A stretch of 64,000 bases of DNA, from contig NC_015510.1 of NCBI RefSeq assembly GCF_000212735.1, forward strand, positions 3,622,315 through 3,686,314, written 5' to 3'. The stretch comes from Haliscomenobacter hydrossis DSM 1100. GTDB taxonomy: Bacteria; Bacteroidota; Bacteroidia; Chitinophagales; Saprospiraceae. The translations under genes and the position numbers were made by a program. This document shows, piece after piece, positions 1-64,000 of the stretch (the stretch's first letter is position 1; each line of letters opens with the position of its first letter). A model generated the notes under the pieces. The model was not told where the DNA came from and made no database searches. It saw nothing but the letters and a program-made list of their open reading frames with translations.

Positions 1-312
1 CCGATCGTACAGGCTTGTGACGCGATCTCGGGCGCACGCCCAGGCGCACGTCGCGAAATCCTGGAAAGTTACCTCAAGCGCATCGGTGAGCTCGAAGACC
101 TGGCCATGACCCACGAAGGCGTAACCAAAGCTTTCGCCATGCAGGCTGGCCGCGAGTTGCGGGTGATTGTGGAAAGTGAAAAAGTAACCGACCAATATGC
201 CGACGATCTGGCGTTCATGATTTCCCAAAAGATTCAGGACGAAATGCAGTATCCTGGTCAGATTAAAGTGACGGTGATTCGGGAGAAGCGGGCAGTGGCA
301 TTTGCACGGTAA
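1..312 (+). CDS. rny: Ribonuclease Y, C-terminal part (5' end outside window)
   Basis: The reading frame is open from base 1 to the TAA at 310-312 and gives the last 103 residues. The text ([24 protein letters not shown], then [18 protein letters not shown]) is the classic end of RNase Y, the membrane-anchored endoribonuclease that starts mRNA decay. The part seen is the tail of the HD domain and the conserved C-terminal domain; the transmembrane segment, KH domain and catalytic HD residues lie outside the window. An ATG at 106 is only an internal methionine. The protein ends in [12 protein letters not shown], close to the usual family end, so the 3' end looks complete. Identification is secure from sequence recognition alone. 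Confidence 0.95.
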
Positions 313-322
313 AACTAAAAGC

Positions 323-372
323 GAAAAACTAAAAGCGAAAAGCAAGAAATAAGAATTCGCTTTTAGTTTTTC
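323..372 (+). terminator. Perfect 17-bp inverted repeat after rny
   Basis: Arms at 323-339 and 356-372 are exact reverse complements around a 16-nt loop, starting 11 bases after the rny stop and running into a T-rich arm. This could end rny transcription. The arms are made of the same AAAAGCGAAAA-type words that recur at 485-530 and 55150-55215, so it may equally be a decayed repeat. No classical GC-rich stem is present. Confidence 0.45.
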
Positions 373-535
373 ACCACTCTACTGGATATTTTGCTCAAAG
401 GATATAAAAAGCCCGATCTACGAGCTAAAGCATGTGGCAATTCATGTTCTCCGCTTGCAGCATACAAAAATGTTCAGTAGAATGTTTTTTCACTTTTCGC
501 TTTTCACTTTTCGCTTTTAGTTTTTCGCTTTAACA
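373..535. repeat. Spacer with AAAAGYGAAAA-type low-complexity repeats
   Basis: No gene is visible. Bases 486-530 repeat CTTTTCGCTTTT / CTTTTCACTTTT words, the reverse complement of the words at 314-345. The same words recur at 55150-55215, where they run into the end of a glycosyltransferase gene. Confidence 0.5.
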
Positions 536-575
536 AAGAAAGCCGGATGGAGAATCAACTCCACCCGGCTTTCTT
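536..575 (-). terminator. Strong hairpin terminator between rny and the OmpA-type gene
   Basis: The arms 536-552 and 559-575 form a 17-bp stem with one mismatch around a six-base loop. It lies 25 bases beyond the stop of the minus-strand OmpA-type gene, and on that strand the stem ends in a T-rich run. It can serve that gene and probably also stops plus-strand transcripts from rny. Confidence 0.75.
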
Positions 576-600
576 GCTTCAACCAGATTTTAAAATCTGA

Positions 601-1371
601 TTATTGCTTGGTAATTTGGAGCAGCGGAGCCATGTCTGGATCAGCTACTACATCAGATCTGCGGTTAGCAGCTTTGCCTTCTTTGGTGCTGTTGTCAGCC
701 TTAGGCATGGTTTCGCCACGGCCTACGGTAGCAACTTGAGCTGGGCTAACGCCATTTTTGATCAGCTCGCGGCAGATGGCCAAAGAACGCTTGGAAGACA
801 GCTCCCAGTTGTCTTGGTAAGCAGCACCACCACGTACTTTGTCTGAATCGGTGTGGCCTTCAACCAAAATTTTCAACTTTGGATTGCTTTTCAGCGTAGT
901 TGCCAATTGAGCAACCGCTTCGCGTTGTGCTTTTGACAGTGCATAAGAACCAGTTTTGTAGTCCATTGGAGCACTGGTCATCAAGTACAAACGGCCATCT
1001 CTCTCTTCGGCAGTCAAACCGCTGCTCTTGTAAGCAGAGAAAATTCCGTTTACTTCGTTTTTGACTTTGGTCAATTCAGCTTGACTCATGTCCAATTTTT
1101 GCTGAACTGCACTGATTTGACCCTTGGTAGCGTCAAGATCTTTGCGCAAGTTGGCGATTTCGCCATTCAAGCGAGTTTTTTCAGCTTCCAATTGGGTTTT
1201 CAGGTCAGTGTTTTCTTTCTCCAGGTTGGCTACTTTTGTCTGTGTTTCAGCCAAAGCTTTGTCGGCTGCTTCCTTGCTGGCAAGCAGTTCGTCAAACTTT
1301 TTCTTGGAAACACAAGATTGCATAGAACCTAGCGCAAGAACAACTACTAGTAAGTTGAGTACTAGACGCAT
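601..1371 (-). CDS. OmpA-family peptidoglycan-binding lipoprotein with coiled coil
   Basis: The 256-residue protein starts with a lipoprotein signal peptide whose lipobox ends at Cys20 (GSMQSC). Residues about 25-110 are a heptad-rich coiled coil of Lys, Glu and Leu. Residues about 135-245 form an OmpA C-terminal domain, with the motifs EGHTDSD (171-177), a helix beginning NWELSSKRS (188-196) and NRRSD (236-240), which bind diaminopimelate in peptidoglycan. It should sit in the outer membrane facing the periplasm and tether the envelope. The gene stands alone, divergent from the next gene and followed by a clear terminator. The family is certain; the exact role is not known. Confidence 0.88.
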   Translation of the reverse strand: MRLVLNLLVVVLALGSMQSCVSKKKFDELLASKEAADKALAETQTKVANLEKENTDLKTQLEAEKTRLNGEIANLRKDLDATKGQISAVQQKLDMSQAELTKVKNEVNGIFSAYKSSGLTAEERDGRLYLMTSAPMDYKTGSYALSKAQREAVAQLATTLKSNPKLKILVEGHTDSDKVRGGAAYQDNWELSSKRSLAICRELIKNGVSPAQVATVGRGETMPKADNSTKEGKAANRRSDVVADPDMAPLLQITKQ

Positions 1372-1659
1372 GTTTTTCTGTTTAAATTAAAAATGAATAG
1401 TTTCGTAACCATGATGGCGCTTTTGCCACAACAAGCTATGGAATAGGAACGCGCCGATCCCAGCTTTTATCTTGCAAAACAAGCTATATTTTGCGAATAA
1501 AACAAAACTACACCTAAATTTATTAACAATGCAAGGGTGCTAAGTGACAGATTTGAGCTTAAAAAATGACAAAGCGGGACGAAAGTCAAAGATTGAGCAC
1601 CGAAAAAAAGGATTCCTGCAAATCAAATCTTAAATTCACAGCCTGCTAAACTGTATTTT
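1372..1659. promoter_or_regulatory. Divergent promoter region
   Basis: The 288 bases separate two divergently transcribed genes and carry no ORF worth calling. The sequence is AT-rich with several runs of A, so both promoters must lie here, but I could not pick a confident TTTG / TAnnTTTG pair for either direction. Confidence 0.4.
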
Positions 1660-3132
1660 ATGAATCGATTTTTCGTCCTGCTTTGCTGCATTTTTGGCGC
1701 AGTTGCTCCTTCCTTTACTCAGGCCCGCCTGGATACGAATACCTTCATTTTTAGCCGCATCCTCCCGGTAAGCCCCACGCATGTCGTTACGGTTCAACAA
1801 AACTGGAGCCGCAATGGACTCCCCTTACAACTGTATTTCCAAAGTATCTCCAGTACCAGCGCGGCCAAAACTGAAAAATTGGTCTCCTTGAAAATGGGGG
1901 TCCTCAAAGCGCTCGTCAAAGATATTTTTATCTGGGACGGCAAACTCAACTTGTTGACTTCCCTTTACCACCCTGGGCCGGGTCGCAGCAATTTCATCCT
2001 CCAGCAATACGATGCCAAAACTTTAAAAGAAGATCACAGCCAAATCATCGATGCGGTGGCAACCCCCATGCCCAGCAGCAGTTCAAGTTATTTGGGGTAT
2101 TGTATTTCGCCCGACAGCAGCCACATTGGATTTTACAGTTGGATTTATGCCTATTCCGAAGACTCGGTGCGGCTCAACGTGCAGGTTTTTGATCAAAATC
2201 TGGACAAAAAATGGTCAAAGCAATACACCCTGCCCTATCTCAACAACCGGTTTTTGATCAACAATTGTGCCTTGCGCAACAATGGAGAATTTTTTCTGTT
2301 TGCCGAAAATTACGACGGTCGCATTGGGGCCACAGCGGTCATTAGAGCCAGTCGGGTAGAGCACATGGCGATACACCTGCGCCAGGATTTGGACACGGTC
2401 AGAGTGCTGCGTCCCCAATTGGAGAAAGGGGCCTTTTTCTCCAGCATCAAATTTGGGCTGGCACCTGATGAAACCCTCTATGGCATCGGCATTTGGCAGA
2501 TCCCGCGCTTTGCCACCGAAAGTGGGCTTTATACCTTAAAAATGCCGCTGGGCAGCGAGACATTTACTCAAAACCTGGAAAGTCTCCCCAAAGACTTGTA
2601 TCAAAACGCGTTACGTGAGGCTCGGCAGGATAGCGTTTTTGGCAATCATTATACGGCCTCTAGTTTTTTCGATTTCGGAATTCAAAAACTTAATTTTCAA
2701 CCCCAGGGGCAGATCTACCTTTTCGCCCGGTACTTTGAGTCCATGATGGTGCTCCGTTTGAACGCCGACACCAAAACCGAGTACGTCAGCATCATTCCAA
2801 CCTTGAAGTACGGCTTTTTGAACAATACCTACAATGCCAATCTGTTCTTCAAAGGAGATTCGGTTTTTTGCCTACAAACCCAAGTGCTGGATCCGCTCTA
2901 CCCATCACATAAACTCATTCGCATTGGTGCCAAAGGGGAGTTCATTCACAGTGTGGTGCAGTCCCGCATCACCGCCCGGAAACCGCAATTTATACTCAAT
3001 ACCGACTATTGTGAACAAGTCGACCCCACCCACATCATTTTGACCGCTACCGATAGTACCCTGCCTTATTTTAGTCCCCGTACCTTGACTTTCCGCATCG
3101 AGTTGATCGACAATGTGTTTAAAGACAACTAA
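1660..3132 (+). CDS. Exported protein of unknown function
   Basis: The 490-residue product begins with a typical Sec signal peptide (Arg at position 3, hydrophobic residues 4-15, likely cleavage after SFTQA near residue 21). The rest is rich in beta-type alternation with many Tyr, Phe and Asn and no catalytic motif I can recognise. It has no lipobox cysteine and no transmembrane helix after the signal, so it is likely periplasmic or outer-membrane associated. It does not end in an obvious type IX secretion signal. The stop at 3130-3132 is ten bases from the convergent end of the next gene. I do not recognise the family. Confidence 0.75.
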   Translation: MNRFFVLLCCIFGAVAPSFTQARLDTNTFIFSRILPVSPTHVVTVQQNWSRNGLPLQLYFQSISSTSAAKTEKLVSLKMGVLKALVKDIFIWDGKLNLLTSLYHPGPGRSNFILQQYDAKTLKEDHSQIIDAVATPMPSSSSSYLGYCISPDSSHIGFYSWIYAYSEDSVRLNVQVFDQNLDKKWSKQYTLPYLNNRFLINNCALRNNGEFFLFAENYDGRIGATAVIRASRVEHMAIHLRQDLDTVRVLRPQLEKGAFFSSIKFGLAPDETLYGIGIWQIPRFATESGLYTLKMPLGSETFTQNLESLPKDLYQNALREARQDSVFGNHYTASSFFDFGIQKLNFQPQGQIYLFARYFESMMVLRLNADTKTEYVSIIPTLKYGFLNNTYNANLFFKGDSVFCLQTQVLDPLYPSHKLIRIGAKGEFIHSVVQSRITARKPQFILNTDYCEQVDPTHIILTATDSTLPYFSPRTLTFRIELIDNVFKDN

Positions 3133-3141
3133 GCGCAGGCG

Positions 3142-5436
3142 CTAGCGGCTGGCATAAAATTGGAAATACTTACACTCTGCCACGATACGGGCGTAAAACC
3201 GCGTATCGGCATAATCTCGTTTCAGGGTGGCAAAATTCTCGTAGGTGCGCGTCCCTCCCTTCCAGTAGAAATTGTTTTGTTCACAGCGTGCGGCCATAAA
3301 CGTGGCTTGTGCAGCCAGCTCGCGGCTGTTGGTAAATTGCCGCGCCATGCCAAAATAGGACATGGCCTGTGAACAATCAAAATGCTCACGATTGCCGAGT
3401 GAAAACCGTTCATCGAGTACCACATTGGGGTCTTTGGCCGATTTGCGGCGCTTGAGGCTGGAGCCACTCCGAAAATTGTCCGTCACTTGCCAGGCTGAAC
3501 CAAAGTACGACATGTTGTAATAAGCCAAACCCATTTGGTAAAAATAGGTGCCCCCTTCCAGGCGATTGGCCAGTGCGCGGTATTCGAGATCCAGCATGCG
3601 CTCGATGATTTCGCCCCGGTTGAGGAACGTTACGGTGTCGCGAATGGGGCAGTTGACACAATCGTGGAAACGTTCGACAAAAGGGGCCCAGACTCCATAA
3701 TCCGACCAAAGATTGCGGTCAATTTTTTTCAGTTCTTCCAGTGCAGGCACCATTTGGTACTGATCCAAAAGTACCGTGGCCTTGAGCATGCGCAGATCAT
3801 TGATGGTCAGGAGGGTGTCGCCTTGTTTGAGCAAATTGCGTTCCATGCGGTTGAGCCGGGTCTGTTGGAGCATGGCCTGGAGGTCGTTGAGTTCGGTTTC
3901 TTGAGGGTTGATGCGCAAATCGCGGAAAGGGTAATGTGCCAAAAAGGCTTTTCCCGGCATGCCATATCGATTGTACAACCAGCCCATTTTGTCGCGCGTA
4001 AACGGCAAAAACTTTGCGGGGAAGCGTCGAAAATAGTCGTTGGAACGCATCATCAGGGCTACCTCGTCTTCCATGTCATCGTTGACTTGCTGGTAGGCTC
4101 CAATTTGTGCGGCCAGCTTAAAAATCTCCACCTGCTCCTGGAGGCTTTCGTCGGTAATCTGGTCTTCGATCCGGGCAAAAGACTTTTGGGCAGCATAAAA
4201 ATCGCCGGACACCAATTCCAGGTAAGCCCCGGCGATGGCCCACAATTCCGGGTTGCTGATCTTTTTTTCCAGGTTGATTTTTTGTACAAAATTTTGCACC
4301 TGAATGAGGTAATCGTCAATGCCCGGCTGAGGAATTTTGTAGTAACGGCGGTTTTGTTCGCGCTTGGTGTTGAACTCCAGGCCGAGTAGTTGTTTTTCCA
4401 AACGCCGCAACTCGCGCACCAGCAGCACATCGAGGTATTCAATGGTTGGATCGAGCACATAAATGGCCTCCATTTCTTCGAGTGCCCGGCTGCGGTCGTT
4501 GTAAGCACGCAAGGCGTAGAGGCTGGCGCGCTCCTGGTTGTTGCGGCACAAGACATAGGCCTGCTTCCATTCCTCATCGCTGCGGATGCGGAAACTCTGT
4601 AAAGCGGACTCCCGCTTGCTCGGACAATGCAAAAAAACCTGAGCATAATTGTACGCCGCTTCGGCATAGCGCCCCAGGGCTTGTAGTGCGCCCGCCCGAT
4701 GCCCCAGAATCCAGTATTCGATCAAGCTGGGATCGTTGTCTACTTTGGGCATCAACCAATCGTACAATTCCACCGTACGGTTGTATTGCTTGGAATAATG
4801 GGCCAGCCGAATGATTTGGTAAGCGTAACGCAAGCGGATGTAATGCGAGGTGCAGGCCATGAGCTCGTCCCGTCCGCGGGTGATCAAACTGTTGAGGATG
4901 GCGGTATTGCTGGGCGTTTCTTTCCAGGGATCGGTGCTCGTCACGTGGGGTTCGCAGTCCTTGGCGTATTGCAAATAGCGCAGGGTTTCGGTACATCCAT
5001 TGCGGTAGAGGTAATTGGCAAACGTGTTTTGCCGCAAGTAGGGACTCAAGCCATAGTTCTTCACCGTAATGGCATTGATGACTTCTTCGAGGTCACTTTT
5101 GGTCCAATCGTACACCACGGCGTAAATGTCGGTTTTTTCAGCGCGGGCGCAATAGCGGGTATGCCACTCATTGAGGTTGTCCTGCATCATGGTGGTTTGC
5201 TGCTTGCCAAAGCGCTCGTACAATACATCAAAGCCCAGGATATAAGGAGCACCCGCCGCATTGCCCTTGATGATGCTGGAACGCAAAAAAGAGTAGCCCT
5301 TGAAGGGGTGGAGGTTGGGGCCGCAGTCACCACCAAGGGGTAATGGGCACAGCAGTAGTACCAGACCCAACACCAGACTGGCTGCTTTTGTGTAGCGGTA
5401 AATTAAGGTCAGCACTGCTGAGTTTAGGTTGTGCAT
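3142..5436 (-). CDS. Large exported TPR-like protein of unknown function
   Basis: The frame stays open to 5529, but I choose the ATG at 5436 because it places a signal-type hydrophobic stretch about 12-35 residues from the start, just before a mature part beginning GGDCGPN. This gives 764 residues. The body is almost all helical, with repeated pairs such as RYAEAAYNYAQVFLHCP and GSAWQVTDNF that resemble tetratricopeptide repeats, and several scattered cysteines. The C-terminus reads YARIVAECKYF. No enzymatic motif is visible, so a scaffold role in the periplasm is plausible inference. It is convergent with the preceding gene and preceded by a 27-bp inverted repeat. Confidence 0.72.
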   Translation of the reverse strand: MHNLNSAVLTLIYRYTKAASLVLGLVLLLCPLPLGGDCGPNLHPFKGYSFLRSSIIKGNAAGAPYILGFDVLYERFGKQQTTMMQDNLNEWHTRYCARAEKTDIYAVVYDWTKSDLEEVINAITVKNYGLSPYLRQNTFANYLYRNGCTETLRYLQYAKDCEPHVTSTDPWKETPSNTAILNSLITRGRDELMACTSHYIRLRYAYQIIRLAHYSKQYNRTVELYDWLMPKVDNDPSLIEYWILGHRAGALQALGRYAEAAYNYAQVFLHCPSKRESALQSFRIRSDEEWKQAYVLCRNNQERASLYALRAYNDRSRALEEMEAIYVLDPTIEYLDVLLVRELRRLEKQLLGLEFNTKREQNRRYYKIPQPGIDDYLIQVQNFVQKINLEKKISNPELWAIAGAYLELVSGDFYAAQKSFARIEDQITDESLQEQVEIFKLAAQIGAYQQVNDDMEDEVALMMRSNDYFRRFPAKFLPFTRDKMGWLYNRYGMPGKAFLAHYPFRDLRINPQETELNDLQAMLQQTRLNRMERNLLKQGDTLLTINDLRMLKATVLLDQYQMVPALEELKKIDRNLWSDYGVWAPFVERFHDCVNCPIRDTVTFLNRGEIIERMLDLEYRALANRLEGGTYFYQMGLAYYNMSYFGSAWQVTDNFRSGSSLKRRKSAKDPNVVLDERFSLGNREHFDCSQAMSYFGMARQFTNSRELAAQATFMAARCEQNNFYWKGGTRTYENFATLKRDYADTRFYARIVAECKYFQFYASR

Positions 5437-5527
5437 AATTTTACATAGAAGTTTTATAACGCAGCTGCGCTGCCGAGCCTGGTAAATACATATTTGAACA
5501 TTCATCAAAGATTGTGCTGAACTGACC

Positions 5528-5646
5528 AACCCCCGACCCCTAAAGGGGAGTACAGCCTACGTTCAATCACAATTTTACCTTCTTCTCGCAGAAAGTCAGT
5601 ATTTTATACTTTCCGAAAATGTACTCCCCTTTAGGGGTCGGGGGTT
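5528..5646. repeat. 27-bp perfect inverted repeat pair
   Basis: Bases 5528-5554 and 5620-5646 are exact reverse complements separated by 65 bases. Each arm contains its own short palindrome (CCCCTAAAGGGG). The pair lies upstream of a minus-strand gene and downstream of another, so it may act as a terminator or be a small mobile palindrome. Confidence 0.75.
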
Positions 5647-5755
5647 CTGAGGCTGCAGTAAAACGCTCAATATCAACCACAAATCAAATTTGGGGAATTT
5701 GTGGATAATCGACAGATCTTAGAAACCCGTTCCTTAGACACTTTAGAAATTTTAC

Positions 5756-6789
5756 CTAAAACACTCCAAAAACCTCCTCCAACTGATCCTCACTCAGCGC
5801 CTTCATCAAACCAGAATGCAAATGGTAAATGGCTACCCAACGCTGCTCTGCCCTGGGCAACTCCCGCCGCGCAAACTGCGCCGCCGCCGCCAACTCCGCC
5901 CCCCCACAAGTTTCGATCCGCAACAAATCGCCCTGGTACAAATAATGCCCGTTAAGATAAGTACTTTTTTGCACCCGAAAGCGCCGAGGTGCAATCTCCT
6001 CAAAACGGGCATCGCCCCGCAAGGTTTCTGCCCGCAGATCATTGAGCAAACGGATCATTTCTCCCTCCCGGAACAGTACGCCCCAACTGAAAGCCGGCAA
6101 CACCACATCCAGGGGCAGCGGAAACCGGGGCAAGGGGGCATACGCGGCTACCGCTTTTTGCGAAAAAATCGAATTGTCCTCCGCCCAATCTTCCAATTGC
6201 CCCACGTTGTACAACATCAACATGCCTCGCGCTACCGGCGGCACCCCCGTGCGTTGGGGGTATTTACATTGGTGCAGGCGGATGGTGGCGGATAGTTTCC
6301 GCCCCTGACTGGCCAGTTTTTGCCCCAAAGCCTCCAAAAACGCGAAGTACACCCTGCGGGTGCTTTGGTTCCAATCGCAGTCGATTTGTACCTCACTGAT
6401 GCGTCGGGGATCCAAGGGAGTACCCAGGTTCTTGATTTTATCCAGGGTGCGTTGCACCAATTGTTGCAGTTGTGCCTCACTCTCCACGTGCGCCCAGGTG
6501 CGGTTGGTAATGAATACGACCGGCACCAATTCGAGGTCGTGTAGGCCCGCTGTATCCATTTGAATGCTGGCCAGGGGCACAATTTGTCCCCGGCGCTCAT
6601 CCCAGTCGATGTCAAAAAATTTGGCATAAAGGCGCGTAACCCCCAGGTTGTGCAAACGTTGCTGCTCGGCCTGGCTCAGCGCCAGACGGGTTTGCCAGTG
6701 GTAAAATGCACGCTCGGGTTTGGCCACGGGCTGGCAAGCGACAAGGAGAAGGAGTAAAACCAGGTAGTAGATGATGTTGTTGCGGGCAT
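5756..6789 (-). CDS. Putative lipoprotein of unknown function; start disturbed
   Basis: The mature sequence begins at a lipobox cysteine after the hydrophobic run IIYYLVLLLLLVAC, and about 230 residues follow. The conserved-looking opening FYHWQTRLALS, then LYAKFFDIDWDERRG and EVQIDCDWNQ, suggests a TIM-barrel fold as in glycoside hydrolases, but I cannot name a family. The frame runs on upstream to 7081 through an unrelated palindrome and has no sensible start codon next to the signal peptide. On the minus strand an ATG (6789-6787) with AGGAAAAGGA just before it stands one base out of frame. One extra C in the CCC that follows would give MPRNNIIYYLV. The gene therefore looks frameshifted, or the sequence lost one base. 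Confidence 0.6.
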
Positions 6790-6857
6790 TTCCTTTTCCT
6801 GTCGAAGTCGGACTGATTGGTGCTGTGCTTAACGCTTTCGCGCAGCTGCGCTGCTTG

Positions 6858-6988
6858 TTTTTTTCACCACGACGACACGACGACACGACGTTTTGCTCCG
6901 CACCACACGACGCTTGCGTCGTGTTTTTTGAAGCGCAAAGCGCGAAAAACGTCGTGTCGTCGTGTCGTCGTGTCGTCGTGGTGAAAAA
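6858..6988. repeat. Palindrome of GACGACAC repeats
   Basis: Arms of about 32 bp, starting with TTTTTTCACCACGACGACAC at 6858 and its reverse complement ending at 6988, enclose a second hairpin around CACACGACGCTTGCGTCGTG (6904-6923). A further small hairpin lies at 6989-7007. Internally the arms are short tandem repeats of CGACA/CGTGT. It sits just upstream of the disturbed lipoprotein start. Confidence 0.75.
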
Positions 6989-7107
6989 ACATTTTGGCGT
7001 AGCCAAAATAAATAGCTTGTGTTGTAAAGAAGCACAACCAATCGATCCTGCCTGTGCGGAAAGTACATTGTTTTTACCCATAAAAATGCTTCCTTTTCTT
7101 GAGACAA

Positions 7108-7137
7108 ACCCTAAAACCCTAAAACCCTAAAACCCTA
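7108..7137. repeat. Tandem CCCTAAAA octamers
   Basis: Three and a half copies of CCCTAAAA lie here. The first of them codes, on the minus strand, for the stop and last residues (RVLGF) of the TPR gene ending at 7119, so the repeat overlaps a coding end. Confidence 0.7.
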
Positions 7138-8630
7138 CTAAGCCCTGCCTTCGCCGCCTGGTGCAAACTCGTCCGATAATCACTTGGCCGCATTTCGGTA
7201 CACAGCTGAAAAAAGCGCCGTGCCTGGGGGTAATCCTTGCGCAATTCACAAATCAAGCCCGCTTGTAAAGCGGCATTACAAGCGTAATAATGCGTGGTTT
7301 CGCGGCCTTCGGCAATGGTTTTGCGATAGAGGGCCATGGCCTCGTCCCAACGGGCCAGGCCATGTAAAATACGTCCCTGTCGGTAGGTATATTCCAGTTG
7401 GGCAGCTTTATTGGGCCAACGGTAGTTTTCTTTTTCCTTCAATAAATCGTAGGCCGTCTGGAAGTAGCCGCCATCGAACAGCAGCCTGGCCCTGACCAGC
7501 GCAGCTTCGGGCAGCAGGCCACTTTGAGCCTCCTCCTGGGCGTTTTTGTCTGACCCAAAATCAGCCACGCCCCTTTGGCTGCACAATTGCAGGTAGCGTT
7601 TGTAGCCAGTAGCATTGCCTTTGATCAGCTCGGTCCAGGCCAATTTTTGGTAGGCCTCCTTGATGTTGTTGCGGCCCCGAAAACGACCCAGAAAATTGGA
7701 AAAATGCGGGGCGGCATCGGCGTCCAGGCGGCGCAATTTGGCCAGCCCCAACTGGAATTCCAGCATGGGAAAATCCATGGTGCCCCCGGGTTTGTTGTAT
7801 TTGCTCAGCATGGCAATGGCCTCGTCGTTGTGTCCGCTGCGCAGGGCCACACTGGCTTTGAGAAAACAATGCAAGGGGTTTTTGGTCAGGTCAAGGTGCT
7901 GGTTTTGTAATATTTTCCAGGCCGCATTGGCATCATTTTCGAGGTGCAGCACCATAAAGGCGTAGTACACCACCGTTTCGTCGGCGAATAAAAAATCCTC
8001 GTTTTGCCGGGCGTGGCGCAGCACTTTTTCCAATTCGGCCTTGCCTTGCGCAATCGAACCCTGCATGCCCCCCAGTAGTTTGACCCCCCACTGGTAATTG
8101 TCGGGAATGGTGCCCACCAGCGCGTGCAGCAGCCCCAGGTCTTTGTAATTGGGCATAAACTGCGGAAAACGCTCCTGGTTTTTGCTGAGTAGGCGGTACG
8201 CCTTGCCTGCGTGGGAAAAGGCTCCCAGGTAGTCACCAAACTTGAGTTTGACCAGCGACCATTGCAAAAAAATGTCGCCCTGCGCATACAGGTAGTAGGG
8301 CGACTTTTGATCGCCAGCCCTGATTTTGGCCAGTCTTTGGTCGAGGTGTTTTTTGAGGGCGGCATATTCGGCAGCATCTTCGTTGATGTAGAGCCGAAAA
8401 AAATCGAGGTAATTTTCAATATGGTAAACAGCCAGGTTTTGGGGGTCCTGGCGCTTGAGCCGCGCCAGAATGGCCGCCGACTCATCGAGGCGCAGCGCAA
8501 CCGCTTTTTGGTACGCCTGCACGATGGAACTGTTGTAGCTGAAATGCTCCTCGGCGTGCCCGCTATTCCAGCAGTGCAAGAACAGGAACAAGGCCACCCA
8601 CCTGGTTTTCTCTAGTATGGTGAAGTTCAT
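7119..8630 (-). CDS. Exported tetratricopeptide-repeat protein
   Basis: The 503-residue protein starts with a signal peptide (hydrophobic residues 12-20, likely cleavage after NSGHA at about 26). The rest is helical, with TPR-like pairs such as residues near AWKILQNQ, LRSGHNDEAIAMLSKY, DEAMALYRKTIAEG and a final KDYPQARRFFQLC. The middle reads FMPNYKDLGLLHALVGTIPDNYQWG, a motif I have seen in uncharacterised Bacteroidota proteins. TPR arrays bind other proteins; the partner is unknown. The ATG at 8630 is the natural start because it directly precedes the signal peptide. Its end overlaps the CCCTAAAA repeat. Confidence 0.75.
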   Translation of the reverse strand: MNFTILEKTRWVALFLFLHCWNSGHAEEHFSYNSSIVQAYQKAVALRLDESAAILARLKRQDPQNLAVYHIENYLDFFRLYINEDAAEYAALKKHLDQRLAKIRAGDQKSPYYLYAQGDIFLQWSLVKLKFGDYLGAFSHAGKAYRLLSKNQERFPQFMPNYKDLGLLHALVGTIPDNYQWGVKLLGGMQGSIAQGKAELEKVLRHARQNEDFLFADETVVYYAFMVLHLENDANAAWKILQNQHLDLTKNPLHCFLKASVALRSGHNDEAIAMLSKYNKPGGTMDFPMLEFQLGLAKLRRLDADAAPHFSNFLGRFRGRNNIKEAYQKLAWTELIKGNATGYKRYLQLCSQRGVADFGSDKNAQEEAQSGLLPEAALVRARLLFDGGYFQTAYDLLKEKENYRWPNKAAQLEYTYRQGRILHGLARWDEAMALYRKTIAEGRETTHYYACNAALQAGLICELRKDYPQARRFFQLCTEMRPSDYRTSLHQAAKAGLSRVLGF

Positions 8631-8650
8631 GGGACAAAGATAGGGAAAAA

Positions 8651-8903
8651 TTCGGGGGTTCGGGGGTTCGAGGGTTCGAGGGTTCGGGGGTTCGGGGGTT
8701 CGGGGGTTCGAGGGTTCGAGGGTTCGGGGGTTCGAGGGTTCGAGGGTTCGAGGGTTCGGGGGTTCGGGGGTTCGGGGGTTCGGAGGTTCGGGGGTTCGGG
8801 GGTTCGGGGGTTCGGAGGTTCGGAGGTTCGGGGGTTCGGAGGTTCGGGGGTTCGGAGGTTCGGGGGTTCGGAGGTTCGGGGGTTCGGGGGTTCGGGGGTT
8901 CGG
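8651..8903. repeat. G-rich tandem octamer array (TTCGGGGG type)
   Basis: About 32 units of an 8-bp repeat, TTCGGGGG with variants TTCGAGGG and TTCGGAGG. Because 8 is not a multiple of 3, every frame on the minus strand reads as an 8-residue Pro-rich repeat (EPPNPRTP), which I judge not to be a protein. Runs of five G with three-base spacers could form G-quadruplexes on the plus strand. Confidence 0.9.
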
Positions 8904-8930
8904 ATCGCAGGTCTAGCAGAATTGTGTGCC

Positions 8931-9014
8931 AACCCCCGAACCCCCGAACGTCGAACCCTCGAACCCCCAAACCCTCGAACGTCGAACCCTCGAACCCCCA
9001 AACCCTCGAACCCT
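8931..9014. repeat. Inverted block of the same octamer repeat
   Basis: The units here are the reverse complement (CCCCCGAA, CCCTCGAA), mixed with CGTCGAA words, and abut the stop codon of the Lrp-type gene. Together with 8651-8903 this makes a large foldback, and it could end transcription of the regulator gene. Confidence 0.8.
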
Positions 9015-9474
9015 AAATCGGCACATTCCGCTTAAACGCACTCCCAAAATCCACCAGCGACTCCGTTTTTATCACGCCCTTGATGTGGTCGATTTTTTCG
9101 TAGAGCAGTTTGCGCATGTGTTCGCTACTGGTGGCCACAATGCGGATGTACAAGGTGTAGCTGCCTGTGATGTAATAACACTCGATCACTTCGGGGATAC
9201 GTTTGAGTTCTTCGATGATTTGTTGGGAATCGGAGTCTTCACGCAGTACCAGGCCAGTGAAGGCACTCCACTCGTAGCCCAGCTTTTTTTCATCCAGGAT
9301 GATGCTGACCTGTTTCAGCACGCCCAGGTCTTTGAGGCGGCTCACCCGCTGGTGTACCATGGTGTTGGAGATGCCGAGGTCCTGGGCAATTTGGGCATAG
9401 GCCCGGCGGCCATCCTGCTCTAAGGCGCGGAGGATTTGGCGGTCGTGTTCGTCGAGGTAGGGTAATTCGGTCAT
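9013..9474 (-). CDS. Lrp/AsnC-family transcriptional regulator
   Basis: I take the ATG at 9474, which gives 153 residues, the standard size of this family; the longer frame to 9564 only reads repeat DNA. Residues about 8-55 form the winged HTH (DEHDRQILRALEQDGR, then AQDLGISNTMVHQRVSRLKDLGVL). Residues about 65-145 form the RAM (AsnC ligand-binding) domain, with the effector-contact region TGSYTLYIRIV. Such proteins form octamers and respond to amino acids. The gene is divergent from ornithine aminotransferase, about 650 bp away, so control of rocD or of itself is a reasonable inference. Both flanks are octamer repeats. Confidence 0.92.
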   Translation of the reverse strand: MTELPYLDEHDRQILRALEQDGRRAYAQIAQDLGISNTMVHQRVSRLKDLGVLKQVSIILDEKKLGYEWSAFTGLVLREDSDSQQIIEELKRIPEVIECYYITGSYTLYIRIVATSSEHMRKLLYEKIDHIKGVIKTESLVDFGSAFKRNVPI

Positions 9475-9481
9475 GTTTTTT

Positions 9482-9552
9482 TGGGTTCGGGGGGTTGAGG
9501 GTTCGGGGGTTCGGGGGTTCGGGGGTTCGACGTTCGGGGGTTCGGGGGTCCA
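9482..9552. repeat. Third octamer-repeat block, upstream of the Lrp-type gene
   Basis: TTCGGGGG units plus one CGACGTTCGG junction word lie immediately 5' of the regulator start, in the orientation seen at 8651-8903. The regulator gene is thus framed by repeat on both sides. Confidence 0.85.
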
Positions 9553-9596
9553 CCAAAGCGACATAAATTGGCGAACGGATTTATTTTCTATAACGC

Positions 9597-9873
9597 ATAT
9601 TATGCATTTTTTACCGCAGAGTAAGGGAGGACACGCGGAGTTGCGCGGAGTTTTAGTTCAAAGGAGTTTGCCACCTGCGGTGGCTCGAGTTGGTTCTCCA
9701 GAAAGAGCCTGCTTAAAATCAAGCTAAGTATACTAAGACCATATAAAACCTAACGAACCAAGCTTCAGCAAAGGCGACCTCCATGGCCTCTCCGCACCGC
9801 AGGTGCCCTAAAAACTCCGCGAAACTCCGCGTGTCCTCCCTTACTCTGCGGTAAAAAATGTGTAATGTAAATG
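9597..9873. repeat. ~275-bp foldback element, copy A
   Basis: Ends are inverted: TTACCGCAGAGTAAGGGAGG near 9611 and its complement near 9833-9852, with further paired blocks (CGCGGAGT, CCGCAGGTG) inside. A second, diverged copy in opposite orientation lies at 23340-23600, including the inner GGCGACCTCCATGGCCTC-like block. No ORF is present, so this looks like a MITE-type or structured intergenic repeat. Confidence 0.8.
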
Positions 9874-10069
9874 ATTAAATTAAAATCCTCCGATTGTTGC
9901 CTCGTAGCGCCGCAGGCGCGAAAAGCGCGCAGCGCATCCATTTTACCAACTCCACTGTCAAAATGCAATTTCACCTACTGAAAACCACACCTCAAAAGTC
10001 AATTTAGCACAAAATAAGCAAAAATTAAAAAATTATTCTTCTTTTCAAGTTCATAAAAAGTCAATACTT

Positions 10070-10077
10070 TAAATTTG
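10070..10077 (+). promoter_or_regulatory. Candidate -7 box for rocD
   Basis: TAAATTTG matches the Bacteroidota -7 consensus TAnnTTTG and lies 45 bases before the rocD start, leaving a leader of about 38 bases. A clean TTTG -33 box is not evident upstream (TTTTC at about 10043 is the closest). Confidence 0.4.
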
Positions 10078-10121
10078 AAGTGATTTTTGAAGCAAATCTC
10101 TCAATTCAATAAACCAACAGC

Positions 10122-11357
10122 ATGGCTACAATGACCGCCACCCGCAGCGCAGCGCTGATTGCAAAGGAAGAACAATACGGTGCCCACAACTACCACCCTT
10201 TGGAAGCCGTGATCGAACGCGGCAGCGGGGTACACGTATGGGATGTAGCCGGTAAACAATACTATGATTTCCTTTCGGCCTATTCCGCCGTCAATCAGGG
10301 CCATTGCCACCCGCGCATCATCAAAGCGCTGACCGATCAGGCCCAAAAACTGACCCTCATTTCGCGGGCTTTTTACAACTCGGTCTTGGGGCCGTACGAA
10401 GAATTCATCACCCAATTGTTTGGTTACGATAAGGTACTGCCCATGAACACGGGGGTAGAGGCCGTAGAAACCGCCCTCAAACTCTGCCGCAAATGGGCCT
10501 ATCAGGTGAAAGGAATTCCTGCCAACCGCGCCAAAATCCTTTTTGCCAGCGGCAACTTCCACGGGCGTACCCTTTCCGTGATTTCAGGTTCGAGCGATCC
10601 CGCCAGTCGCGGCGGTTTTGGCCCCTATATGCCCGGTTTTGAGATGATTGAATACAACAACCTGGCCTCGCTGCAAGCTGCGCTCGAAGACCCCTACGTA
10701 GCGGGTTTGCTCATCGAACCCATTCAGGGCGAAGCGGGTGTAGTGGTGCCGGAGCCTGGCTACCTGGCGGAAGCCTTCCGCCTGTGCCGCGAAAAACAGG
10801 TGTTGTTCATTGGCGATGAAATCCAGACGGGCATTGCCCGCACGGGCAAAATGTTGGCCCTGGATCACTATGACATCCAGCCCGATATCCTCATCCTGGG
10901 CAAAGCCCTCTCGGGAGGCGTACTGCCCGTATCCGCCGTACTGGCCAACGACGAAATTATGCTGTGCATTCGCCCCGGTGAGCATGGTTCTACTTTTGGC
11001 GGCAACCCCCTGGCTTGCGCCGTGGCCCGCGAAGCACTACAGGTGGTGCTCGACGAAAAACTGGCCGACAACGCCCAACGCCTGGGTGAACTTTTCCGCA
11101 GCGCCCTCAACAACATCCGCCAGGAAAGTGACCTGATTACCCTGGTGCGCGGCCAGGGCCTGCTCAACGCCATTGTGATCAATACCCGGGAAGACTCTGA
11201 CCTGGCCTGGAACATGTGCCTGCGCTTTCGCGACAAGGGCCTGCTGGCCAAACCTACCCACGGCAACAAGATCCGCCTCGCGCCTCCCCTGGTGATGACC
11301 GAAGCGCAAATGTGGGACTGCGTGGGGATCATCCGGGAAACGGTGCTGGAGTTCTAG
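10122..11357 (+). CDS. rocD: Ornithine--oxo-acid aminotransferase
   Basis: The 411-residue protein is a class III PLP aminotransferase that converts ornithine and 2-oxoglutarate to glutamate-5-semialdehyde and glutamate. The visible signatures are [17 protein letters not shown] (48-64), the ornithine-aminotransferase-type [13 protein letters not shown] (108-120), GDEIQTG with the PLP-contacting Asp at 232, and the Schiff-base lysine K261 in [22 protein letters not shown] follows. Length is normal for the family. The ATG at 10122 is preceded by an AT-rich leader with a TAAATTTG box. The enzyme links arginine breakdown to proline and glutamate; the divergent Lrp-type regulator fits that role. 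Confidence 0.95.
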
Positions 11358-11402
11358 GGTTTATTCACCACAGGGTTTATTCACCACAGGGTTTATTCAC
11401 CA
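11357..11402. repeat. 16-bp tandem repeat; 3' exon side of the intron insertion
   Basis: GGGTTTATTCACCACA is repeated almost three times directly after the rocD stop. The last copy is cut at 11402 by the intron; the rest of the interrupted repeat continues at 13328. Confidence 0.85.
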
Positions 11403-11501
11403 GTAGAGTAGAGAGAAGCGGCGCTGCCGCTTCTCCCCCTCGTCAATCCGTACGTGCGGTTTTCCCGCATACGGCTTTCCTATGAACTTCTTCATGAGCT
11501 T

Positions 11502-12917
11502 TCACAGGCGAACTCCTCCGGAAGTGTATTTCGTCGGGTCGATTAGTCCATACTTTTCGACTAATGCCTCAAAGGCTCTTTGTCCATAAAGCCTACACTT
11601 CCGTTGACTCTTGCGGTTATAGTAACGGTTCAGTCGCTCTTGCAGGTAGTGCCGTAACCGTCTTTTGCTCACCGCTGGATAGCTCACCCCTTTGATGTCA
11701 AAGTAGTTCAACCATCCCCGTAATAGCTTATTCAGGTCTTCGCTCACTTGTTCTCCCTTGTAGTGACCATGTGCTTCAAGATATGTATCAATCTTGTCTC
11801 GGATCTTTTGCTCCGATTTCTGACTTGGAATGATGTTCCAGTAGCGTTTGTTACGATCCCATAAATCCTTGTCGTAGCGGATGGTGAACCCTAAAAAGTC
11901 AAAGCTCTCCGCTTTTGCTTCCACCGTTCGGGTTTTCTGCTCATTCAAGCTTAATCCCATTCGACTTAGCAAGCTTTTGAGCTGCTCCTTCACTTGTTCT
12001 CCGATCTGTTTGCCCATTAACACAAAATCATCTGCATACCGTACTATCTTCACTCCACCTTGGTAAAACAAACTCTTCGGATTGTTCACGATCCGATCTA
12101 ATAGGTTCAGGTATATATTGGCCAGTAAGGGCGAGATCACGCCCCCTTGTGGTGTCCCTACTTTGTTCTTCTTGCCCCCTTTAAACTGTCCGTCCTCGTA
12201 TATCGGCGCTTTCAACCATTGACCGATTAAGTCCAATATCCGTCCGTCACTGATCCGCTCTTTTAGCCCTATCAGCAGTTTATCGTGTGGTATCGTATCA
12301 AAGTATTTACTCAAGTCCGCATCCAATACTTCACTCTTCCCTTCCTGTAGATAACCCTTGATCGCTCCTAGTGCATCCCCAGAACTGCGTTCTGGGCGGA
12401 ACCCATAGGAACTTTCCTCAAAGTCCGCTTCAAAGATCGGTTCTATTAGTAGTTTACATGCTGTCTGTACTATCCGGTCTCTAACCGTCGGTATCCCCAA
12501 TGGACGTTCTCCTCCGTTCGCTTTCGGGATCATTACCCGTTTTACTGCTTGCGTCCGGTAGCGCTTCGTCCTTAGTTCCTCCCCTAGTTCCTCCAAATAG
12601 TTCTCTACGCCGCCTTGCTCAATATCATTTATGCTGATCCCGTCTATGCCGGGGGAGCCTTGGTTCGCTTTTACTGCCTTCCATGCAACGCTCAACATAT
12701 GTTTTTGAAACACCTTGTCGTATAACACGTAAAACTTATACCCCTTGTCCTGCTTGGCTTTTTGGTATAGCTTGCATTGTAACGAAAATACCCTTTCCGC
12801 ATCGCTCAACTCCCATTTCTTCTTCCCGAATAGTGGCAGTTGTCCCTCCGCTCCGTCTTTCTGTTGATACTTATTTCTCAATTTTGACTGGTCTTCCATT
12901 TTGCAAGTTTTATTCAT
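11502..12917 (-). CDS. ltrA: Group II intron reverse transcriptase/maturase
   Basis: The 471-residue protein has all reverse-transcriptase blocks: QGSPGIDGISI (86-96), IPKANGGERPLGIPTVRDRI (130-149), YGFRPERSSGDAL (171-183), the palm motif LDADLSKYFDTIPHD (198-212), GTPQGGVISPLLANIYL (254-270) and YADD (294-297). The thumb/maturase (GIIM) domain spans about 365-450 with LRGWLNYF. There is no HNH endonuclease domain after it, so the protein is of the shorter type that uses nicked or single-stranded DNA for priming. It would help its own intron splice and insert. It looks intact. The start could also be the Met at position 7. Confidence 0.96.
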   Translation of the reverse strand: MNKTCKMEDQSKLRNKYQQKDGAEGQLPLFGKKKWELSDAERVFSLQCKLYQKAKQDKGYKFYVLYDKVFQKHMLSVAWKAVKANQGSPGIDGISINDIEQGGVENYLEELGEELRTKRYRTQAVKRVMIPKANGGERPLGIPTVRDRIVQTACKLLIEPIFEADFEESSYGFRPERSSGDALGAIKGYLQEGKSEVLDADLSKYFDTIPHDKLLIGLKERISDGRILDLIGQWLKAPIYEDGQFKGGKKNKVGTPQGGVISPLLANIYLNLLDRIVNNPKSLFYQGGVKIVRYADDFVLMGKQIGEQVKEQLKSLLSRMGLSLNEQKTRTVEAKAESFDFLGFTIRYDKDLWDRNKRYWNIIPSQKSEQKIRDKIDTYLEAHGHYKGEQVSEDLNKLLRGWLNYFDIKGVSYPAVSKRRLRHYLQERLNRYYNRKSQRKCRLYGQRAFEALVEKYGLIDPTKYTSGGVRL

Positions 12918-13327
12918 AGCAATGCCCCTTCGCTCCTCCCGCTTTTACCTTTTCGGGGATCAGCACTACTATGGGCATCTCCGACTCCCTCGGCAGGGTT
13001 GGATATCCCTCCGTTAGGGTCTCCCACGTTCATGCGGCACCTTTGATGGACACGCAACATTATTTTACCCCGGGTAGCCCCCTTTGTGCACTTTGCCGAT
13101 GCTTCCATTGGGGTGGCAGGTTTCATCCAATCTGGCAGACTGACCACTACCAACAGTGTAACGAGGCCTAACTAATGCAGCTTATCCATCTCGTTAGTGT
13201 GAGCTCTTGGCCCTTCGTTTCCTCCAGTCCAATCACACCTCCTTCAAGCTGATCGGCATCTTGGCTCGTGTGGTTCTTGCATCCACATAGGTTTTATTTT
13301 ATATTTACCGCACGCCTCGTGGCGCAC
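12918..13327 (-). ncRNA. Intron RNA domains I-III (5' part)
   Basis: This gene-free stretch between the 5' splice end and the maturase start is the structured 5' part of the intron. On the minus strand it opens with GTGCGCC and the pairing GAGGCGTGC. It holds several GC-rich short inverted words but no credible ORF. Confidence 0.75.
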
Positions 13328-13600
13328 CAGATTCGCACAGATAAACACAGATTTTATTCACCACAGATTTATTTACCACAAATTTATTTACCACAAATTT
13401 ATTTACCACAAATTTATTTACCACAGATTCGCACGGATAAACACAGATTTTTATATTAATCTGTGCGAATCTGTGTATAATCTGTGTTCATATGTGGTAA
13501 AAAAAATCCGTGTTCATCTGTGCGAATCTGTGGTGAATAAAAAAAAATCTGCGTTTATCTGTGCGAATCTGTGGTGAACAAAAAAATCCGTGGTGATTAT
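13328..13600. repeat. Intergenic repeat family; 5' exon side of the intron
   Basis: Words of the type CAGATTCGCACAGATAAAC and TTATTTACCACAAA occur in direct tandem (13361-13430) and then in inverted orientation (13454-13590, e.g. CTGTGCGAATCTGTGGTGAA). The whole forms a foldback. The intron is inserted in one copy. No gene is present. Confidence 0.85.
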
Positions 13601-13733
13601 ACCCGCACTACCCGCAATAATCCAAAAGCAACTGCGTTTTTTGGGTTTTACCTGTGAATTCCGTAACATTGCACCCTGTGCTATCTTACACGCTTCCATT
13701 CCACCGCCTTTGCGGCACAAACAACGAAAAGTC

Positions 13734-13758
13734 TCTGCGACCTTTCAGCGGCGAAGCC
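13734..13758. repeat. Dispersed repeat word, copy 1
   Basis: A stretch of 23 bases beginning TGCGACCTTTCAGCGG is identical to one at 24178-24200. Both copies lie upstream of polysaccharide-locus genes, in spacers with no ORF. Confidence 0.6.
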
Positions 13759-13776
13759 ATGATATTTTTACCAATT

Positions 13777-13892
13777 AGCTATGAGCTGTGAGCTATCAGC
13801 TGTGAGCCATCAGCTGTGAGCTATCAGCTGTGAGCTATCAGCTCATAGCTGACGGCTCATAGCTGATAGCTGACGGCTCATAGCTCACAGCT
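13777..13892. repeat. Tandem and inverted AGCTGTGAGCTATC array before wzm
   Basis: Words AGCTATGAGC, AGCTGTGAGC and AGCTATCAGC are repeated directly until about 13840 and then in reverse complement until 13892, forming a foldback that ends eight bases before the permease start. It could affect folding of the transcript leader; any function is unknown. Confidence 0.8.
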
Positions 13893-13899
13893 TCCTTCC

Positions 13900-14742
13900 A
13901 TGCAAGAACACTGGGACATCGTCATCACCCCCCGCAAATCCCTCTTTGCGCTCAACCTGCGTGAAGTCTGGAACTATCGCGATTTACTCAGTCTGTTTGT
14001 ACGGCGCGACATCGTAGCCCAGTACAAACAAACCATCCTGGGGCCGCTGTGGTATTTCATCCAGCCCATGCTGACCACCATCATGTTCACCATCGTGTTT
14101 GGCAACCTGGCGGGTATCTCCACGGATGGCATCCCACCCATGTTGTTTTACCTGGCGGGCATCACCAACTGGAACTATTTTGCCGAATGCCTCAACAAAA
14201 CGAGTACTACCTTTCGCGACAACCAAAACCTTTTTGGCAAGGTGTATTTCCCGCGCCTGGTGGTGCCCCTGAGCATTGTAGCCTCCAATCTGGTGCGCTA
14301 CGGCATTCAGATGTTGTTGTTTGTGGCGTTTTATATCTACTTTTTGAGTAGCGGCACGGCCATCGCGCCCAATGCCGCCGCCCTGCTTTTCCCACTGCTG
14401 GTGGTTTTGCTGGCTGGATTGGGACTGGGTTTTGGCCTGATCATCACGGCCCTGACCACCAAGTACCGCGATCTGGTGTTCCTGGTGCAGTTTGGCGTAC
14501 AACTGGCCATGTATGCCACACCGGTGATTTACCCGCTGAGCAAAATCCCCGCCGAATACCAGTGGATTGCCCTGGCCAACCCCATGACCGCCTTGATCGA
14601 AACCTTCAAATACGGCCTGCTCGGGCAGGGGACGTTTTCCTGGTGGGGACTGGGGTATAGTGCCGCGTTTACGCTGGTGGCAGTGCTGCTGGGTACGGCG
14701 ATATTTAACCGGACGGAGCGGACGTTCATGGATACGGTGTAG
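13900..14742 (+). CDS. wzm: ABC-2 type polysaccharide export permease
   Basis: The 280-residue membrane protein shows the ABC-2 permease layout: a cytosolic N-terminus with the conserved RRDIVAQYKQTILGPLWYFIQP-like region (residues about 34-55), then about six hydrophobic helices, a TTKYRDL loop (186-192) and a C-terminal SSWWGLGY-like re-entrant segment. Proteins of this type (Wzm, KpsM, TagG) pair with a Wzt-type ATPase to export undecaprenyl-linked glycans. The natural partner, wzt, is found only at 29386, about 14.6 kb away, with accessory DNA between. Length is typical. Upstream is a repeat array and no clear promoter box. Confidence 0.88.
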   Translation: MQEHWDIVITPRKSLFALNLREVWNYRDLLSLFVRRDIVAQYKQTILGPLWYFIQPMLTTIMFTIVFGNLAGISTDGIPPMLFYLAGITNWNYFAECLNKTSTTFRDNQNLFGKVYFPRLVVPLSIVASNLVRYGIQMLLFVAFYIYFLSSGTAIAPNAAALLFPLLVVLLAGLGLGFGLIITALTTKYRDLVFLVQFGVQLAMYATPVIYPLSKIPAEYQWIALANPMTALIETFKYGLLGQGTFSWWGLGYSAAFTLVAVLLGTAIFNRTERTFMDTV

Positions 14743-14800
14743 ATGGGGTGTGGAAGTGTGGGTGTGGGTGTGGAAGTGTGAGTTAGGGTGTGAGGTCGCC
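14743..14800. repeat. GGTGTGGAAGTGTG short tandem repeats
   Basis: Directly after the wzm stop the plus strand repeats GGTGTGGAAGTGTG and GGGTGTG words. No hairpin or ORF is seen. Confidence 0.55.
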
Positions 14801-14828
14801 AGCGCTTGAAGCGGTCATCCCAAGCTAT

Positions 14829-14866
14829 TCTCCTTTCCATTCTGCACAAAAAAAGCTTAATATAAC
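14829..14866 (+). promoter_or_regulatory. Recurrent cassette leader, copy A (orphaned)
   Basis: CCATTCTGCACAAAAAAAGC then TTAATATA matches the leader found before the unrelated ORFs at 16657, 19362, 20484 and 26311. Here no ORF follows; instead comes a small inverted-repeat element and the tail of a lost xisI gene. Confidence 0.5.
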
Positions 14867-15088
14867 GTAAATTCTGAATTGATTCTATTGATAATCAAAG
14901 CGGTGCGACTTCTCCGAAGTCGTAAAACGCTTAGATTGCCAATGCTGCTACAAACATGCGACTTCTCCGAAGTCGACCGAATGACTTCGGAGAAGTCACA
15001 CGTTTGTAGAATATGTTGATCGTCAGTTGTTCCGACTTCGGAGAAGTCGCACCTTTCCTCCGCATTAATTCAGAACTCACGTTAGTAT
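14858..15088. mobile_element. Small foldback (MITE-like) element
   Basis: Imperfect terminal inverted repeats of about 24 bp (TAATATAACGTAAATTCTGA at the left, its complement TCAGAACTCACGTTAGTATA at the right) enclose four palindromic GACTTCTCCGAAGTC words in both orientations. There is no ORF. It lies between an orphan cassette leader and an xisI remnant. Confidence 0.55.
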
Positions 15089-15089
15089 A

Positions 15090-15152
15090 AATGATATTGT
15101 CTTAGCTTTTCAGTCAGAGTATGCTCGCAAATTAAGTGGTTATGCAGCAGTG
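15090..15152 (+). pseudogene. 3' remnant of an xisI gene
   Basis: The frame reads DIVLAFQSEYARKLSGYAA after an initial N, closely matching the end of the intact XisI at 25838 (DIVLAFQPESVRKLSGYAAA). The stop codon is lost and nothing of the first four fifths remains. It marks an earlier xisHI cassette that was replaced or deleted. Confidence 0.75.
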
Positions 15153-15235
15153 CAAAAACTATTTTTTTATTTTTTTTTAAAAAACTACAAAAAACAACTA
15201 AATTCGACCATCACGAACCTTAAACCCTCGTTCGT

Positions 15236-16216
15236 ATGGCCAAACGTCAGCAAAAAAATAAAAGCCCTAAGTCGTCGAAAAAAGACCCCAAAAAAGGGAA
15301 CACCTACGACAAAATTCTCAAAGAGAATTTTCGCGAACTCGTAGTTCCACTCGTCTTCCGGCAAGAAGGCATCGATCCGATAAAAAGTGAACCCTTACCA
15401 GAAGAACTCAATTCCACGATCAGCCGGAAGATTGATTTTTTGATGCGGGTTCTGGAAAAAAATGATCATGAATCGATCATTCACATTGAATTTCAGACCA
15501 GAATGCCCCGGGCGATGGTTTATCGGGTGGCCGAGTACCATGGTTTTTTACTAGCCAAATACAAACTCCCCATTCGTCACTTTGTGGTGTATTTGGGTAA
15601 GTCCCGAACCAAAGTCCTAACCGAATTACCCAAAGATTTACAATTCAGTGGCTATAAACTGATTGCCCTCAATCAAATCCCTTTTGAGAATCTCGTAAAA
15701 TCCAAGATACCTGAAGAAATTATCCTGGCCATCTTTGCCCACTACCCCAAACACGATCCCAAACGGGTAGCCAGAATCATTCTGTATCGCTTAAAAGAAG
15801 TATGCAAAGACGAGGTTTCACTAAGAAAATTCATCACCCAGTTGACACTCTTGTCTCAATTGCGTAAATTGGACGAGGAAGTCAAAAAAATTGCCAATAG
15901 TATGCCCATTACCATAGACCTACGAGAAAATGCCATGGTCAAAGACCTGATCGCCGAAGTGCAAGCAGAATGGGAGCTAGAACATGGCGAAAAGTTGAAG
16001 GCCGCTGAAGAGATTGCTGAAAAAGCAGAGCAAGTTGCTGAAAAAGCAGAACAAGAGGTCGAAGAAGAGCGCCAAAGAGTCAATAGCATGATCCTCTCGC
16101 TCTACCAGGAATTTCAAATGCCAATGGAACAAATCGCCAGAATGGCCAATAAAGACCTCGGGTATATTGAAGACCTGATCGCACAAGAAGAAAAAGTAAA
16201 AATGAGGGCTGATTAA
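15236..16216 (+). CDS. Rpn-type PD-(D/E)XK nuclease / transposase-like protein, copy 1
   Basis: The 326-residue protein belongs to the Rpn (recombination-promoting nuclease) / transposase_31-like group. A basic N-terminus (1-22) is followed by the nuclease fold with D67 in RKIDFLMRV and the E-x-Q of IHIEFQ (E85, Q87), then YRVAEYHGFLL and a C-terminal coiled coil rich in Glu and Lys (about 240-280). The last 40 residues (IARMANKDLGYIEDLI) resemble a small HTH-like tip. Rpn proteins cut DNA and raise recombination; regulation is thought to lie in the variable C-terminus. Copy 2 lies at 17392. The ATG at 15236 is preceded by about 75 bases shared with copy 2. Confidence 0.85.
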   Translation: MAKRQQKNKSPKSSKKDPKKGNTYDKILKENFRELVVPLVFRQEGIDPIKSEPLPEELNSTISRKIDFLMRVLEKNDHESIIHIEFQTRMPRAMVYRVAEYHGFLLAKYKLPIRHFVVYLGKSRTKVLTELPKDLQFSGYKLIALNQIPFENLVKSKIPEEIILAIFAHYPKHDPKRVARIILYRLKEVCKDEVSLRKFITQLTLLSQLRKLDEEVKKIANSMPITIDLRENAMVKDLIAEVQAEWELEHGEKLKAAEEIAEKAEQVAEKAEQEVEEERQRVNSMILSLYQEFQMPMEQIARMANKDLGYIEDLIAQEEKVKMRAD

Positions 16217-16232
16217 ACAAATTGCCAATAGT

Positions 16233-16523
16233 ATGCCCATTACGATAGACCTGCGAGAAAATGCCCTAGTCAAAGACCTGATCGCCGAAGTGCAAGCCGA
16301 AACGGAAGTATATCGCCAACTAGCAAAAGAACAGCGTCGGCAGATCGAAGAGCAACGCCAACAAGCAGAAGAGCAGCGCCAACAAGCGGAAGAACAACGC
16401 CAGCACACTCGCGCTGCCATCCTCAATCTCTACCAAACTCTGCACCTGGAACCCACCCTGATCGCAACTATTTTTGAGATCAGCGAACAAGAGGTTTTGG
16501 GTATTTTGGAGGCTGCTGAATAG
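16233..16523 (+). CDS. Orphan alternative C-terminal tail of an Rpn-type protein, copy 1
   Basis: Homology to the upstream nuclease starts at about 16217, before the first ATG: the words KIANSMPITIDLREN and KDLIAEVQAE of the parent (residues about 220-245) are repeated here with about 78 bp of nearly identical DNA. After that the sequence diverges to a different coiled coil (repeats of EEQRQQA) and a different tip (LIATIFEISEQEVLGILEA). It could be a separate small protein or a silent tail that recombination can swap onto the nuclease. I favour a gene fragment kept by duplication. Confidence 0.6.
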   Translation: MPITIDLRENALVKDLIAEVQAETEVYRQLAKEQRRQIEEQRQQAEEQRQQAEEQRQHTRAAILNLYQTLHLEPTLIATIFEISEQEVLGILEAAE

Positions 16524-16611
16524 ACTTATTGCGACGAGAGCGATCTCGTGCAAGGTATAAATAGAGAAGTGGCGCGAAAAATTCGTCATTTCAAAACACG
16601 AATTAAACCTT

Positions 16612-16656
16612 GCTTCCCTGTTCACAAAAGCTTAATAAAGTAGCCAAATTCAAGCC
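16612..16656 (+). promoter_or_regulatory. Recurrent cassette leader, copy B
   Basis: CTTCCCTGTTCACAAAAGCT then TAATAAAGTAGCCAAATTC leads straight into the DUF4240 start at 16657. The same word group precedes 19362, 20484 and 26311. It may be a promoter or ribosome-binding leader; I see no standard TAnnTTTG box. Confidence 0.5.
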
Positions 16657-17223
16657 ATGGCCACCTCGCTCCATATCAACCTCAATGCCTTAGACGAGTC
16701 CTTCATCGAAGAACTGCGGCAACGTTACGGGGCAGCCGAAGTAGAAATCCTGTTGACTGAAACGCCTCAAGATGGGCTAACCGAGGATGGTTTCTGGCAA
16801 TTGATCGAATGCCTGGATTGGGAAAACGAAGGCGACGACGACGCCGTGATCGAACCCTTGGTGCAGGCTCTGGCCAATCTGCCCAATGCCAACATCCACC
16901 AGTTTGAAGACATTCTGGCTGAAAAACTCTGGCTCTTGGATACCGGCGAACACGCCGAGGCATCTATCCGCGATCAGGAAAAAGACTACGTGTCAGTAGA
17001 TGGGTTCCTGTATGACCGCTGCTGTGTCGTCGCCAACGGCAAAGAACTTTACGAGGAGGTGTTGCATGATCCATCCAAATTTCCGACTGGTCTGTCCTTT
17101 GAGCGCTTGTTGTCGGTAGCTAGCCTGGCTTATGAACGAAAAACGGGGAAAGCCTTCGTCCATATTCCCCGGAAATCGTATGAAACGTATAGCAACGAAG
17201 CGGGTTGGGAAGATGCTGATTAA
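16657..17223 (+). CDS. DUF4240 family protein, copy 1
   Basis: The 188-residue acidic protein has a short N-terminal module (residues 1-35, HINLNALDESFIEELRQRYG) followed by a DUF4240 domain: LTEDGFWQLIECLDW (44-58), LANLPNANIHQFEDILAEKLW and a conserved C-terminal VSVDGFLYDRCCVVANGKELYEEVLHDP. DUF4240 proteins often sit beside toxins or nucleases, but no biochemical role is known to me. It stands between the two Rpn-type copies and shares its leader with other cassette ORFs. A paralogue lies at 20484. Confidence 0.8.
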   Translation: MATSLHINLNALDESFIEELRQRYGAAEVEILLTETPQDGLTEDGFWQLIECLDWENEGDDDAVIEPLVQALANLPNANIHQFEDILAEKLWLLDTGEHAEASIRDQEKDYVSVDGFLYDRCCVVANGKELYEEVLHDPSKFPTGLSFERLLSVASLAYERKTGKAFVHIPRKSYETYSNEAGWEDAD

Positions 17224-17391
17224 GCGGATCAACGCGGATTTTTATCCCGCCTTCGGCGTTGATGGATCAAAATAGCCAGAAAGGCAAAATGAAGTGAGGC
17301 AATCAAAAATAAACTATTTTTAGTTTATTTTTTCTACAAACCACAAAAAATAACTAAATTCGACCATCACGAACCTTAAACCCTCGTTCGT
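17224..17391. other. Spacer with start of the second Rpn repeat unit
   Basis: The first part carries a small imperfect hairpin (GATCAACGC ... GCGTTGAT, 17228-17264). From about 17309 the DNA matches the region before copy 1 (AAATTCGACCATCACGAACC and following), so the direct repeat begins here. Confidence 0.6.
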
Positions 17392-18369
17392 ATGGCCAAA
17401 CGTCAGCAAAAAAATAAAAGCCCTAAGTCGTCGAAAAAAGACCCCAAAAAAGGGAACACCTACGACAAAATTCTCAAAGAGAATTTTCGCGAACTCGTAG
17501 TTCCACTCGTCTTCCGGCAAGAAGGCATCGATCCGATAAAAAGTGAACCCTTACCAGAAGAACTCAATTCGACGATCAGTCGAAAGATTGATTTTTTGAT
17601 GCGGGTTCTGGAAAAAAATGATCATGAATCGATCATTCACATTGAATTTCAGACCAGAATGCCCCGGGCGATGGTTTATCGGGTGGCCGAGTACCATGGT
17701 TTTTTACTAGCCAAATACAAACTCCCCATTCGTCACTTTGTGGTGTATTTAGGTAAGTCCCGAACCAAAGTCCCAACCGAATTACCCAAAGATTTACAAT
17801 TCAGTGGCTATAAACTGATTGCCCTCAATCAAATCCCTTTTGAGGAGCTAATCAAATCCAAGATACCAGAAGAAATTATTCTGGCCATCTTTGCCCATTA
17901 CCCCAAACATGATCCCGAACGGGTAGCCAGAATCATTCTGTATCGCTTAAAAGAAGTATGCAAAGACGAGGTTTCACTAAGAAAATTCATCACCCAGTTG
18001 ACACTCTTGTCTCAATTGCGTAAATTGGACGAGGAAGTCAAAAAAATTGCCAATAGTATGCCCATTACCATAGACCTACGAGAAAATGCCATGGTCAAAG
18101 ACCTGATCGCCGAAGTGCAAGCTGAGTGGGAGTTGGAGCATGACGAGAAATTGAAGGCCATTGAACATGTTGCGGAAAGCGAAAAAGCAGAACGCCTGCA
18201 TGCAGAACAAGAAGCCGAAGAAGAGCGCCAAAGAGTCAATAGCATGATCCTCTCGCTCTACCAGGAATTTCAAATGCCAATGGAACAAATCGCCAGAATG
18301 GCCAATAAAGACCTCGGGTATATTGAAGACCTGATCGCACAAGAAGAAAAAAGTAAAAATGAGGGCTGA
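17392..18369 (+). CDS. Rpn-type PD-(D/E)XK nuclease / transposase-like protein, copy 2
   Basis: The 325-residue product is nearly identical to the copy at 15236 up to residue about 253 (only a few substitutions, e.g. KVLTEL to KVPTEL and FENLVKS to FEELIKS), with the same D67 and E85-x-Q87. The two differ in the coiled coil: copy 2 reads AIEHVAESEKAERLHAEQEA where copy 1 has AEKAEQ repeats. A difference in an A run near 18350 shifts the last residues (SKNEG here, VKMRAD in copy 1). Both copies look translatable. The duplication is recent, and the difference is concentrated in the C-terminal region. Confidence 0.85.
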   Translation: MAKRQQKNKSPKSSKKDPKKGNTYDKILKENFRELVVPLVFRQEGIDPIKSEPLPEELNSTISRKIDFLMRVLEKNDHESIIHIEFQTRMPRAMVYRVAEYHGFLLAKYKLPIRHFVVYLGKSRTKVPTELPKDLQFSGYKLIALNQIPFEELIKSKIPEEIILAIFAHYPKHDPERVARIILYRLKEVCKDEVSLRKFITQLTLLSQLRKLDEEVKKIANSMPITIDLRENAMVKDLIAEVQAEWELEHDEKLKAIEHVAESEKAERLHAEQEAEEERQRVNSMILSLYQEFQMPMEQIARMANKDLGYIEDLIAQEEKSKNEG

Positions 18370-18389
18370 TTAAACAAATTGCCAATAGT

Positions 18390-18680
18390 ATGCCCATTAC
18401 GATAGACCTGCGAGAAAATGCCCTAGTCAAAGACCTGATCGCCGAAGTGCAAGCCGAAACGGAAGTATATCGCCAACTAGCAAAAGAACAGCGTCGGCAG
18501 ATCGAAGAGCAACGCCAACAAGCAGAAGAGCAGCGCCAACAAGCGGAAGAACAACGCCAGCACACTCGCGCTGCCATCCTCAATCTCTACCAAACTCTGC
18601 ACCTGGAACCCACCCTGATCGCAACTATTTTTGAGATCAGCGAACAAGAGGTTTTGGGTATTTTGGAGGCTGCTGAATAG
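18390..18680 (+). CDS. Orphan alternative C-terminal tail, copy 2
   Basis: The 96 residues are identical to the tail at 16233, and the DNA upstream repeats the same 78-bp block of the nuclease gene (18378-18455). Its conservation between two repeat units may reflect only the recent duplication. The remarks on the first tail apply. Confidence 0.6.
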   Translation: MPITIDLRENALVKDLIAEVQAETEVYRQLAKEQRRQIEEQRQQAEEQRQQAEEQRQHTRAAILNLYQTLHLEPTLIATIFEISEQEVLGILEAAE

Positions 18681-18731
18681 ACTTATTGCGACGAGAGCGA
18701 TCTCGTGCAAGGTATAAATAGAGAAGTGGCG

Positions 18732-19007
18732 CGAAAAATTCGTCATTCCAAAACACGAATTAAACCTTGCTTTTGAGGCTTCGCCTCCCTTTACCAAAAG
18801 CGGCAGGATGGTAAAACGGATGAAACGGACCAAACGGATTGGAACGGACTTTGGCTCGCCTTCGGCTCATCCATATCCGCCGCAGGCGGAAAAAAATCCG
18901 TTCCCATCCGTTTCATCCGTTTCATCCGTTTTTCCATCCTGTCGCTTTGGTGGCTTATAATCCGCTAAAACCCCAAACCCAACGCACCCCATTCGTCATT
19001 CGTCATT
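18732..19007. repeat. ~275-bp foldback repeat, copy 1
   Basis: It begins CGAAAAATTCGTCATT and carries TGAGGCTTCGCCTCC, then GCGGCAGGATGG paired with CCATCCTGTCGC about 140 bases later. Many AAACGGA / TCCGTTT words pair between the arms, and a central CCGCCGCAGGCGG hairpin sits between them. Six copies lie between 18.7 and 22.2 kb, all in the same orientation. No protein is expected; the ORFs in it read HPFHPFHPF-type repeats. Confidence 0.88.
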
Positions 19008-19283
19008 CGAAAAATTCGTCATTTCAAAACACGAATCAGACCTTGCTTTTGAGGCTTCGCCTCCCTTTACCAAAAGCGACAGGAACGTAAAACGGATAAA
19101 ACGGACTAAACGGATTGGAACGGACTTTGGCTCGCCTTCGGCTCAGCCTTATCCGCCGCAGGCGGAAAAAAATCCGTTCTCATCCGTTCCATCCGTTCCA
19201 TCCGTTTTTCCATCCTGTCGCTTTGGTGGCTTATAATCCGCTAAAATCCCAAACCCAAGGCACCCCATTCGTCATTCGTCACT
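19008..19283. repeat. ~275-bp foldback repeat, copy 2
   Basis: Directly adjoins copy 1 head to tail and ends where CGAAAAATTCGTCATTCC starts again, followed by the leader of the xisH gene at 19362. Confidence 0.88.
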
Positions 19284-19310
19284 CGAAAAATTCGTCATTC
19301 CCAAACCATT

Positions 19311-19361
19311 CCTCTTTCCATTCTGCCAAAAAAAGCTTAATATAGTAGCGAAATTTAAACG
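19311..19361 (+). promoter_or_regulatory. Recurrent cassette leader, copy C
   Basis: TTCTGCCAAAAAAAGC then TTAATATAGTAGCGAAATTT ends at the xisH start. It matches copies at 16612, 20436 and 26239, which precede unrelated genes. Confidence 0.5.
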
Positions 19362-19778
19362 ATGCCAGCAAAAGACCTTGTTCACGATTTAGTAAGAACC
19401 GCACTCGAAAAGGATGGTTGGCTAATTACGCATGACCCCTATTTCATGCCTGTGGGTAAGGAACGTAGTTTCATCGATTTAGGTGCAGAGAAAATTCTTG
19501 CGGCAACCAAAGAAAATCAGAAAATTGCGGTTGAAATAAAATCCTTCGCAGGAGAGTCTGACTTGGTCGCTTTTAGAGATGCGCTCGGACAATACCTATT
19601 TTACCGGGCAATCCTCAAAGATTTTGAGCAAGATCGAATACTATACCTGGCAGTTGGCAATGCTATTTTTTCTGATTTTTTTCTAGAAGTCCCCATCAAA
19701 AAAGTATGGGAACTTTATCAAGTGAATGTGCTGGTATTTGATGAAACCAAACAAACAATCATCAAATGGATACAATAA
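19362..19778 (+). CDS. xisH: XisH family protein, copy 1
   Basis: The 138-residue protein matches XisH, first described as a factor needed for excision of the fdxN element in Anabaena. It has a PD-(D/E)XK-like core: D39 in FIDLGAEK and E58-x-K60 in KIAVEIKSF, then FRDALGQYLFYRAIL and a C-terminal YQVNVLVFDETKQTIIKWI. This suggests a nuclease-like fold; activity is not shown by the sequence. Its stop overlaps the start of xisI by 13 bases. No phage integrase or excision element is visible nearby, so an excision role here is doubtful. Confidence 0.88.
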   Translation: MPAKDLVHDLVRTALEKDGWLITHDPYFMPVGKERSFIDLGAEKILAATKENQKIAVEIKSFAGESDLVAFRDALGQYLFYRAILKDFEQDRILYLAVGNAIFSDFFLEVPIKKVWELYQVNVLVFDETKQTIIKWIQ

Positions 19779-20095
19779 ATCAACATAAAACCATCGTACT
19801 GGACTATCTAGAGGAAGTAGCTAACCTAACCCCGTCTGGACTGACTGAGACAATCGTCGATGAGCAACACAACCAATACTTGCTGTACAGCAACTATTGG
19901 GAAGAAAATCAACGGCGCTACGGTTGCTTTCTGCACATTCAGATCAAGCCCGACGGTAAGGTATGGATTCAACACGATGGCACTGATCTTTCAGTAGCCC
20001 AGCAACTGGTAGAGCGGGGTATTCCCAAAAACCAAATTGTCCTGGGCTTCCGCGCTCCTTTTTATCGGCAGATGAGTGATTTTGCAGTGGCGTGA
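19766..20095 (+). CDS. xisI: XisI family protein, copy 1
   Basis: The 109-residue partner of XisH has the usual family text: HNQYLLYSNYWEENQRRYG, HIQIKPDGKVWIQHDGTD and VAQQLVERGIPKNQIVLGF. It lies 13 bases into the xisH gene, so the two are co-translated. XisI has no known catalytic motif and may control XisH. The C-terminus ends DFAVA instead of the GYAAA of the other copies. Confidence 0.88.
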   Translation: MDTINQHKTIVLDYLEEVANLTPSGLTETIVDEQHNQYLLYSNYWEENQRRYGCFLHIQIKPDGKVWIQHDGTDLSVAQQLVERGIPKNQIVLGFRAPFYRQMSDFAVA

Positions 20096-20140
20096 TGAAT
20101 AAACCCCAGACCCAGCGAACCCCATTCGTCATTCGTCACT

Positions 20141-20416
20141 CGAAAAATTCGTCATTCCAAAACACGAATTAAACCTTGCTTTTGAGGCTTCGCCTCCTTT
20201 TGTTAAAAGCGACAGGATGGAAAAACGGATAAAACGGACTAAACGGATTGGAACGGACTTTGGCTCGCCTTGGGCTCATCCATATCCGCCGCAGGCGGAA
20301 AAAAATCCGTTCTCATCCGTTCCATCCGTTCCATCCGTTTTTCCATCCTGTCGCTTTGGTGGCTTATAATCCGCTAAAATCCCAAACCCAAGGCACCCCA
20401 TTCGTCATTCGTCACT
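20141..20416. repeat. ~275-bp foldback repeat, copy 3
   Basis: Same element as at 18732. The 45 bases before it (20096-20140) are a truncated 3' end of another copy, placed directly after the xisI stop. After it follows leader copy D. Confidence 0.88.
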
Positions 20417-20435
20417 CGAAAAATTCGTCATTCCC

Positions 20436-20483
20436 CTTGCCTCACTGCTCACAAAAGCTTAATATAGTAGCCAAATCCAAGTC
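20436..20483 (+). promoter_or_regulatory. Recurrent cassette leader, copy D
   Basis: TGCCTCACTGCTCACAAAAG then CTTAATATAGTAGCCAAATC leads into the second DUF4240 gene. Confidence 0.5.
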
Positions 20484-21038
20484 ATGACCACCAAAATCAG
20501 TGTCTCTTTATCCGCTATCGACGATGACTTTCTGCGCCAGCTGAAAGACAAATACAGCGGCCATACCCGCTTGGACATTCAGGTAGTAGAACTGGACGAA
20601 GAGCCCACCTTGACTGAGACCGATTTTTGGAACATTATCGATGCCCTGGATTGGGACGCCCCCAACACTGATGCAATACTAGAGCCTGCTATCCAGGCAT
20701 TGAGCCAACAGCCACTCAGCCACATTTACCAGTTTGAGGACATGTTGGCCGAAAAACTGTTTCAACTCGATACTGCAGCACACGCCAATGTGGCTTATCC
20801 AGAACCCCAACGCATATCCGAAGATGGCTTCCTGTATGTACGCGCAGCTGTACTCGCCTCTGGACAGGAATACTATACAGAGGTTTTGAACAATCCAGCC
20901 CTTCTTGACGCTGACGACGATTTCGAACCCATCCTCTCTCTGGCCGCTTTAGCCTACGAACGCAAAACCGGAAAGGATTTCGATTACATCGCCCCCGTCG
21001 ATTATGAGACGTATGCAAATGAGGCGGGCTGGGAATGA
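20484..21038 (+). CDS. DUF4240 family protein, copy 2
   Basis: The 184-residue paralogue of the protein at 16657 shares the layout: N-terminal module KISVSLSAIDDDFLRQLKDKY, LTETDFWNIIDALDWD (46-61), HIYQFEDMLAEKLFQLD and EDGFLYVRAAVLASGQEYY. The two are clearly diverged, unlike the Rpn copies, so this is not a fresh duplication. Its TGA overlaps the ATG of the next gene by four bases, which ties it to a GIY-YIG-like protein. An immunity or antitoxin role is a possible inference from that coupling and its acidity. Confidence 0.8.
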   Translation: MTTKISVSLSAIDDDFLRQLKDKYSGHTRLDIQVVELDEEPTLTETDFWNIIDALDWDAPNTDAILEPAIQALSQQPLSHIYQFEDMLAEKLFQLDTAAHANVAYPEPQRISEDGFLYVRAAVLASGQEYYTEVLNNPALLDADDDFEPILSLAALAYERKTGKDFDYIAPVDYETYANEAGWE

Positions 21039-21370
21039 AAAAACGGGGCGCAAATCACAACAACTCGCATAAAAATGATGCAGATCATCACCTTTACGAG
21101 TTTTATGACCAGCAAGAGAAAGAGACGTTTAAATACGGCATCAGTTGTGAACCTATTGGAGAAGATGGTTTGAGCAAACGGATGCGTCGTCAGTTGGATA
21201 TTTTTAACCTCGCCGCTGGATGGGTGCGCTACATTGTTCACATTTTATTGACTGGAATTCCTGGCCGTAAAACTGCTGAGGAAATTGAAGATGAACACAT
21301 GGCCGCTTTTGAAGAAAAATACGGCAGATTGCCCCGAGGCAACAAAAGCAAGAACCGCAAAAGCCGCTAA
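21035..21370 (+). CDS. Small basic GIY-YIG-like protein (putative)
   Basis: The 111-residue protein follows DUF4240 with an ATGA overlap. Residues about 19-40 read HLYEFYDQQEKETFKYGIS, which fits the two strands of a GIY-YIG nuclease (Y...KYGIS), followed by LSKRMRRQL, a hydrophobic helix (WVRYIVHILLTGI) and GRKTAEEIEDEH where the family has its Arg and Glu. The C-terminus is strongly basic (NKSKNRKSR). The GIY-YIG call rests on pattern only. A toxin-like nuclease paired with DUF4240 is inference. Confidence 0.6.
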   Translation: MKKRGANHNNSHKNDADHHLYEFYDQQEKETFKYGISCEPIGEDGLSKRMRRQLDIFNLAAGWVRYIVHILLTGIPGRKTAEEIEDEHMAAFEEKYGRLPRGNKSKNRKSR

Positions 21371-21409
21371 AACCCCAAACCCAACGCACCCCATTCGTCA
21401 TTCATCACT

Positions 21410-21682
21410 TGAAAAATTCGTCATTCCCAACACGAATCAGACCTTGCTTTTGAGGCTTCGCCTCCCTTTACCAAAAGCGGCAGGATGGTAAAACGGATGA
21501 AACGGACCAAACGGATGAGAACGGACTTTGGCTCGCCTTCGGCTCAGCCTTATCCGCCGCAGGCGGCAAAAATCCGTTCCATCCGTTCCATCCGTTCCAT
21601 CCGTTTTTCCATCCTGTCGCTTTGGTGGCTTATAATCCGCTAAAATCCCAAACCCAACGCACCCCATTCGTCATTCGTCACT
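21410..21682. repeat. ~275-bp foldback repeat, copy 4
   Basis: Same element; preceded at 21371-21409 by another truncated 3' end (CCCCAAACCCAACGCACCCC). Copies 4, 5 and 6 follow one another without spacer. Confidence 0.88.
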
Positions 21683-21956
21683 CGAAAAATTCGTCATTTC
21701 AAAACACGAATCAGACCTTGCTTTTGAGGCTTCGCCTCCTTTTGTTAAAAGCGACAGGATTGAAAAACGGATAAAACGGACTAAACGGATTGGAACGGAC
21801 TTTGGCTCGCCTTGGGCTCAGCCTTATCCGCCGCAGGCGGCAAAAATCCGTTCCATCCGTTCCATCCGTTCCATCCGTTTTTCCATCCTGTCGCTTTGGT
21901 GGCTTATAATCCGCTAAAACCCCAAACCCAAGGCACCCCATTCGTCATTCGTCACT
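21683..21956. repeat. ~275-bp foldback repeat, copy 5
   Basis: Tandem copy with the CCATCCTGTCGC arm intact and the partner arm slightly changed (GACAGGATTG). Confidence 0.88.
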
Positions 21957-22231
21957 CGAAAAATTCGTCATTTCAAAACACGAATCAGACCTTGCTTTTG
22001 AGGCTTCGCCTCCTTTTGTTAAAAGCGACAGGAATGTAAAACGGATAAAACGGACTAAACGGATTGGAACGGACTTTGGCTCGCCTTCGGCTCAGCCTTA
22101 TCCGCCGCAGGCGGCAAAAATCCGTTCTCATCCGTTCCATCCGTTCCATCCGTTTTTCCATCCTGTCGCTTTGGTGGCTTATAATCCGCTAAAACCCCAA
22201 ACCCAAGGCACCCCATTCGTCACTCATCACT
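21957..22231. repeat. ~275-bp foldback repeat, copy 6
   Basis: Last copy; the partner arm reads GACAGGAATG. Its right end meets the 3' end of the minus-strand gene at 22227, whose last codons lie in the CGAAAAATTCGTCA word of the next unit. Confidence 0.88.
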
Positions 22232-22664
22232 CGAAAAATTCGTCATCCACCAACCCCTCGGCCACAAACAAACCCTGTACATCCTGCACCAGCCGCGCCC
22301 AATCAAAATCCGCTGCTTGTGCTACCCGCGCCAAATCCCGCAAACCCTGCAGATACCTCCGCGCCATCAGCCCCAAAACCTCCTGCTCGGTAGCCGGTTC
22401 CAGGGCGGCATAGGGCAACCGGAGTTGCAGGTAGGCCTCCCTGGTGCTGGGTTCAAAACTGATTTCCTCCTCGTGAATGACATCCTCGGGGGCCGTACCC
22501 AAAAACACCCCGGCAATGCCGGCTACCCCCGTACCATACGCGGCCAACTGCACAGTTGCATTCAGCAATTGCTCCAGCAACTGCACATTGTGGGTGTCAA
22601 TTTTGTCACCAATGGGGTTGTCTTCCACAATACTGGAAACGACGAAAGCTGTGTACATGATCAT
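22227..22664 (-). CDS. Hypothetical acidic protein, possible immunity partner
   Basis: The 145-residue acidic, helical protein starts six bases after the stop of the upstream GIY-YIG-like gene, so the two form one transcript. Features seen are a hydrophobic middle (QLAAYGTGVAGIAGVFLG, about 40-57) and a C-terminal helix (FDWARLVQDVQGLFVAEGL). The last residues DEFFE and the stop are read from the repeat word CGAAAAATTCGTCA, so the natural end may have been replaced. I do not recognise the family; immunity function is inferred from position only. Confidence 0.6.
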   Translation of the reverse strand: MIMYTAFVVSSIVEDNPIGDKIDTHNVQLLEQLLNATVQLAAYGTGVAGIAGVFLGTAPEDVIHEEEISFEPSTREAYLQLRLPYAALEPATEQEVLGLMARRYLQGLRDLARVAQAADFDWARLVQDVQGLFVAEGLVDDEFFE

Positions 22665-22670
22665 CCAGGT

Positions 22671-23210
22671 TTATAAGTCCACTTTGTTGCCAGGAGGCCG
22701 GATCAGCGGCAGCTTGCGCCGGGTGTTTTCTGGCAATAAAGCATATTGATAAATTTTCAAGGTTTCCTGGCGCAAACAGTCCTGAATGGTGCCCCGGAAT
22801 TGCACCCGATAACGCAAACCCAGCGTCGTCACCCAATTGCGGTAACGCCCTTTTTCGCCCTGGATGGTGATGCCGTATTTCCAGACTTCACCCGCCCGCA
22901 AAAAAATCAGCGTATCCGCCGCGCAATGGTAACAAGGGTAAAACCCACTGAATTTGGCCCGGAGCACATACTGCTCACAGCGCTCCAAACGTTGCAGACG
23001 TTGCTGCAGCTGTGCTTCACGCGAGGAGGACAATTTCAAACCCCCTCCGGCGTCCTGCTCCAGAAAATTGGTGTCCTTCCAGGTAGCCAGTATCGCCAAG
23101 ATACAACTACACACCATGAAAAACAACAGCACCACGCGCGGGTTTTTTGGCTGTTGGGGAGCAGGGGCGCGCATAGGCCCGGTCTGGTACTTTTTGGCTA
23201 CCTTATTCAT
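22671..23210 (-). CDS. Membrane-anchored GIY-YIG-like toxin domain protein (putative)
   Basis: The 179-residue protein has a basic N-terminus, one transmembrane helix (about 25-43) and a coiled linker (62-80). Its C-terminal domain contains GFYPCYHC (89-96), EVWKYGIT (108-115), GRY (121-123), a Glu at 149 and PLIRPPGNKVD at the end. The YP-C-x2-C plus KYGIT...GRY...PPGNK pattern matches C-terminal GIY-YIG-type nuclease domains of Bacteroidota polymorphic toxins as I recall them. Here the domain is on a short anchor instead of a long secreted protein. The downstream acidic gene would be the immunity partner. Toxin activity is inference. Confidence 0.62.
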   Translation of the reverse strand: MNKVAKKYQTGPMRAPAPQQPKNPRVVLLFFMVCSCILAILATWKDTNFLEQDAGGGLKLSSSREAQLQQRLQRLERCEQYVLRAKFSGFYPCYHCAADTLIFLRAGEVWKYGITIQGEKGRYRNWVTTLGLRYRVQFRGTIQDCLRQETLKIYQYALLPENTRRKLPLIRPPGNKVDL

Positions 23211-23339
23211 AACGAAATTTTGACCACCTGAGGTGGAATCAGTGAATAACTCACCCTACGCAGACCTGTTCTTGGTCTTTATCCGGCGCAGGTAAAAGTG
23301 AGTATGACTACAGTACACTGCGATTTCAATTTAGCCGTA

Positions 23340-23600
23340 GTTTTTTCACCGCAGCGTAAAGGAGTACACGCGGAGTTCCGCGGAGTTTTTTAAGGGCACC
23401 TGCGGTGCACCGAGGCCACGGAGGTCGCTATTGCTGAAAGTTGGTCCCTTACCCTCAAGTCCCATTATTCTTGACTTGATCTTCAGCAAAATCTTCCTGG
23501 AGCCCGAACTCCTGCCACCGTAGGTGGCAAACTCCTTAAAACTAAAACTCCGCGGAACTCCGCGTGTACTCCTTTACGCTGCGGTGAAAAATGCGTAATG
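23340..23600. repeat. ~275-bp foldback element, copy B
   Basis: Terminal inverted blocks (CACCGCAGCGTAAAGGAGTA at 23347 and the complement near 23563-23587) and the inner CACCTGCGGTGCACCGAGGC block match copy A at 9597-9873 in reverse orientation. The rest of the 23211-23698 spacer has no ORF. Confidence 0.8.
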
Positions 23601-23698
23601 TGAGTGAATAAATGCTATTTTTCGGATCAGTTCCTATGCTGGGAACAAAGGTAAATAATTGGAATTAAATTCCAAAATTTTAGGACAAAATTATAATT

Positions 23699-24028
23699 AT
23701 GCCGCTACCCACTGACCCAGACCCCCAGGTTTTCCTACGTGTAAAAGGTGCCCTCAAAACCATCGGCATGAGCCAAAGAGACCTGGCCAAACACCTCGGA
23801 CTGGCCCCTGGCGTAGTGAGCCTGGCACTCAGCGGCGGCAATGAAAAAACCTTCCGCCGCATCATCGACATGCTGGAACAGGAACACCAGATCGATCCCC
23901 TCCAACTGTTTGGGGAAGGCGAACGGGGCGATCGGATTTTGGGGGAACTGCAGGAGATCAAAGCAGAACTGCATGCCCTGCGGGCAGAAATTAAAGCACT
24001 GGGACGGCGGTTCGAGGAGAAAAAGTAA
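23699..24028 (+). CDS. Helix-turn-helix (XRE-like) DNA-binding protein
   Basis: The 109-residue protein has an HTH at about 12-55 (RVKGALKTIGMSQRDLAKHL, then GLAPGVVSLALSGG) typical of Cro/C1 repressors, and a C-terminal coiled coil (EIKAELHALRAEIKALGRRF) likely for dimerisation. It could regulate genes of the island, perhaps itself, but no operator is obvious. The start may be the ATG at 23699, just after an AT-rich stretch. Confidence 0.75.
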   Translation: MPLPTDPDPQVFLRVKGALKTIGMSQRDLAKHLGLAPGVVSLALSGGNEKTFRRIIDMLEQEHQIDPLQLFGEGERGDRILGELQEIKAELHALRAEIKALGRRFEEKK

Positions 24029-24110
24029 AACCCTGGAACTGAACAGCAATACGAAGCGGATTGTGATTGGCGTTTATACAAAAAAATGCAATCGTTAGGG
24101 AATAATGTGG

Positions 24111-24118
24111 TATATTTG
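24111..24118 (+). promoter_or_regulatory. Candidate -7 box
   Basis: TATATTTG fits TAnnTTTG. It lies about 190 bases before the truncated wzt head and acyltransferase gene. No good -33 partner is seen. Confidence 0.3.
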
Positions 24119-24177
24119 TAACTTATTTTATTGTATGCTTCCTAGCCGCCCGCGCGGTACAAATCCTGAAAAAACTT

Positions 24178-24200
24178 TGCGACCTTTCAGCGGCGAAGCC
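24178..24200. repeat. Dispersed repeat word, copy 2
   Basis: The 23 bases are identical to 13736-13758. The surrounding 24029-24307 spacer has no other ORF and ends in CATTCCCCTTG, a word also seen at cassette borders. Confidence 0.6.
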
Positions 24201-24307
24201 TTGTTTAATACCTTTAAATTTATGCTTTTGAATTCCTGGAGGTAGCGCAAATAGTCGTTCTGTTCGGGGCAAAATGCCAGATGCAACGCGATAATTCGTC
24301 ATTCCCC

Positions 24308-24400
24308 TTGTCTGACGTAATCAAAGTAAAAAACCTTTCGAAACAGTATCGCCTGGGAGAGGTGGGTACGAGAACTCAAAAGCTGAAGCACCAACCTTGA
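24308..24400 (+). pseudogene. wzt 5' fragment 1
   Basis: From a TTG at 24308 the frame reads SDVIKVKNLSKQYRLGEVGT, the first 20-odd residues of the Wzt-type ATPase, then 10 unrelated codons to a TGA. The TGA overlaps the TTG start of the acyltransferase (TTGA), so this fragment may act as a translated leader for that gene. Confidence 0.8.
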
Positions 24401-25476
24401 ACATCCCTACAACTGTACACCCCAACACCCGCAACGCCACCATTGATGGTTGGCGTGGACTCTCCATCATTCTGGTTCTGTTGGGACACACGGGTAGAGC
24501 GATTTCTCAAAACAATATCCTGGCCAGGTTTTCACTTGCCGACGAAGGGGTACACATCTTTTTCATCATCTCGGGCTACTTGATCACCCATTTGTTGCTT
24601 ACGCGGATACATTCAGCGGCAAAAGAAGCGCAACCGATCAAAAAATTCTACCTCCGCAGGTTTTTAAGAATATTGCCCGCCTTTTATGCCTTTCATCTGA
24701 TCTTGCTGCTGCTGCGCAAGGTAGAATTGCTGGATTTCAGCAACGAGTTGTTTCTAAAAAACATCCTTTTTTTGGCCAATTTCAATTTCTTAGGAGGTAC
24801 ATGGATACTGGGCCACATCTGGTCTTTGTCGGTCGAAGAACAGTTTTACCTCGTGTGGCCTTGGGCAGTGTATTATCTACCTATAGCGCGGATCAAATGG
24901 CTTTGTTTAGTAGTCATCGGCTTGAGTCCCCTGATTCGAGCACTCAATTACCTGTATCCAACTTATTCCGATTTTTGGGCGGGTGGCTTTTTTCAACACG
25001 CCGATAGCATTGCTTTTGGGGCCATGCTGAGTTTGTTGATCTACACCAAACAAGAAAGAATCCTGAACAGGTTGCGCAACCCCATGTTGCTGCTTGGCCT
25101 CGCAGGGCTATCTGCAGTCATTTGGGCCCTAAAATACATCCCCCACACGAGCATCATTACCATACCACTATACTATACCGTTTTTAGTCTTTTTTTCAGC
25201 GTGCTCATTTGGGTGAGTATGGCTGAAAAAACTACCGCAGTATTTATTTTTCAGGCTTTGAAAAATCCGGTGTTGGGGTTTATCGGAAAAATCTCTTTTT
25301 CGCTTTACCTCTGGCAGCAGCTTTTTCTATGGCCCATGGAATACCAAAGTGCAAGTTCGGGCTTACTGTTTCAACAGATTCCGTACAATATTGCCTTTGT
25401 GGGTTTAGCCGGGGTACTTTCTTATTTTTTGATTGAAAAAACTTTTTTGCGGTTGAAGGGGAGCTGGCAATTGTAA
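24397..25476 (+). CDS. Acyltransferase 3 family membrane protein
   Basis: The 359-residue protein starts at TTG 24397 and is a membrane-embedded O-acyltransferase of the OafA type. It shows DGWRGLSIILVLLGHTGRA (residues 17-35) with the catalytic-type His of the family, FFIISGYLITHLLL, FYLRRFLRILPAFYAF and WSLSVEEQFYLVWP, with about ten hydrophobic helices in all. Such proteins add acetyl or other acyl groups to sugars of surface glycans. No SGNH domain is fused. It sits in the island between wzm and wzt behind a wzt fragment, which suggests it arrived as cargo. Confidence 0.88.
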   Translation: MNIPTTVHPNTRNATIDGWRGLSIILVLLGHTGRAISQNNILARFSLADEGVHIFFIISGYLITHLLLTRIHSAAKEAQPIKKFYLRRFLRILPAFYAFHLILLLLRKVELLDFSNELFLKNILFLANFNFLGGTWILGHIWSLSVEEQFYLVWPWAVYYLPIARIKWLCLVVIGLSPLIRALNYLYPTYSDFWAGGFFQHADSIAFGAMLSLLIYTKQERILNRLRNPMLLLGLAGLSAVIWALKYIPHTSIITIPLYYTVFSLFFSVLIWVSMAEKTTAVFIFQALKNPVLGFIGKISFSLYLWQQLFLWPMEYQSASSGLLFQQIPYNIAFVGLAGVLSYFLIEKTFLRLKGSWQL

Positions 25477-25521
25477 GCCTCTACTCTTTTGTTGTTTGAG
25501 CTGATTTTACGCAGAATTTTC

Positions 25522-25659
25522 ATGAGCAATACTATAATCAAAGTTAATAACCTCTCCAAACAGTATCAACTGGGTGAGGTAGACCTGAATCACTCCCAGC
25601 AGGATTGCGATTTAATTGAAAAAGTCCTAATTTGTATGCTCGAAAACATTCACCAATGA
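25522..25659 (+). pseudogene. wzt 5' fragment 2
   Basis: ATG at 25522 gives SNTIIKVNNLSKQYQLGEV, the Wzt start, followed by about 25 unrelated codons and a TGA. The TGA overlaps the ATG of the next remnant (ATGA). The fragment is cut at the same place (after LGEV) as fragment 1. Confidence 0.8.
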
Positions 25660-25750
25660 GCAGCTTGTACAAACTTAAACTTTCTGACCTCAACGCCAAT
25701 CTGCTAAAGGAACTGCAAGCGCAGTAAGCCATGCCGAAGTAGAATTACTT
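25656..25750 (+). pseudogene. Frameshifted fragment like the DUF4240 N-terminal module
   Basis: The frame SSLYKLKLSDLNANLLKELQ resembles the start of the DUF4240 proteins (HINLNALDESFIEELRQRYG). It stops at 25725; in another frame the text continues SHAEVELL, as AAEVEIL does in the intact protein at 16657. It is a decayed start without the DUF4240 domain, or a relic of a short antitoxin-like gene. Confidence 0.55.
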
Positions 25751-25757
25751 TGAAAGT

Positions 25758-25850
25758 ATGCGCCTCATTCAGCTGGGCATCGAAAAATACCAAGTGAAAT
25801 TGATTATCTTTGATCACGACAACGAAACCATCGAGTCATGGATAAATTAA
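25758..25850 (+). pseudogene. 3' remnant of an xisH gene
   Basis: The last 30 codons read LGIEKYQVKLIIFDHDNE and end SWIN, matching the XisH end at 26311 (IEDYQVQIIIFDPLTKE). Its stop overlaps the intact xisI at 25838, as in the other pairs. The rest of this xisH has been lost. Confidence 0.78.
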
Positions 25851-26176
25851 GCACTTACAGCAATTACGTAGTCGAGTTATTGGAAACCTACCTCCACCCT
25901 GGTTTGGAATCCCCCATCCACGAACACCTGGTGATCGATAGAGAACACCACCATTACCAGTTTTTGCGTGAGGGTTGGGTAGATAAAAATACCTTCCAAA
26001 TGGGGATAGTACTCCATTTTCAGATCAAAGCCGATGGTAAAATCTGGATTTTGGCCAACTGGACCGAAGATGATGTGGCTCGTGAACTTGTAGAACGTGG
26101 GGTACTGAAACAAGATATCGTACTGGCCTTCCAACCGGAGTCGGTACGGAAGTTGAGTGGGTATGCAGCAGCGTGA
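25838..26176 (+). CDS. xisI: XisI family protein, copy 2 (partner xisH truncated)
   Basis: The 112-residue protein has all XisI text: HHHYQFLREGWVDKNTFQMG, HFQIKADGKIWILANWTEDD, LVERGVLKQDIVLAFQPESV and RKLSGYAAA. Only 30 codons of the matching xisH remain upstream, so this XisI is orphaned unless it works with another XisH. It looks intact. Downstream, 26177-26240 has a short end of the ~275-bp repeat (GAAAAATTCGTCATTCCCC). Confidence 0.85.
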   Translation: MDKLSTYSNYVVELLETYLHPGLESPIHEHLVIDREHHHYQFLREGWVDKNTFQMGIVLHFQIKADGKIWILANWTEDDVARELVERGVLKQDIVLAFQPESVRKLSGYAAA

Positions 26177-26238
26177 GGATAAATGCCAGACCGAATGCTC
26201 CCATTCGTCACTCGTCACTTGAAAAATTCGTCATTCCC

Positions 26239-26310
26239 CTTGCTTCCCTGCCCACAAATGCTTAATATAGCAACAAAGTTAGTATAGCAAAGCCAAACCT
26301 CTTCGAACCT
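26239..26310 (+). promoter_or_regulatory. Recurrent cassette leader, copy E
   Basis: TGCTTCCCTGCCCACAAATG then CTTAATATAGCAACAAAGTT matches leaders B-D, with about 30 extra bases before the xisH start at 26311. Confidence 0.45.
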
Positions 26311-26727
26311 ATGGCAAGAGATGCCTTACACAACGATGTAAAATTAGCCCTCATCAAAGAAGGATGGACGATAACCAACGACCCGCTTTCTTTGGAAGGT
26401 TGGCGACCAGGCTGGGAGGTAGACTTGGGAGCAGAAAGAGTGATCGCAGCTGAACGAGGAATCGAAAAAATTGCAGTGGAAGTCAAAGGGTTTTCAGAAC
26501 AATCTTTTGCCTATGAATTCCATCGAGCCTTAGGGCAATATTTGAATTATAAATCTGGCTTAAAACGTTTGGAGCCTGATCGAAAAGTTTACATTGCAGT
26601 ACCTATTGATGTCTACAACCGTGAATTCAGTCAAATTGGCGTACTTGCCTCTATTGAAGACTATCAAGTACAAATCATTATCTTTGATCCATTGACTAAA
26701 GAAATTTCATCATGGAAGAAGCAGTAA
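26311..26727 (+). CDS. xisH: XisH family protein, copy 2
   Basis: The 138-residue protein has the nuclease-like core D38 (WEVDLGAER) and E57-x-K59 (KIAVEVKGF), then FHRALGQYLNYKSGL and YQVQIIIFDPLTKEISSW. It is clearly diverged from the copy at 19362. The stop overlaps xisI by 16 bases. Leader copy E is upstream. Confidence 0.88.
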   Translation: MARDALHNDVKLALIKEGWTITNDPLSLEGWRPGWEVDLGAERVIAAERGIEKIAVEVKGFSEQSFAYEFHRALGQYLNYKSGLKRLEPDRKVYIAVPIDVYNREFSQIGVLASIEDYQVQIIIFDPLTKEISSWKKQ

Positions 26728-27065
26728 ATAAAACCCACTACAAAGCTATCCTCTCTTCTTACCTGGAAGAACTGGCAGTGCAATACAATTCCCAACCTAA
26801 CCACCACCTGGAATATCAGGCATTGATTGATACCGAACGTGGCCACTTCCAATTACTGAAACTGGGTTGGTACAATCGCCAATACATCTACACCGTGCTT
26901 GTCCACTTTGATGTCAAAGTAGATGGAAAAGTTTGGATCCAACTCAATGATACCGAAATGCTCGTTGCCGACGAGATCGTTGAGCGTGGTATTGCAAGAG
27001 AAGATGTGGTGTTAGGCTACAAACCTGATTATATGCGCCCATATACGGGGTTTGCAGCAGCGTGA
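26712..27065 (+). CDS. xisI: XisI family protein, copy 3
   Basis: The 117-residue partner of the XisH just upstream has ERGHFQLLKLGWYNRQYIY, HFDVKVDGKVWIQLNDTEM, VERGIAREDVVLGYKPDYM and the family end TGFAAA. The spacer after it (27066-27187) carries a partial repeat end (CTTGAAAAATTCGTCATTCC) and no gene. Confidence 0.88.
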   Translation: MEEAVNKTHYKAILSSYLEELAVQYNSQPNHHLEYQALIDTERGHFQLLKLGWYNRQYIYTVLVHFDVKVDGKVWIQLNDTEMLVADEIVERGIAREDVVLGYKPDYMRPYTGFAAA

Positions 27066-27187
27066 GGATAAATGCCAGACTCAAGGCCCCATTCGTCACT
27101 CGTCACTTGAAAAATTCGTCATTCCCTTCTGGGAAAACTCCAAGAGCTTACAAACCTTAACCTCTTATAACTCATAACTCCTCACGC

Positions 27188-27517
27188 TTGTCTACCGTAA
27201 TCAAAGTTGAAAACCTCTCCAAACAGTATCGCCTGGGTGAGGTGAGTACAGGTACCATCTCGCACGACCTAAACCGTTGGTGGCACCGCATCCGCGGCAA
27301 AGAAGATCCTTACTTGCGCATCGGTGAAAGCAACGACCGCACGAGCAAAGGCAACTCCGAATACGTTTGGGCACTCCAAGACATCAATTTTGAGGTGCAA
27401 CAAGGTGAAGTGCTGGGTATCATTGGCAAAAATGGGGCAGGGAAAAGTATATTGCTTAAAATTATCTCTGCTAAACCTCGTGCTACTATAGTATTGAACA
27501 AAGTGAGAACAAATTGA
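27188..27517 (+). pseudogene. wzt 5' fragment 3 (longest)
   Basis: A TTG at 27188 starts a 109-residue frame that is almost identical to the first 93 residues of the Wzt-type ATPase at 29386, including the Walker A motif GKNGAGKS, then breaks off into SAKPRATIVLNKVRTN and a stop. The signature motif, Walker B and glycan-binding domain are all missing, so it cannot work as an ATPase. Confidence 0.85.
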
Positions 27518-27583
27518 AAGACTAAGGAGCATGAACTTAATGCTTATGAACGTCAACAAGTCAGATTTGTACAATTATATAAG

Positions 27584-28459
27584 ATGTCATTAAAATCAAC
27601 TTTAAAGTTTCTCTACGAACATCCATTAACCAAAACTAGACCATTGGCAGCCATTTGGCGCTTTGCTACTTGGCAAATATCCTCTCGTCTATTCCCTAAA
27701 CCTAGAGTAATGTCTTGGATAGGTGGCACCAAACTTTGGATCAAACGAGGCTGGACAGGGATAACGGGTAATTATTACGCGGGCTTACATGAAGTCAATG
27801 ACATGGCTTTTTTGTTGCATTTGCTACGCCCTGGAGATGTATTTGTAGATGTGGGAGCAAATATGGGAACATACACCGTCCTTGCTTCTGGGGTTTGTGG
27901 AGCGTATTCTTATAGTTTCGAGCCTATACCCAGTACGTTTGAACGCCTACAAGCTAATGTACAGTTGAACCAGTTGGAAAAACTGACTATGGTAACGAAA
28001 TGTGCCATAGGGGGGCAAACCGGCGAACTACGTTTTACTTACAGAGAAGACACAACTAACCACGTTGCCACCGAAACGGAACAGGATGTTGTGATTGTGC
28101 CCGTAAAAACGCTGGACGATTGTGTGCCTCAAACACCCAATTTGATCAAAATTGATGTAGAAGGATTTGAAACAGAAGTATTGCAAGGAGCACAGCACTA
28201 TTTAGCGCATCCTGCTTTAAAAGCAATCATCATTGAGCTTAATGGTTCGGGCGCACGCTATGGGTATGATGAAGAAGTGATCCATCAAAAGTTGCTCGAT
28301 TTACAATTCCAGGCTTGTACTTATGATCCTTTTCATCGAAAACTGCAGGCTCTATCGCATTTTGGGAACCACAATACTATTTATTGTCGAGACTTGGAAT
28401 GGATCAACGCTCGTTTGAAAGAGGCAGATCAGATTCAGGTGCTTCATCATCATTTTTAG
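27584..28459 (+). CDS. FkbM family methyltransferase, copy 1
   Basis: The 291-residue protein has the FkbM layout: SAM-binding motif VFVDVGANMGTYTVLAS (86-102), SFEPIPSTFERLQANVQLN and NLIKIDVEGFETEVLQGA (about 186-203). FkbM enzymes methylate hydroxyl groups of sugars or polyketides; beside export genes a sugar O-methylation is likely. It has low GC and lies between two wzt fragments, as imported cargo would. Confidence 0.88.
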   Translation: MSLKSTLKFLYEHPLTKTRPLAAIWRFATWQISSRLFPKPRVMSWIGGTKLWIKRGWTGITGNYYAGLHEVNDMAFLLHLLRPGDVFVDVGANMGTYTVLASGVCGAYSYSFEPIPSTFERLQANVQLNQLEKLTMVTKCAIGGQTGELRFTYREDTTNHVATETEQDVVIVPVKTLDDCVPQTPNLIKIDVEGFETEVLQGAQHYLAHPALKAIIIELNGSGARYGYDEEVIHQKLLDLQFQACTYDPFHRKLQALSHFGNHNTIYCRDLEWINARLKEADQIQVLHHHF

Positions 28460-28478
28460 ACCATAGCTATGAGAATAA

Positions 28479-28575
28479 TACCGTTATCAAAGTCGAAAAC
28501 CTTTCCAAACAGCATCGACTGAGTAAGGTAAGTACGAGGACGAGAAGGAAGTTTTTATCATTCCTGGTTTTGTGA
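28479..28575 (+). pseudogene. wzt 5' fragment 4
   Basis: The frame reads NNTVIKVENLSKQHRLSKV and then unrelated residues to a stop at 28575. The original ATG now lies out of frame (28469), suggesting a small indel. It directly follows the FkbM stop. Confidence 0.75.
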
Positions 28576-28633
28576 TTCCCTATTGAAAGTGTAAAAACCC
28601 TTTGACTACTTTGTCATTTTAACACCAGCCAAT

Positions 28634-29359
28634 ATGAGTATACTCAATAAAATTATACCAGCATCACTTAAACTCAAACTCAAACGAAAACTAGGGGTAC
28701 CCAACATGTTTTGGAGCTTGCAAAACATGCAGCAAAATGGGTTTCGACCAAATAAAATAATTGACATCGGTGCTTACGAAGGCAAATGGACTTTGGAAAT
28801 GCTTTCTATTTTTCCTAATGCCAAATATCTAATGATTGAACCCCTGGAAAGTAAAAAAGGCCTACTGACAACTTTACAGAAGTCCAGACCAGATCAAATT
28901 ACTTTTGTAAATGCACTTTTGGGAGCTACTGATGGCCAGCCGGTTACCTTTAACGAAATGGAAACAGCGAGCTCCGTATTAAAGGAGCACCATAGCACTT
29001 CTGCCCAGCTCGTAAGTAAAACATTGAGCAGTTTATCCGCTATTGCTCAACAAAAAGGGTTTGAAAAACCTGATTTCATCAAACTGGATACGCAAGGCTA
29101 CGAACTGGAAATCCTGAAAGGAGGTAGCGATGTTTTAAGTACAACTCAAGCAGTTTTGATGGAAGTTTCATTGCTGGACATTCACAGGCAAGTGCCGTTG
29201 ATCAACGAAGTATTTGATTTTATGGCAAAATATGGTTTTGTAGCTTATGATATTTGCAGTTTGGTTCGTAGACCTTTGGATAAAGCACTTTGGCAGGTTG
29301 ATGTGATATTTGTAAAATTGGATCACTCTATTCGCAATGATAAAAGATGGGGTGCTTGA
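28634..29359 (+). CDS. FkbM family methyltransferase, copy 2
   Basis: The 241-residue protein has the SAM motif IIDIGAYEGKWTLEM (42-56), MIEPLESKKGLL and FIKLDTQGYELEILKGG (about 152-168), followed by a conserved MEVSLLDIH. It is a different FkbM subgroup from the copy at 27584, so not a recent duplicate. It ends 26 bases before the wzt start. Expected role is O-methylation of the glycan, perhaps the terminal cap that the Wzt C-terminal domain recognises. Confidence 0.88.
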   Translation: MSILNKIIPASLKLKLKRKLGVPNMFWSLQNMQQNGFRPNKIIDIGAYEGKWTLEMLSIFPNAKYLMIEPLESKKGLLTTLQKSRPDQITFVNALLGATDGQPVTFNEMETASSVLKEHHSTSAQLVSKTLSSLSAIAQQKGFEKPDFIKLDTQGYELEILKGGSDVLSTTQAVLMEVSLLDIHRQVPLINEVFDFMAKYGFVAYDICSLVRRPLDKALWQVDVIFVKLDHSIRNDKRWGA

Positions 29360-29385
29360 GGATTTTTAACAAAAAGTTATAGAAA

Positions 29386-30675
29386 TTGAATAAACCTGTA
29401 ATCAAAGTCGAAAATCTCTCCAAACAATACCGCCTGGGCGAGGTGGGTACAGGTACGATTTCGCATGACCTGAACCGCTGGTGGCACCGCATCCGGGGCA
29501 AAGAAGACCCCTACCTGCGCATCGGCGAAAGCAACGACCGTACTAGTAAAGGCAACTCCGAATACGTATGGGCACTCCAGGACATCAACTTTGAAGTGCA
29601 ACAGGGCGAGGTGCTGGGTATCATTGGCAAAAATGGGGCAGGGAAAAGTACTTTGCTCAAAATCCTTTCCAAAGTAACGGCTCCTACTACTGGATCAATT
29701 AAAGCCAAAGGGCGTATTGCCGCTTTATTAGAAGTAGGCACAGGTTTTCACCCCGAACTAACCGGACGCGAAAACATCTACCTGAACGGCACCATCCTGG
29801 GCATGACCAAACGGGAAGTAACGGCCAAACTGGATGAAATTGTGGATTTTTCCGGGGTAGAACGTTATTTGGATACGCCCGTGAAACGGTATTCTTCGGG
29901 GATGATGGTGCGCCTAGGTTTTGCTGTGGCTGCGCATTTGGAGCCGGAGATTTTGATTGTGGATGAAGTGCTGGCGGTGGGGGATGCGGAGTTTCAGAAG
30001 AAGGCGGTGGGGAAAATGGAAAGCGTGGCAAAAACTTCCAATCGTACTGTTCTATTTGTAAGCCACAACATGGCTGCAGTAAGGAGTTTGTGCTCTCGGA
30101 GTGTAGTCATGAATCAAGGTAAGGTTGAGTTTATTGGTGAAACACCTGAAGCCGTAGAGCACTATCTTGAGATCACGAGAGTTGGAACAACCGCTGCCGA
30201 ACTGATTTTAGAAAATAACCCTGCTCAAACTTTTTCTTTTTCACGAATCTCGTTAAAAGATGCTGAAGGTCATGTCAAGAACACTTTTGAAAGCAATGAA
30301 GAAATTTTTCTTGACATAAAACTACGAACTCAAGAAAGTATTCGAGGTTCCAGAATCGTCTTTCAATTAATCGGACAGGATGAAATTGTAGTTTTTGCAT
30401 CTACCAATCACAACCTGACCAGTGGGCTAAGCTTGCATGGTACATATCAAGTTCAGTGCAAAATACCTGGAAATTTACTCAATACAGGGGCTTATCAAGT
30501 CCGATTGCATGCTGGTATCCCTAATCAACAAGTATTGGTCCAACCTCAAGACTACCTAAGTTTACAAATTCTGAATAGTGGAGTGCACGGCTCTATTTTT
30601 CAAGAAAAATGGCCTGGAATAATCGCACCAGCATTGGAGTGGAAGATACAGGCCGAAACACAATACCATGATTGA
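29386..30675 (+). CDS. wzt: ABC transporter ATPase with Wzt-type C-terminal domain
   Basis: The 429-residue protein starts at TTG 29386. It has Walker A GKNGAGKST (81-89), the signature YSSGM (169-173), Walker B ILIVDE (189-194) and H227 in FVSHN, then a Wzt C-terminal beta-sandwich (about 270-425) that binds the finished glycan end. It should pair with the permease at 13900. By hand count GC is about 54% at 29881-30000 and 37% at 30181-30300, so the gene is a mosaic: native ATPase head and foreign glycan-binding tail. Its start is repeated four times upstream as fragments. The next gene overlaps by eight bases. Confidence 0.93.
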   Translation: MNKPVIKVENLSKQYRLGEVGTGTISHDLNRWWHRIRGKEDPYLRIGESNDRTSKGNSEYVWALQDINFEVQQGEVLGIIGKNGAGKSTLLKILSKVTAPTTGSIKAKGRIAALLEVGTGFHPELTGRENIYLNGTILGMTKREVTAKLDEIVDFSGVERYLDTPVKRYSSGMMVRLGFAVAAHLEPEILIVDEVLAVGDAEFQKKAVGKMESVAKTSNRTVLFVSHNMAAVRSLCSRSVVMNQGKVEFIGETPEAVEHYLEITRVGTTAAELILENNPAQTFSFSRISLKDAEGHVKNTFESNEEIFLDIKLRTQESIRGSRIVFQLIGQDEIVVFASTNHNLTSGLSLHGTYQVQCKIPGNLLNTGAYQVRLHAGIPNQQVLVQPQDYLSLQILNSGVHGSIFQEKWPGIIAPALEWKIQAETQYHD

Positions 30676-31504
30676 ACGCGTTTTGAAAGGATATCGTTTG
30701 CTCAGTAATCCGCGAGAGTTCCTGCGGCAAGAACGAGAGCGGCATCTAAAAGAGACATTGCAGAACAATTTTTCAATTCCAATTGAAGAAACCCAGCCTC
30801 AAGACATTTTTATTGCGGGTTACCCTAAATCAGGTAATACCTGGATGCAGTCTTTGATCAGTGGGCTATTGTATGGGATTGATACCCAATATTTACCAGA
30901 TCGCCTGGCGCAGGAAATAGTGCCTGATGTACATGCTCGTAGTTATTATACTCGATTTGGAAGTATCAATTTTTTTAAATCACATCATCTTCCTCAACCA
31001 ACTTACAAAAGGGTAATTTATTTGGTAAGAGATGGACGAGATGCAATGGTTTCTTATTACGCTTACAACAAAAAACTGGGACTAGAATTCACCCTTGCAG
31101 AAATGGTGAAGGAAGGCAAAGGGCTTTTTCCAGGTAAGTGGCATGAGCACGTAGATGCATGGATGAATAACCCATATCAAGCGGATATACTGATTGTCAA
31201 ATATGAGGATTTGTACTCGGATGCCGCTAAAGAGCTAAAGCGAATTTGTGAATTTGCTGGACTTGATCGAGATAACGACCTTATTCAACGGGTTATTCGG
31301 GGCAACACCCTCGATCTAATGCGGGAAAAAGCAAAAAATTACAATGGAATGGGGCATATGCAGTGGAAAGGGGACAAGGCATTGGATTTTTTCAGGAAAG
31401 GGGGAGTTGGAAATTATACAACTGAGATGGAAAATGAACTACGGTTTTTCTTTGAAAATGAAGCTAAGAATGAGTTGAAACTTTTCAATTATATTGTTGG
31501 TTAA
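30668..31504 (+). CDS. Sulfotransferase domain protein
   Basis: The 278-residue protein carries the PAPS-binding loop YPKSGNTWM (52-60) and the 3'-phosphate motif RDGRDAMVSYY (121-131), as in Sulfotransfer_1 enzymes. The acceptor-side residues are not clear to me. It would transfer sulfate to a hydroxyl of the glycan or its lipid end. The start overlaps wzt and the stop touches the next gene, so it is in the operon. Confidence 0.88.
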   Translation: MIERVLKGYRLLSNPREFLRQERERHLKETLQNNFSIPIEETQPQDIFIAGYPKSGNTWMQSLISGLLYGIDTQYLPDRLAQEIVPDVHARSYYTRFGSINFFKSHHLPQPTYKRVIYLVRDGRDAMVSYYAYNKKLGLEFTLAEMVKEGKGLFPGKWHEHVDAWMNNPYQADILIVKYEDLYSDAAKELKRICEFAGLDRDNDLIQRVIRGNTLDLMREKAKNYNGMGHMQWKGDKALDFFRKGGVGNYTTEMENELRFFFENEAKNELKLFNYIVG

Positions 31505-32188
31505 ATGAATTTAATTAAAACAAAATTGCTCGGGTTTTTAAGAAAAACCCTGGCTCAGATTTTAACTAAGATTCACCCTGATTTTTATTTTTTATCTCAA
31601 AAGCCTAACTGGTCTTTGATTCTTCCTTCTTTGCATAATTCAGAAGTTGAAGATCATGTAAAACTTTATCCTCCCTATAGCATCAGTGATTCACAAATTG
31701 GTCTAGGAACCTACATTGCAATGAATTCACATGTTTCGATGACTAAAATTGGTAAATTTTGTTCAATTGGTCCCAATTTTTACTGCGGTTGGGGTATTCA
31801 TCCCATACATGGAATTTCGACTGCTCCAATGTTCTACTCTATGCAAAGACAAAACGGACTGACCTTGTCCACTGAAGATAAAATCGAAGAAAGAAAACCG
31901 ATTGTGATTGGCAATGATGTATTTATTGGGATGAACGTAACCGTTTTGGACGGTGTAAAGATTGGGGATGGTGCAGTAATTGGAGCAGGTGCAGTTGTGA
32001 GTAAAGATATCCCTCCTTACGCAGTTGCAGTGGGCTCTCCAATTAAAATAATAAAATACAGGTTTGAACAAGATGTTATTGACAAATTGCTGTTAATAAA
32101 ATGGTGGGATTTTCCTCTGGAGCGTTTGACTGAAGTTGAAAAATATTTTTTTAATGCTCGTGAGTTTGTGGAAAAACATTCGAATTAA
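31505..32188 (+). CDS. Hexapeptide-repeat O-acetyltransferase
   Basis: The 227-residue protein has left-handed beta-helix repeats: IGKFCSIGPNFYCGWG (about 81-96) and VIGNDVFIGMNVTVLDGVKI (about 137-156), then GDGAVIGAGAVVSKDIPPYA and IKIIKYRF. A His in GIHPIHG is in the place of the usual catalytic His of the xenobiotic/CatB group. It likely acetylates a sugar. It starts one base after the sulfotransferase stop and overlaps the next gene by one base. Confidence 0.87.
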   Translation: MNLIKTKLLGFLRKTLAQILTKIHPDFYFLSQKPNWSLILPSLHNSEVEDHVKLYPPYSISDSQIGLGTYIAMNSHVSMTKIGKFCSIGPNFYCGWGIHPIHGISTAPMFYSMQRQNGLTLSTEDKIEERKPIVIGNDVFIGMNVTVLDGVKIGDGAVIGAGAVVSKDIPPYAVAVGSPIKIIKYRFEQDVIDKLLLIKWWDFPLERLTEVEKYFFNAREFVEKHSN

Positions 32189-33147
32189 TGGGACTACTAG
32201 AAAAAATCGGGGTTGTTGATAACCGAGAAGGCTGGCCTTGGACTGAGGAAACTGATCATGATGTTTACCAGGGTTATAACAAGCACGAATGGCCAAAAAT
32301 TTCGATAATTACTCCTAGTTATAATCAAGGAAAGTTTATAGAGGAAACTATCAGATCAGTTCTCTTGCAAAACTACCCAAATCTTGAATATATTATTATT
32401 GATGGAGGAAGCACCGACGATACTGTTGAAATCATACAAAAATATGAGCGGTGGATAACCTACTGGATCAGTGAAAAGGATGACGGCCAAAGCCATGCGA
32501 TTAACAAAGGTTATAGGATTGCAACAGGTGAAATTATTAACTGGTTAAATAGCGATGATTTATTGACACAAAACTCTTTATTCTTGATCGCGTCCTGCTT
32601 TTTGGTTGAACCGCGAATAGACTGGGTTACCGGATTTAGGGTAGTTAGAAATGTTAATAAGATTGGTTTGAAGTTTGAAAATCATTGGGAACATAGATGG
32701 GTATATTATTTATTTGGCATTCCTGATTTCCCTCAAGAGGCTACTTTCCTTCGTAAAAGGCTGGTAGCTAAAATTGGAGAAATTGATACTAGTCTAGAGT
32801 ATGTCATGGATGTAGATTTTTATTATCGAATGCTGGCTGAATCTAACTCAGGAGGTTTTTTAAGAGCTGTGTTGACTATAATGAATGAATATAATGAACA
32901 AAAAACACTTAGGCTAGATAATAGAAAAGATTCTGAGTATTCTTTTGTTGTAAAAAAACATGAAAAAAGATTTATAACAAAACTATTCTCGCGGATTTTA
33001 TACACAAGATTTTACGATATATTTATCAAGCTGATAGAAATGTTATACACCAGAAAAGCCAAGAAAAGATTCCATATCTTTATTTTTTCCTCTCGAACGG
33101 TTAAAGTAGAAAAGAAAGCTTTTCAGTCAAATACATATAACCCCTGA
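32188..33147 (+). CDS. Glycosyltransferase family 2
   Basis: The 319-residue protein shows GT2 motifs ISIITPSYNQGKFIEETI (about 34-51), [15 protein letters not shown] (about 69-83) and NWLNSDDLL with the metal-binding Asp pair (about 112-120). An additional N-terminal stretch (DNREGWPWTEE) is common to one GT2 subgroup. It adds a sugar in the cytoplasm to the lipid-linked glycan; donor and linkage cannot be told. Very AT-rich in its second half. Confidence 0.9.
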   Translation: MGLLEKIGVVDNREGWPWTEETDHDVYQGYNKHEWPKISIITPSYNQGKFIEETIRSVLLQNYPNLEYIIIDGGSTDDTVEIIQKYERWITYWISEKDDGQSHAINKGYRIATGEIINWLNSDDLLTQNSLFLIASCFLVEPRIDWVTGFRVVRNVNKIGLKFENHWEHRWVYYLFGIPDFPQEATFLRKRLVAKIGEIDTSLEYVMDVDFYYRMLAESNSGGFLRAVLTIMNEYNEQKTLRLDNRKDSEYSFVVKKHEKRFITKLFSRILYTRFYDIFIKLIEMLYTRKAKKRFHIFIFSSRTVKVEKKAFQSNTYNP

Positions 33148-33191
33148 CAAACGGAACGATTTATTAATACAAATCTAAACAGATTAGGTGT

Positions 33192-34136
33192 ATGCCCTAC
33201 ATAGTCTCGATAATTGTTCCTGCTTATAATTGTGGAAAAACTATCAATCAAACAATTAATTCCATTCTACAACAAAGTACTATTGCTCAAAAAGAAATCA
33301 TCATAATCAACGATGGTTCAACCGACAATACCGCTCACATACTCAATCAATGGCAAGGCAATCCTCAGTTCATCATACATCACACTAAAAATCAAGGTGC
33401 CAGTGCAGCCCGGGAATTAGGCCGCCATCTGGCCTCAGGGCAATACATCAAATACCTTGACAGTGATGACTTGCTGCTACCCAATTCCCTGGCACTCCAG
33501 GTAGAGGCTTTACAAAAAAGTAAGGCCGACATTTGTTATGGCAAATGGCAAAAATTTCGGGAAGTCGAAGGAGAAATACAGGTATTGGAAACCATGTCAC
33601 CGCACCTTGAGGAAGACACGGTACACTCAACGTTCACTACCTTTTGGTGTCCTCCTGCCGCTTTATTGTTCACGCGAGAGATCGTTGACAAAATAGGCCC
33701 CTGGCCTGATCAACTTCCGATTATCCAGGATGCCCGCTACCTGCAAAACGCCGCTATGGCCGGAGCTCGTTTTGTTGAGGCGGATGCCATAGTTGCTCAA
33801 TACCGGGTTAGTGATACTTCCTTATCTAATCGGCACGGAGAGTTAAAGTTTTATCAGGATGTATACCGCAACACCCTGAATGTGTGGCAAATCTGGCAGC
33901 AGCGTTACCCCCAACCACAGTACCGAAGCGCAATTGTAGAAACCTTGCGCAATTGTGCCAAAGTTTTCATCCAGCATGATCGAGCTTTATTTGATCAATG
34001 CATCACTGAATTATTGAAGATCGAGCCCCATTACATCCCCAAACGTTCGGCCTCCATGCGTTTTTTGAGCCAACTATTTGGGTTTCGCCAAGCCAGCATT
34101 TGGATCCACAGGCTTAAACAACTCCTTGGCCAATAA
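33192..34136 (+). CDS. Glycosyltransferase family 2
   Basis: The 314-residue GT2 has VSIIVPAYNCGKTINQTI (4-21), IIINDGSTDNTAHIL and YLDSDDLLLPNSL (about 94-106). The C-terminal part (FIQHDRALFDQCITEL) is helical. GC rises again compared with the previous gene. The next gene starts inside its last codons. Confidence 0.9.
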   Translation: MPYIVSIIVPAYNCGKTINQTINSILQQSTIAQKEIIIINDGSTDNTAHILNQWQGNPQFIIHHTKNQGASAARELGRHLASGQYIKYLDSDDLLLPNSLALQVEALQKSKADICYGKWQKFREVEGEIQVLETMSPHLEEDTVHSTFTTFWCPPAALLFTREIVDKIGPWPDQLPIIQDARYLQNAAMAGARFVEADAIVAQYRVSDTSLSNRHGELKFYQDVYRNTLNVWQIWQQRYPQPQYRSAIVETLRNCAKVFIQHDRALFDQCITELLKIEPHYIPKRSASMRFLSQLFGFRQASIWIHRLKQLLGQ

Positions 34137-35415
34137 AAAACTGCATATTGTATTCGGGCTGGGCTATTATTACCCAGACTCCTATGGAGGTACGGAGGCC
34201 TACGTGCAAATACTTGCTCAAAACCTGCAAAAACTAGGGCACCGCTGCACCGTGTTGGCTCCGATTTCAGGTGAAGATCAATTCTATCATCACGAAGGGC
34301 TTGATGTCATTCGTTTTGCTTATCAGGTACCTTCAAGAGAAGAAATTATTGGAATTTCTCCCCCTCATAACTTGAAACAGATTGTCGATTTAGTCTTGAA
34401 GCTAGGGGCAGATGTTTTTCACCTCCACTCTAATACGCCCGCGCTAGGAGTGGAGCACTTACATGCTATCCAAGAACAGGGCGTTTTTACCGTGTTTACT
34501 GGGCATATTCCCGGGATCGTATGTCCCCGAGGGGATATGTTGTACCAAGGTGTTGCCCCCTGCGATGGCTTAGTACAATGGCATAAATGTACCGATTGCC
34601 TTTTGCAAAAAAGAGGATGGGGAAAACTCCAGGCCAAGGCGGTAAGCCTGATGCTGTATCCCTTACGAAAGTGGACGCTCGTACAAACAAAAGTTCCTTT
34701 GTTTCATGTAGCTTCGCGCTACCAGTACTTTTTCAATAAGCTTGCGCTTGGTGCTAACCGTATTGTTGCAGTTTGTGAATGGCTAAAGGTAGCATTAATA
34801 AAAAACGGTTTAAGCAGCCAGAACATAAGTGTGATTCGTCAAGTAGTAAATGTTGCCCAACCTGCTCCATCCAACCTGATTGCACAAGCCTCAAAAATCA
34901 GAATTGGATTTATTGGGCGTATTACTCCTGTTAAGGGTTTACACGAACTAATCGACACTTTTTGTAGCCTACAATTGGCTAGCTTGGAATTGAGTATTGT
35001 TGGTTCAGCCACGCCAGAGGATGAAAATTATTACCAGTCTATACTGAAAAAAACTCGTAATCAAACCAATATAAGCTGGGAAGGAGCACTGTCTGGAGAG
35101 GCTAAAGATCAGTGGTTCAACACGCTGAGTTTGCTCTGTATCCCATCGGTTTGGTTAGAAACGGGTCCAATTGTAGCATTAGAAGCACTAAGTTTTGACT
35201 GTCCAGTAGTAGGGCGCAACATAGGTGGTTTGCAGGAGTTGATTGTATCGAACAAAAACGGTTTTTTGTATAACTCCTTGGATGAACTGAAAGCATACCT
35301 AAGTACCCTAGAACTTCAAGGGGAATCGGTTCTACCTAAAGTACAAGACACAAACTTCGCTTTAATCACCCCTCAGCAGCAAGCCGAGCAGATGTTGGCC
35401 ATCTATCTGTCTTAA
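34126..35415 (+). CDS. Glycosyltransferase family 4 with Cys-rich insert
   Basis: I take the TTG at 34126, which gives ANKKLHIVFGLGYYYPDSYG, the proper start of a GT-B fold; a TTG at 34078 would add 16 residues read from the previous gene. An insert at about 137-167 (CPRGDMLYQGVAPC, then CTDCLLQKRGW) has four cysteines and may bind zinc, as seen in some GT4 groups. The C-terminal half has IGFIGRITPVKGLHEL, then IPSVWLETGPIVALEALSFD with the family E-x7-E. Length about 430. Confidence 0.88.
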   Translation: MANKKLHIVFGLGYYYPDSYGGTEAYVQILAQNLQKLGHRCTVLAPISGEDQFYHHEGLDVIRFAYQVPSREEIIGISPPHNLKQIVDLVLKLGADVFHLHSNTPALGVEHLHAIQEQGVFTVFTGHIPGIVCPRGDMLYQGVAPCDGLVQWHKCTDCLLQKRGWGKLQAKAVSLMLYPLRKWTLVQTKVPLFHVASRYQYFFNKLALGANRIVAVCEWLKVALIKNGLSSQNISVIRQVVNVAQPAPSNLIAQASKIRIGFIGRITPVKGLHELIDTFCSLQLASLELSIVGSATPEDENYYQSILKKTRNQTNISWEGALSGEAKDQWFNTLSLLCIPSVWLETGPIVALEALSFDCPVVGRNIGGLQELIVSNKNGFLYNSLDELKAYLSTLELQGESVLPKVQDTNFALITPQQQAEQMLAIYLS

Positions 35416-35427
35416 GTCCCCGTACAC

Positions 35428-36486
35428 ATGAAAATATTACTGAGTGTAGACCCCGAAATTCCAGTGCCCCCCATCCATTATGGAGGGATTGAGCGAATTG
35501 TAGACGGTTTGGCTCAGGAATACCATAAAAACGGGCATGAGGTTCTTTTGCTTGCCCATCCAGAATCAAGTGCTGTAGGGGCTACAGAAATTATTCCCTG
35601 GCAGGGCTTATCCTCAAGTAGTAAATGGGATACCTTGCGCAATACATTCCAGTTATATCGTTGTAGTCAGCAGTTTCAACCCCAGGTGATCCATAGTTTT
35701 TCCCGCTTGTTGTATCTATATCCTGTTCTTGCGGGTACTAAAATCCCCGTTGTACAATCTTACCAACGCGCCATCAGCCCTACCTCTACTAGCGTGGCAA
35801 GCCGGATGGCTGGCTCCAGACTGCAGTTGGTAGCTTGTGCTGCGCATATGTTTGCACACTTACCTCAATCAGATCGTTGGAAAGCCATTTACAACTTCGC
35901 CAATACGGACTTGTTGGTTCCACCAGCTTTGAACGCAAGTAGAAGCTATCTGGCATTTTTAGGCCGTATTGAAGACATTAAGGGCACTTATGAGACTATT
36001 GTAGTCGCTCAACGCACAGGAGAGCGACTTATCATTGCTGGGAATATTCCAGCAGAACACCAGCTTTATTTTGAGCAGTACGTACGCCCCCATATAGATG
36101 GTGAACAAATCCAATACATCGGCCCAGTCAATGATCAACAAAAGTTGAACTTGTTACAAGGGGCAAAGGCATTGTTGTTTCCCATCAAGTGGGCAGAGCC
36201 TTTTGGGATTGTGATGGCAGAAAGTTTTGCCTGTGGTACTCCTGTATTGGGCTTCAACATTGGCTCTGTACCTGAAGTCATCCAGTCTGGCGTCAATGGC
36301 TGGGTCTGCCAGGATATAGAGGAGATGGTGCAAGCTGTAGGGCGTTTATCCGACCTAAATCATCAAATAGTCCGAACTACTGGAGTTCAATCGTTCTCTG
36401 CCTCAGTCATCGCGGGTCAGTATCTAAGCCTGTTTGAACACCTGCTGAGTAAAATAAGAAATGACCCCTCCCAAGGTTTTATTTAG
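35428..36486 (+). CDS. Glycosyltransferase family 4
   Basis: The 352-residue GT-B enzyme has the glycine loop PIHYGGIERIVDGLA (12-26), YLAFLGRIEDIKGTYETI and FPIKWAEPFGIVMAESFACG (about 251-270) with the E-x7-E motif. It resembles small GT4 enzymes active on mannose or N-acetylated sugars, but the donor is unknown. Its end overlaps the next gene by 26 bases. Confidence 0.9.
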   Translation: MKILLSVDPEIPVPPIHYGGIERIVDGLAQEYHKNGHEVLLLAHPESSAVGATEIIPWQGLSSSSKWDTLRNTFQLYRCSQQFQPQVIHSFSRLLYLYPVLAGTKIPVVQSYQRAISPTSTSVASRMAGSRLQLVACAAHMFAHLPQSDRWKAIYNFANTDLLVPPALNASRSYLAFLGRIEDIKGTYETIVVAQRTGERLIIAGNIPAEHQLYFEQYVRPHIDGEQIQYIGPVNDQQKLNLLQGAKALLFPIKWAEPFGIVMAESFACGTPVLGFNIGSVPEVIQSGVNGWVCQDIEEMVQAVGRLSDLNHQIVRTTGVQSFSASVIAGQYLSLFEHLLSKIRNDPSQGFI

Positions 36487-37720
36487 CACTTTAGCCATTC
36501 ACCTACATGCTCAGCAGATTGCTCTTGCATTGAATGAGGTAAATCACCTTGGGCAGTGGCAAACTGAAGGTTTGGATTTTTTTCCCTCAAAAACTGGACG
36601 TTTTTTGCGCAAAAATATTCAACGCTATTTACACGGATTGGACCAGCAATTGAATAAACGCCACTTGCAAGTTGAACTCCCCGCTGAAGTTGTGCACAAT
36701 ACCTGGACCTGGGAGTTGGCACGTACAGCGGTGAAACAACTGCGGCGCTACCCTTTGCTTGAAGATTGGTTGTGGGAAAAAAGTGAATATGCGCTGGATA
36801 GTCGAGCAGCTTATCAATTAAAAAACAATGCTTACCAAGCATATTTAGGAACTGAGTTTGGCTCTCTTGCATCCATTCGCACAGCCAAACAGTTAGGAAA
36901 AAAGAGTATTTTAATCTTCACCAGTCCTCATCATGAAACACGGAAAAAATGGTTAAACTTGGTTCATGATACTCATGCTCACGCCATAACTGCACAACAA
37001 AAAAAACTTATTCAAAAAAGCTTTGAGCGAGACCAAAGACGGGATGAAGAAGCTCATCAAGCGGATTTTATTCACACTAGTTCAATGTTCACTCGCCAGT
37101 CTTTAATTGATGCTGGTATAGAAGGGGCTAAGATACAAGTAGTTCCTTTGGGCGGACCTTTGCCTGTGCCAAAAGAAAACATACGAGTCCATAATGATAA
37201 AATAGTAAAGTTTATCTGTATTGGAAATCTTGCTCTGCACAAAGGTACCCATCTGATCTTGGAAGCATGGCAAAAGTTGAAGCCTAAGCAGGCCGAGCTA
37301 CATTTCTATGGCCACTCTATGCTAAATTCAACATTTTTAAAGAACTTAGAATCCTCCATTTTTATTCATGGTTTTACTCCACCAACTCAGCTTCAAGCTA
37401 TTTATATGGCAGCAGATGCATTGGTCTTTCCAACTCTATGCGACGGATTTGGAATGGTCATTTCCGAGGCATTGGCCTGTGGATGTCCTGTCATTACAAC
37501 TACCAATGCAGGTGGTGCGGATTACATTCAATCCAGCCAAAATGGTTTTGTAATTCCCCCAGGAGATGTGGCGGCCATTCAAGAAAAAATCAGCTGGTGC
37601 CTGGACAATCGCGCAAAACTAGGTGAGATGCGCCAACTTGCCTGGGAGTCTGCTCATACCCACACTTGGGCGCACTTTCGAGCGAAGTTTCAGCAAGACA
37701 TCCAAACTTGGCTAGCTTAG
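36461..37720 (+). CDS. Glycosyltransferase family 4
   Basis: The 419-residue GT4 has a divergent N-terminal half with basic patches and the usual C-terminal half: KFICIGNLALHKGTHLILEA, then ADALVFPTLCDGFGMVISEA and LACGCPVITTTNAGG. The E-x7-E motif is present. The start overlaps the previous gene by 26 bases and the stop is 13 bases from the next. Confidence 0.88.
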   Translation: MTPPKVLFSTLAIHLHAQQIALALNEVNHLGQWQTEGLDFFPSKTGRFLRKNIQRYLHGLDQQLNKRHLQVELPAEVVHNTWTWELARTAVKQLRRYPLLEDWLWEKSEYALDSRAAYQLKNNAYQAYLGTEFGSLASIRTAKQLGKKSILIFTSPHHETRKKWLNLVHDTHAHAITAQQKKLIQKSFERDQRRDEEAHQADFIHTSSMFTRQSLIDAGIEGAKIQVVPLGGPLPVPKENIRVHNDKIVKFICIGNLALHKGTHLILEAWQKLKPKQAELHFYGHSMLNSTFLKNLESSIFIHGFTPPTQLQAIYMAADALVFPTLCDGFGMVISEALACGCPVITTTNAGGADYIQSSQNGFVIPPGDVAAIQEKISWCLDNRAKLGEMRQLAWESAHTHTWAHFRAKFQQDIQTWLA

Positions 37721-37733
37721 GCATCAATACAGC

Positions 37734-38954
37734 ATGAGTAAAATCTGTTTAGTCACTCCGGGGCATTTGCACAGTAATCCTCGCTTGCGTAAAGAAGTCC
37801 TTGCACTCAAACAAACCGGTTATCAGGTCTCGGTTTTTGCCATTCAGACCTTACAAGAGCTGATTCCATTTGACCATAACTTCGTTGAAGCAAATCCGGA
37901 AGTTGAATTTCATTTCCTAAAGGCCACCAAAAGAACTACTTGGGATTATCTACGGATTAAAACAAACATGCGCAAGCGGTTATACACAATGCTTTTTCGT
38001 TGGCAAAAGAGCTTTTCCATCAAGGCATTTGCTCGCTTTTATGTAGAACAAGTGCGAATGGTGCAAACCTGTAAGGCAGATTTGTATATTGCTCACAACC
38101 TGGCGGCCTTACCCGTAGCCGCAGCGGTTGCGCGGTACCATTGCAAGCCTTTCGCTTTTGATGCCGAGGATTTTCATCGGGGTGAATTCGAGGCGGATTC
38201 TCTGGAGGCCCATTTGATTCAATTCATAGAGGATAAATTTATCCCCAAGGTGGCCTATCTGAGTGCAGCCAGCCCCTTGATTGCCGAAGCTTATCAGCAA
38301 TTGTACTCTCCCGTGACACCAATTGTGATCAATAATGTATTTGCCCTTGATCAACAACCCCCTGCTCCAAAAGTTACCAACAAAAAGGGGCATGGATCAT
38401 TAAAACTGTTTTGGTTTTCACAAACTGTTGGCACCAATCGTGGTATTCAGGATGTGTTGAATGCTTTGAAATTACTACCAGATATTCCTGTTCAAATCGG
38501 TCTATTGGGTAGTTGCGATGAGAGTACACAGCTCTACTTTCAATCCTTTATTCAAAGCCCTCAACATCAATTGGAGTTTTTTAGTCAATGCACAGAACAA
38601 GAACTTATTGATCTATCCGCACAGTATGATATTGGACTGGCTACCGAGCCTGGTTTTTCCTCTAATAATGACAAAGCTTTATCTAATAAAATATTTACGT
38701 ATCTCCTCGCAGGTAACGCAATCTTAGCCTCTAATACAAATGCACAAAAGCATTTTATGCAATTTTACTCAAATATTGGAGCCTCATATCCAATTGGTGG
38801 GCTTGAGGAGATAGCTAAGTACCTTCGTAATTGGTGGGCTCATTATGATGAACTTCAAAACATACGCCAGGCTGCCTGGACTTTGGCACGCCAAGAGTTG
38901 AATTGGGACAAAGAGCAAATATGTTTTCTGGATGTAATCAAACGTACAATTTGA
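37734..38954 (+). CDS. Glycosyltransferase family 4-like protein
   Basis: The 406-residue protein has the GT-B beginning CLVTPGHLHSNPRLRKEVLA (4-23) and a C-terminal half with LFWFSQTVGTNRGIQDVLNA and DIGLATEPGF ... KIFTYLLAGNAILAS. The E-x7-E motif is not obvious, which sets it apart from the neighbours. Likely a sugar transferase of the same operon. Confidence 0.82.
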   Translation: MSKICLVTPGHLHSNPRLRKEVLALKQTGYQVSVFAIQTLQELIPFDHNFVEANPEVEFHFLKATKRTTWDYLRIKTNMRKRLYTMLFRWQKSFSIKAFARFYVEQVRMVQTCKADLYIAHNLAALPVAAAVARYHCKPFAFDAEDFHRGEFEADSLEAHLIQFIEDKFIPKVAYLSAASPLIAEAYQQLYSPVTPIVINNVFALDQQPPAPKVTNKKGHGSLKLFWFSQTVGTNRGIQDVLNALKLLPDIPVQIGLLGSCDESTQLYFQSFIQSPQHQLEFFSQCTEQELIDLSAQYDIGLATEPGFSSNNDKALSNKIFTYLLAGNAILASNTNAQKHFMQFYSNIGASYPIGGLEEIAKYLRNWWAHYDELQNIRQAAWTLARQELNWDKEQICFLDVIKRTI

Positions 38955-40213
38955 AGCAGGTACTGATCATTTATCCACATTGGCCGCCTTCTAACCTGGC
39001 AGGAGTGCATCGACCTCGTCTAATTGCGAATTTTTTGCCTGAATTTGACTGGCAGCCGATTGTGCTGACGGTGCATGCAAGTTATTATGAAGAAACACCT
39101 GATCCAGACCTTTTACTAACGGTACGCTCCCACGTTGAAGTCATAAAAACACAGGCTTGGCCAGTAAGGAAAATATTCGGCTACCGACTGATTGGAGACG
39201 TTGGGCTGCGTGGGTTCACGGCCTTGTACAAGGAGGCACTTCGCCTCGTTGCCACTAAAAAAATTGACTTTATCTGGATTCCTATTCCCTCCTGGTATAC
39301 GGCATTATTAGGGCCTCTCTTGCATCAAAAAACAGGGATTCCCTACGGGATAGATTACATTGATCCCTGGGTGAGCAAGCTGGCCAATCATGAAAAAACC
39401 TTTTCGCGGGCATGGTGGGTCAACCAGTTAGCCAGGCTTCTGGAACCCCTGGCCGTAAAAAAAGCCAGCTTGATTACTGGAGTTTCAACACCGTATTATC
39501 AAGGTGTGCTCGATCGCAATTTTAAACATCGCCCAATTGAACATGTTGGAATGCCATATGGCTTTGATCCAGAAGATCACCGGATTCAACTACCTAATCT
39601 CACTCCTCCCTGGGAAAGTGAAGATGACGTGATTCCTTACCTTTATGCTGGTGCTTTTTTGCCGCAGTCTCATTATTTTGTGCAAACCCTTTTTAAAGCC
39701 ATTGCTGAACTCAAATCGAGTAACGTGATTGATGCGCGTATTCGGCTCTACTTCCTTGGAACTGGGAACTATCAGGGAAAAACCATTGCTGAGTATGCGG
39801 ATGAATACGGCCTTGGAACCATTGTAAAAGAAGTAAATCAACGTTTTCCTTTTTTGCATATCCTGAATTTTTTAGGAACCGCTCAAGGGGTAATCGTCAT
39901 TGGCTCTACCGAAAGGCACTATACCGCTTCAAAAACATTTCAGAGTTTATTGTCAGGCCGCCCGGTTTTTGCCATGTTTCACGAGGCAAGTACGGCGGTT
40001 GAGTTTTTAGAAAAAGCTCAGGCGGCTAATTATCTGGTCAAATACGCAGAAACTCAAGCACCTGAAGCTTTACAAAAAGCTACACAATACAGGCTTCAAG
40101 CGTTTTTCGCGCTCGATGCTGCTTGGAACCCTGATTTATCGGTATTGGATGATTATTCTGCACACAAGTCGGCAGAGTTATTGGCACAAAAAATGGATAC
40201 TGTTTTCGGATGA
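38951..40213 (+). CDS. Glycosyltransferase-like protein (GT4 type)
   Basis: I take the TTG at 38951, which overlaps the previous TGA (TTGA) and gives KQVLIIYPHWPPSNLAGVHR; the frame extends upstream to 38903. The protein of about 420 residues has a GT-B layout, IPIPSWYTALLGPLLHQKTG and YGIDYIDPWVS in the N-half and SKTFQSLLSGRPVFAMF in the C-half. The DPW motif and PPSNLAGVHRPR start are typical of a GT4 subgroup found in Bacteroidota. The stop overlaps the next ATG. Confidence 0.82.
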   Translation: MKQVLIIYPHWPPSNLAGVHRPRLIANFLPEFDWQPIVLTVHASYYEETPDPDLLLTVRSHVEVIKTQAWPVRKIFGYRLIGDVGLRGFTALYKEALRLVATKKIDFIWIPIPSWYTALLGPLLHQKTGIPYGIDYIDPWVSKLANHEKTFSRAWWVNQLARLLEPLAVKKASLITGVSTPYYQGVLDRNFKHRPIEHVGMPYGFDPEDHRIQLPNLTPPWESEDDVIPYLYAGAFLPQSHYFVQTLFKAIAELKSSNVIDARIRLYFLGTGNYQGKTIAEYADEYGLGTIVKEVNQRFPFLHILNFLGTAQGVIVIGSTERHYTASKTFQSLLSGRPVFAMFHEASTAVEFLEKAQAANYLVKYAETQAPEALQKATQYRLQAFFALDAAWNPDLSVLDDYSAHKSAELLAQKMDTVFG

Positions 40214-41343
40214 AGAGATTAGCTATTGTTGTTACACACCCTATTCAGTATTATGCGCCACTATTCAATAAGCTTACTGATCAAGGTAAAATACAAGTTA
40301 AAGTTTTTTACACTAAGCCTGTGGAAAATACTCATTTTGATAGCGGGTTTAACGGCTTAGTTCAATGGGACATTCCTTTACTAACTGGATATGAATACGA
40401 ATTTCAACCTGCAGGGAATTTTAAACAAAATCGAAATTTGATTGAGACATTGAGATCTTGGCAACCAAGTGTGATTTTAGTTTTTGGTTGGAATTTCCCC
40501 GGGCATTTAGCGGTGATGCGTTATTTTAAAAACAAAATTCCGGTTTGGTTTAGAGGAGACTCTACTTTGTTAAATGAAAAGCCTGGGTGGCATAAAATAT
40601 TACGTAGAATAGTTTTGAAATGGGTATATCGACATGTTGACTGTGCATTATATGTTGGTAGTCACAACAAAGCTTATTACAGCGTTCATGGATTAAAAGA
40701 GGAACAGTTGGTCTTTATGCCCCATGCAATCGACAACCTGAGATATGCTGGTGATGAGGGCTACGATCAAGAAGCCAGAATCTGGCGAAAAAATTTAGGC
40801 ATCAGCACTGAAGATTTCGTCGTTGCTTTTGTTGGCAAGCTTGAGCCCATAAAAAATCCTCGTCTTTTGCTTCAGGCTGTCCTAGAATTAAACAAAACCT
40901 CTTTTAAATCTGAGTCTATCAAATTACTCTATATCGGAAGTGGTATTCTAGAGAAAGAGCTGAAAGGACAAGCCAATAATGATTCAAATGTATATTTTCT
41001 AGGCTTTCAAAACCAGGCTAAAATGCCTATTGCTTATCGATTGGGGGATATCATTTGTTTACCCTCTAAAAGTGAAACCTGGGGTTTAGCGGTGAATGAA
41101 GCAATGGCCTGTGGGAGGCCTGTAATTGTGAGTGATCAAGTGGGATGCGCAGTAAATCTTGTGGTATCTGGTAAAACTGGCTATATTTTTAAGGCTGGTG
41201 ATGTTACTGATTTGAAAAATATCCTTAGCAAAATTACCAAAGAGGAATTGAGCGAAATGGGAACAGCGGCTAGTAAGTTGATTGAAAATTGGAGCTTTGA
41301 AAAGCAAATCGAAGCCATAATTGGGCAATTGAAAAATGGCTAA
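40210..41343 (+). CDS. Glycosyltransferase family 4
   Basis: The 377-residue GT4 begins KRLAIVVTHPIQYYAPLFNK and has VFGWNFPGHLAVMRYFKN, FRGDSTLL, FVGKLEPIKNPRLLLQAVLE and LPSKSETWGLAVNEAMACGR (about 286-305) with E-x7-E. The HPIQYYAPLF start is typical of enzymes often seen near fucose or rhamnose pathway genes. AT-rich. ATGA overlaps at 40210 with the previous gene. Confidence 0.9.
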   Translation: MKRLAIVVTHPIQYYAPLFNKLTDQGKIQVKVFYTKPVENTHFDSGFNGLVQWDIPLLTGYEYEFQPAGNFKQNRNLIETLRSWQPSVILVFGWNFPGHLAVMRYFKNKIPVWFRGDSTLLNEKPGWHKILRRIVLKWVYRHVDCALYVGSHNKAYYSVHGLKEEQLVFMPHAIDNLRYAGDEGYDQEARIWRKNLGISTEDFVVAFVGKLEPIKNPRLLLQAVLELNKTSFKSESIKLLYIGSGILEKELKGQANNDSNVYFLGFQNQAKMPIAYRLGDIICLPSKSETWGLAVNEAMACGRPVIVSDQVGCAVNLVVSGKTGYIFKAGDVTDLKNILSKITKEELSEMGTAASKLIENWSFEKQIEAIIGQLKNG

Positions 41344-42424
41344 AAGAATTCATTTACTGGATAGTTTGAGAGGCATCGCTGCCATGCTTGTTGTATTCCA
41401 TCATGTTTTTGTGAATAACAGTGAAAAATTTGAGGATGGATTAAGAAATCATACTTTCATTCTTGTTGTTTGCCGGTTTTTGTCCGACCTTAACCATTTA
41501 GCAGTACTTTTCTTTTTTGTTTTATCTGGTTTTGCAATTGCTTTGGCGAATAGGAATATAGACCTGAGCACCAAAGATGGAATAAACTGCTACCTATATC
41601 GCCGATTCAGACGTATTCTACCCTTATATTGGCTTGCAATTATTTTTACCGCTTTAATAGGCATAATTACTGGCATGTCTTGGCTAAATAGCAGCTATTC
41701 TTTTTTAAATTTATTGGGCAACATATTTTTTTTGCAAACACCAATAGGGATAAGTAACGCTTGGTTTTCTCCTTTTGGACAAAATGGTCCACTGTGGTCG
41801 CTATCTTATGAAATGTTTTTTTATTTATTTTTTCCAATTTATTTTTTTATACATATTTCGTTGTTTAAACTGGAACAGAAATCTGTACTTACCTATGCAT
41901 TGCCGATTAGCATTGCTATCAGTTTAGCTTCACTAGCATTGAATCAAATAATATTTATACCCTTCCTAGTGTTTTTGGCTCAATTTCCAGTTTGGCTCGG
42001 TGGCTATTATTTGGGTCAGATATATTCAAACCAAGTGAAATTTGATAGAGGTATATTTGCGCCAACGTTAGGAATGCTGTTTTTGTTTTTTTTGAATTTA
42101 TACTTAAACTCAACGACTATCAGTACTTTAACTCAAGCATGGTTTATATTCATAATTCCAGGATATTTTATCCATAATCTTTCGTTTTCACAGAAAACTG
42201 CTGGGTTAAAACAGTTTAATTTTAACACATTCAAAAGTATAGGAGATGGAAGCTACGCAATTTATTTAATGCATTATCCATTGTTACAACTTCTGAAGAA
42301 ACTAAACTGCTCGCTTTCTATTCATTTTTTTTGCATAGCGATTTTTGTTTATGCTATAATAAGACTTGAGAAAAAAATGGCTTCAATTCCTTTTAAGATG
42401 TTTAAACAAAATTATGTCCCGTAA
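41336..42424 (+). CDS. Acyltransferase 3 family membrane protein
   Basis: The 362-residue integral membrane protein has HLLDSLRGIAAMLVVFHHVF (5-24), FFFVLSGFAIALA, YLYRRFRRILPLYWLA and WSLSYEMFFYLFFP, the marks of OafA-type acyltransferases. About ten hydrophobic helices. It probably acetylates the glycan on the periplasmic side of the inner membrane. GC of the first 120 bases is about 33% by hand count. It overlaps the SGNH hydrolase start by 11 bases, which suggests they act together. Confidence 0.9.
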   Translation: MAKRIHLLDSLRGIAAMLVVFHHVFVNNSEKFEDGLRNHTFILVVCRFLSDLNHLAVLFFFVLSGFAIALANRNIDLSTKDGINCYLYRRFRRILPLYWLAIIFTALIGIITGMSWLNSSYSFLNLLGNIFFLQTPIGISNAWFSPFGQNGPLWSLSYEMFFYLFFPIYFFIHISLFKLEQKSVLTYALPISIAISLASLALNQIIFIPFLVFLAQFPVWLGGYYLGQIYSNQVKFDRGIFAPTLGMLFLFFLNLYLNSTTISTLTQAWFIFIIPGYFIHNLSFSQKTAGLKQFNFNTFKSIGDGSYAIYLMHYPLLQLLKKLNCSLSIHFFCIAIFVYAIIRLEKKMASIPFKMFKQNYVP

Positions 42425-43085
42425 ATTCAAAATATTCCTTTATGGTCTAACTTGTGTCAATTTGATTTTTGTAAGTATTATAGCTATCAAATTATTAAAT
42501 CGATATTACAAACGAGAATGGATAGTTATCCATGCCGATATGATGGAGAGTATAAGTCCATCAAAAGTTTACTTTATTGGAGATAGCCAAATGGATAATC
42601 TTTGTGGGTTAAAACAAGATGCTAAGAAGATCAGATGTATTACTGCTCCAGGTATAAGTATCCTTCAACTAAAGGAATTATTGGAAAAAGGTAATCGAAA
42701 AGTGTCCCCCAGTAAAGTTTTTATACTTCTGGGTATTAACGATTTAAGAAGTGGCAGTACAGTTGAACATGCCTTAAAAAGTTATGAAAGCATGCTTCAA
42801 ACCTGCCAGAAAAAATTCCCTCAAAGCACCTGCTATTTAATTAGCCTATTGCCGATTATTGAATCTGTTCCCATTAATAATGGCCTTAAAAATGCATCAA
42901 TTGTAAAGTTTAACCATGGAGTGAAAGGGTTTGCTCAAACTAAGGGTATTTATTATCTCCCTATCTACGAATTGATTAGTCGAGGGGATTCGCTTCCAAT
43001 GGAATACACTTTTGATGGGCTTCACTTGAATTCCTTAGGGAATACATTGCTTTATCAAGCCATATATGGATTTGCAAATTTCTAA
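42414..43085 (+). CDS. SGNH/GDSL-type hydrolase, membrane anchored
   Basis: I take the ATG at 42414 (223 residues), which puts one hydrophobic anchor at about 6-28. The SGNH residues are all visible: Ser in VYFIGDSQMDN, Asn in LLGINDLRSG and the Asp/His pair in DGLHLNSLGN. Acyltransferase 3 proteins are often fused or coupled to such domains, which pass an acyl group to the sugar; the gene overlap with 41336 supports this pairing. Confidence 0.85.
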   Translation: MSRKFKIFLYGLTCVNLIFVSIIAIKLLNRYYKREWIVIHADMMESISPSKVYFIGDSQMDNLCGLKQDAKKIRCITAPGISILQLKELLEKGNRKVSPSKVFILLGINDLRSGSTVEHALKSYESMLQTCQKKFPQSTCYLISLLPIIESVPINNGLKNASIVKFNHGVKGFAQTKGIYYLPIYELISRGDSLPMEYTFDGLHLNSLGNTLLYQAIYGFANF

Positions 43086-44508
43086 ACCTAATTCTAATAC
43101 ATCAATCATAAATACGGTTGCCTTGTTGGTGTTTTTACCGTGCTTATTGATTTTATCCACTAATACTTTAGTGACGTTGTATTCATTCCTGGTGATTTTA
43201 GTAGTTTTTAACTTACTTTGGAAACCTGGTCACCCCCCTATTATATTTCTTTGTCTTGCGTTACAATGGGTACAGGCTTCAACCAGAATTTTTCAAGCCA
43301 ACTTAGCTGGCCTGACATTAAAAGAATATGACCATTCCTCCAATGCTGAGCCTGCTGTTTTGATTGCTCTCACCTCACTCTTGTTACTTGGTGTTATCAT
43401 TGGAGGGCTTCTTAAAAAGACATCCCTTAAACAGGATGTTATATACAATCATTTAGAAAAAATCCAACTAAATAGACTGGTGCTTGTTTATTTAGTTGTT
43501 ACAATTATTTTTCCACTACTAAATCGATTTGCCTCTGGAGGACTTGCGCAAATTGTAGGTAGTTTACAAACCCTAAAATGGGCACTTTACAGCCTTCTCG
43601 TTTTAGCCTCAATTAAACAAGGTAGATATCAATTAGTCACTTTTGGAATATTCATTATTGAGTTACTTTTGGGGTTTATAAGTTATTTCTCTTCCTATAG
43701 AGACGTCTTATTTGTTACCTTGATTACGTACTTTATCGTCCATAACAGAATAGTATTTAAAAACCTATTATTGGCGACGGTGTTTGTTGTATTATTATTT
43801 AATGTATTTGTTGTTTGGACGGGTATAAAAACCGAATATAGAAATTTTTTGAACACGGGGTCTTCTCAGAGTGTTAATGTTTCCAGTCAAGAGGCCCTTA
43901 GCCAATTGGGTTACTTATTGTCTAACTATTCATCATCTCAATATTCAAAGGATTTGCAGTCATCTCTTGATCGACTTCAATATTCCCAAATGACTCAATA
44001 TTGTATGGATTATGTTCCTATTGGAACCCCTCACACCAATGGTCAATTATGGGTCAACGCCGTTTCGCATGTGTTTATGCCACGAATACTTTTTCCAGAC
44101 AAGGCAATTCTGGATGACACTGCCTTAGCAAGAAAATACACTGGTTTTTCTTGGTATGGCGCAGGTGCAGGTACTTCAATAAGTTTAGGTTACGTTGCTG
44201 AGTCATATGTCGATTTTGGCTATTTTCTTTTTTTTATTCCAGTTGTTTTTTTAGGCATGCTAATTGGAACAATATATAAATTTTTAATTAATGAGCCTAG
44301 CAAATATATAATACTTAATCTTGGCATGATTATACCTATACTTCTCCCATTTCAGTTGTTGGAAATCTCTAGCACAAAACTGGTTGGAGGAATTATAATG
44401 AATTCTATAGTATTTATATTTGTAATTAGGCTTTTCATATACCCATTAATTTTTAATTTTATTTATCGAAATGACAATAAGTGTGCTGAAAAACAAAGTT
44501 TTAAGTGA
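43066..44508 (+). CDS. Wzy-like oligosaccharide polymerase, copy 1
   Basis: The 480-residue protein has about 11 hydrophobic helices and one large extracytoplasmic loop (about 250-390). The loop contains VFMPRILFPDK (about 332-342) and later KYTGFSWYG, GYVAESYVDFG. The MPRxxxPxK and ExYxxFG pattern marks a group of O-antigen-polymerase-like proteins, and recurs at 56766. A polymerase next to ABC-type export genes is unusual, because ABC-exported glycans are normally finished in the cytoplasm. Very AT-rich; its start overlaps the previous gene by 20 bases. Confidence 0.78.
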   Translation: MDLQISKPNSNTSIINTVALLVFLPCLLILSTNTLVTLYSFLVILVVFNLLWKPGHPPIIFLCLALQWVQASTRIFQANLAGLTLKEYDHSSNAEPAVLIALTSLLLLGVIIGGLLKKTSLKQDVIYNHLEKIQLNRLVLVYLVVTIIFPLLNRFASGGLAQIVGSLQTLKWALYSLLVLASIKQGRYQLVTFGIFIIELLLGFISYFSSYRDVLFVTLITYFIVHNRIVFKNLLLATVFVVLLFNVFVVWTGIKTEYRNFLNTGSSQSVNVSSQEALSQLGYLLSNYSSSQYSKDLQSSLDRLQYSQMTQYCMDYVPIGTPHTNGQLWVNAVSHVFMPRILFPDKAILDDTALARKYTGFSWYGAGAGTSISLGYVAESYVDFGYFLFFIPVVFLGMLIGTIYKFLINEPSKYIILNLGMIIPILLPFQLLEISSTKLVGGIIMNSIVFIFVIRLFIYPLIFNFIYRNDNKCAEKQSFK

Positions 44509-45547
44509 ATTTAAATTGCTTTACTTGTTATTTAAAAACTCGAAAACACTACTACCAAACATAAAATTTGGACCCGGAGGCTTCAGACTTCTACTCTCTT
44601 TAACTGTGGTCTGTTACCACATCACCTCTTTTGTTTTTATTGGCCATTTTGCCGTTTATTCTTTTTTCATTTTGAGTGGTTTTTGGGTGTCAAAAATGTT
44701 TCAGGAGAAATATTTGCCTCAGCAGAATCCTGTGCGCACCTATTTGATTAGCCGTTTTTTGCGCATTTATCCATTGTATTTGTTCCTTTTGCTTTTGGCC
44801 TTGCCAGTGTTGTATTACGAAGATGCCGGCTTTTTTCAACAGGAAAGTATATGGGACTACAGTCTGTTTTGGCTTACCAACCTTGGCCTTTTGGGGCAGC
44901 ATTTATTCGGCCAATCGATACTTGTTCCAGCCTGGTCTTTGGACCTTGAGGTGCAGTTTTATGTGTTGCTACCCTTGCTTTTTTACGTGCTAAAGCAAAA
45001 AAAGCACTTTGTATACCTATTCATAGTTTCTTCTGTTGCCGCACTGCTCATTTATTGGTTTGAAGTTCCGTTTCTAAACAGGACAGTGCTGTATTTTTTG
45101 CCTTTCTTTTTGCTGGGCATCTTGATGTACTTATTTGATTGGAAGTTTTCGCAGAGCGTCGTTCGATTATCCTGGTTGATTACGCTGGGGATCGTATTGC
45201 TGCACTATGTGTTTCCAGCCAATACGGTACAGGATAAAAACAGCTTGTACAATGAATGGTTAAACTGTGTACTGGCGGTATCCATCATTCCTTTCATTGC
45301 GCATAATGTAAAACAAAAAAGCGATGCCATCGATCAAACCCTTGGTAGCCTGTCCTATACCGTCTACCTGTTCCATTGGGTTTTGATATGGCCGTACGGG
45401 GATTATGTAGAAGATATGTCCACACTGCAAAAAATGGTGTATGCTCCAATTTACCTGATTTTGGTAGTGCTTGGCTCTTCATTAATTTATTTTTACGTTG
45501 AGCCCTTCTTCTCAAAGTGGAGAGCTTATTTTTTGGGTATGCCTTAA
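44471..45547 (+). CDS. Acyltransferase 3 family membrane protein
   Basis: The 358-residue protein has FRLLLSLTVVCYHITSFVFI (about 39-58), FFILSGFWVSKMF, YLISRFLRIYPLYLFL and WSLDLEVQFYVLLP, as OafA-type acyltransferases do. The gene begins inside the previous one by 38 bases. GC rises towards its 3' end. It ends the tightest part of the operon; 57 bases follow before the next gene. Confidence 0.88.
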   Translation: MTISVLKNKVLSEFKLLYLLFKNSKTLLPNIKFGPGGFRLLLSLTVVCYHITSFVFIGHFAVYSFFILSGFWVSKMFQEKYLPQQNPVRTYLISRFLRIYPLYLFLLLLALPVLYYEDAGFFQQESIWDYSLFWLTNLGLLGQHLFGQSILVPAWSLDLEVQFYVLLPLLFYVLKQKKHFVYLFIVSSVAALLIYWFEVPFLNRTVLYFLPFFLLGILMYLFDWKFSQSVVRLSWLITLGIVLLHYVFPANTVQDKNSLYNEWLNCVLAVSIIPFIAHNVKQKSDAIDQTLGSLSYTVYLFHWVLIWPYGDYVEDMSTLQKMVYAPIYLILVVLGSSLIYFYVEPFFSKWRAYFLGMP

Positions 45548-45604
45548 TACTTCTTTGTTTTTAATTTATTGAAAGCTAACCCTTAAATATCTTCATAACC
45601 CCAC

Positions 45605-47038
45605 ATGCGAAAAACCAAAATCTGCATCATCGGCCTTGGCACCTACGGCTCTTATTTAACGAAAAGGCTTTTAGAGCACTGTGGTACTTCTGTGGACATT
45701 ACCATCCTGGAAACAGGAGATAAACACACTCAATCCGAGCAAGAAATCGGGTTTAAATCTTCCTCACAGTACTCTAATGCGGCTAGCCAGGGTCGTTTTT
45801 TTGGCCTTGGCGGAACATCCGCAAAATGGGGTGGGCAAATTCTTTTTTTTGACGAACGAGAAAACCCATCTAAGGACTCAATCTGGGAAACAATCATTAC
45901 CCTCAATCAAAAATACAAGCGCCAAGTGCTGAAACAACTCTTAGGTGACAGGCAACTCAAAAAGCTCGATCAATACACCTATGAACAAGGCGCCTTTAAA
46001 ACTGGGCTGTGGCTCAAGTACACCAAGCGAAATCTGTTTCAACGCCTCAGCGCTACCCAATTGGCACAGGTAGAACTCAAGAAAAAAGTCCGTGTCGTTG
46101 CTTTTAAGCAGGACGGGGAAAAAATTCTGGGTGTCATCACGATAAATCAAGAAGGGCTTGAAGAGTATATTGCAGCAGATGTGTTTTATCTCACTGCGGG
46201 GGCGATTGAGTCTTGTCGATTATTGCTACAATCCATGCCAGAGTTAACCCAACAAACAGATCTGGGAAAAAATTTTGGTGACCATATTTCCATAGAACTG
46301 TTGAGGATTTATGGCCAACAGCCCAAGATAGTGGGCATGAGTATAGTGCCCCGCATCATCAATGGGTCACTAGCTACACGACGCTTGATTGTTCAAACTC
46401 AAACTGGACGAATTGGTTTTTTACATCCCATTTACAACAAAGATGTGCAAGTTTTCACCTTGCTCAAATCCATACTTTTTGGCAAGCAGAAAAGCAAAGT
46501 GTCTATCAAAGACTTATTGCACGGCATGCTTTTTCTTTTTCTTTTCGGATCGAAGTACTTATTTTTCAATAAATTACACATACATAAAAACAATTGGAGC
46601 TTACAATTAGATCTTGAGCAAAGTTTTCCCAACACCAATCAATTGTCATTGTCAGGTGAACTGGATATTTATAATCAGAGAGGTGTCAGTTTGAATTGGA
46701 ACATATCAGACGAAGACCGTGCTTGTGTTGCAGAAATCAAAGATCAGGTCATTAATATGTTGAAGCAACAGGGTACTAACTATCATGACATAGCTTCGGA
46801 AAATGACCTCGGTCATAAAATTGAGGATGTATACCACCCCGTTGGATTTATACGAATGGGCACAGATGAACGTGCAGTAGCCAATATGAACTACCAAATC
46901 GAGGGTACGAATAATTTATTCCATTTTTCTACAGCTTTGTTACCTAGTGCCAAAGCCATCAATCCAACTGCGGCTGCATTTTGCTTCATAGAAGATCACT
47001 TAGATCGATCCTATTCTTTCTTAAACAAAGCCATATGA
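45605..47038 (+). CDS. GMC-like FAD-dependent oxidoreductase
   Basis: The 477-residue protein has an N-terminal dinucleotide-binding loop ICIIGLGTYGSYLTKRLLE (5-23), a GLGGTSAKWGGQI segment (about 66-78), LTAGAIESCRLLLQS and a GMC-type C-terminus with YHPVGFIRMGTDE and the ALLPSAKAINPTAAAF end (about 441-456). It would oxidise a sugar or alcohol; together with the aldo/keto reductase just downstream it may change the configuration of a hydroxyl. Stop and next start overlap (ATGA). Confidence 0.82.
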   Translation: MRKTKICIIGLGTYGSYLTKRLLEHCGTSVDITILETGDKHTQSEQEIGFKSSSQYSNAASQGRFFGLGGTSAKWGGQILFFDERENPSKDSIWETIITLNQKYKRQVLKQLLGDRQLKKLDQYTYEQGAFKTGLWLKYTKRNLFQRLSATQLAQVELKKKVRVVAFKQDGEKILGVITINQEGLEEYIAADVFYLTAGAIESCRLLLQSMPELTQQTDLGKNFGDHISIELLRIYGQQPKIVGMSIVPRIINGSLATRRLIVQTQTGRIGFLHPIYNKDVQVFTLLKSILFGKQKSKVSIKDLLHGMLFLFLFGSKYLFFNKLHIHKNNWSLQLDLEQSFPNTNQLSLSGELDIYNQRGVSLNWNISDEDRACVAEIKDQVINMLKQQGTNYHDIASENDLGHKIEDVYHPVGFIRMGTDERAVANMNYQIEGTNNLFHFSTALLPSAKAINPTAAAFCFIEDHLDRSYSFLNKAI

Positions 47039-47907
47039 TTGACATCAGTTTGTTGCAATCACAGCTTCATTTGGGGCTCGGTTGTTCTACTTTTGGGGGT
47101 AGTAAATCCGCCAAAGAAGCTAAACTTATCCTCAACCTGGCTTTTGAGGAAGGAATTAATTATTTTGATTTAGCCAGATCATATGGATATGGCAATGCGG
47201 AGGCCATTGTAGGCGATTTTATTCACGGCAAACGAGACAAGGTGTTCATCTGTTCCAAGTTTGGAATTTTACCCCCCGATCCTAGCTCCGTTAAAGTAAA
47301 ATTGATTGGTTTGGCTCGGACGGTCAAACGAATGGTTCCCGGGCTTAGTAGTGTAGTTCGTCAATCAGCCGCACAAAGTTTTTCCAAAACTGTTTTTACT
47401 CCTGAGTTAGCCCAAAAGTCCTTACACGATAGCCTTCGGGCGCTAAAAACGGATTATCTTGATCTTTTTTTATTGCATGAATGTTCAACTAGTGATGTGA
47501 TGAGGGAAGACGTAGCTGCATATTTGGAAAAAGAACGATCTGCTGGCAAAATCAGACATTGGGGCGGCACTTTTTTGGCAGATGCCAATTTGAAAGAGCT
47601 ATTGAACATTAAAACGAACATTGATGCGCTTCAGTTTAGTTTTGTTGATCACCAGACCTTTTTAAAGCAAAAAACTGACTCGCTAAGAATCCTATTCTCT
47701 GTTTTTTCAATGGCACCACGATTCTCGAACCAAGTAGGCGAGGGTATAAGTGTAGTTTTATCAAAACATAACGAGTTTGAACGATCTTTTTTGCAAGCTT
47801 GCCATGACTTGGAGCGAGGTGTAATCCTGGCTTCGATGAGTTCGAAAGAGCACATTAGACAAAACCTGAGTCTAATGGCGAATTACAAGAATATACTCAT
47901 TGAGTAA
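47035..47907 (+). CDS. Aldo/keto reductase
   Basis: I take the ATG at 47035, overlapping the previous TGA; an upstream ATG at 46981 reads the previous gene in another frame. The 290-residue protein has LGLGCSTFGGSKSAKEAKLI (11-30), INYFDLARSYGYGNAEAIVG (about 40-59) with the catalytic Asp and Tyr, and YLDLFLLHEC (about 141-150). The barrel is slightly shorter than usual at the C-terminal NADPH site. It is likely a sugar oxidoreductase working with the GMC-like enzyme. Confidence 0.85.
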   Translation: MIDISLLQSQLHLGLGCSTFGGSKSAKEAKLILNLAFEEGINYFDLARSYGYGNAEAIVGDFIHGKRDKVFICSKFGILPPDPSSVKVKLIGLARTVKRMVPGLSSVVRQSAAQSFSKTVFTPELAQKSLHDSLRALKTDYLDLFLLHECSTSDVMREDVAAYLEKERSAGKIRHWGGTFLADANLKELLNIKTNIDALQFSFVDHQTFLKQKTDSLRILFSVFSMAPRFSNQVGEGISVVLSKHNEFERSFLQACHDLERGVILASMSSKEHIRQNLSLMANYKNILIE

Positions 47908-49045
47908 TCAATTCACCGTATTACAGATTGCTTCTACCTATAAGCCCGCCTGGACTTATGGGGGGCCAGTAATTAGTACTTCTAGACTGTGTGAAGCTTT
48001 AGTAAAAACTCAAACTGATCTAGAGTTACTGACGACAAGTGCAAATGGTAAAAAAGAGTTAGAAGTGCCGCTGGGCAAAAGATTAAATATAGATGGAGTT
48101 CTGACAACTTATTACCGCCGTTGGATAGGGTATAACATTCATTTTACCCCGGGTTTACTTTGCGCTTTTTTGCAGAAACACAAAAGATTCAAGGTTATTC
48201 ACATACATGAATGGTGGAATTCAGTAGCAGTACTGACAGTTGTATTGTGCAAATGTGTAGGTAGAAAACCCGTACTTACGCCTCGCGGCATGCTAAGTCC
48301 TTACACCTTGCGCAGTCCGCTCAAGCGGCTGTTTCAGCGTTGGGTGGGGGCCTGGTTGTTGCGGGGCACCATTTTACACGCCACTTCGGAGCAGGAAGCA
48401 GCCGAAGCACTGGAGCTGGTGCCCGGTTGGTCGCATTTTATACTACCGAACATCATCGAGTTGCCCGCACTGGGGCAATACCCGCCAGCGCAGAAGGCAA
48501 GCGAGGTGTTCCGCCTGGTTTTTCTCTCGCGGGTGCATCCCAAGAAGGGTTTGGAAAACCTTCTGGCCGCACTGGCTCAGCTGGATTTCCCCTGGCATTT
48601 ACAGGTGGTCGGCACGGGAGAGGCTACTTATTTGGCACAATTACAGGCGGAGGCCAGGGCGCTCGGAATTGCACAGCAGATCGAGTGGCTGGGCTGGCGC
48701 GAGGGTGCCGAAAAATTCCAGTTGTTGGCCAATGCTGACCTCTACGTCTTGCCCTCCCAAAACGAAAATTTTGCCAATGCGGCCTTGGAGGCTTTGTCGG
48801 TGGGTACACCGGTGCTCCTGAGTGCGCAGGTTGGCCTGAGTGCCTACGTACGCACACAAGCCTTGGGCTGGATATACGATGGAACCACAGCAGGGCTTTT
48901 ACAGGCTTTGCAGAGCGCCTATACCGCTGCAGGCCAACGTACTGAAATTCGGCAAAAAGCCCCCAGCCTGGTCCTTGCTGATTTTGGTGCGGAAAGAATC
49001 GCTCAGCAGTACCTGGCAGCCTACCAAAACTTCGGGCTTCTGTAA
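47900..49045 (+). CDS. Glycosyltransferase family 4 (mosaic gene)
   Basis: The 381-residue GT4 starts at TTG 47900, eight bases inside the previous gene. It has YKPAWTYGGPVISTSRLCEA (14-33), HIHEWWNSVAV, LTPRGMLSPYTLRSPLKRL and the C-half VFLSRVHPKKGLENLLAALA, then VLPSQNENFANAALEALSVG. GC by hand count is about 38% at 48001-48120 and 57% at 48541-48660, with the change near the conserved PRGML codons (about 48.28 kb). The N-half therefore seems foreign and the C-half native, with the junction in a conserved motif. Confidence 0.88.
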   Translation: MSNQFTVLQIASTYKPAWTYGGPVISTSRLCEALVKTQTDLELLTTSANGKKELEVPLGKRLNIDGVLTTYYRRWIGYNIHFTPGLLCAFLQKHKRFKVIHIHEWWNSVAVLTVVLCKCVGRKPVLTPRGMLSPYTLRSPLKRLFQRWVGAWLLRGTILHATSEQEAAEALELVPGWSHFILPNIIELPALGQYPPAQKASEVFRLVFLSRVHPKKGLENLLAALAQLDFPWHLQVVGTGEATYLAQLQAEARALGIAQQIEWLGWREGAEKFQLLANADLYVLPSQNENFANAALEALSVGTPVLLSAQVGLSAYVRTQALGWIYDGTTAGLLQALQSAYTAAGQRTEIRQKAPSLVLADFGAERIAQQYLAAYQNFGLL

Positions 49046-49107
49046 GCCCCCGCGATCGTCGATCCCAAAATGCTCGCTAACGCGAGCGGGCTCGACGATC
49101 GCGGGCT
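49045..49107 (+). terminator. Hairpin after the GT4 gene
   Basis: The arms CGCGATCGTCGA (49051-49062) and TCGACGATCGCG (49092-49103) pair perfectly, with more pairing outside and a second small hairpin (GCTCGCTAACGCGAGC) inside. It starts at the stop codon and is followed by TTTAAAT. It may end the long operon. Confidence 0.6.
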
Positions 49108-49152
49108 TTAAATCTTACGTAGCTCTAGCCATCGGCTTTTTACTTCATTTTT

Positions 49153-49938
49153 ATGATGAACTACGCTTCCAACATCACTCCCCTCATCCTCACCTACAAC
49201 GAAGCACCCAACCTGCAACGGGTGCTGGAGCGTTTAACCTGGGCAAAACAAATCCTGATCATCGACAGTGGCAGTACCGACGAAACGCTGGCCATTGCGG
49301 CCACTTTTCCGCAGGTGCGGGTCATCCAACGGCCGTTTGATTCTTTTGCCGAGCAATGCAATTTTGGCTTGCAGCACATCGATACCGAATGGGTCTTGTC
49401 GCTGGATGCCGATTACGTGCTGGATGCGGAGCTGGAGGCTTTTTTGCAAAATTTTGCCCTTAGCACACATCCAGAAGCGGGCTTTGAGGTGCGCTTCAAA
49501 TATGCCATTTACGGGAAACCCTTGCGGGGTACTTTGTATCCAAAGCGCAAAGTCTTGTACCGCCGTACCCTGGCGCAGTACCTCAACGACGGGCATTCCC
49601 ACAAGGTGCAGATAACAGGCAGCATTGGCTTGTTGCCGGGGTACATCCACCACGACGACCGTAAATCACTGTCCCGCTGGCTTTGGGCGCAAGACCGTTA
49701 TGTACAGCAGGAAATCGCCAAATTTCAGTCATCCGATAGGGGCCCTTCCCGCTTCAATGACTGGGTGCGCAAGCAGATTGTCCTGGCACCTTTTGTGGTG
49801 TTTTTTTATTGTTTGATTTTGAAAGGAGGCATTTTGGATGGTTGGCGGGGCTGGTATTACGCATTTCAGCGGATGCTGGCGGAGTTGTTGTTGACTTTGC
49901 ACTTGTTGGAGGAGAAGATGGGGCGGAAGCAGGAATAA
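49153..49938 (+). CDS. Glycosyltransferase family 2 (WaaE/KdtX-like)
   Basis: The 261-residue protein has ITPLILTYNEAPNLQRVLER (8-27), ILIIDSGSTDETLAIA, FNFGLQ-like CNFGLQHIDTEWVLSLDAD (72-90) and later HSHKVQITGSIGLLPGYIHH, the layout of the LPS core beta-glucosyltransferase-like group. It is GC-rich like the right flank and has its own spacing of about 107 bases from the operon. Either ATG (49153 or 49156) may be used. Confidence 0.88.
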   Translation: MMNYASNITPLILTYNEAPNLQRVLERLTWAKQILIIDSGSTDETLAIAATFPQVRVIQRPFDSFAEQCNFGLQHIDTEWVLSLDADYVLDAELEAFLQNFALSTHPEAGFEVRFKYAIYGKPLRGTLYPKRKVLYRRTLAQYLNDGHSHKVQITGSIGLLPGYIHHDDRKSLSRWLWAQDRYVQQEIAKFQSSDRGPSRFNDWVRKQIVLAPFVVFFYCLILKGGILDGWRGWYYAFQRMLAELLLTLHLLEEKMGRKQE

Positions 49939-49961
49939 TGGATTTTGTAGTCACAAATCCC

Positions 49962-49969
49962 TAAATTTG
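49962..49969 (+). promoter_or_regulatory. Candidate -7 box (TAAATTTG) before the AAA protein
   Basis: The box fits TAnnTTTG but lies only five bases from the ATG at 49974, which would make a leaderless message; a TTTTG lies 14 bases upstream, closer than usual. Confidence 0.25.
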
Positions 49970-49973
49970 TCGC

Positions 49974-51509
49974 ATGGCTAGATTGAAGTATCCGATTGGT
50001 ATCCAGGATTTTCGAGAAATCCGTACAAAGGGGTACCATTACCTCGATAAAACTACGTTTATCCACCGCATATTGACGGAGGGGAAATACTATTTCCTAT
50101 CCCGTCCACGGCGTTTTGGCAAATCGCTGTTGTTGTCTACCATCAAAGAGATTTACAGCGGCAGCCGCGAATTATTTGAGGATTTGTGGATTGCAGATCA
50201 TTGGGACTGGGACAAACGCCATCCAGTTGTCCACATCAAATTTGCCAAAAGTGATTACCAAGGCCTGGGCCTGGCGCAGGCTATATTCAATGAGTTGGAC
50301 AAATCAGCGGCGGAACTCGGCGTAACTTTGAGCAAAGCGACCTTCAAAGAGCGATTTGAGGAGCTCCTGATGGTCACCACGCTTGCTCAGGGGCGGGTAG
50401 TACTGTTGGTGGATGAATACGACAAACCCATCATCGACTACCTGGAAGCTCCTGAACAAGCCAAAGCCAACCGCGAGGTGCTCAAGCAGTTTTATTCGGT
50501 ACTCAAAGACGCCGATCCGTATCTGGAGTTGGTGTTCATCACCGGGGTGAGCAAGTTTTCGAAAGTGAGTATTTTTTCGGATCTGAACAATTTGAATGAC
50601 CTAACCCTTCATCTGCAGTACAGCACTTTATTGGGTATTACACCCGAAGAGTTGGAAAAGCATTTTGGTGAGGTACTCACCCAGATGGAAGCAAAAACGC
50701 CCGATATCCGCCATTGGGTTCGCCGAATGTACAATGGGTACTCATGGGATGGTCAGCACCACGTATACAACCCTTTTTCCATTCTCAATTTTTTGAGTAG
50801 TAGTTCCTTGCGGAATTATTGGTTTGAAACAGGCACCCCTACTTTTTTAATTGATTTGATGCGTAAGGTTGGGCGTTTTGTGTGGAACGAAGATGAGTTT
50901 GTAGCCTTACTAGACCTAGCTAGTTTTGACCTGGAGCGCATTGACCCGGCTACCATCCTTTTTCAAACCGGGTATTTGAGCATTACAGAACTGAACGAGC
51001 CCGAAGGCTGGTGCAAACTCAATTACCCCAATCAGGAGGTACGTGCCAGCCTGGAGCAATTGCTGCTAGCAGCCTACCAGTATCGCATTGGATCTGGCCT
51101 GCCCACAGTGCTAGAATTGCGCCAAGCTTTGGAGCGAAACAATCTGGATCGGGTGGTTGAAATCATCAACACTGCATTTTCCGACATCCCGCACGATCTT
51201 TGGAAGGGTGCGACTGAACTCCACTACCACGCCTTGGTACATCTCACCTTTAGCCTCCTCGGCAATTACCTCAAGAGTGAAGTCAACAGCTCGCTGGGGC
51301 GTTGTGACGCCATTGTGCAAACTGCTACCCATATCTATGCTTTCGAATTCAAACTAGAGCAAAGTGCGGCCATAGCCATCCAACAAATCATCGATAAAAA
51401 CTACCTGGGGCCGTTTCAATTGGACACTCGGCAGAAAGTAGCGGTGGGGATTAATTTTTCGCGGGAGAAGCGGGGGGTGGATGAGTTTGATTGGCAGGAA
51501 ATCGCTTAG
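49974..51509 (+). CDS. AAA-ATPase-like protein with PD-(D/E)XK nuclease domain
   Basis: The 511-residue protein is of the AAA-ATPase-like (PF09820 type) plus PD-(D/E)XK (PDDEXK_9 / DUF1703) group. It opens YPIGIQDFREIRTKGYHYLD, has a Walker A-like RPRRFGKSLLL (44-54), a Walker B-like VVLLVDEYDKPIID (about 142-155) and ends in the nuclease signature GRCDAIVQT ... YAFEFKLEQS (about 442-463). Such proteins are abundant and multi-copy in Bacteroidota; function is unknown, perhaps mobile or defensive. It breaks the polysaccharide cluster. Confidence 0.88.
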   Translation: MARLKYPIGIQDFREIRTKGYHYLDKTTFIHRILTEGKYYFLSRPRRFGKSLLLSTIKEIYSGSRELFEDLWIADHWDWDKRHPVVHIKFAKSDYQGLGLAQAIFNELDKSAAELGVTLSKATFKERFEELLMVTTLAQGRVVLLVDEYDKPIIDYLEAPEQAKANREVLKQFYSVLKDADPYLELVFITGVSKFSKVSIFSDLNNLNDLTLHLQYSTLLGITPEELEKHFGEVLTQMEAKTPDIRHWVRRMYNGYSWDGQHHVYNPFSILNFLSSSSLRNYWFETGTPTFLIDLMRKVGRFVWNEDEFVALLDLASFDLERIDPATILFQTGYLSITELNEPEGWCKLNYPNQEVRASLEQLLLAAYQYRIGSGLPTVLELRQALERNNLDRVVEIINTAFSDIPHDLWKGATELHYHALVHLTFSLLGNYLKSEVNSSLGRCDAIVQTATHIYAFEFKLEQSAAIAIQQIIDKNYLGPFQLDTRQKVAVGINFSREKRGVDEFDWQEIA

Positions 51510-51524
51510 TGCATTAACATTAAT

Positions 51525-51811
51525 TTATCCTTGATCTTGAACGCTAGCCTGATCGGAGATTTCTCGGTTTAGAAATTCATCGATAGCCGCTTGTACATCT
51601 TCCAATTGCAGGTTGAGAATGGTAGCGATCCGCTCTGCGCTGAAACTTCCTGCATCAATTCGGGTACTGCGTTTTTGAGGAGTTCTTCATCGCGTTTGGC
51701 TTCCCCGATTTCGATGCCTTGCTCGATGCCTTGAGCAAGACCTTGTTTTTTAAATTCTGCCTGGATAGCTTCTTCGAATCCCATGGGTTGATTTGCTTTG
51801 GTGATGACCAT
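51525..51811 (-). pseudogene. Frameshifted C-terminal part of an Rpn-type protein
   Basis: On the minus strand the frame from 51811 reads MGFEEAIQAEFKKQGLAQGI and a Glu/Lys coiled coil, then turns into nonsense near 51650. In another frame the text continues AERIATILNLQLEDVQAAID to a TAA at 51525, like the tips of the Rpn-type tails at 16233 and 18390. One indel explains it. No nuclease domain remains. Confidence 0.65.
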
Positions 51812-51885
51812 TAAATCCTGTTCAAATTTAGTTTTTATTCAAATACTAAGTTCCCTCACATGACCCCTTCACGGAAATATTCGTT

Positions 51886-51975
51886 AAATTTTTTCCACTA
51901 ACTTCGCAACGACGGCAAATTTTTTCCACTAACTCGGCAATTTTAGAAAATTTTTTCCACCAAAAACCCCCAACC
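51886..51975 (+). promoter_or_regulatory. Three 31-bp-spaced repeats before asnB
   Basis: AAATTTTTTCCAC occurs at 51886, 51917 and 51948, spaced exactly 31 bases, the last ending at the asnB start. The region is the whole leader of asnB, so this may be an operator or a structured leader. The rest of the 51512-51885 spacer holds only the pseudogene above. Confidence 0.5.
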
Positions 51976-53856
51976 ATGTGCGGCATTACCGGAATCATTC
52001 AGTTTGGCACCTCTCCAAGTTCCATGTATGCACCATTGGAGCGCATGAACCAGGCCTTGGCGCACAGGGGCCCTGATGATGAGGGTATTTGGGTCGAAGG
52101 CCCCGTTGCGCTGGGGCACCGCCGCTTGTCGATCATCGATTTGTCGAGTGCCGGGCACCAGCCCATGCAAAGCCCGGATGGGCGCTACGTGTTGGTGTTC
52201 AATGGAGAGATTTACAATTTTCGTACCCTCAAGGCTGAACTTAAAGACTACCCTTTTCGCTCGGGTTCAGATACCGAAGTGATTCTGGCGGCTTACGCCC
52301 AATGGGGTATAGATTGCCTGAAAAAACTCAACGGTATGTATGCCTTAGCGTTGTGGGATCGCCAGGAACAAACCTTGTTGCTGGCCCGCGACCATTTGGG
52401 CATCAAACCTCTGTACCTGTACGAAGCGCCCCAACAGATCCTGTTTGCTTCGGAAGTGCGGTCTCTCCTGGCGAGCGGAATGGTGCCCCGCAAGATCAAT
52501 CCGGCGGGCATCAGCGATTACCTGCGTTACCAAACCGTACACGCCCCTCAAACCATGGTGCAAGGGGTGCGCATGCTTGAACCCGGGCATTATTTGCTGC
52601 TGAGTATGGATGGCAGGGTGGAAGAACGGGCATATTGGCAGCCATTGGGCACTACCGTTCCTGCCAACAAGCTCGATTTGGCCAGCGCCCGCCAAAAAGT
52701 ACGCGAAGCTTTGTTAACCACCATCGAACGACAAATGATTGCCGATGTTCCCTTTGGCGCATTTTTGTCGGGGGGCATTGATTCCAGTTCGATTGTTGCC
52801 CTGATGAGTCAGGTCAGCACTACGGCGGTCAAAACCTTTTCGGTCACTTTTGCCGAAGAAGCATTCAGCGAGGCACCCTTTGCCCGGATGATTGCTGAAA
52901 AATACCAAACCGAGCACCACGAAATTCGCCTGAGCCCCGACGATTTTTTGCATACCATTCCCCGGGCACTACAGGCCATGGATCACGTCAGTGGCGATGG
53001 GCCAAACACCTACATCGTAGCGGGTGCCACCCGCAAAGCGGGCATCAAAATGGCTTTGTCGGGCCTGGGTGGAGATGAGTTGTTTGCGGGTTACCCCATT
53101 TTTGGGCGCAGCAAAAGTTTGGAGCGCTTGGGATGGCTGAATGTTTTACCTGTGGGCCTGCGGCAAATACTGGCGGGTGTATTGGCGCAAAGCAGCTCAA
53201 AAGTGGCCATCCGGAAAGTAGCCGAAGTGTTGGGGTTGCCCCAGATTGAGCCTTATGGTGCTTATCCGCTGTCGCGGCAAAGTTGGCCAGAAATGACCAT
53301 TGCTCAGTTGGCGCCGGGACTGGAAAAAACGCCCAACGCGGTGGCGGCAATTTTGGAAATAATCCAGGCCTTACCTGGATTTGACGCAGCGCCTTTGCTC
53401 AGCAAAATCTCGGCAGCGGAGATGAGTACTTACATGCAGAATATCCTCCTGCGCGATTCAGACCAAATGAGTATGGCCCATGCGCTGGAGGTACGCGTGC
53501 CATTTTTGGATCATGAACTGGTAGACTTGGTAATGGGCATCAGTGATGCCGTAAAATTGCCCGGCGCTGGCCCAAAACCTTTGCTGGTTGCGGCCATGGG
53601 TGAATGGTTGCCGGATGCGATCGTAAACCGACCTAAGATGGGCTTTACCTTGCCTTACGAGCTGTGGATGAAGGGGGCATTGCGCGAATTTTGTGCGGGT
53701 CACCTGGCCCAATTGGGTGAGCGGCCCTTTTTTGCCGCCGCCGCCCTGCAAAAATTGTGGCAGGATTTCCTGCGGGGGCATCCGGGCGTAAAATGGTCAC
53801 ACCTGTGGTCATTGGTGGTATTGGATGAATGGCTGGAAAACAACGGACTGCATTAG
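51976..53856 (+). CDS. asnB: Asparagine synthase (glutamine-hydrolysing)
   Basis: The 626-residue protein has Cys2 right after the start Met (MCGITGII), the glutaminase nucleophile, plus RGPDDEG (31-37), FNGEIYN (75-81) and the ATP-binding SGGIDSS (265-271). It makes asparagine from aspartate. In polysaccharide clusters AsnB-like enzymes also amidate uronic acids, which is a possible role here given the neighbours; sequence alone cannot decide. Length is normal for the bacterial family. Confidence 0.93.
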   Translation: MCGITGIIQFGTSPSSMYAPLERMNQALAHRGPDDEGIWVEGPVALGHRRLSIIDLSSAGHQPMQSPDGRYVLVFNGEIYNFRTLKAELKDYPFRSGSDTEVILAAYAQWGIDCLKKLNGMYALALWDRQEQTLLLARDHLGIKPLYLYEAPQQILFASEVRSLLASGMVPRKINPAGISDYLRYQTVHAPQTMVQGVRMLEPGHYLLLSMDGRVEERAYWQPLGTTVPANKLDLASARQKVREALLTTIERQMIADVPFGAFLSGGIDSSSIVALMSQVSTTAVKTFSVTFAEEAFSEAPFARMIAEKYQTEHHEIRLSPDDFLHTIPRALQAMDHVSGDGPNTYIVAGATRKAGIKMALSGLGGDELFAGYPIFGRSKSLERLGWLNVLPVGLRQILAGVLAQSSSKVAIRKVAEVLGLPQIEPYGAYPLSRQSWPEMTIAQLAPGLEKTPNAVAAILEIIQALPGFDAAPLLSKISAAEMSTYMQNILLRDSDQMSMAHALEVRVPFLDHELVDLVMGISDAVKLPGAGPKPLLVAAMGEWLPDAIVNRPKMGFTLPYELWMKGALREFCAGHLAQLGERPFFAAAALQKLWQDFLRGHPGVKWSHLWSLVVLDEWLENNGLH

Positions 53857-53883
53857 TCCGCTGGACATTAGACTTGAGGTAAG

Positions 53884-54103
53884 TTGATTATCAAGAAATT
53901 GATATAATTTCTGACAATTTTGGCTTAAGCCCTTTTTGAGTGACGAGTGACGAATACATGAGAACATGAGTTTTGAAGTGAGCTACCGCAGCGACTTAGG
54001 TCAAGTCTGTGTCCAAGTCGCTGCGGTAGCCCACTTCAAAACTCGTAAGTCATGTATTCGGAACTCGTCACTCAAAAAAAATCATCAATTGCTTGATAAT
54101 CAA
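53884..54103. repeat. ~220-bp foldback after asnB
   Basis: Outer arms 53884-53903 and 54084-54103 pair with one mismatch; inner arms (TTTTGAGTGACGAGT with ACTCGTCACTCAAAA, and CTACCGCAGCGACTT with AAGTCGCTGCGGTAG) follow in order. The whole stretch can fold on itself. No gene is present. It may be a terminator or a MITE-like element. Confidence 0.82.
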
Positions 54104-54153
54104 ATCGCCTCAACTCTATTTTTAAATAATGGATTAAAAATCTGTATAAATCG

Positions 54154-55209
54154 GTGGTAAAAAAAAGCCTGGTTACCCTCTTCTACCGCAAGCCACGAGC
54201 CGCTGGCAACTACAGCCTTGAAACCTCGTTTGATGTCATGATGGCGGCGTTTCCTGCGGATGCGCCGTTTAACTTGCGGCGACAGGTGCTGTCGCATTTC
54301 AGCAATGGCATCAAGGCGCGAATTTTGGCCACCCTGGAGGCGCGCCGATTGCGCAGCGACATCAATCATGTTACGGGAGATGTACATTTTATCGCCCTGG
54401 GTTTGCCGCGTCGCTCGACAATATTGACCATCCACGATTGTGGATTTATGCATGATTACGGGGGGATATACCGCTGGTTTTTGTGGTTGTTTTGGCTGGT
54501 TTTGCCCGTCTGGTGGTGCAAAAGGGTTACCACCATCTCTGAGGCCAGCAAGGCTGATATCCTGCGGTATACGCGCTGCCCTGCGCACAAAATCAGGGTC
54601 ATTCCAACCTTAATCGCCCGGCACTTTTATGCGGTTCCCAAGTCCTTTAATGCCCAAAAACCACGCATTTTACACATCGGACTGGCACCCAATAAAAACC
54701 TGATCAATCATTTAAAGGCCTTGCAAGGCCTGAATTGTTCCTTGTACATCATTGGCAAGATGGAAGCGGAACACCATGCATTGTTGCAGCAATCTCAACT
54801 TGAGTACGATTGGGGCTACAACCTAAGTGAGGCCCAAATCCAGGAAGTGTACGCACAGTGCGATCTTTTGCTTTTTGCTTCTACCCTCGAAGGTTTTGGC
54901 ATGCCGATCCTCGAAGCCCAAACGGTGGGGCGTCCTGTAGTTACCTCCAATCTTTCTTCGATGCCGGAGGTGGCGGGCAGCGCCGCTTGTTTGGTTGACC
55001 CACATTCGGTAGACTCAATCCGAGCGGGCGTGCTGCGGGTCATTGAAGATGCGGCGTACCGGGAGGACTTGATTGCGGCAGGTTTTGAAAATGTGAAACG
55101 TTTTCAGGCGGAGACGGTGGCGCGGGCGTATGCGGAGCTGTATGGGGAAGTGAAAAATGAAAAGCGAAAAGCGAAAAGTGAAAAGCGAAAAGTGAAAAGT
55201 GAAAAATGA
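54154..55209 (+). CDS. Glycosyltransferase family 4 with repeat-encoded tail
   Basis: The 351-residue GT4 has the short N-half typical of mannosyltransferase-like enzymes (YSLETSFDVMM, TILTIHDCGFMHDYGGIYRW, TTISEASKADILRYT) and a C-half with LHIGLAPNKNLINHLKALQG and LLFASTLEGFGMPILEAQTV (E-x7-E). The last 19 residues (VKNEKRKAKSEKRKVKSEK) are read from an AAAAGYGAAAA repeat, and the natural end was probably near ELYGE. GC is high, as in the flank. Confidence 0.87.
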   Translation: MVKKSLVTLFYRKPRAAGNYSLETSFDVMMAAFPADAPFNLRRQVLSHFSNGIKARILATLEARRLRSDINHVTGDVHFIALGLPRRSTILTIHDCGFMHDYGGIYRWFLWLFWLVLPVWWCKRVTTISEASKADILRYTRCPAHKIRVIPTLIARHFYAVPKSFNAQKPRILHIGLAPNKNLINHLKALQGLNCSLYIIGKMEAEHHALLQQSQLEYDWGYNLSEAQIQEVYAQCDLLLFASTLEGFGMPILEAQTVGRPVVTSNLSSMPEVAGSAACLVDPHSVDSIRAGVLRVIEDAAYREDLIAAGFENVKRFQAETVARAYAELYGEVKNEKRKAKSEKRKVKSEK

Positions 55210-55222
55210 AAAATGAAAAATT
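55148..55222. repeat. AAAAGYGAAAA low-complexity repeat overlapping a gene end
   Basis: About eight units of GAAAAGCGAAAA / GAAAAGTGAAAA / GAAAAATGAAAA. The same words occur at 314-345 and, inverted, at 486-530. The repeat supplies the last codons and the stop of the GT4 gene. Confidence 0.8.
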
Positions 55223-55337
55223 TGTATTGATACGTGCTCCGTTATTTGACAAAGGCAAGATCTAACGTTCGCTCGTGTCAGCGAGCAAAAAGGACTCGAC
55301 AAGCGTGGCTTCGGGAGTGTGTGGATTTAATAAGCAT

Positions 55338-56741
55338 ATGTCGAAACCATTCACCTACCTGATCTCCCTGGTTTTTGTACTCAGTGCGCTGGTTTTTCCG
55401 AATCAGTCTTTGTACATTGGGGATGAACTCAGTTACCTCAACCGGGGTTTTGCCATTGCTCAGTTTGAGCGGGAATTGAACATTCGCGATCATTTTAGCC
55501 ATGAACTGATTGACCTCATTCCCGCTGATTATCCCTTGGGAAATTCTTTTTTTATTGCCGGAAGTATTTTGCTGGGCGGAGTGCCCGCGGCCCATCTTTG
55601 CCAGGTGCTGGCACTGGTGCTGGCCTTTCTGATTACTGCGGCTACCCTGCGCAAACTGGGCCAGGGAACCTCCTCCGCGCTATTGGTATTTTGGTATCCC
55701 GCCGCGCTGCTGCTCAGTCGCATGTTGATGAGTGATGTATTGAGTTTACTGGTGGTTGCCGCATTTTTTGGCGTGTATTTCGGGTGGGAAAACGGTAAAA
55801 AACAATCCACAATCCTGGGGTTTCTGGCCGGTTTTTCGCTGTGGTTTCGAGAAACAAATGGATTGGTTTTTGTGATTCCCCTCTTGTATCTGGGTGTAAA
55901 AACCCCAAAATACACGCTTTACCTGCTGATGGGGGGGCTATGGGGATTGCTGCCAAGGTTACTTTCCGCAGAATGGATTTATGGGGACTGGTTCTTTGTC
56001 AAAAACCCCAATATTTCTTTCGGATGGGTACATCTGCCGATTAATGTGCCGCTGTATACCCTTTATGTAAGCCTTTTTTTTCCGTTCAGCTTCTGGGTAT
56101 TGTTCTGGTTTCGAACGCCGATGCAGCAAGTGTTGCATGCGAGCTTCTGGTTGTTTGTTGGCGTGTATGTCCTATATGGTTACAACGGGCTGAAGGAAAG
56201 TGGCTACAAGGGATTGTTTTTGTCCTCCCGTTTTTTGATTCCCCTTTTGCCCCTGTACATCTATGCCCTGGCCGCATCGCCTCCAGCTTTTTTACAGCAA
56301 AAAACCTGGGTACGGTTATCACGGGTGCTGCCTTATGCTACCTTGGTGCTCTTGCTGGTTTTTAACTACGGCATTTACCGCTTGGGGCTTCCCGCTCAAA
56401 CCTTCCGCAATTTTCTCCAGCAACAAATGCAGGACGAAGACAAGGTGCTGATTGTGGATCCGAAAAATGAAATCGTGGAAGTCCTTGCGCCGTTTATTTT
56501 GGAGCGGGCATCCAGCATCCGGTTGAGTACGCTGGAATCGGTGCGGGGTATTCCCCGCCCGCAAGAAGAAATGTTGTACCTTAAGGTTTCGCGCCGAGAC
56601 AACCCTTATCAGGTTCGGAAATACCAAAACCTGGCGCAGAAAGAAAACCAGGTTTTGCGTGGGTACACCCTACAACGGATCAAGGTGGTTGAAGACTTTT
56701 CGCAAAAAATGGAGGTTTTTCAACTCCTAAAAAATGAATAG
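55338..56741 (+). CDS. Membrane glycosyltransferase-like protein (ArnT/PMT type layout)
   Basis: I take the ATG at 55338 (467 residues), just before the first membrane helix. The protein has about 10 hydrophobic helices and a first loop with SLYIGDELSYLNRGFAIAQF, where acidic residues near the start of the loop fit the GT-C layout of lipid-sugar-using transferases, then a soluble end (about 375-467). The exact family is not certain. It probably moves a sugar on the periplasmic side. The next gene is 24 bases away. Confidence 0.7.
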   Translation: MSKPFTYLISLVFVLSALVFPNQSLYIGDELSYLNRGFAIAQFERELNIRDHFSHELIDLIPADYPLGNSFFIAGSILLGGVPAAHLCQVLALVLAFLITAATLRKLGQGTSSALLVFWYPAALLLSRMLMSDVLSLLVVAAFFGVYFGWENGKKQSTILGFLAGFSLWFRETNGLVFVIPLLYLGVKTPKYTLYLLMGGLWGLLPRLLSAEWIYGDWFFVKNPNISFGWVHLPINVPLYTLYVSLFFPFSFWVLFWFRTPMQQVLHASFWLFVGVYVLYGYNGLKESGYKGLFLSSRFLIPLLPLYIYALAASPPAFLQQKTWVRLSRVLPYATLVLLLVFNYGIYRLGLPAQTFRNFLQQQMQDEDKVLIVDPKNEIVEVLAPFILERASSIRLSTLESVRGIPRPQEEMLYLKVSRRDNPYQVRKYQNLAQKENQVLRGYTLQRIKVVEDFSQKMEVFQLLKNE

Positions 56742-56765
56742 ACTGCCGGGTTAAAGTTTAGGCGT

Positions 56766-58109
56766 ATGCAGGCACTTTTGTTAGGTTCAGTGTTGGTGCT
56801 GGTGGTCGCGATGCAGGTCTACCTGCTTTTGCGGGGACTGCGACACAGTGCCCATAAACTGGTCTTGTTTGAAGTTTACCTCAGTCTCGCCCTGCTTACC
56901 TTGGGTCTGGCTCCGGCACTTTGGTATCTTTTAGAAACGCTGGTGGATGCCAAACAGCTCTTTTTCCAAATGAAGGTGAGCGCCCCACATTATTTTGCTT
57001 ATGCATTGCCTTCTTTGGGTGCGCTGGGGTTAGGGTTGAGCAGGTTCAAGGGGCCTTCCTCCACGAGTGATCAGGAATTGTTGCAAAAAGTACAGTCCCA
57101 ACTGCAAGCCGAGCCTTATTTGCCTTGGTTGCTGCTGTTGGGTGGTTTTTGTATCCAATTGTTGCAGCCCTATTTTCCGGCCACCTTGCGACAGGTAGGG
57201 CATTTCGGTGGAATGGTGTTGTGGATCGGAGCCATTCACCTGCTGTTGGCCCCCATTGCGGCGCGGGTAAAAATCAGTGTGCTTTTGTTGGTGCTACTCT
57301 GGTTGATGCATCGCTCGATAGTCAGCACGTTTTTTGGTGATTTGTTGTTTTGGCCTCTACTGATTGCACTGTATGCCCAGTTGTATTACCAGGTTTCGCT
57401 GCGGGTATTGCTGGGATCAGGGTTGGGCGTTTTGCTGGGCCTCCTGCTGATTTTTTCCTTCAAATACGAGTACCGCCAGCGCTTGTGGAACGACCCCAAT
57501 CAAGGGCATTACCTGCAACATTTGTCTGAGGCCCTGCAATACCGCTGGCAACACCCGGAGGGCTGGTACAACGTAGGGCAAACTTTTTTGACCCGCATCA
57601 ATCAGGGCAAACACCTGGCGATGGTCTATAACTGGGTTCCTCAGCACGAGCCGTATGCCCGTGGTGAAACCTTACTTTCCGCCATTCCTGCGGTAGTGAT
57701 GCCTCGGGTAATGTGGCCGAATAAACCCCAAACGGGTAGTTTATCCCATTGGTATCGATTTACAGGGCACCAGCTTGGGCCGGGCACTTCTGCCAATTTT
57801 GGCGTTTGTGGTGAAGCCTACGCCAACCTGGGTATTTGGCTGGCACTGCCCTTTTTGTTGCTCTGGGCCGGGAGCTTGCGGGCCTGGTACGAATACCTGC
57901 GTAGGCTGGCCCTGAGCTGGTATCCTTGTCTGTGGCTCTGGATACCCTTAATTTATTGCGGACTACTCGATCAGGAGAATGATTTTGTCACTCAACTCAA
58001 CCACGGCTTCAAAGCAACCCTTTTCACTTTGGCCATATGTTGGACCTTGCATAAATTAAGCGGATATTTGCCGCGCAGCAACCCCAAATCACCATTACCA
58101 AGACCATAA
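56766..58109 (+). CDS. Wzy-like oligosaccharide polymerase, copy 2
   Basis: The 447-residue protein has about ten hydrophobic helices and a large loop with AVVMPRVMWPNK (about 309-320), WYRFTGHQLGPGTSANFGVC and GEAYANLGIW. The order MPRxxxPxK, TG, ExYxxxG matches the protein at 43066 although overall similarity is low. It is GC-rich like the right flank, so the two polymerase-like genes have different origins. It should join repeat units outside the inner membrane. Confidence 0.75.
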   Translation: MQALLLGSVLVLVVAMQVYLLLRGLRHSAHKLVLFEVYLSLALLTLGLAPALWYLLETLVDAKQLFFQMKVSAPHYFAYALPSLGALGLGLSRFKGPSSTSDQELLQKVQSQLQAEPYLPWLLLLGGFCIQLLQPYFPATLRQVGHFGGMVLWIGAIHLLLAPIAARVKISVLLLVLLWLMHRSIVSTFFGDLLFWPLLIALYAQLYYQVSLRVLLGSGLGVLLGLLLIFSFKYEYRQRLWNDPNQGHYLQHLSEALQYRWQHPEGWYNVGQTFLTRINQGKHLAMVYNWVPQHEPYARGETLLSAIPAVVMPRVMWPNKPQTGSLSHWYRFTGHQLGPGTSANFGVCGEAYANLGIWLALPFLLLWAGSLRAWYEYLRRLALSWYPCLWLWIPLIYCGLLDQENDFVTQLNHGFKATLFTLAICWTLHKLSGYLPRSNPKSPLPRP

Positions 58110-58113
58110 ATAG

Positions 58114-59847
58114 ATGTACACACTAGGGCTAAACGCTTACCACGGCGATTCATCGGCTTGCATTTACCACTTCAATGAATTGATTGTGGCTACGGAAGAA
58201 GAGCGAATTCGACGCATCAAACATTGGGCGGGATTGCCTACCGAGGCGGTGAAATTTTGTTTGGACGAAGCAGGAATTACCCTAGCGGAAGTAGACGTCA
58301 TTGCCATTTCGCGCGATCCGCGGGCCAAGTTGGGGGCAAAGGCCTGGTATGCCCTGCGCAAGGGGGTCAAGTGGAGCAGCATTTTGGATCGGGCCAAAAA
58401 TTCGCTCAATGTAGGTGCCTTTAAAAAAGACCTGGCGGAGGCTTTTGGGTATGCAGAAGCAGACCTCAAGGCCCGCGTTGTGTATGCTGAGCACCACCGC
58501 AGCCACATGGCTTCGGCCTACTTTGTTGCGCCCTTTGACGAAGCCGCAATCTTGAGTATTGATGGCATGGGCGATTTTTCCTCTACCATGCGGGGGCGTT
58601 CGCGCAATGGCAAAATTGAGGTCATCGATAGTGTGTCCTATCCCCATTCGCTAGGGATTTTTTATACCGCTTTTACCCAGTTACTGGGCTTTCCCCACTA
58701 CGGTGATGAGTACAAAGTGATGGGTCTGGCACCTTACGGGCAACCCACCGAGTTGGACAAGGTAGCCCAAACCATTCACCTCAAAGCCAATGGGCTTTTT
58801 GAGCTTGATCCCCGGTTTTTTCGCCATTTTAAAGAAGGCGTAAAAATGGATTGGGAAGGTGGTTCACCCCATGTTGACACCTTGTTTACTCCGGCTATGG
58901 AGGAGTTGTTTGGCCCGGTAAGGGGCAAAGACGAACCCTTGAGTGACAATCACCGCAACCTGGCCACTTCCGTACAGCGGATGGCGGAAAAAGTGATTTT
59001 TCACCTGGCCGAAGGATTGTATAAAAAAACGGGGTTAAAAAACCTTTGTTTAGCAGGTGGGGTAGCCCAAAACTCCGTGGCCAATGGCAAACTGGTGGCC
59101 AACACTTCTTTTGAAAAATTGTTTGTCCCTCCTGCTGGTCATGATGCGGGTACGTCGATCGGGGCAGCGCTTTATGCCCTGCACCAGGTGGGTGATCAGG
59201 TTCGGGCACCCTTTCGGCATCAGGCTTACACGGGGGCACAATTTAGCAATGAGGCCATTGAGGCTTACCTGCAATCGCGGGGCATTGGTTACCAGCGGTA
59301 CAGCGACGACGAATTGTTCCCGGTAGTGGCTGATGCCTTGATTCAGGGCGGAGTGATTGGGTGGTTTCAGGGGCGCGCCGAGTTTGGCCCACGGGCCTTG
59401 GGCAACCGATCGATCATTGTAGACCCCAGCCGAGCGGATGCCAAAGATTTACTTAATTCAAAAATCAAACGCCGTGAAAGTTTTCGCCCTTTTGCTCCGT
59501 CTATATTAAAGGAAGCCGTTGAGGAATACTTTGAACAAGCAGATGATGTTCCATTTATGGAAAAAGTATTCCTTATTCGTCCCGAAAAACGGGCGGTGAT
59601 CCCGGCGGTTACGCATGTTGATGGAACTGGGCGTTTACAAACGGTAGCGGCTCAAGACAATCCGAGGTACCATCGTCTGATTGCTGCTTTTGCGGAAAAA
59701 TCTGGCGTGCCAATTTTATTAAATACATCATTCAATGAAAACGAACCAATTGTAAATACGCCTGAACATGCGCTGGAATGTTTTTTGCGCACCCAGATGG
59801 ATATGCTGGTTTTGGAAAATGTGGTCATTTGTCGTGAAAACACATAA
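58114..59847 (+). CDS. Carbamoyltransferase (NodU/CmcH family)
   Basis: The 577-residue protein has the N-terminal ASKHA-like domain with LGLNAYHGDSSACIY (4-18), AEHHRSHMASAYF (about 125-137) with the metal-binding His residues, SIDGMGDFSSTM, and LCLAGGVAQNSVANGKL. The C-terminal YrdC-like lobe has GVIGWFQGRAEFGPRALGNR and VPILLNTSFNENEP. It transfers a carbamoyl group from carbamoyl phosphate to a sugar hydroxyl, via carbamoyl-adenylate. It starts five bases after the polymerase stop. Length is normal. Confidence 0.93.
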   Translation: MYTLGLNAYHGDSSACIYHFNELIVATEEERIRRIKHWAGLPTEAVKFCLDEAGITLAEVDVIAISRDPRAKLGAKAWYALRKGVKWSSILDRAKNSLNVGAFKKDLAEAFGYAEADLKARVVYAEHHRSHMASAYFVAPFDEAAILSIDGMGDFSSTMRGRSRNGKIEVIDSVSYPHSLGIFYTAFTQLLGFPHYGDEYKVMGLAPYGQPTELDKVAQTIHLKANGLFELDPRFFRHFKEGVKMDWEGGSPHVDTLFTPAMEELFGPVRGKDEPLSDNHRNLATSVQRMAEKVIFHLAEGLYKKTGLKNLCLAGGVAQNSVANGKLVANTSFEKLFVPPAGHDAGTSIGAALYALHQVGDQVRAPFRHQAYTGAQFSNEAIEAYLQSRGIGYQRYSDDELFPVVADALIQGGVIGWFQGRAEFGPRALGNRSIIVDPSRADAKDLLNSKIKRRESFRPFAPSILKEAVEEYFEQADDVPFMEKVFLIRPEKRAVIPAVTHVDGTGRLQTVAAQDNPRYHRLIAAFAEKSGVPILLNTSFNENEPIVNTPEHALECFLRTQMDMLVLENVVICRENT

Positions 59848-60038
59848 GTTATAAAAATATTCAAAATCAAACCCATTTCCACTCCAATTATAAAACCTTC
59901 TAAATTAACTTTGCAACTGCAAAATCTTCTGGAAACCCGTAGCGTTATCTTGTAGTCCGGTCAATTTGTCTTATTCACTTATTCCCAAACACACAGGAGG
60001 GCAATGCCCTTTTGATCCCAAGAACCAAAAACCGAAGG
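59848..60038 (+). promoter_or_regulatory. Spacer with candidate -7 box TAACTTTG
   Basis: TAACTTTG at 59906-59913 matches TAnnTTTG and could begin a message for the GT2 gene, with a leader of about 120 bases. GGAGGGC at 59997-60003 is too far from the chosen ATG to be its ribosome site. No ORF is seen. Confidence 0.35.
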
Positions 60039-60887
60039 ATGAAGATATCGATAGTTACTCCTGCGTTCAACAGCGCAAAGACGATTCGACACACCATTGA
60101 GAGTGTTGCCAGGCAAACCTACCCGAATGTTGAATACATTGTTGTAGATGGAGGTTCACGAGATGCTACCGCAGCAATTGTTAACAGGTATTCCGATGTT
60201 GTGGACCTGTTTATTTCTGAGCCCGATCGGGGCGTTTACGATGCGATGAACAAGGGCATCCGAGCCGCTACTGGCGACGTCATCGCGATTCTCAATTCTG
60301 ACGATTTTTATACCCATTCCCATGTATTGGAACAAATCGTGGCGGCTTTTCAGCAGTCAAAAGCTGATTCCATTTATGGCGATTTGCAATACGTGGACCC
60401 GGAAAATACCCACCAGGTGATCCGCCACTGGGAGTCGGGAGATTATCAACGGCAGAGTTTTTTGGCCGGTTGGATGCCTCCACACCCCACTTTTTTCGTC
60501 AAAAGGGAAGTATACAAGCGGCACGGTTTGTTCAACCTGGCCCTAAAAAGTTCGGCAGACTACGAATTGATGTTGCGCTTTTTGTACAAACACGAGGTCA
60601 GTACTGCATACGTTCCTGATGTGCTGGTGCGCATGCGTGCTGGTGGTTTGAGCAATGCCAGTTGGAGCAATCGCTGGCGGGCCAATCGCGAGGATAAACT
60701 TGCCTGGCGAATTAATGGATTAAAACCTTACTTTTACACTACCATACTAAAACCGTTGCGCAAATTAGAGCAGTTTTTTTACCGCCCTGATCAGCGTTTT
60801 ACCGTTTCTACCAAACATATACCAACACCTTTCATACAGGAGAAGTCCTCAGCGAACATTATGCCCGATAGGAGTATCGCTGAATAA
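60039..60887 (+). CDS. Glycosyltransferase family 2, paralogue 1
   Basis: The ATG at 60039 with GAAGG close upstream gives 282 residues. Motifs are ISIVTPAFNSAKTIRHTI (3-20), [32 protein letters not shown] and ILNSDDFYTH, then GWMPPHPTFFVKREVYKRHG. This is the WcaE/WcaA-like layout with the acceptor loop WMPPHP. The gene at 61154 is a clear paralogue. Confidence 0.9.
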   Translation: MKISIVTPAFNSAKTIRHTIESVARQTYPNVEYIVVDGGSRDATAAIVNRYSDVVDLFISEPDRGVYDAMNKGIRAATGDVIAILNSDDFYTHSHVLEQIVAAFQQSKADSIYGDLQYVDPENTHQVIRHWESGDYQRQSFLAGWMPPHPTFFVKREVYKRHGLFNLALKSSADYELMLRFLYKHEVSTAYVPDVLVRMRAGGLSNASWSNRWRANREDKLAWRINGLKPYFYTTILKPLRKLEQFFYRPDQRFTVSTKHIPTPFIQEKSSANIMPDRSIAE

Positions 60888-60952
60888 GTATCATCACGGC
60901 AGTTTCCGGGTCAACTCGTGCACACCTTTCGTTGCGGGAGTTGAAGCTCGTT

Positions 60953-61112
60953 AGAGCATGTTTAAATATTTTTGTTTTAGGCGAAAATGAGGTCGATTTG
61001 AGGTGAATAAGGCACGAAAAGCGGAGTTTAGCAGTGCTAAATGAGCATTTTCGGAACGAAATTCACCTCAAATCGAGCCATTTGCAGCAAAACAAAAATT
61101 TTTAAACATGCT
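60953..61112. repeat. ~160-bp foldback between the GT2 paralogues
   Basis: Arms of about 55 bp begin GAGCATGTTTAAATATTTTT at 60953 and end with the near-complement AAAATTTTTAAACATGCTC at 61112; inner blocks CGATTTGAGGTGAAT and ATTCACCTCAAATCG pair exactly. No gene lies in 60888-61153. It may be a terminator or a small mobile palindrome. Confidence 0.82.
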
Positions 61113-61153
61113 CTTATGCTCGTTCATTGATATGAAACCCCTTAAATTACAAT

Positions 61154-61972
61154 ATGCGTATGAAAGTCTCTATTATTACCCCATGTTTCAATAGTTCAGC
61201 CACCCTGCGCGACACCATTGAGAGTATTGCGCGTCAGGACTACCCCGAAATCGAATACATCATCATTGACGGAGGATCGACCGACCATACCCTGGACATT
61301 ATCAAAGCGTATCCGGATGTAGTAGATCATTGGGTCTCCGAGGCCGACCGGAGCCTCTACGACGCCATGAACAAAGGCATTCACCTGGCCAGTGGAGACA
61401 TCATTGCCATCATCAACTCCGACGATTTTTATGTACATTCTGCCGTCATCAGTCGAGTCGTGCAGCAGTTCAAACGCAATCGAGTAGACTCTGTTTACGG
61501 CGACATTCAGTACGTTGCACCCCAAAACACCCAACGGGTCATCCGTAACTGGATATCAGGAAAATACCAGCGCCGCAACTTTTTATACGGTTGGATGCCC
61601 CCTCACCCGGCATTTTTTGTCAAAAAAAAGGTATATGATGCCCTGGGCTTTTTTGATACCCGCCTACAGACTTCTGCTGATTACGAATTGATGCTGCGTT
61701 TTTTGTACAAACACAGGGTGTCCAGCCACTACCTTCCTGAATTGTTGGTGCGCATGCGGGCGGGCGGGGTGAGCAATCGCTCCTGGCTGAAACGTTTCGA
61801 GGCCAATCTGGAAGACCGCAAAGCCTGGAAAATGAATGGACTGCGGCCCTATTTTTTTACGGCAGTAATGAAACCAATTCGCAAAATCAAACAATTCTTC
61901 ACACCTTACCATACCCCCCAGGAACCCCAGCGTAGTAAACCGCAGCAAAAGCTGAAAAAGACCAAACTTTAA
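61154..61972 (+). CDS. Glycosyltransferase family 2, paralogue 2
   Basis: The 272-residue GT2 has [20 protein letters not shown] (5-24), [43 protein letters not shown] and [20 protein letters not shown]. It is colinear with the protein at 60039 and shares most motif residues, so the pair arose by gene duplication with a foldback in between. The end is basic (QQKLKKTKL). gmd follows after 13 bases. Confidence 0.9.
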
Positions 61973-61985
61973 TCAATTAATCTCC

Positions 61986-63101
61986 ATGAAGAAACGTGCA
62001 TTATTGACAGGAGTGACAGGGCAAGATGGTGCCTATTTGTCAGAACTTCTCCTGGAAAAGGGTTATGAAGTACACGGCATCAAGCGCCGCTCTTCCTTGT
62101 TCAATACCGCTCGAATCGACCATTTGTACCAGGATCCGCACGATGAAGACCAACGCTTCATCTTACACTATGGCGATTTGACCGACAGCTCTAGCATCAT
62201 CCGGGTGTTGCAGGAAGTGCAGCCGGATGAGATTTACAACCTCGGTGCACAGTCGCACGTCCAGGTCAGCTTTGAAGCACCGGAATACACCGCCAACTCG
62301 GATGCGGTAGGCGCTTTGCGCATTTTGGAAGCCATTCGATTGTTGGGACTCAAAGATAAAACGCGTTTTTATCAGGCTTCTACCTCGGAGCTTTACGGCA
62401 AGGTGCAAGCCATTCCCCAAACGGAAACCACCCCTTTTTATCCGCGTTCACCTTATGCCGTAGCCAAGTTATACGGGTACTGGATTACGGTGAATTACCG
62501 CGAGTCGTATGGCATGTATGCCTGCAATGGCATCTTGTTCAACCACGAATCGCCGTTGCGGGGAGAAACCTTCGTGACCCGCAAAATCACCCGTGCCGTG
62601 GCCAAAATTGGGCTGGGTTTACAAGAAAAATTATGGCTGGGCAACCTGGATGCCCAACGCGACTGGGGGCATGCCAAAGACTATTGTGAGGCCATGTGGC
62701 TCATGTTGCAGCAGCCCAGTCCCGAGGATTATGTGGTGGCCACCGGGGTTACCACCCCTGTGCGGGAATTTGTGCGCCTGGCATTTGCCGAAATTGGCAT
62801 CAGTTTGGCCTTTCAGGGCGAGGGTATTGCCGAAACCGGGGTGGTGGTAGCGTGTAATCATCCGGCATATCAGGTGCCTATCGGGAAGACCGTGATTGCC
62901 GTAGATCCCCGTTATTTTCGGCCTGCCGAAGTAGATTTGCTGGTGGGTGATCCGCGTAAAGCCAAAGAAAAACTGGGCTGGGTACCAACCTACGACCTGC
63001 CGGCGCTGGTGCAGGAAATGGTGCAGGCGGATGTACATTTGTTTCAACGCGATGCGGTACTGCTGCGTAGTGGATTTGAGGTTAAACGCGAATTTGAATA
63101 A
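61986..63101 (+). CDS. gmd: GDP-mannose 4,6-dehydratase
   Basis: The 371-residue short-chain dehydrogenase has the NADP loop [20 protein letters not shown] (7-26), [17 protein letters not shown], the Thr/Ser-Glu pair in TSELYGKVQ (133-141) and the Tyr/Lys pair in [10 protein letters not shown] (Y157, K161). It turns GDP-mannose into GDP-4-keto-6-deoxymannose, the first step to GDP-L-fucose. Length is normal. The last 25 residues are specific to this lineage. fcl starts six bases later. Confidence 0.96.
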
Positions 63102-63106
63102 GGACA

Positions 63107-64000
63107 ATGGAAACCAACGCCAAAATATTTATAGCTGGCCATCGGGGAATGGTAGGCTCGGCCATCCAGCGCAAATTGAGCGCGGAGGGATTTCAGCACC
63201 TGCTTTTGCGCAATTCGCGCGAGCTGGATCTGCGCAATCAGGCGGAAGTCGAGCAGTTCTTCCGGCTTGAGCAACCCGAGTACGTGTTTTTGGCTGCGGC
63301 CAAAGTAGGGGGCATCATGGCCAACAATACCTATCGCGCCGATTTTTTGTACGAAAACCTGATGATCCAGAACAATGTCATCCATTGTGCCTGGAAATAT
63401 GGGGTGAAAAAGTTGTTGTTCCTCGGTTCCTCTTGCATTTACCCCAAAATGGCCCCTCAACCCCTGCGGGAAGAATACCTGTTGACAGGGTTGCTGGAAC
63501 CCACTAACGAACCTTATGCCATTGCCAAGATCGCGGGCATTAAGCTGTGTGATGCCTACCGCGCACAATATGGTTGCAATTTTATCTCGGTGATGCCCAC
63601 TAATTTGTACGGCCCCAACGACAATTACGACCTCGAAAAATCACATGTTTTGCCAGCCTTATTGCGCAAGTTTCACGAGGCCAAACGCCATGCAGCTCCC
63701 AACGTTACGCTATGGGGTTCCGGAACGCCAAAGCGTGAGTTTTTACACGTAGATGACCTGGCTGATGCGTGTTTGTTTTTAATGTACCATTACCATGAAC
63801 CCGGCCTGATTAATATTGGCGTCGGCACCGATTTGAGCATCAAAGACCTGGCACTGCTGATCCGCGATATTGTTGGTTACCAGGGGGACATCATCCACGA
63901 TTTGTCCAAACCCGATGGTACACCACGCAAACTCATGGACGTAAGCAAAATACAGGCAGCGGGCTGGAAAGCCAAAATCGGACTGGAAGAAGGGATCAGG
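63107..64000 (+). CDS. fcl: GDP-L-fucose synthase (3' end outside window)
   Basis: The ATG at 63107 follows AAGGA closely. The frame is open to the window end (298 codons); the family is about 310-320 residues, so only the C-terminal end is missing. Seen are [18 protein letters not shown] (7-24), [12 protein letters not shown], the catalytic Ser in [10 protein letters not shown]137 and K141 in [23 protein letters not shown] and [12 protein letters not shown]. It makes GDP-L-fucose from the product of Gmd by epimerisation and reduction. Confidence 0.95.

What the first reader, a model, noticed from the sequence alone, without database searches (positions are those of the whole stretch)
24308..29480. 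Four truncated heads of wzt, one in front of each cargo gene
Fragments at 24308, 25522, 27188 and 28479 all restart the Wzt N-terminus (IKVxNLSKQ) and break off after 20-93 residues; the full gene is at 29386. Each lies just before (or, at 28479, just between) cargo: acyltransferase, xis remnants, FkbM 1, FkbM 2. The simplest reading is repeated insertion of glycan-modifying genes at the wzt start, each event leaving a duplicated head. This would be a serial capture mechanism with wzt as the anchor. Some heads overlap the next start codon (TTGA, ATGA) and may now serve as translated leaders.
Basis: partly seen in the sequence, partly recalled or inferred. Interest (0 to 1): 0.75.

Follow-up and report, generated by a model that had tools for sequence, protein, structure and literature searches.

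The report
Serial gene-capture scars at wzt start
In a sludge bacterium, the gene cluster that exports surface sugar chains carries four broken-off beginnings of one transporter gene, which look like scars left by successive acquisitions of foreign genes just in front of that gene.

Summary
Five copies of the wzt 5' end (four truncated, one complete) lie at 24308-29386 and, at E below 0.01, nowhere else in the 8.77 Mb genome, whose size matches published Haliscomenobacter hydrossis. No wzt body or tail remnant was detected between wzm and wzt. The longest head differs from wzt at 26 silent but 2 replacement codons of 88 (P = 6e-8 against neutral change on its own branch), so it came from a functional, diverged wzt, not from a recent copy. 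In congener G100 the same flanks enclose two unrelated glycosyltransferases and no head. Of 84 other loci with wzm found upstream, 79 have wzm within 700 nt of wzt; of the five others, one Bacteroidales contig has a truncated head, two have complete tandem wzt, two have no head. Best reading: repeated one-sided capture, a homologous crossover in wzt on the right and an illegitimate junction inside the old wzt on the left. It mirrors the published serial-displacement model for Vibrio type VI effectors. Decay of complete tandem wzt genes is the main rival.

The parts
13900..14742 (+). wzm, membrane subunit of the O-antigen type ABC exporter; left end of the interrupted wzm-wzt pair
   Evidence: ABC2_membrane PF01061, E 6.5e-21; wzm and wzt lie within 700 nt of each other in 79 of the 84 other loci where wzm was found upstream, 103 examined
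20375..21426 (+). DUF4240 gene and following repeat; left flank shared with the congener G100 (which lacks 21072-21231)
   Evidence: 93% nt identity to L070 over 697 nt and 93% over 195 nt; DUF4240 PF14024
24308..24400 (+). head 1: truncated wzt 5' end, homology 24317 to about 24376, TTG start, stop TGA overlaps the next start (TTGA)
24397..25476 (+). cargo 1: acyltransferase family 3, 359 aa, apparently intact
   Evidence: PF01757 E 1.1e-30, residues 14-345; no match at E <= 1e-25 other than itself in 199 family genomes, own included
25522..25659 (+). head 2: truncated wzt 5' end, homology about 20 codons, ATG start
25838..27065 (+). XisI-like ORF, then an XisH-XisI pair, each followed by a repeat; probably an independently inserted unit, not glycan cargo
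   Evidence: PF08814 and PF08869 for 26311-26727 and 26712-27065; the first ORF (25838-26176) was named by its likeness, not scanned; repeats D3 and D5
27188..27517 (+). head 3: longest truncated wzt 5' end, about 95 codons into Walker A, TTG start
   Evidence: 89% nt identity over 266 nt to wzt; 26 S / 2 N of 88 codons; branch test
27584..28459 (+). cargo 2: FkbM-family methyltransferase 1, 291 aa, full length against relatives
   Evidence: PF05050 E 1.9e-16; relatives at 36-48% in 5 of 150 family genomes besides own (E <= 1e-20) and at 47-51% in 4 of 395 phylum genomes besides own (E <= 1e-50); N-termini compared
28469..28575 (+). head 4: truncated wzt 5' end, homology about 28474-28542; the ATG at 28469 is out of frame, no in-frame start of its own
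28634..29359 (+). cargo 3: FkbM-family methyltransferase 2, 241 aa
   Evidence: PF05050 E 5.4e-15; one relative (32%) besides own in 199 family genomes (E <= 1e-25)
29386..30675 (+). complete wzt: ATPase domain plus C-terminal Wzt_C-like region, TTG start
   Evidence: PF00005 E 6.8e-23; Wzt_C PF14524 E 5.4e-7, 30.1 bits, just under its 30.4 cut-off; only complete copy of this type in the genome

Best explanation
The heads are scars of serial, one-sided DNA capture. Incoming DNA carried a gene (here mostly glycan-modifying) lying directly upstream of a wzt gene from a related bacterium. Its right end recombined homologously with the resident wzt (conserved ATPase half), which kept a complete wzt. 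Its left end was joined without homology inside the 5' part of the old resident wzt. The old 5' end was thus cut off and left upstream of the new gene, while the resident wzt body was taken over by the new 5' end. Repetition gives head-cargo-head-cargo-wzt, with no tails and always one working wzt at the right. Shown: the heads, their order, the lack of detected body remnants, the protein-level constraint on head 3, the shared flanks in a congener, and a single-head case elsewhere. Inferred: the one-sided (homology-facilitated illegitimate) mechanism, the order of events, the foreign source, and that the cargo changes the exported glycan.
For: Four heads, and no piece of wzt beyond about codon 95 found in 14743-29385 with 34 Wzt queries. 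Head 3 versus wzt: 26 S / 2 N of 88 codons; on the head 3 branch 15 S / 2 N nucleotide changes against a neutral N fraction of 0.75, P = 6e-8. In congener G100, DUF4240 on the left (93% nt) and wzt on the right (84% nt) are shared, while the interval holds a family-11 and a family-25 glycosyltransferase gene and no head. G100 wzt is mosaic against the window's: codons 0-23 are more diverged than the rest (permutation P 0.0025 over 88 codons, 0.026 over 200); of five other pairs h3/G100 gave 0.07, the rest 0.4-0.7. G147 has wzm-wzt-three genes-wzt in which the two wzt copies are 100% identical at codons 9-63 and 80-209 and diverged between and around these, so wzt does recombine with wzt across intervening genes. 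L127 (Bacteroidales MAG) has wzm, a 44-aa truncated wzt-type head starting 4 nt after the wzm stop, about 4 kb with two radical-SAM genes and one gene without a Pfam hit, then a 239-aa ABC ATPase gene with its own head. Cargo has few or no relatives in the family genomes sampled.
Against: No donor locus with a cargo gene directly upstream of wzt was found; FkbM1 relatives in G470, G597 and G758 lie 20-25 kb from a wzt on the same contig (coordinates). Heads 1, 2 and 4 are too short to tell constraint from partial neutral decay (8 S/2 N, 6 S/3 N, 7 S/5 N). Tails made only of the variable C-terminal domain would escape the search. The clustering of three breaks at codons 16-20 is not predicted by the model. 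L127 is an imperfect parallel: its downstream ATPase gene ends before the contig end and has no Wzt_C domain, and its cargo is not clearly glycan-modifying. Flavobacterium yafengii (L097, with two FkbM-family genes) and congener G018 (L063) have cargo between wzm and wzt without any head, so heads are not an obligatory product.
Confidence: 0.53

Rival explanations
1. Decay of complete tandem wzt genes: whole wzt-plus-cargo units were added by homologous recombination, giving several complete wzt genes, and redundant copies later lost their bodies by deletion, leaving heads.
For: Tandem complete wzt genes exist in G147 (wzm-wzt-three genes-wzt) and G276 (wzm-wzt-wzt-acyltransferase-like gene) of the same order. 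Head 3 evolved under constraint, as expected of a long-lived full gene.
Against: It needs four independent deletions, each removing all detectable body beyond codon 20-95 and sparing the next gene; no internal or tail piece was found. Three breaks fall within five codons. No intermediate was seen in the genus, but only four other genomes were available there, partly in short contigs.
Confidence: 0.26
2. Heads are kept as translated leaders: a captured wzt translation start drives each cargo gene by stop-start coupling.
For: Head 1 stop overlaps the acyltransferase start (TTGA); heads 1-3 have open frames with starts.
Against: Head 4 has no start of its own in frame; head 2 leads into a remnant; heads 3 and 4 end 66 and 58 nt before the next gene. 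Promoter- and terminator-like matches are at shuffle level.
Confidence: 0.07
3. Site-specific cassette array: the 60-nt head is an attachment site used by a recombinase, like an integron.
For: Cargo alternates with a short repeated sequence, and three heads end at nearly the same place.
Against: The other copies differ from head 1 by 13-35%, and mostly at silent codon positions where there are enough sites; head 3 runs on for about 95 codons; no head was found outside this locus at E below 0.01. No search for a recombinase was made.
Confidence: 0.04
4. RecA-mediated shuffling within one genome: heads and wzt recombine to delete or amplify cargo (phase-variation-like), and the array is a product of that rather than of foreign capture.
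For: Head 3 and wzt share 89% over 266 nt, so recombination between them would remove both fkbM genes and leave a whole wzt (inference).
Against: The cargo genes are different from one another (the two FkbM-family proteins included), so amplification does not make them.
Confidence: 0.06

Closest known systems
Serial displacement of type VI effector-immunity modules in Vibrio cholerae (Kirchberger et al. 2017, PMC5361080; passages read)
   Same: Successive insertions at one point next to a conserved homologous anchor; remains of earlier genes pile up; the paper proposes homology-facilitated illegitimate recombination.
   Different: There the anchor is upstream and old immunity genes and 3' ends pile up downstream. 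Here the anchor is downstream, old 5' heads pile up upstream, and the cargo is mostly glycan-modifying.
Homology-facilitated illegitimate recombination (E. coli study PMC3240628, outline and abstract read)
   Different: Shown in laboratory transfer experiments; here inferred from old junctions, with no donor known.
Truncated galE2 beside galE1 in the meningococcal capsule island (PMC5349592, passages read)
   Same: A truncated gene copy is taken as the mark of an island inserted by illegitimate recombination into a resident sugar gene.
   Different: One event and a 3' remnant; here four stacked 5' remnants.
Replacement flexible genomic islands for O-chain genes (PMC4033161, passages read)
   Same: Glycan clusters exchanged by homologous recombination, with peaks of mostly silent changes at the borders.
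   Different: Whole clusters are replaced; here genes appear to be added one after another.
Wzm/Wzt O-antigen ABC exporter with C-terminal cap-binding domain (PMC9445017, passages read)
   Same: wzm, wzt and a Wzt_C-like domain; methyltransferase-type cargo could fit cap chemistry (inference).
   Different: wzm and wzt lie 14.6 kb apart here, with four partial wzt heads between them.

Membership tests
Serial one-sided capture by homology-facilitated illegitimate recombination | Conserved homologous anchor at one end of each added unit | tested here: met
   Each unit ends at a wzt 5' end homologous to the resident wzt
Serial one-sided capture by homology-facilitated illegitimate recombination | Other junction without homology, truncating the resident gene | tested here: inconclusive
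   Similarity to wzt stops abruptly at codons 16-20 or about 95, followed by unrelated DNA; no donor or ancestor locus shows the junction
Serial one-sided capture by homology-facilitated illegitimate recombination | Remnants of one end only, no reciprocal ends | tested here: met
   Four heads, no body or tail found with 34 queries; variable C-terminal tails could be missed
Serial one-sided capture by homology-facilitated illegitimate recombination | Units foreign to the recipient | tested here: inconclusive
   Besides own, relatives of the acyltransferase in 0 and of FkbM2 in 1 of 199 family genomes (E <= 1e-25), of FkbM1 in 5 of 150 (E <= 1e-20); rarity fits foreign origin, no source was found
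Decayed complete tandem wzt duplicates | Complete copies in relatives at the same place | tested here: inconclusive
   Present in G147 and G276 of the order, not seen in the four other genus members searched
Decayed complete tandem wzt duplicates | Body or tail remnants | tested here: not met
Integron-type cassette array | Fixed recombination site of constant ends | tested here: not met
   Heads differ in length (about 20 to 95 codons) and sequence
Integron-type cassette array | Integrase next to the array | not tested
   No integrase-specific search was made
Wzm/Wzt O-antigen exporter | ABC2 membrane subunit, ABC ATPase, C-terminal Wzt_C domain | tested here: inconclusive
   PF01061 E 6.5e-21 (75.3 bits, cut-off 26.9) and PF00005 82.2 bits (cut-off 25) met; Wzt_C 30.1 bits against a cut-off of 30.4

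The most novel reading that the evidence does not exclude
wzt works as a self-renewing landing site: because each capture cuts the old wzt start and supplies a new one, the export gene stays whole while foreign genes stack up in front of it, and each added gene stays removable by recombination between heads. The exporter gene would thus drive a ratchet of cell-surface diversification, recurring in unrelated Bacteroidota.
Probability: 0.27. Interest if true: 0.72.

Novelty: new variant of a known kind. Interest (0 to 1): 0.5.

Why it matters
How O-antigen and other surface-glycan clusters gain single genes without breaking export is, as far as I know, poorly understood; the paper on O-chain islands seen here concerns replacement of whole clusters. 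Here the scars of stacked additions can be read in one genome. They give an ordered, testable history, point to the 5' half of wzt as a recombination anchor, and offer a simple signature (truncated wzt starts in front of other genes between wzm and wzt) to look for elsewhere. The logic of serial displacement of type VI effectors would then extend to glycan export.

Tried and rejected
Simple copy of the resident head at each insertion: rejected for head 3 by the silent/replacement pattern. Heads as a dispersed repeat: no hit outside this locus at E below 0.01. Ordering the heads by age: not possible; 16 codons give too few sites. Truncated heads in G031, G262 and G602: these genes run into contig ends. 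Cargo relatives next to wzt elsewhere: FkbM1 relatives sit among other glycan genes, with no wzt found in the stretches fetched except a weak match in L093; acyltransferase and FkbM2 have almost no relatives in the family sample. Wzt tails in the interval: none found. Extra matches in L048 and L064: low-complexity leaders before other genes, not wzt heads. Promoter and terminator scan: at shuffle level. Literature: the six phrases partial, duplicated, second wzt and wzt pseudogene, remnant, fragment gave no paper; of seven papers listed for wzt/wzm with truncation, recombination or duplication (listing), one holds the words 'truncated wzt', which there means an O8-type gene used for in silico serotyping of E. 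coli (PMC6392093, passages).

Rows set aside and limits: in the adjacency count 19 of 103 loci had no wzm found upstream and were set aside; L112 was left out because it repeats L057 (confirmed; no other overlaps among the 103). The table showed only head matches in frames under 200 aa. The match list was cut at E about 1.7e-4, so weaker truncated heads in those 395 genomes would not show. The 60-aa query is the window's own and would miss diverged short heads elsewhere. Genes cut by contig ends were not all checked.
Full report
WHAT IS THERE. The window lies at C1:3622315-3686314 of a genome of 8,771,651 bases in 4 contigs, with a main contig of 8,371,686 bases. These are the published figures for Haliscomenobacter hydrossis (PMC3156403, passages read). 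wzm is at 13900-14742 and the complete wzt at 29386-30675. Between them lie repeats, Rpn-like genes (name from sequence look; Pfam gave no hit), DUF4240 and XisH/XisI genes, and then the array: head 1, acyltransferase, head 2, Xis genes, head 3, fkbM1, head 4, fkbM2, wzt. The heads are a five-member DNA repeat family. In a search of the whole genome with the wzt start, only these five places score below E 0.01.

WHAT THE HEADS ARE. Head 3 keeps 88 comparable codons. It differs from wzt at 28 codons, 26 of them silent. With G100 and G058 as outside references, 15 silent and 2 replacement nucleotide changes fall on the head 3 branch (7 and 0 on the wzt branch, 4 and 1 unassigned); neutral change would give about 75% replacements, so P = 6e-8. 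The silent distance (26 codons) approaches that between wzt of the window and of congener G100 (32). Head 3 is therefore a recently broken piece of a diverged, functional wzt. Heads 1, 2 and 4 show 8 S/2 N (19 codons), 6 S/3 N (16) and 7 S/5 N (19) against wzt, which fits either constraint or partial decay. At codons 5 and 9 all four heads share a synonym that the complete gene lacks, so none is a fresh copy of the present gene.

NO BODIES, NO TAILS. With 34 Wzt proteins as queries, nothing beyond about codon 95 of wzt was recognised in 14743-29385; the best further matches had E 0.022 or worse. The ATPase half is conserved enough to be seen; a tail made only of the variable C-terminal domain might not be.

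RELATIVES. In congener G100 (L070, a 7.9 kb contig that does not reach wzm) the order is an FAD-type gene, rpn, DUF4240, family-11 and family-25 glycosyltransferase genes, wzt. The left part matches the window at 93% over 697 nt and wzt at 84% over 621 nt; there is no second head. So the same site holds about 8 kb in the window and 1.7 kb of different cargo in G100. Congener G018 (L063) has 6.4 kb between wzm and wzt with other genes and no head. Four other genomes of the genus were available; G102 had no match at E <= 1e-30. Elsewhere the pair is normally close: 103 loci were examined, wzm was found upstream in 84, and it lay within 700 nt in 79 of these. The five others are L063 (no head), L097 (Flavobacterium yafengii: two FkbM-family genes and two glycosyltransferase-like genes, no head), L088 and L089 (complete tandem wzt) and L127. 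L127, a Bacteroidales MAG contig, has wzm, a 44-aa wzt-type head starting 4 nt after the wzm stop, about 4 kb with two radical-SAM genes and one gene without a Pfam hit, and a 239-aa ABC ATPase gene without Wzt_C domain. With a broader head profile on the 134 loci L046-L179 and the window, only the window's four heads and L127 score as truncated heads away from contig or locus ends (E at most 7.4e-5; next best 0.017). In 298 genomes of the order, the 60-aa head query found all five own copies, and otherwise complete genes, genes near contig ends (not all checked) and weak matches.

RECOMBINATION IN wzt. In G147 the two wzt copies flanking three genes are identical at codons 9-63 and 80-209 and differ between, before and after these blocks, apart from a short identical run at 217-230; this is recent recombination or conversion between wzt copies. 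The window and G100 wzt share the ATPase half (79-90% nt from codon 30 to 210), while from codon 210 on they reach only 26-46% nt. A change-point test puts a break near codon 23 for that pair (P 0.0025 over 88 codons, 0.026 over 200). Of five other pairs, h3/G100 gave 0.07 and the rest 0.4-0.7. The test was chosen after seeing the data.

MECHANISM. The simplest history that needs no deletions is one-sided capture: the right end of incoming cargo-plus-wzt-start DNA recombines within wzt, and the left end is joined without homology inside the resident wzt start. Each event leaves the old start as a head and keeps one whole wzt. Complete tandem copies followed by four body deletions is the main rival; it is favoured by L088 and L089, and disfavoured by the lack of any detected body or tail and by the clustering of three breaks at codons 16-20, which the capture model does not predict either. 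The Xis genes behind head 2 are probably a separate insertion: part of the repeat that follows such units is dispersed through the genome (42 matches to an 81-nt query at E <= 1e-6, 12 in the window and 30 of 31-50 nt elsewhere).

COMPARISON WITH WHAT IS KNOWN. Kirchberger et al. (PMC5361080, passages read) proposed something akin to homology-facilitated illegitimate recombination with a conserved upstream anchor to explain arrays of orphan immunity genes and displaced effector 3' ends. The present array is its mirror image in a glycan-export locus. The mechanism was studied in E. coli conjugation (PMC3240628, outline and abstract). Truncated galE2 in meningococcus is a single-event parallel (PMC5349592, passages), and O-chain islands are thought to be exchanged by homologous recombination (PMC4033161, passages). 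Capped O antigens are recognised by the Wzt C-terminal domain (PMC9445017, passages), which makes methyltransferase cargo and C-terminal turnover plausible partners; this link is inference. Phrase searches for partial, duplicated or remnant wzt returned no paper.

VERDICT. Serial capture is the best reading at 0.53, tandem decay 0.26. It is a new variant of a known kind, rare in the sample examined, with one independent but imperfect single-head parallel.

Noticed in passing
window 15156-16530 and 17311-18687: Two direct copies (96% identical over 1380 nt) of an Rpn-like gene block, each followed by a second short coiled-coil-like ORF; both match G100 at about 86%.
   Followed up: partly
window 18970-22250, 26190-26240, 27080-27126: Dispersed repeat (ATTCGTCATTCGTCACTCG...) that follows XisH/XisI, DUF4240 and Rpn-like units; an 81-nt query has 42 matches genome-wide at E <= 1e-6, 12 of them in this window, the other 30 being 31-50 nt long (40 of 71 first-look candidates were scored).
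   Followed up: partly
window 23342-23389 and 23544-23591: Perfect 48-nt inverted repeat 154 nt apart, upstream of the head array.
   Followed up: no
window 11502-12917, - strand: Group II intron type reverse transcriptase/maturase (RVT_1 E 5e-37, GIIM E 2e-8) just upstream of wzm.
   Followed up: partly
L088 4443-10935: Two complete wzt genes in one cluster with sharply bounded blocks of 100% nucleotide identity (codons 9-63 and 80-209) inside otherwise diverged genes: recent wzt-to-wzt recombination.
   Followed up: yes
window 27475-27594: Between head 3 and fkbM1 an overlapping frame ends inside the fkbM1 start, possibly the tail of a gene that preceded fkbM1 in its source (read).
   Followed up: no
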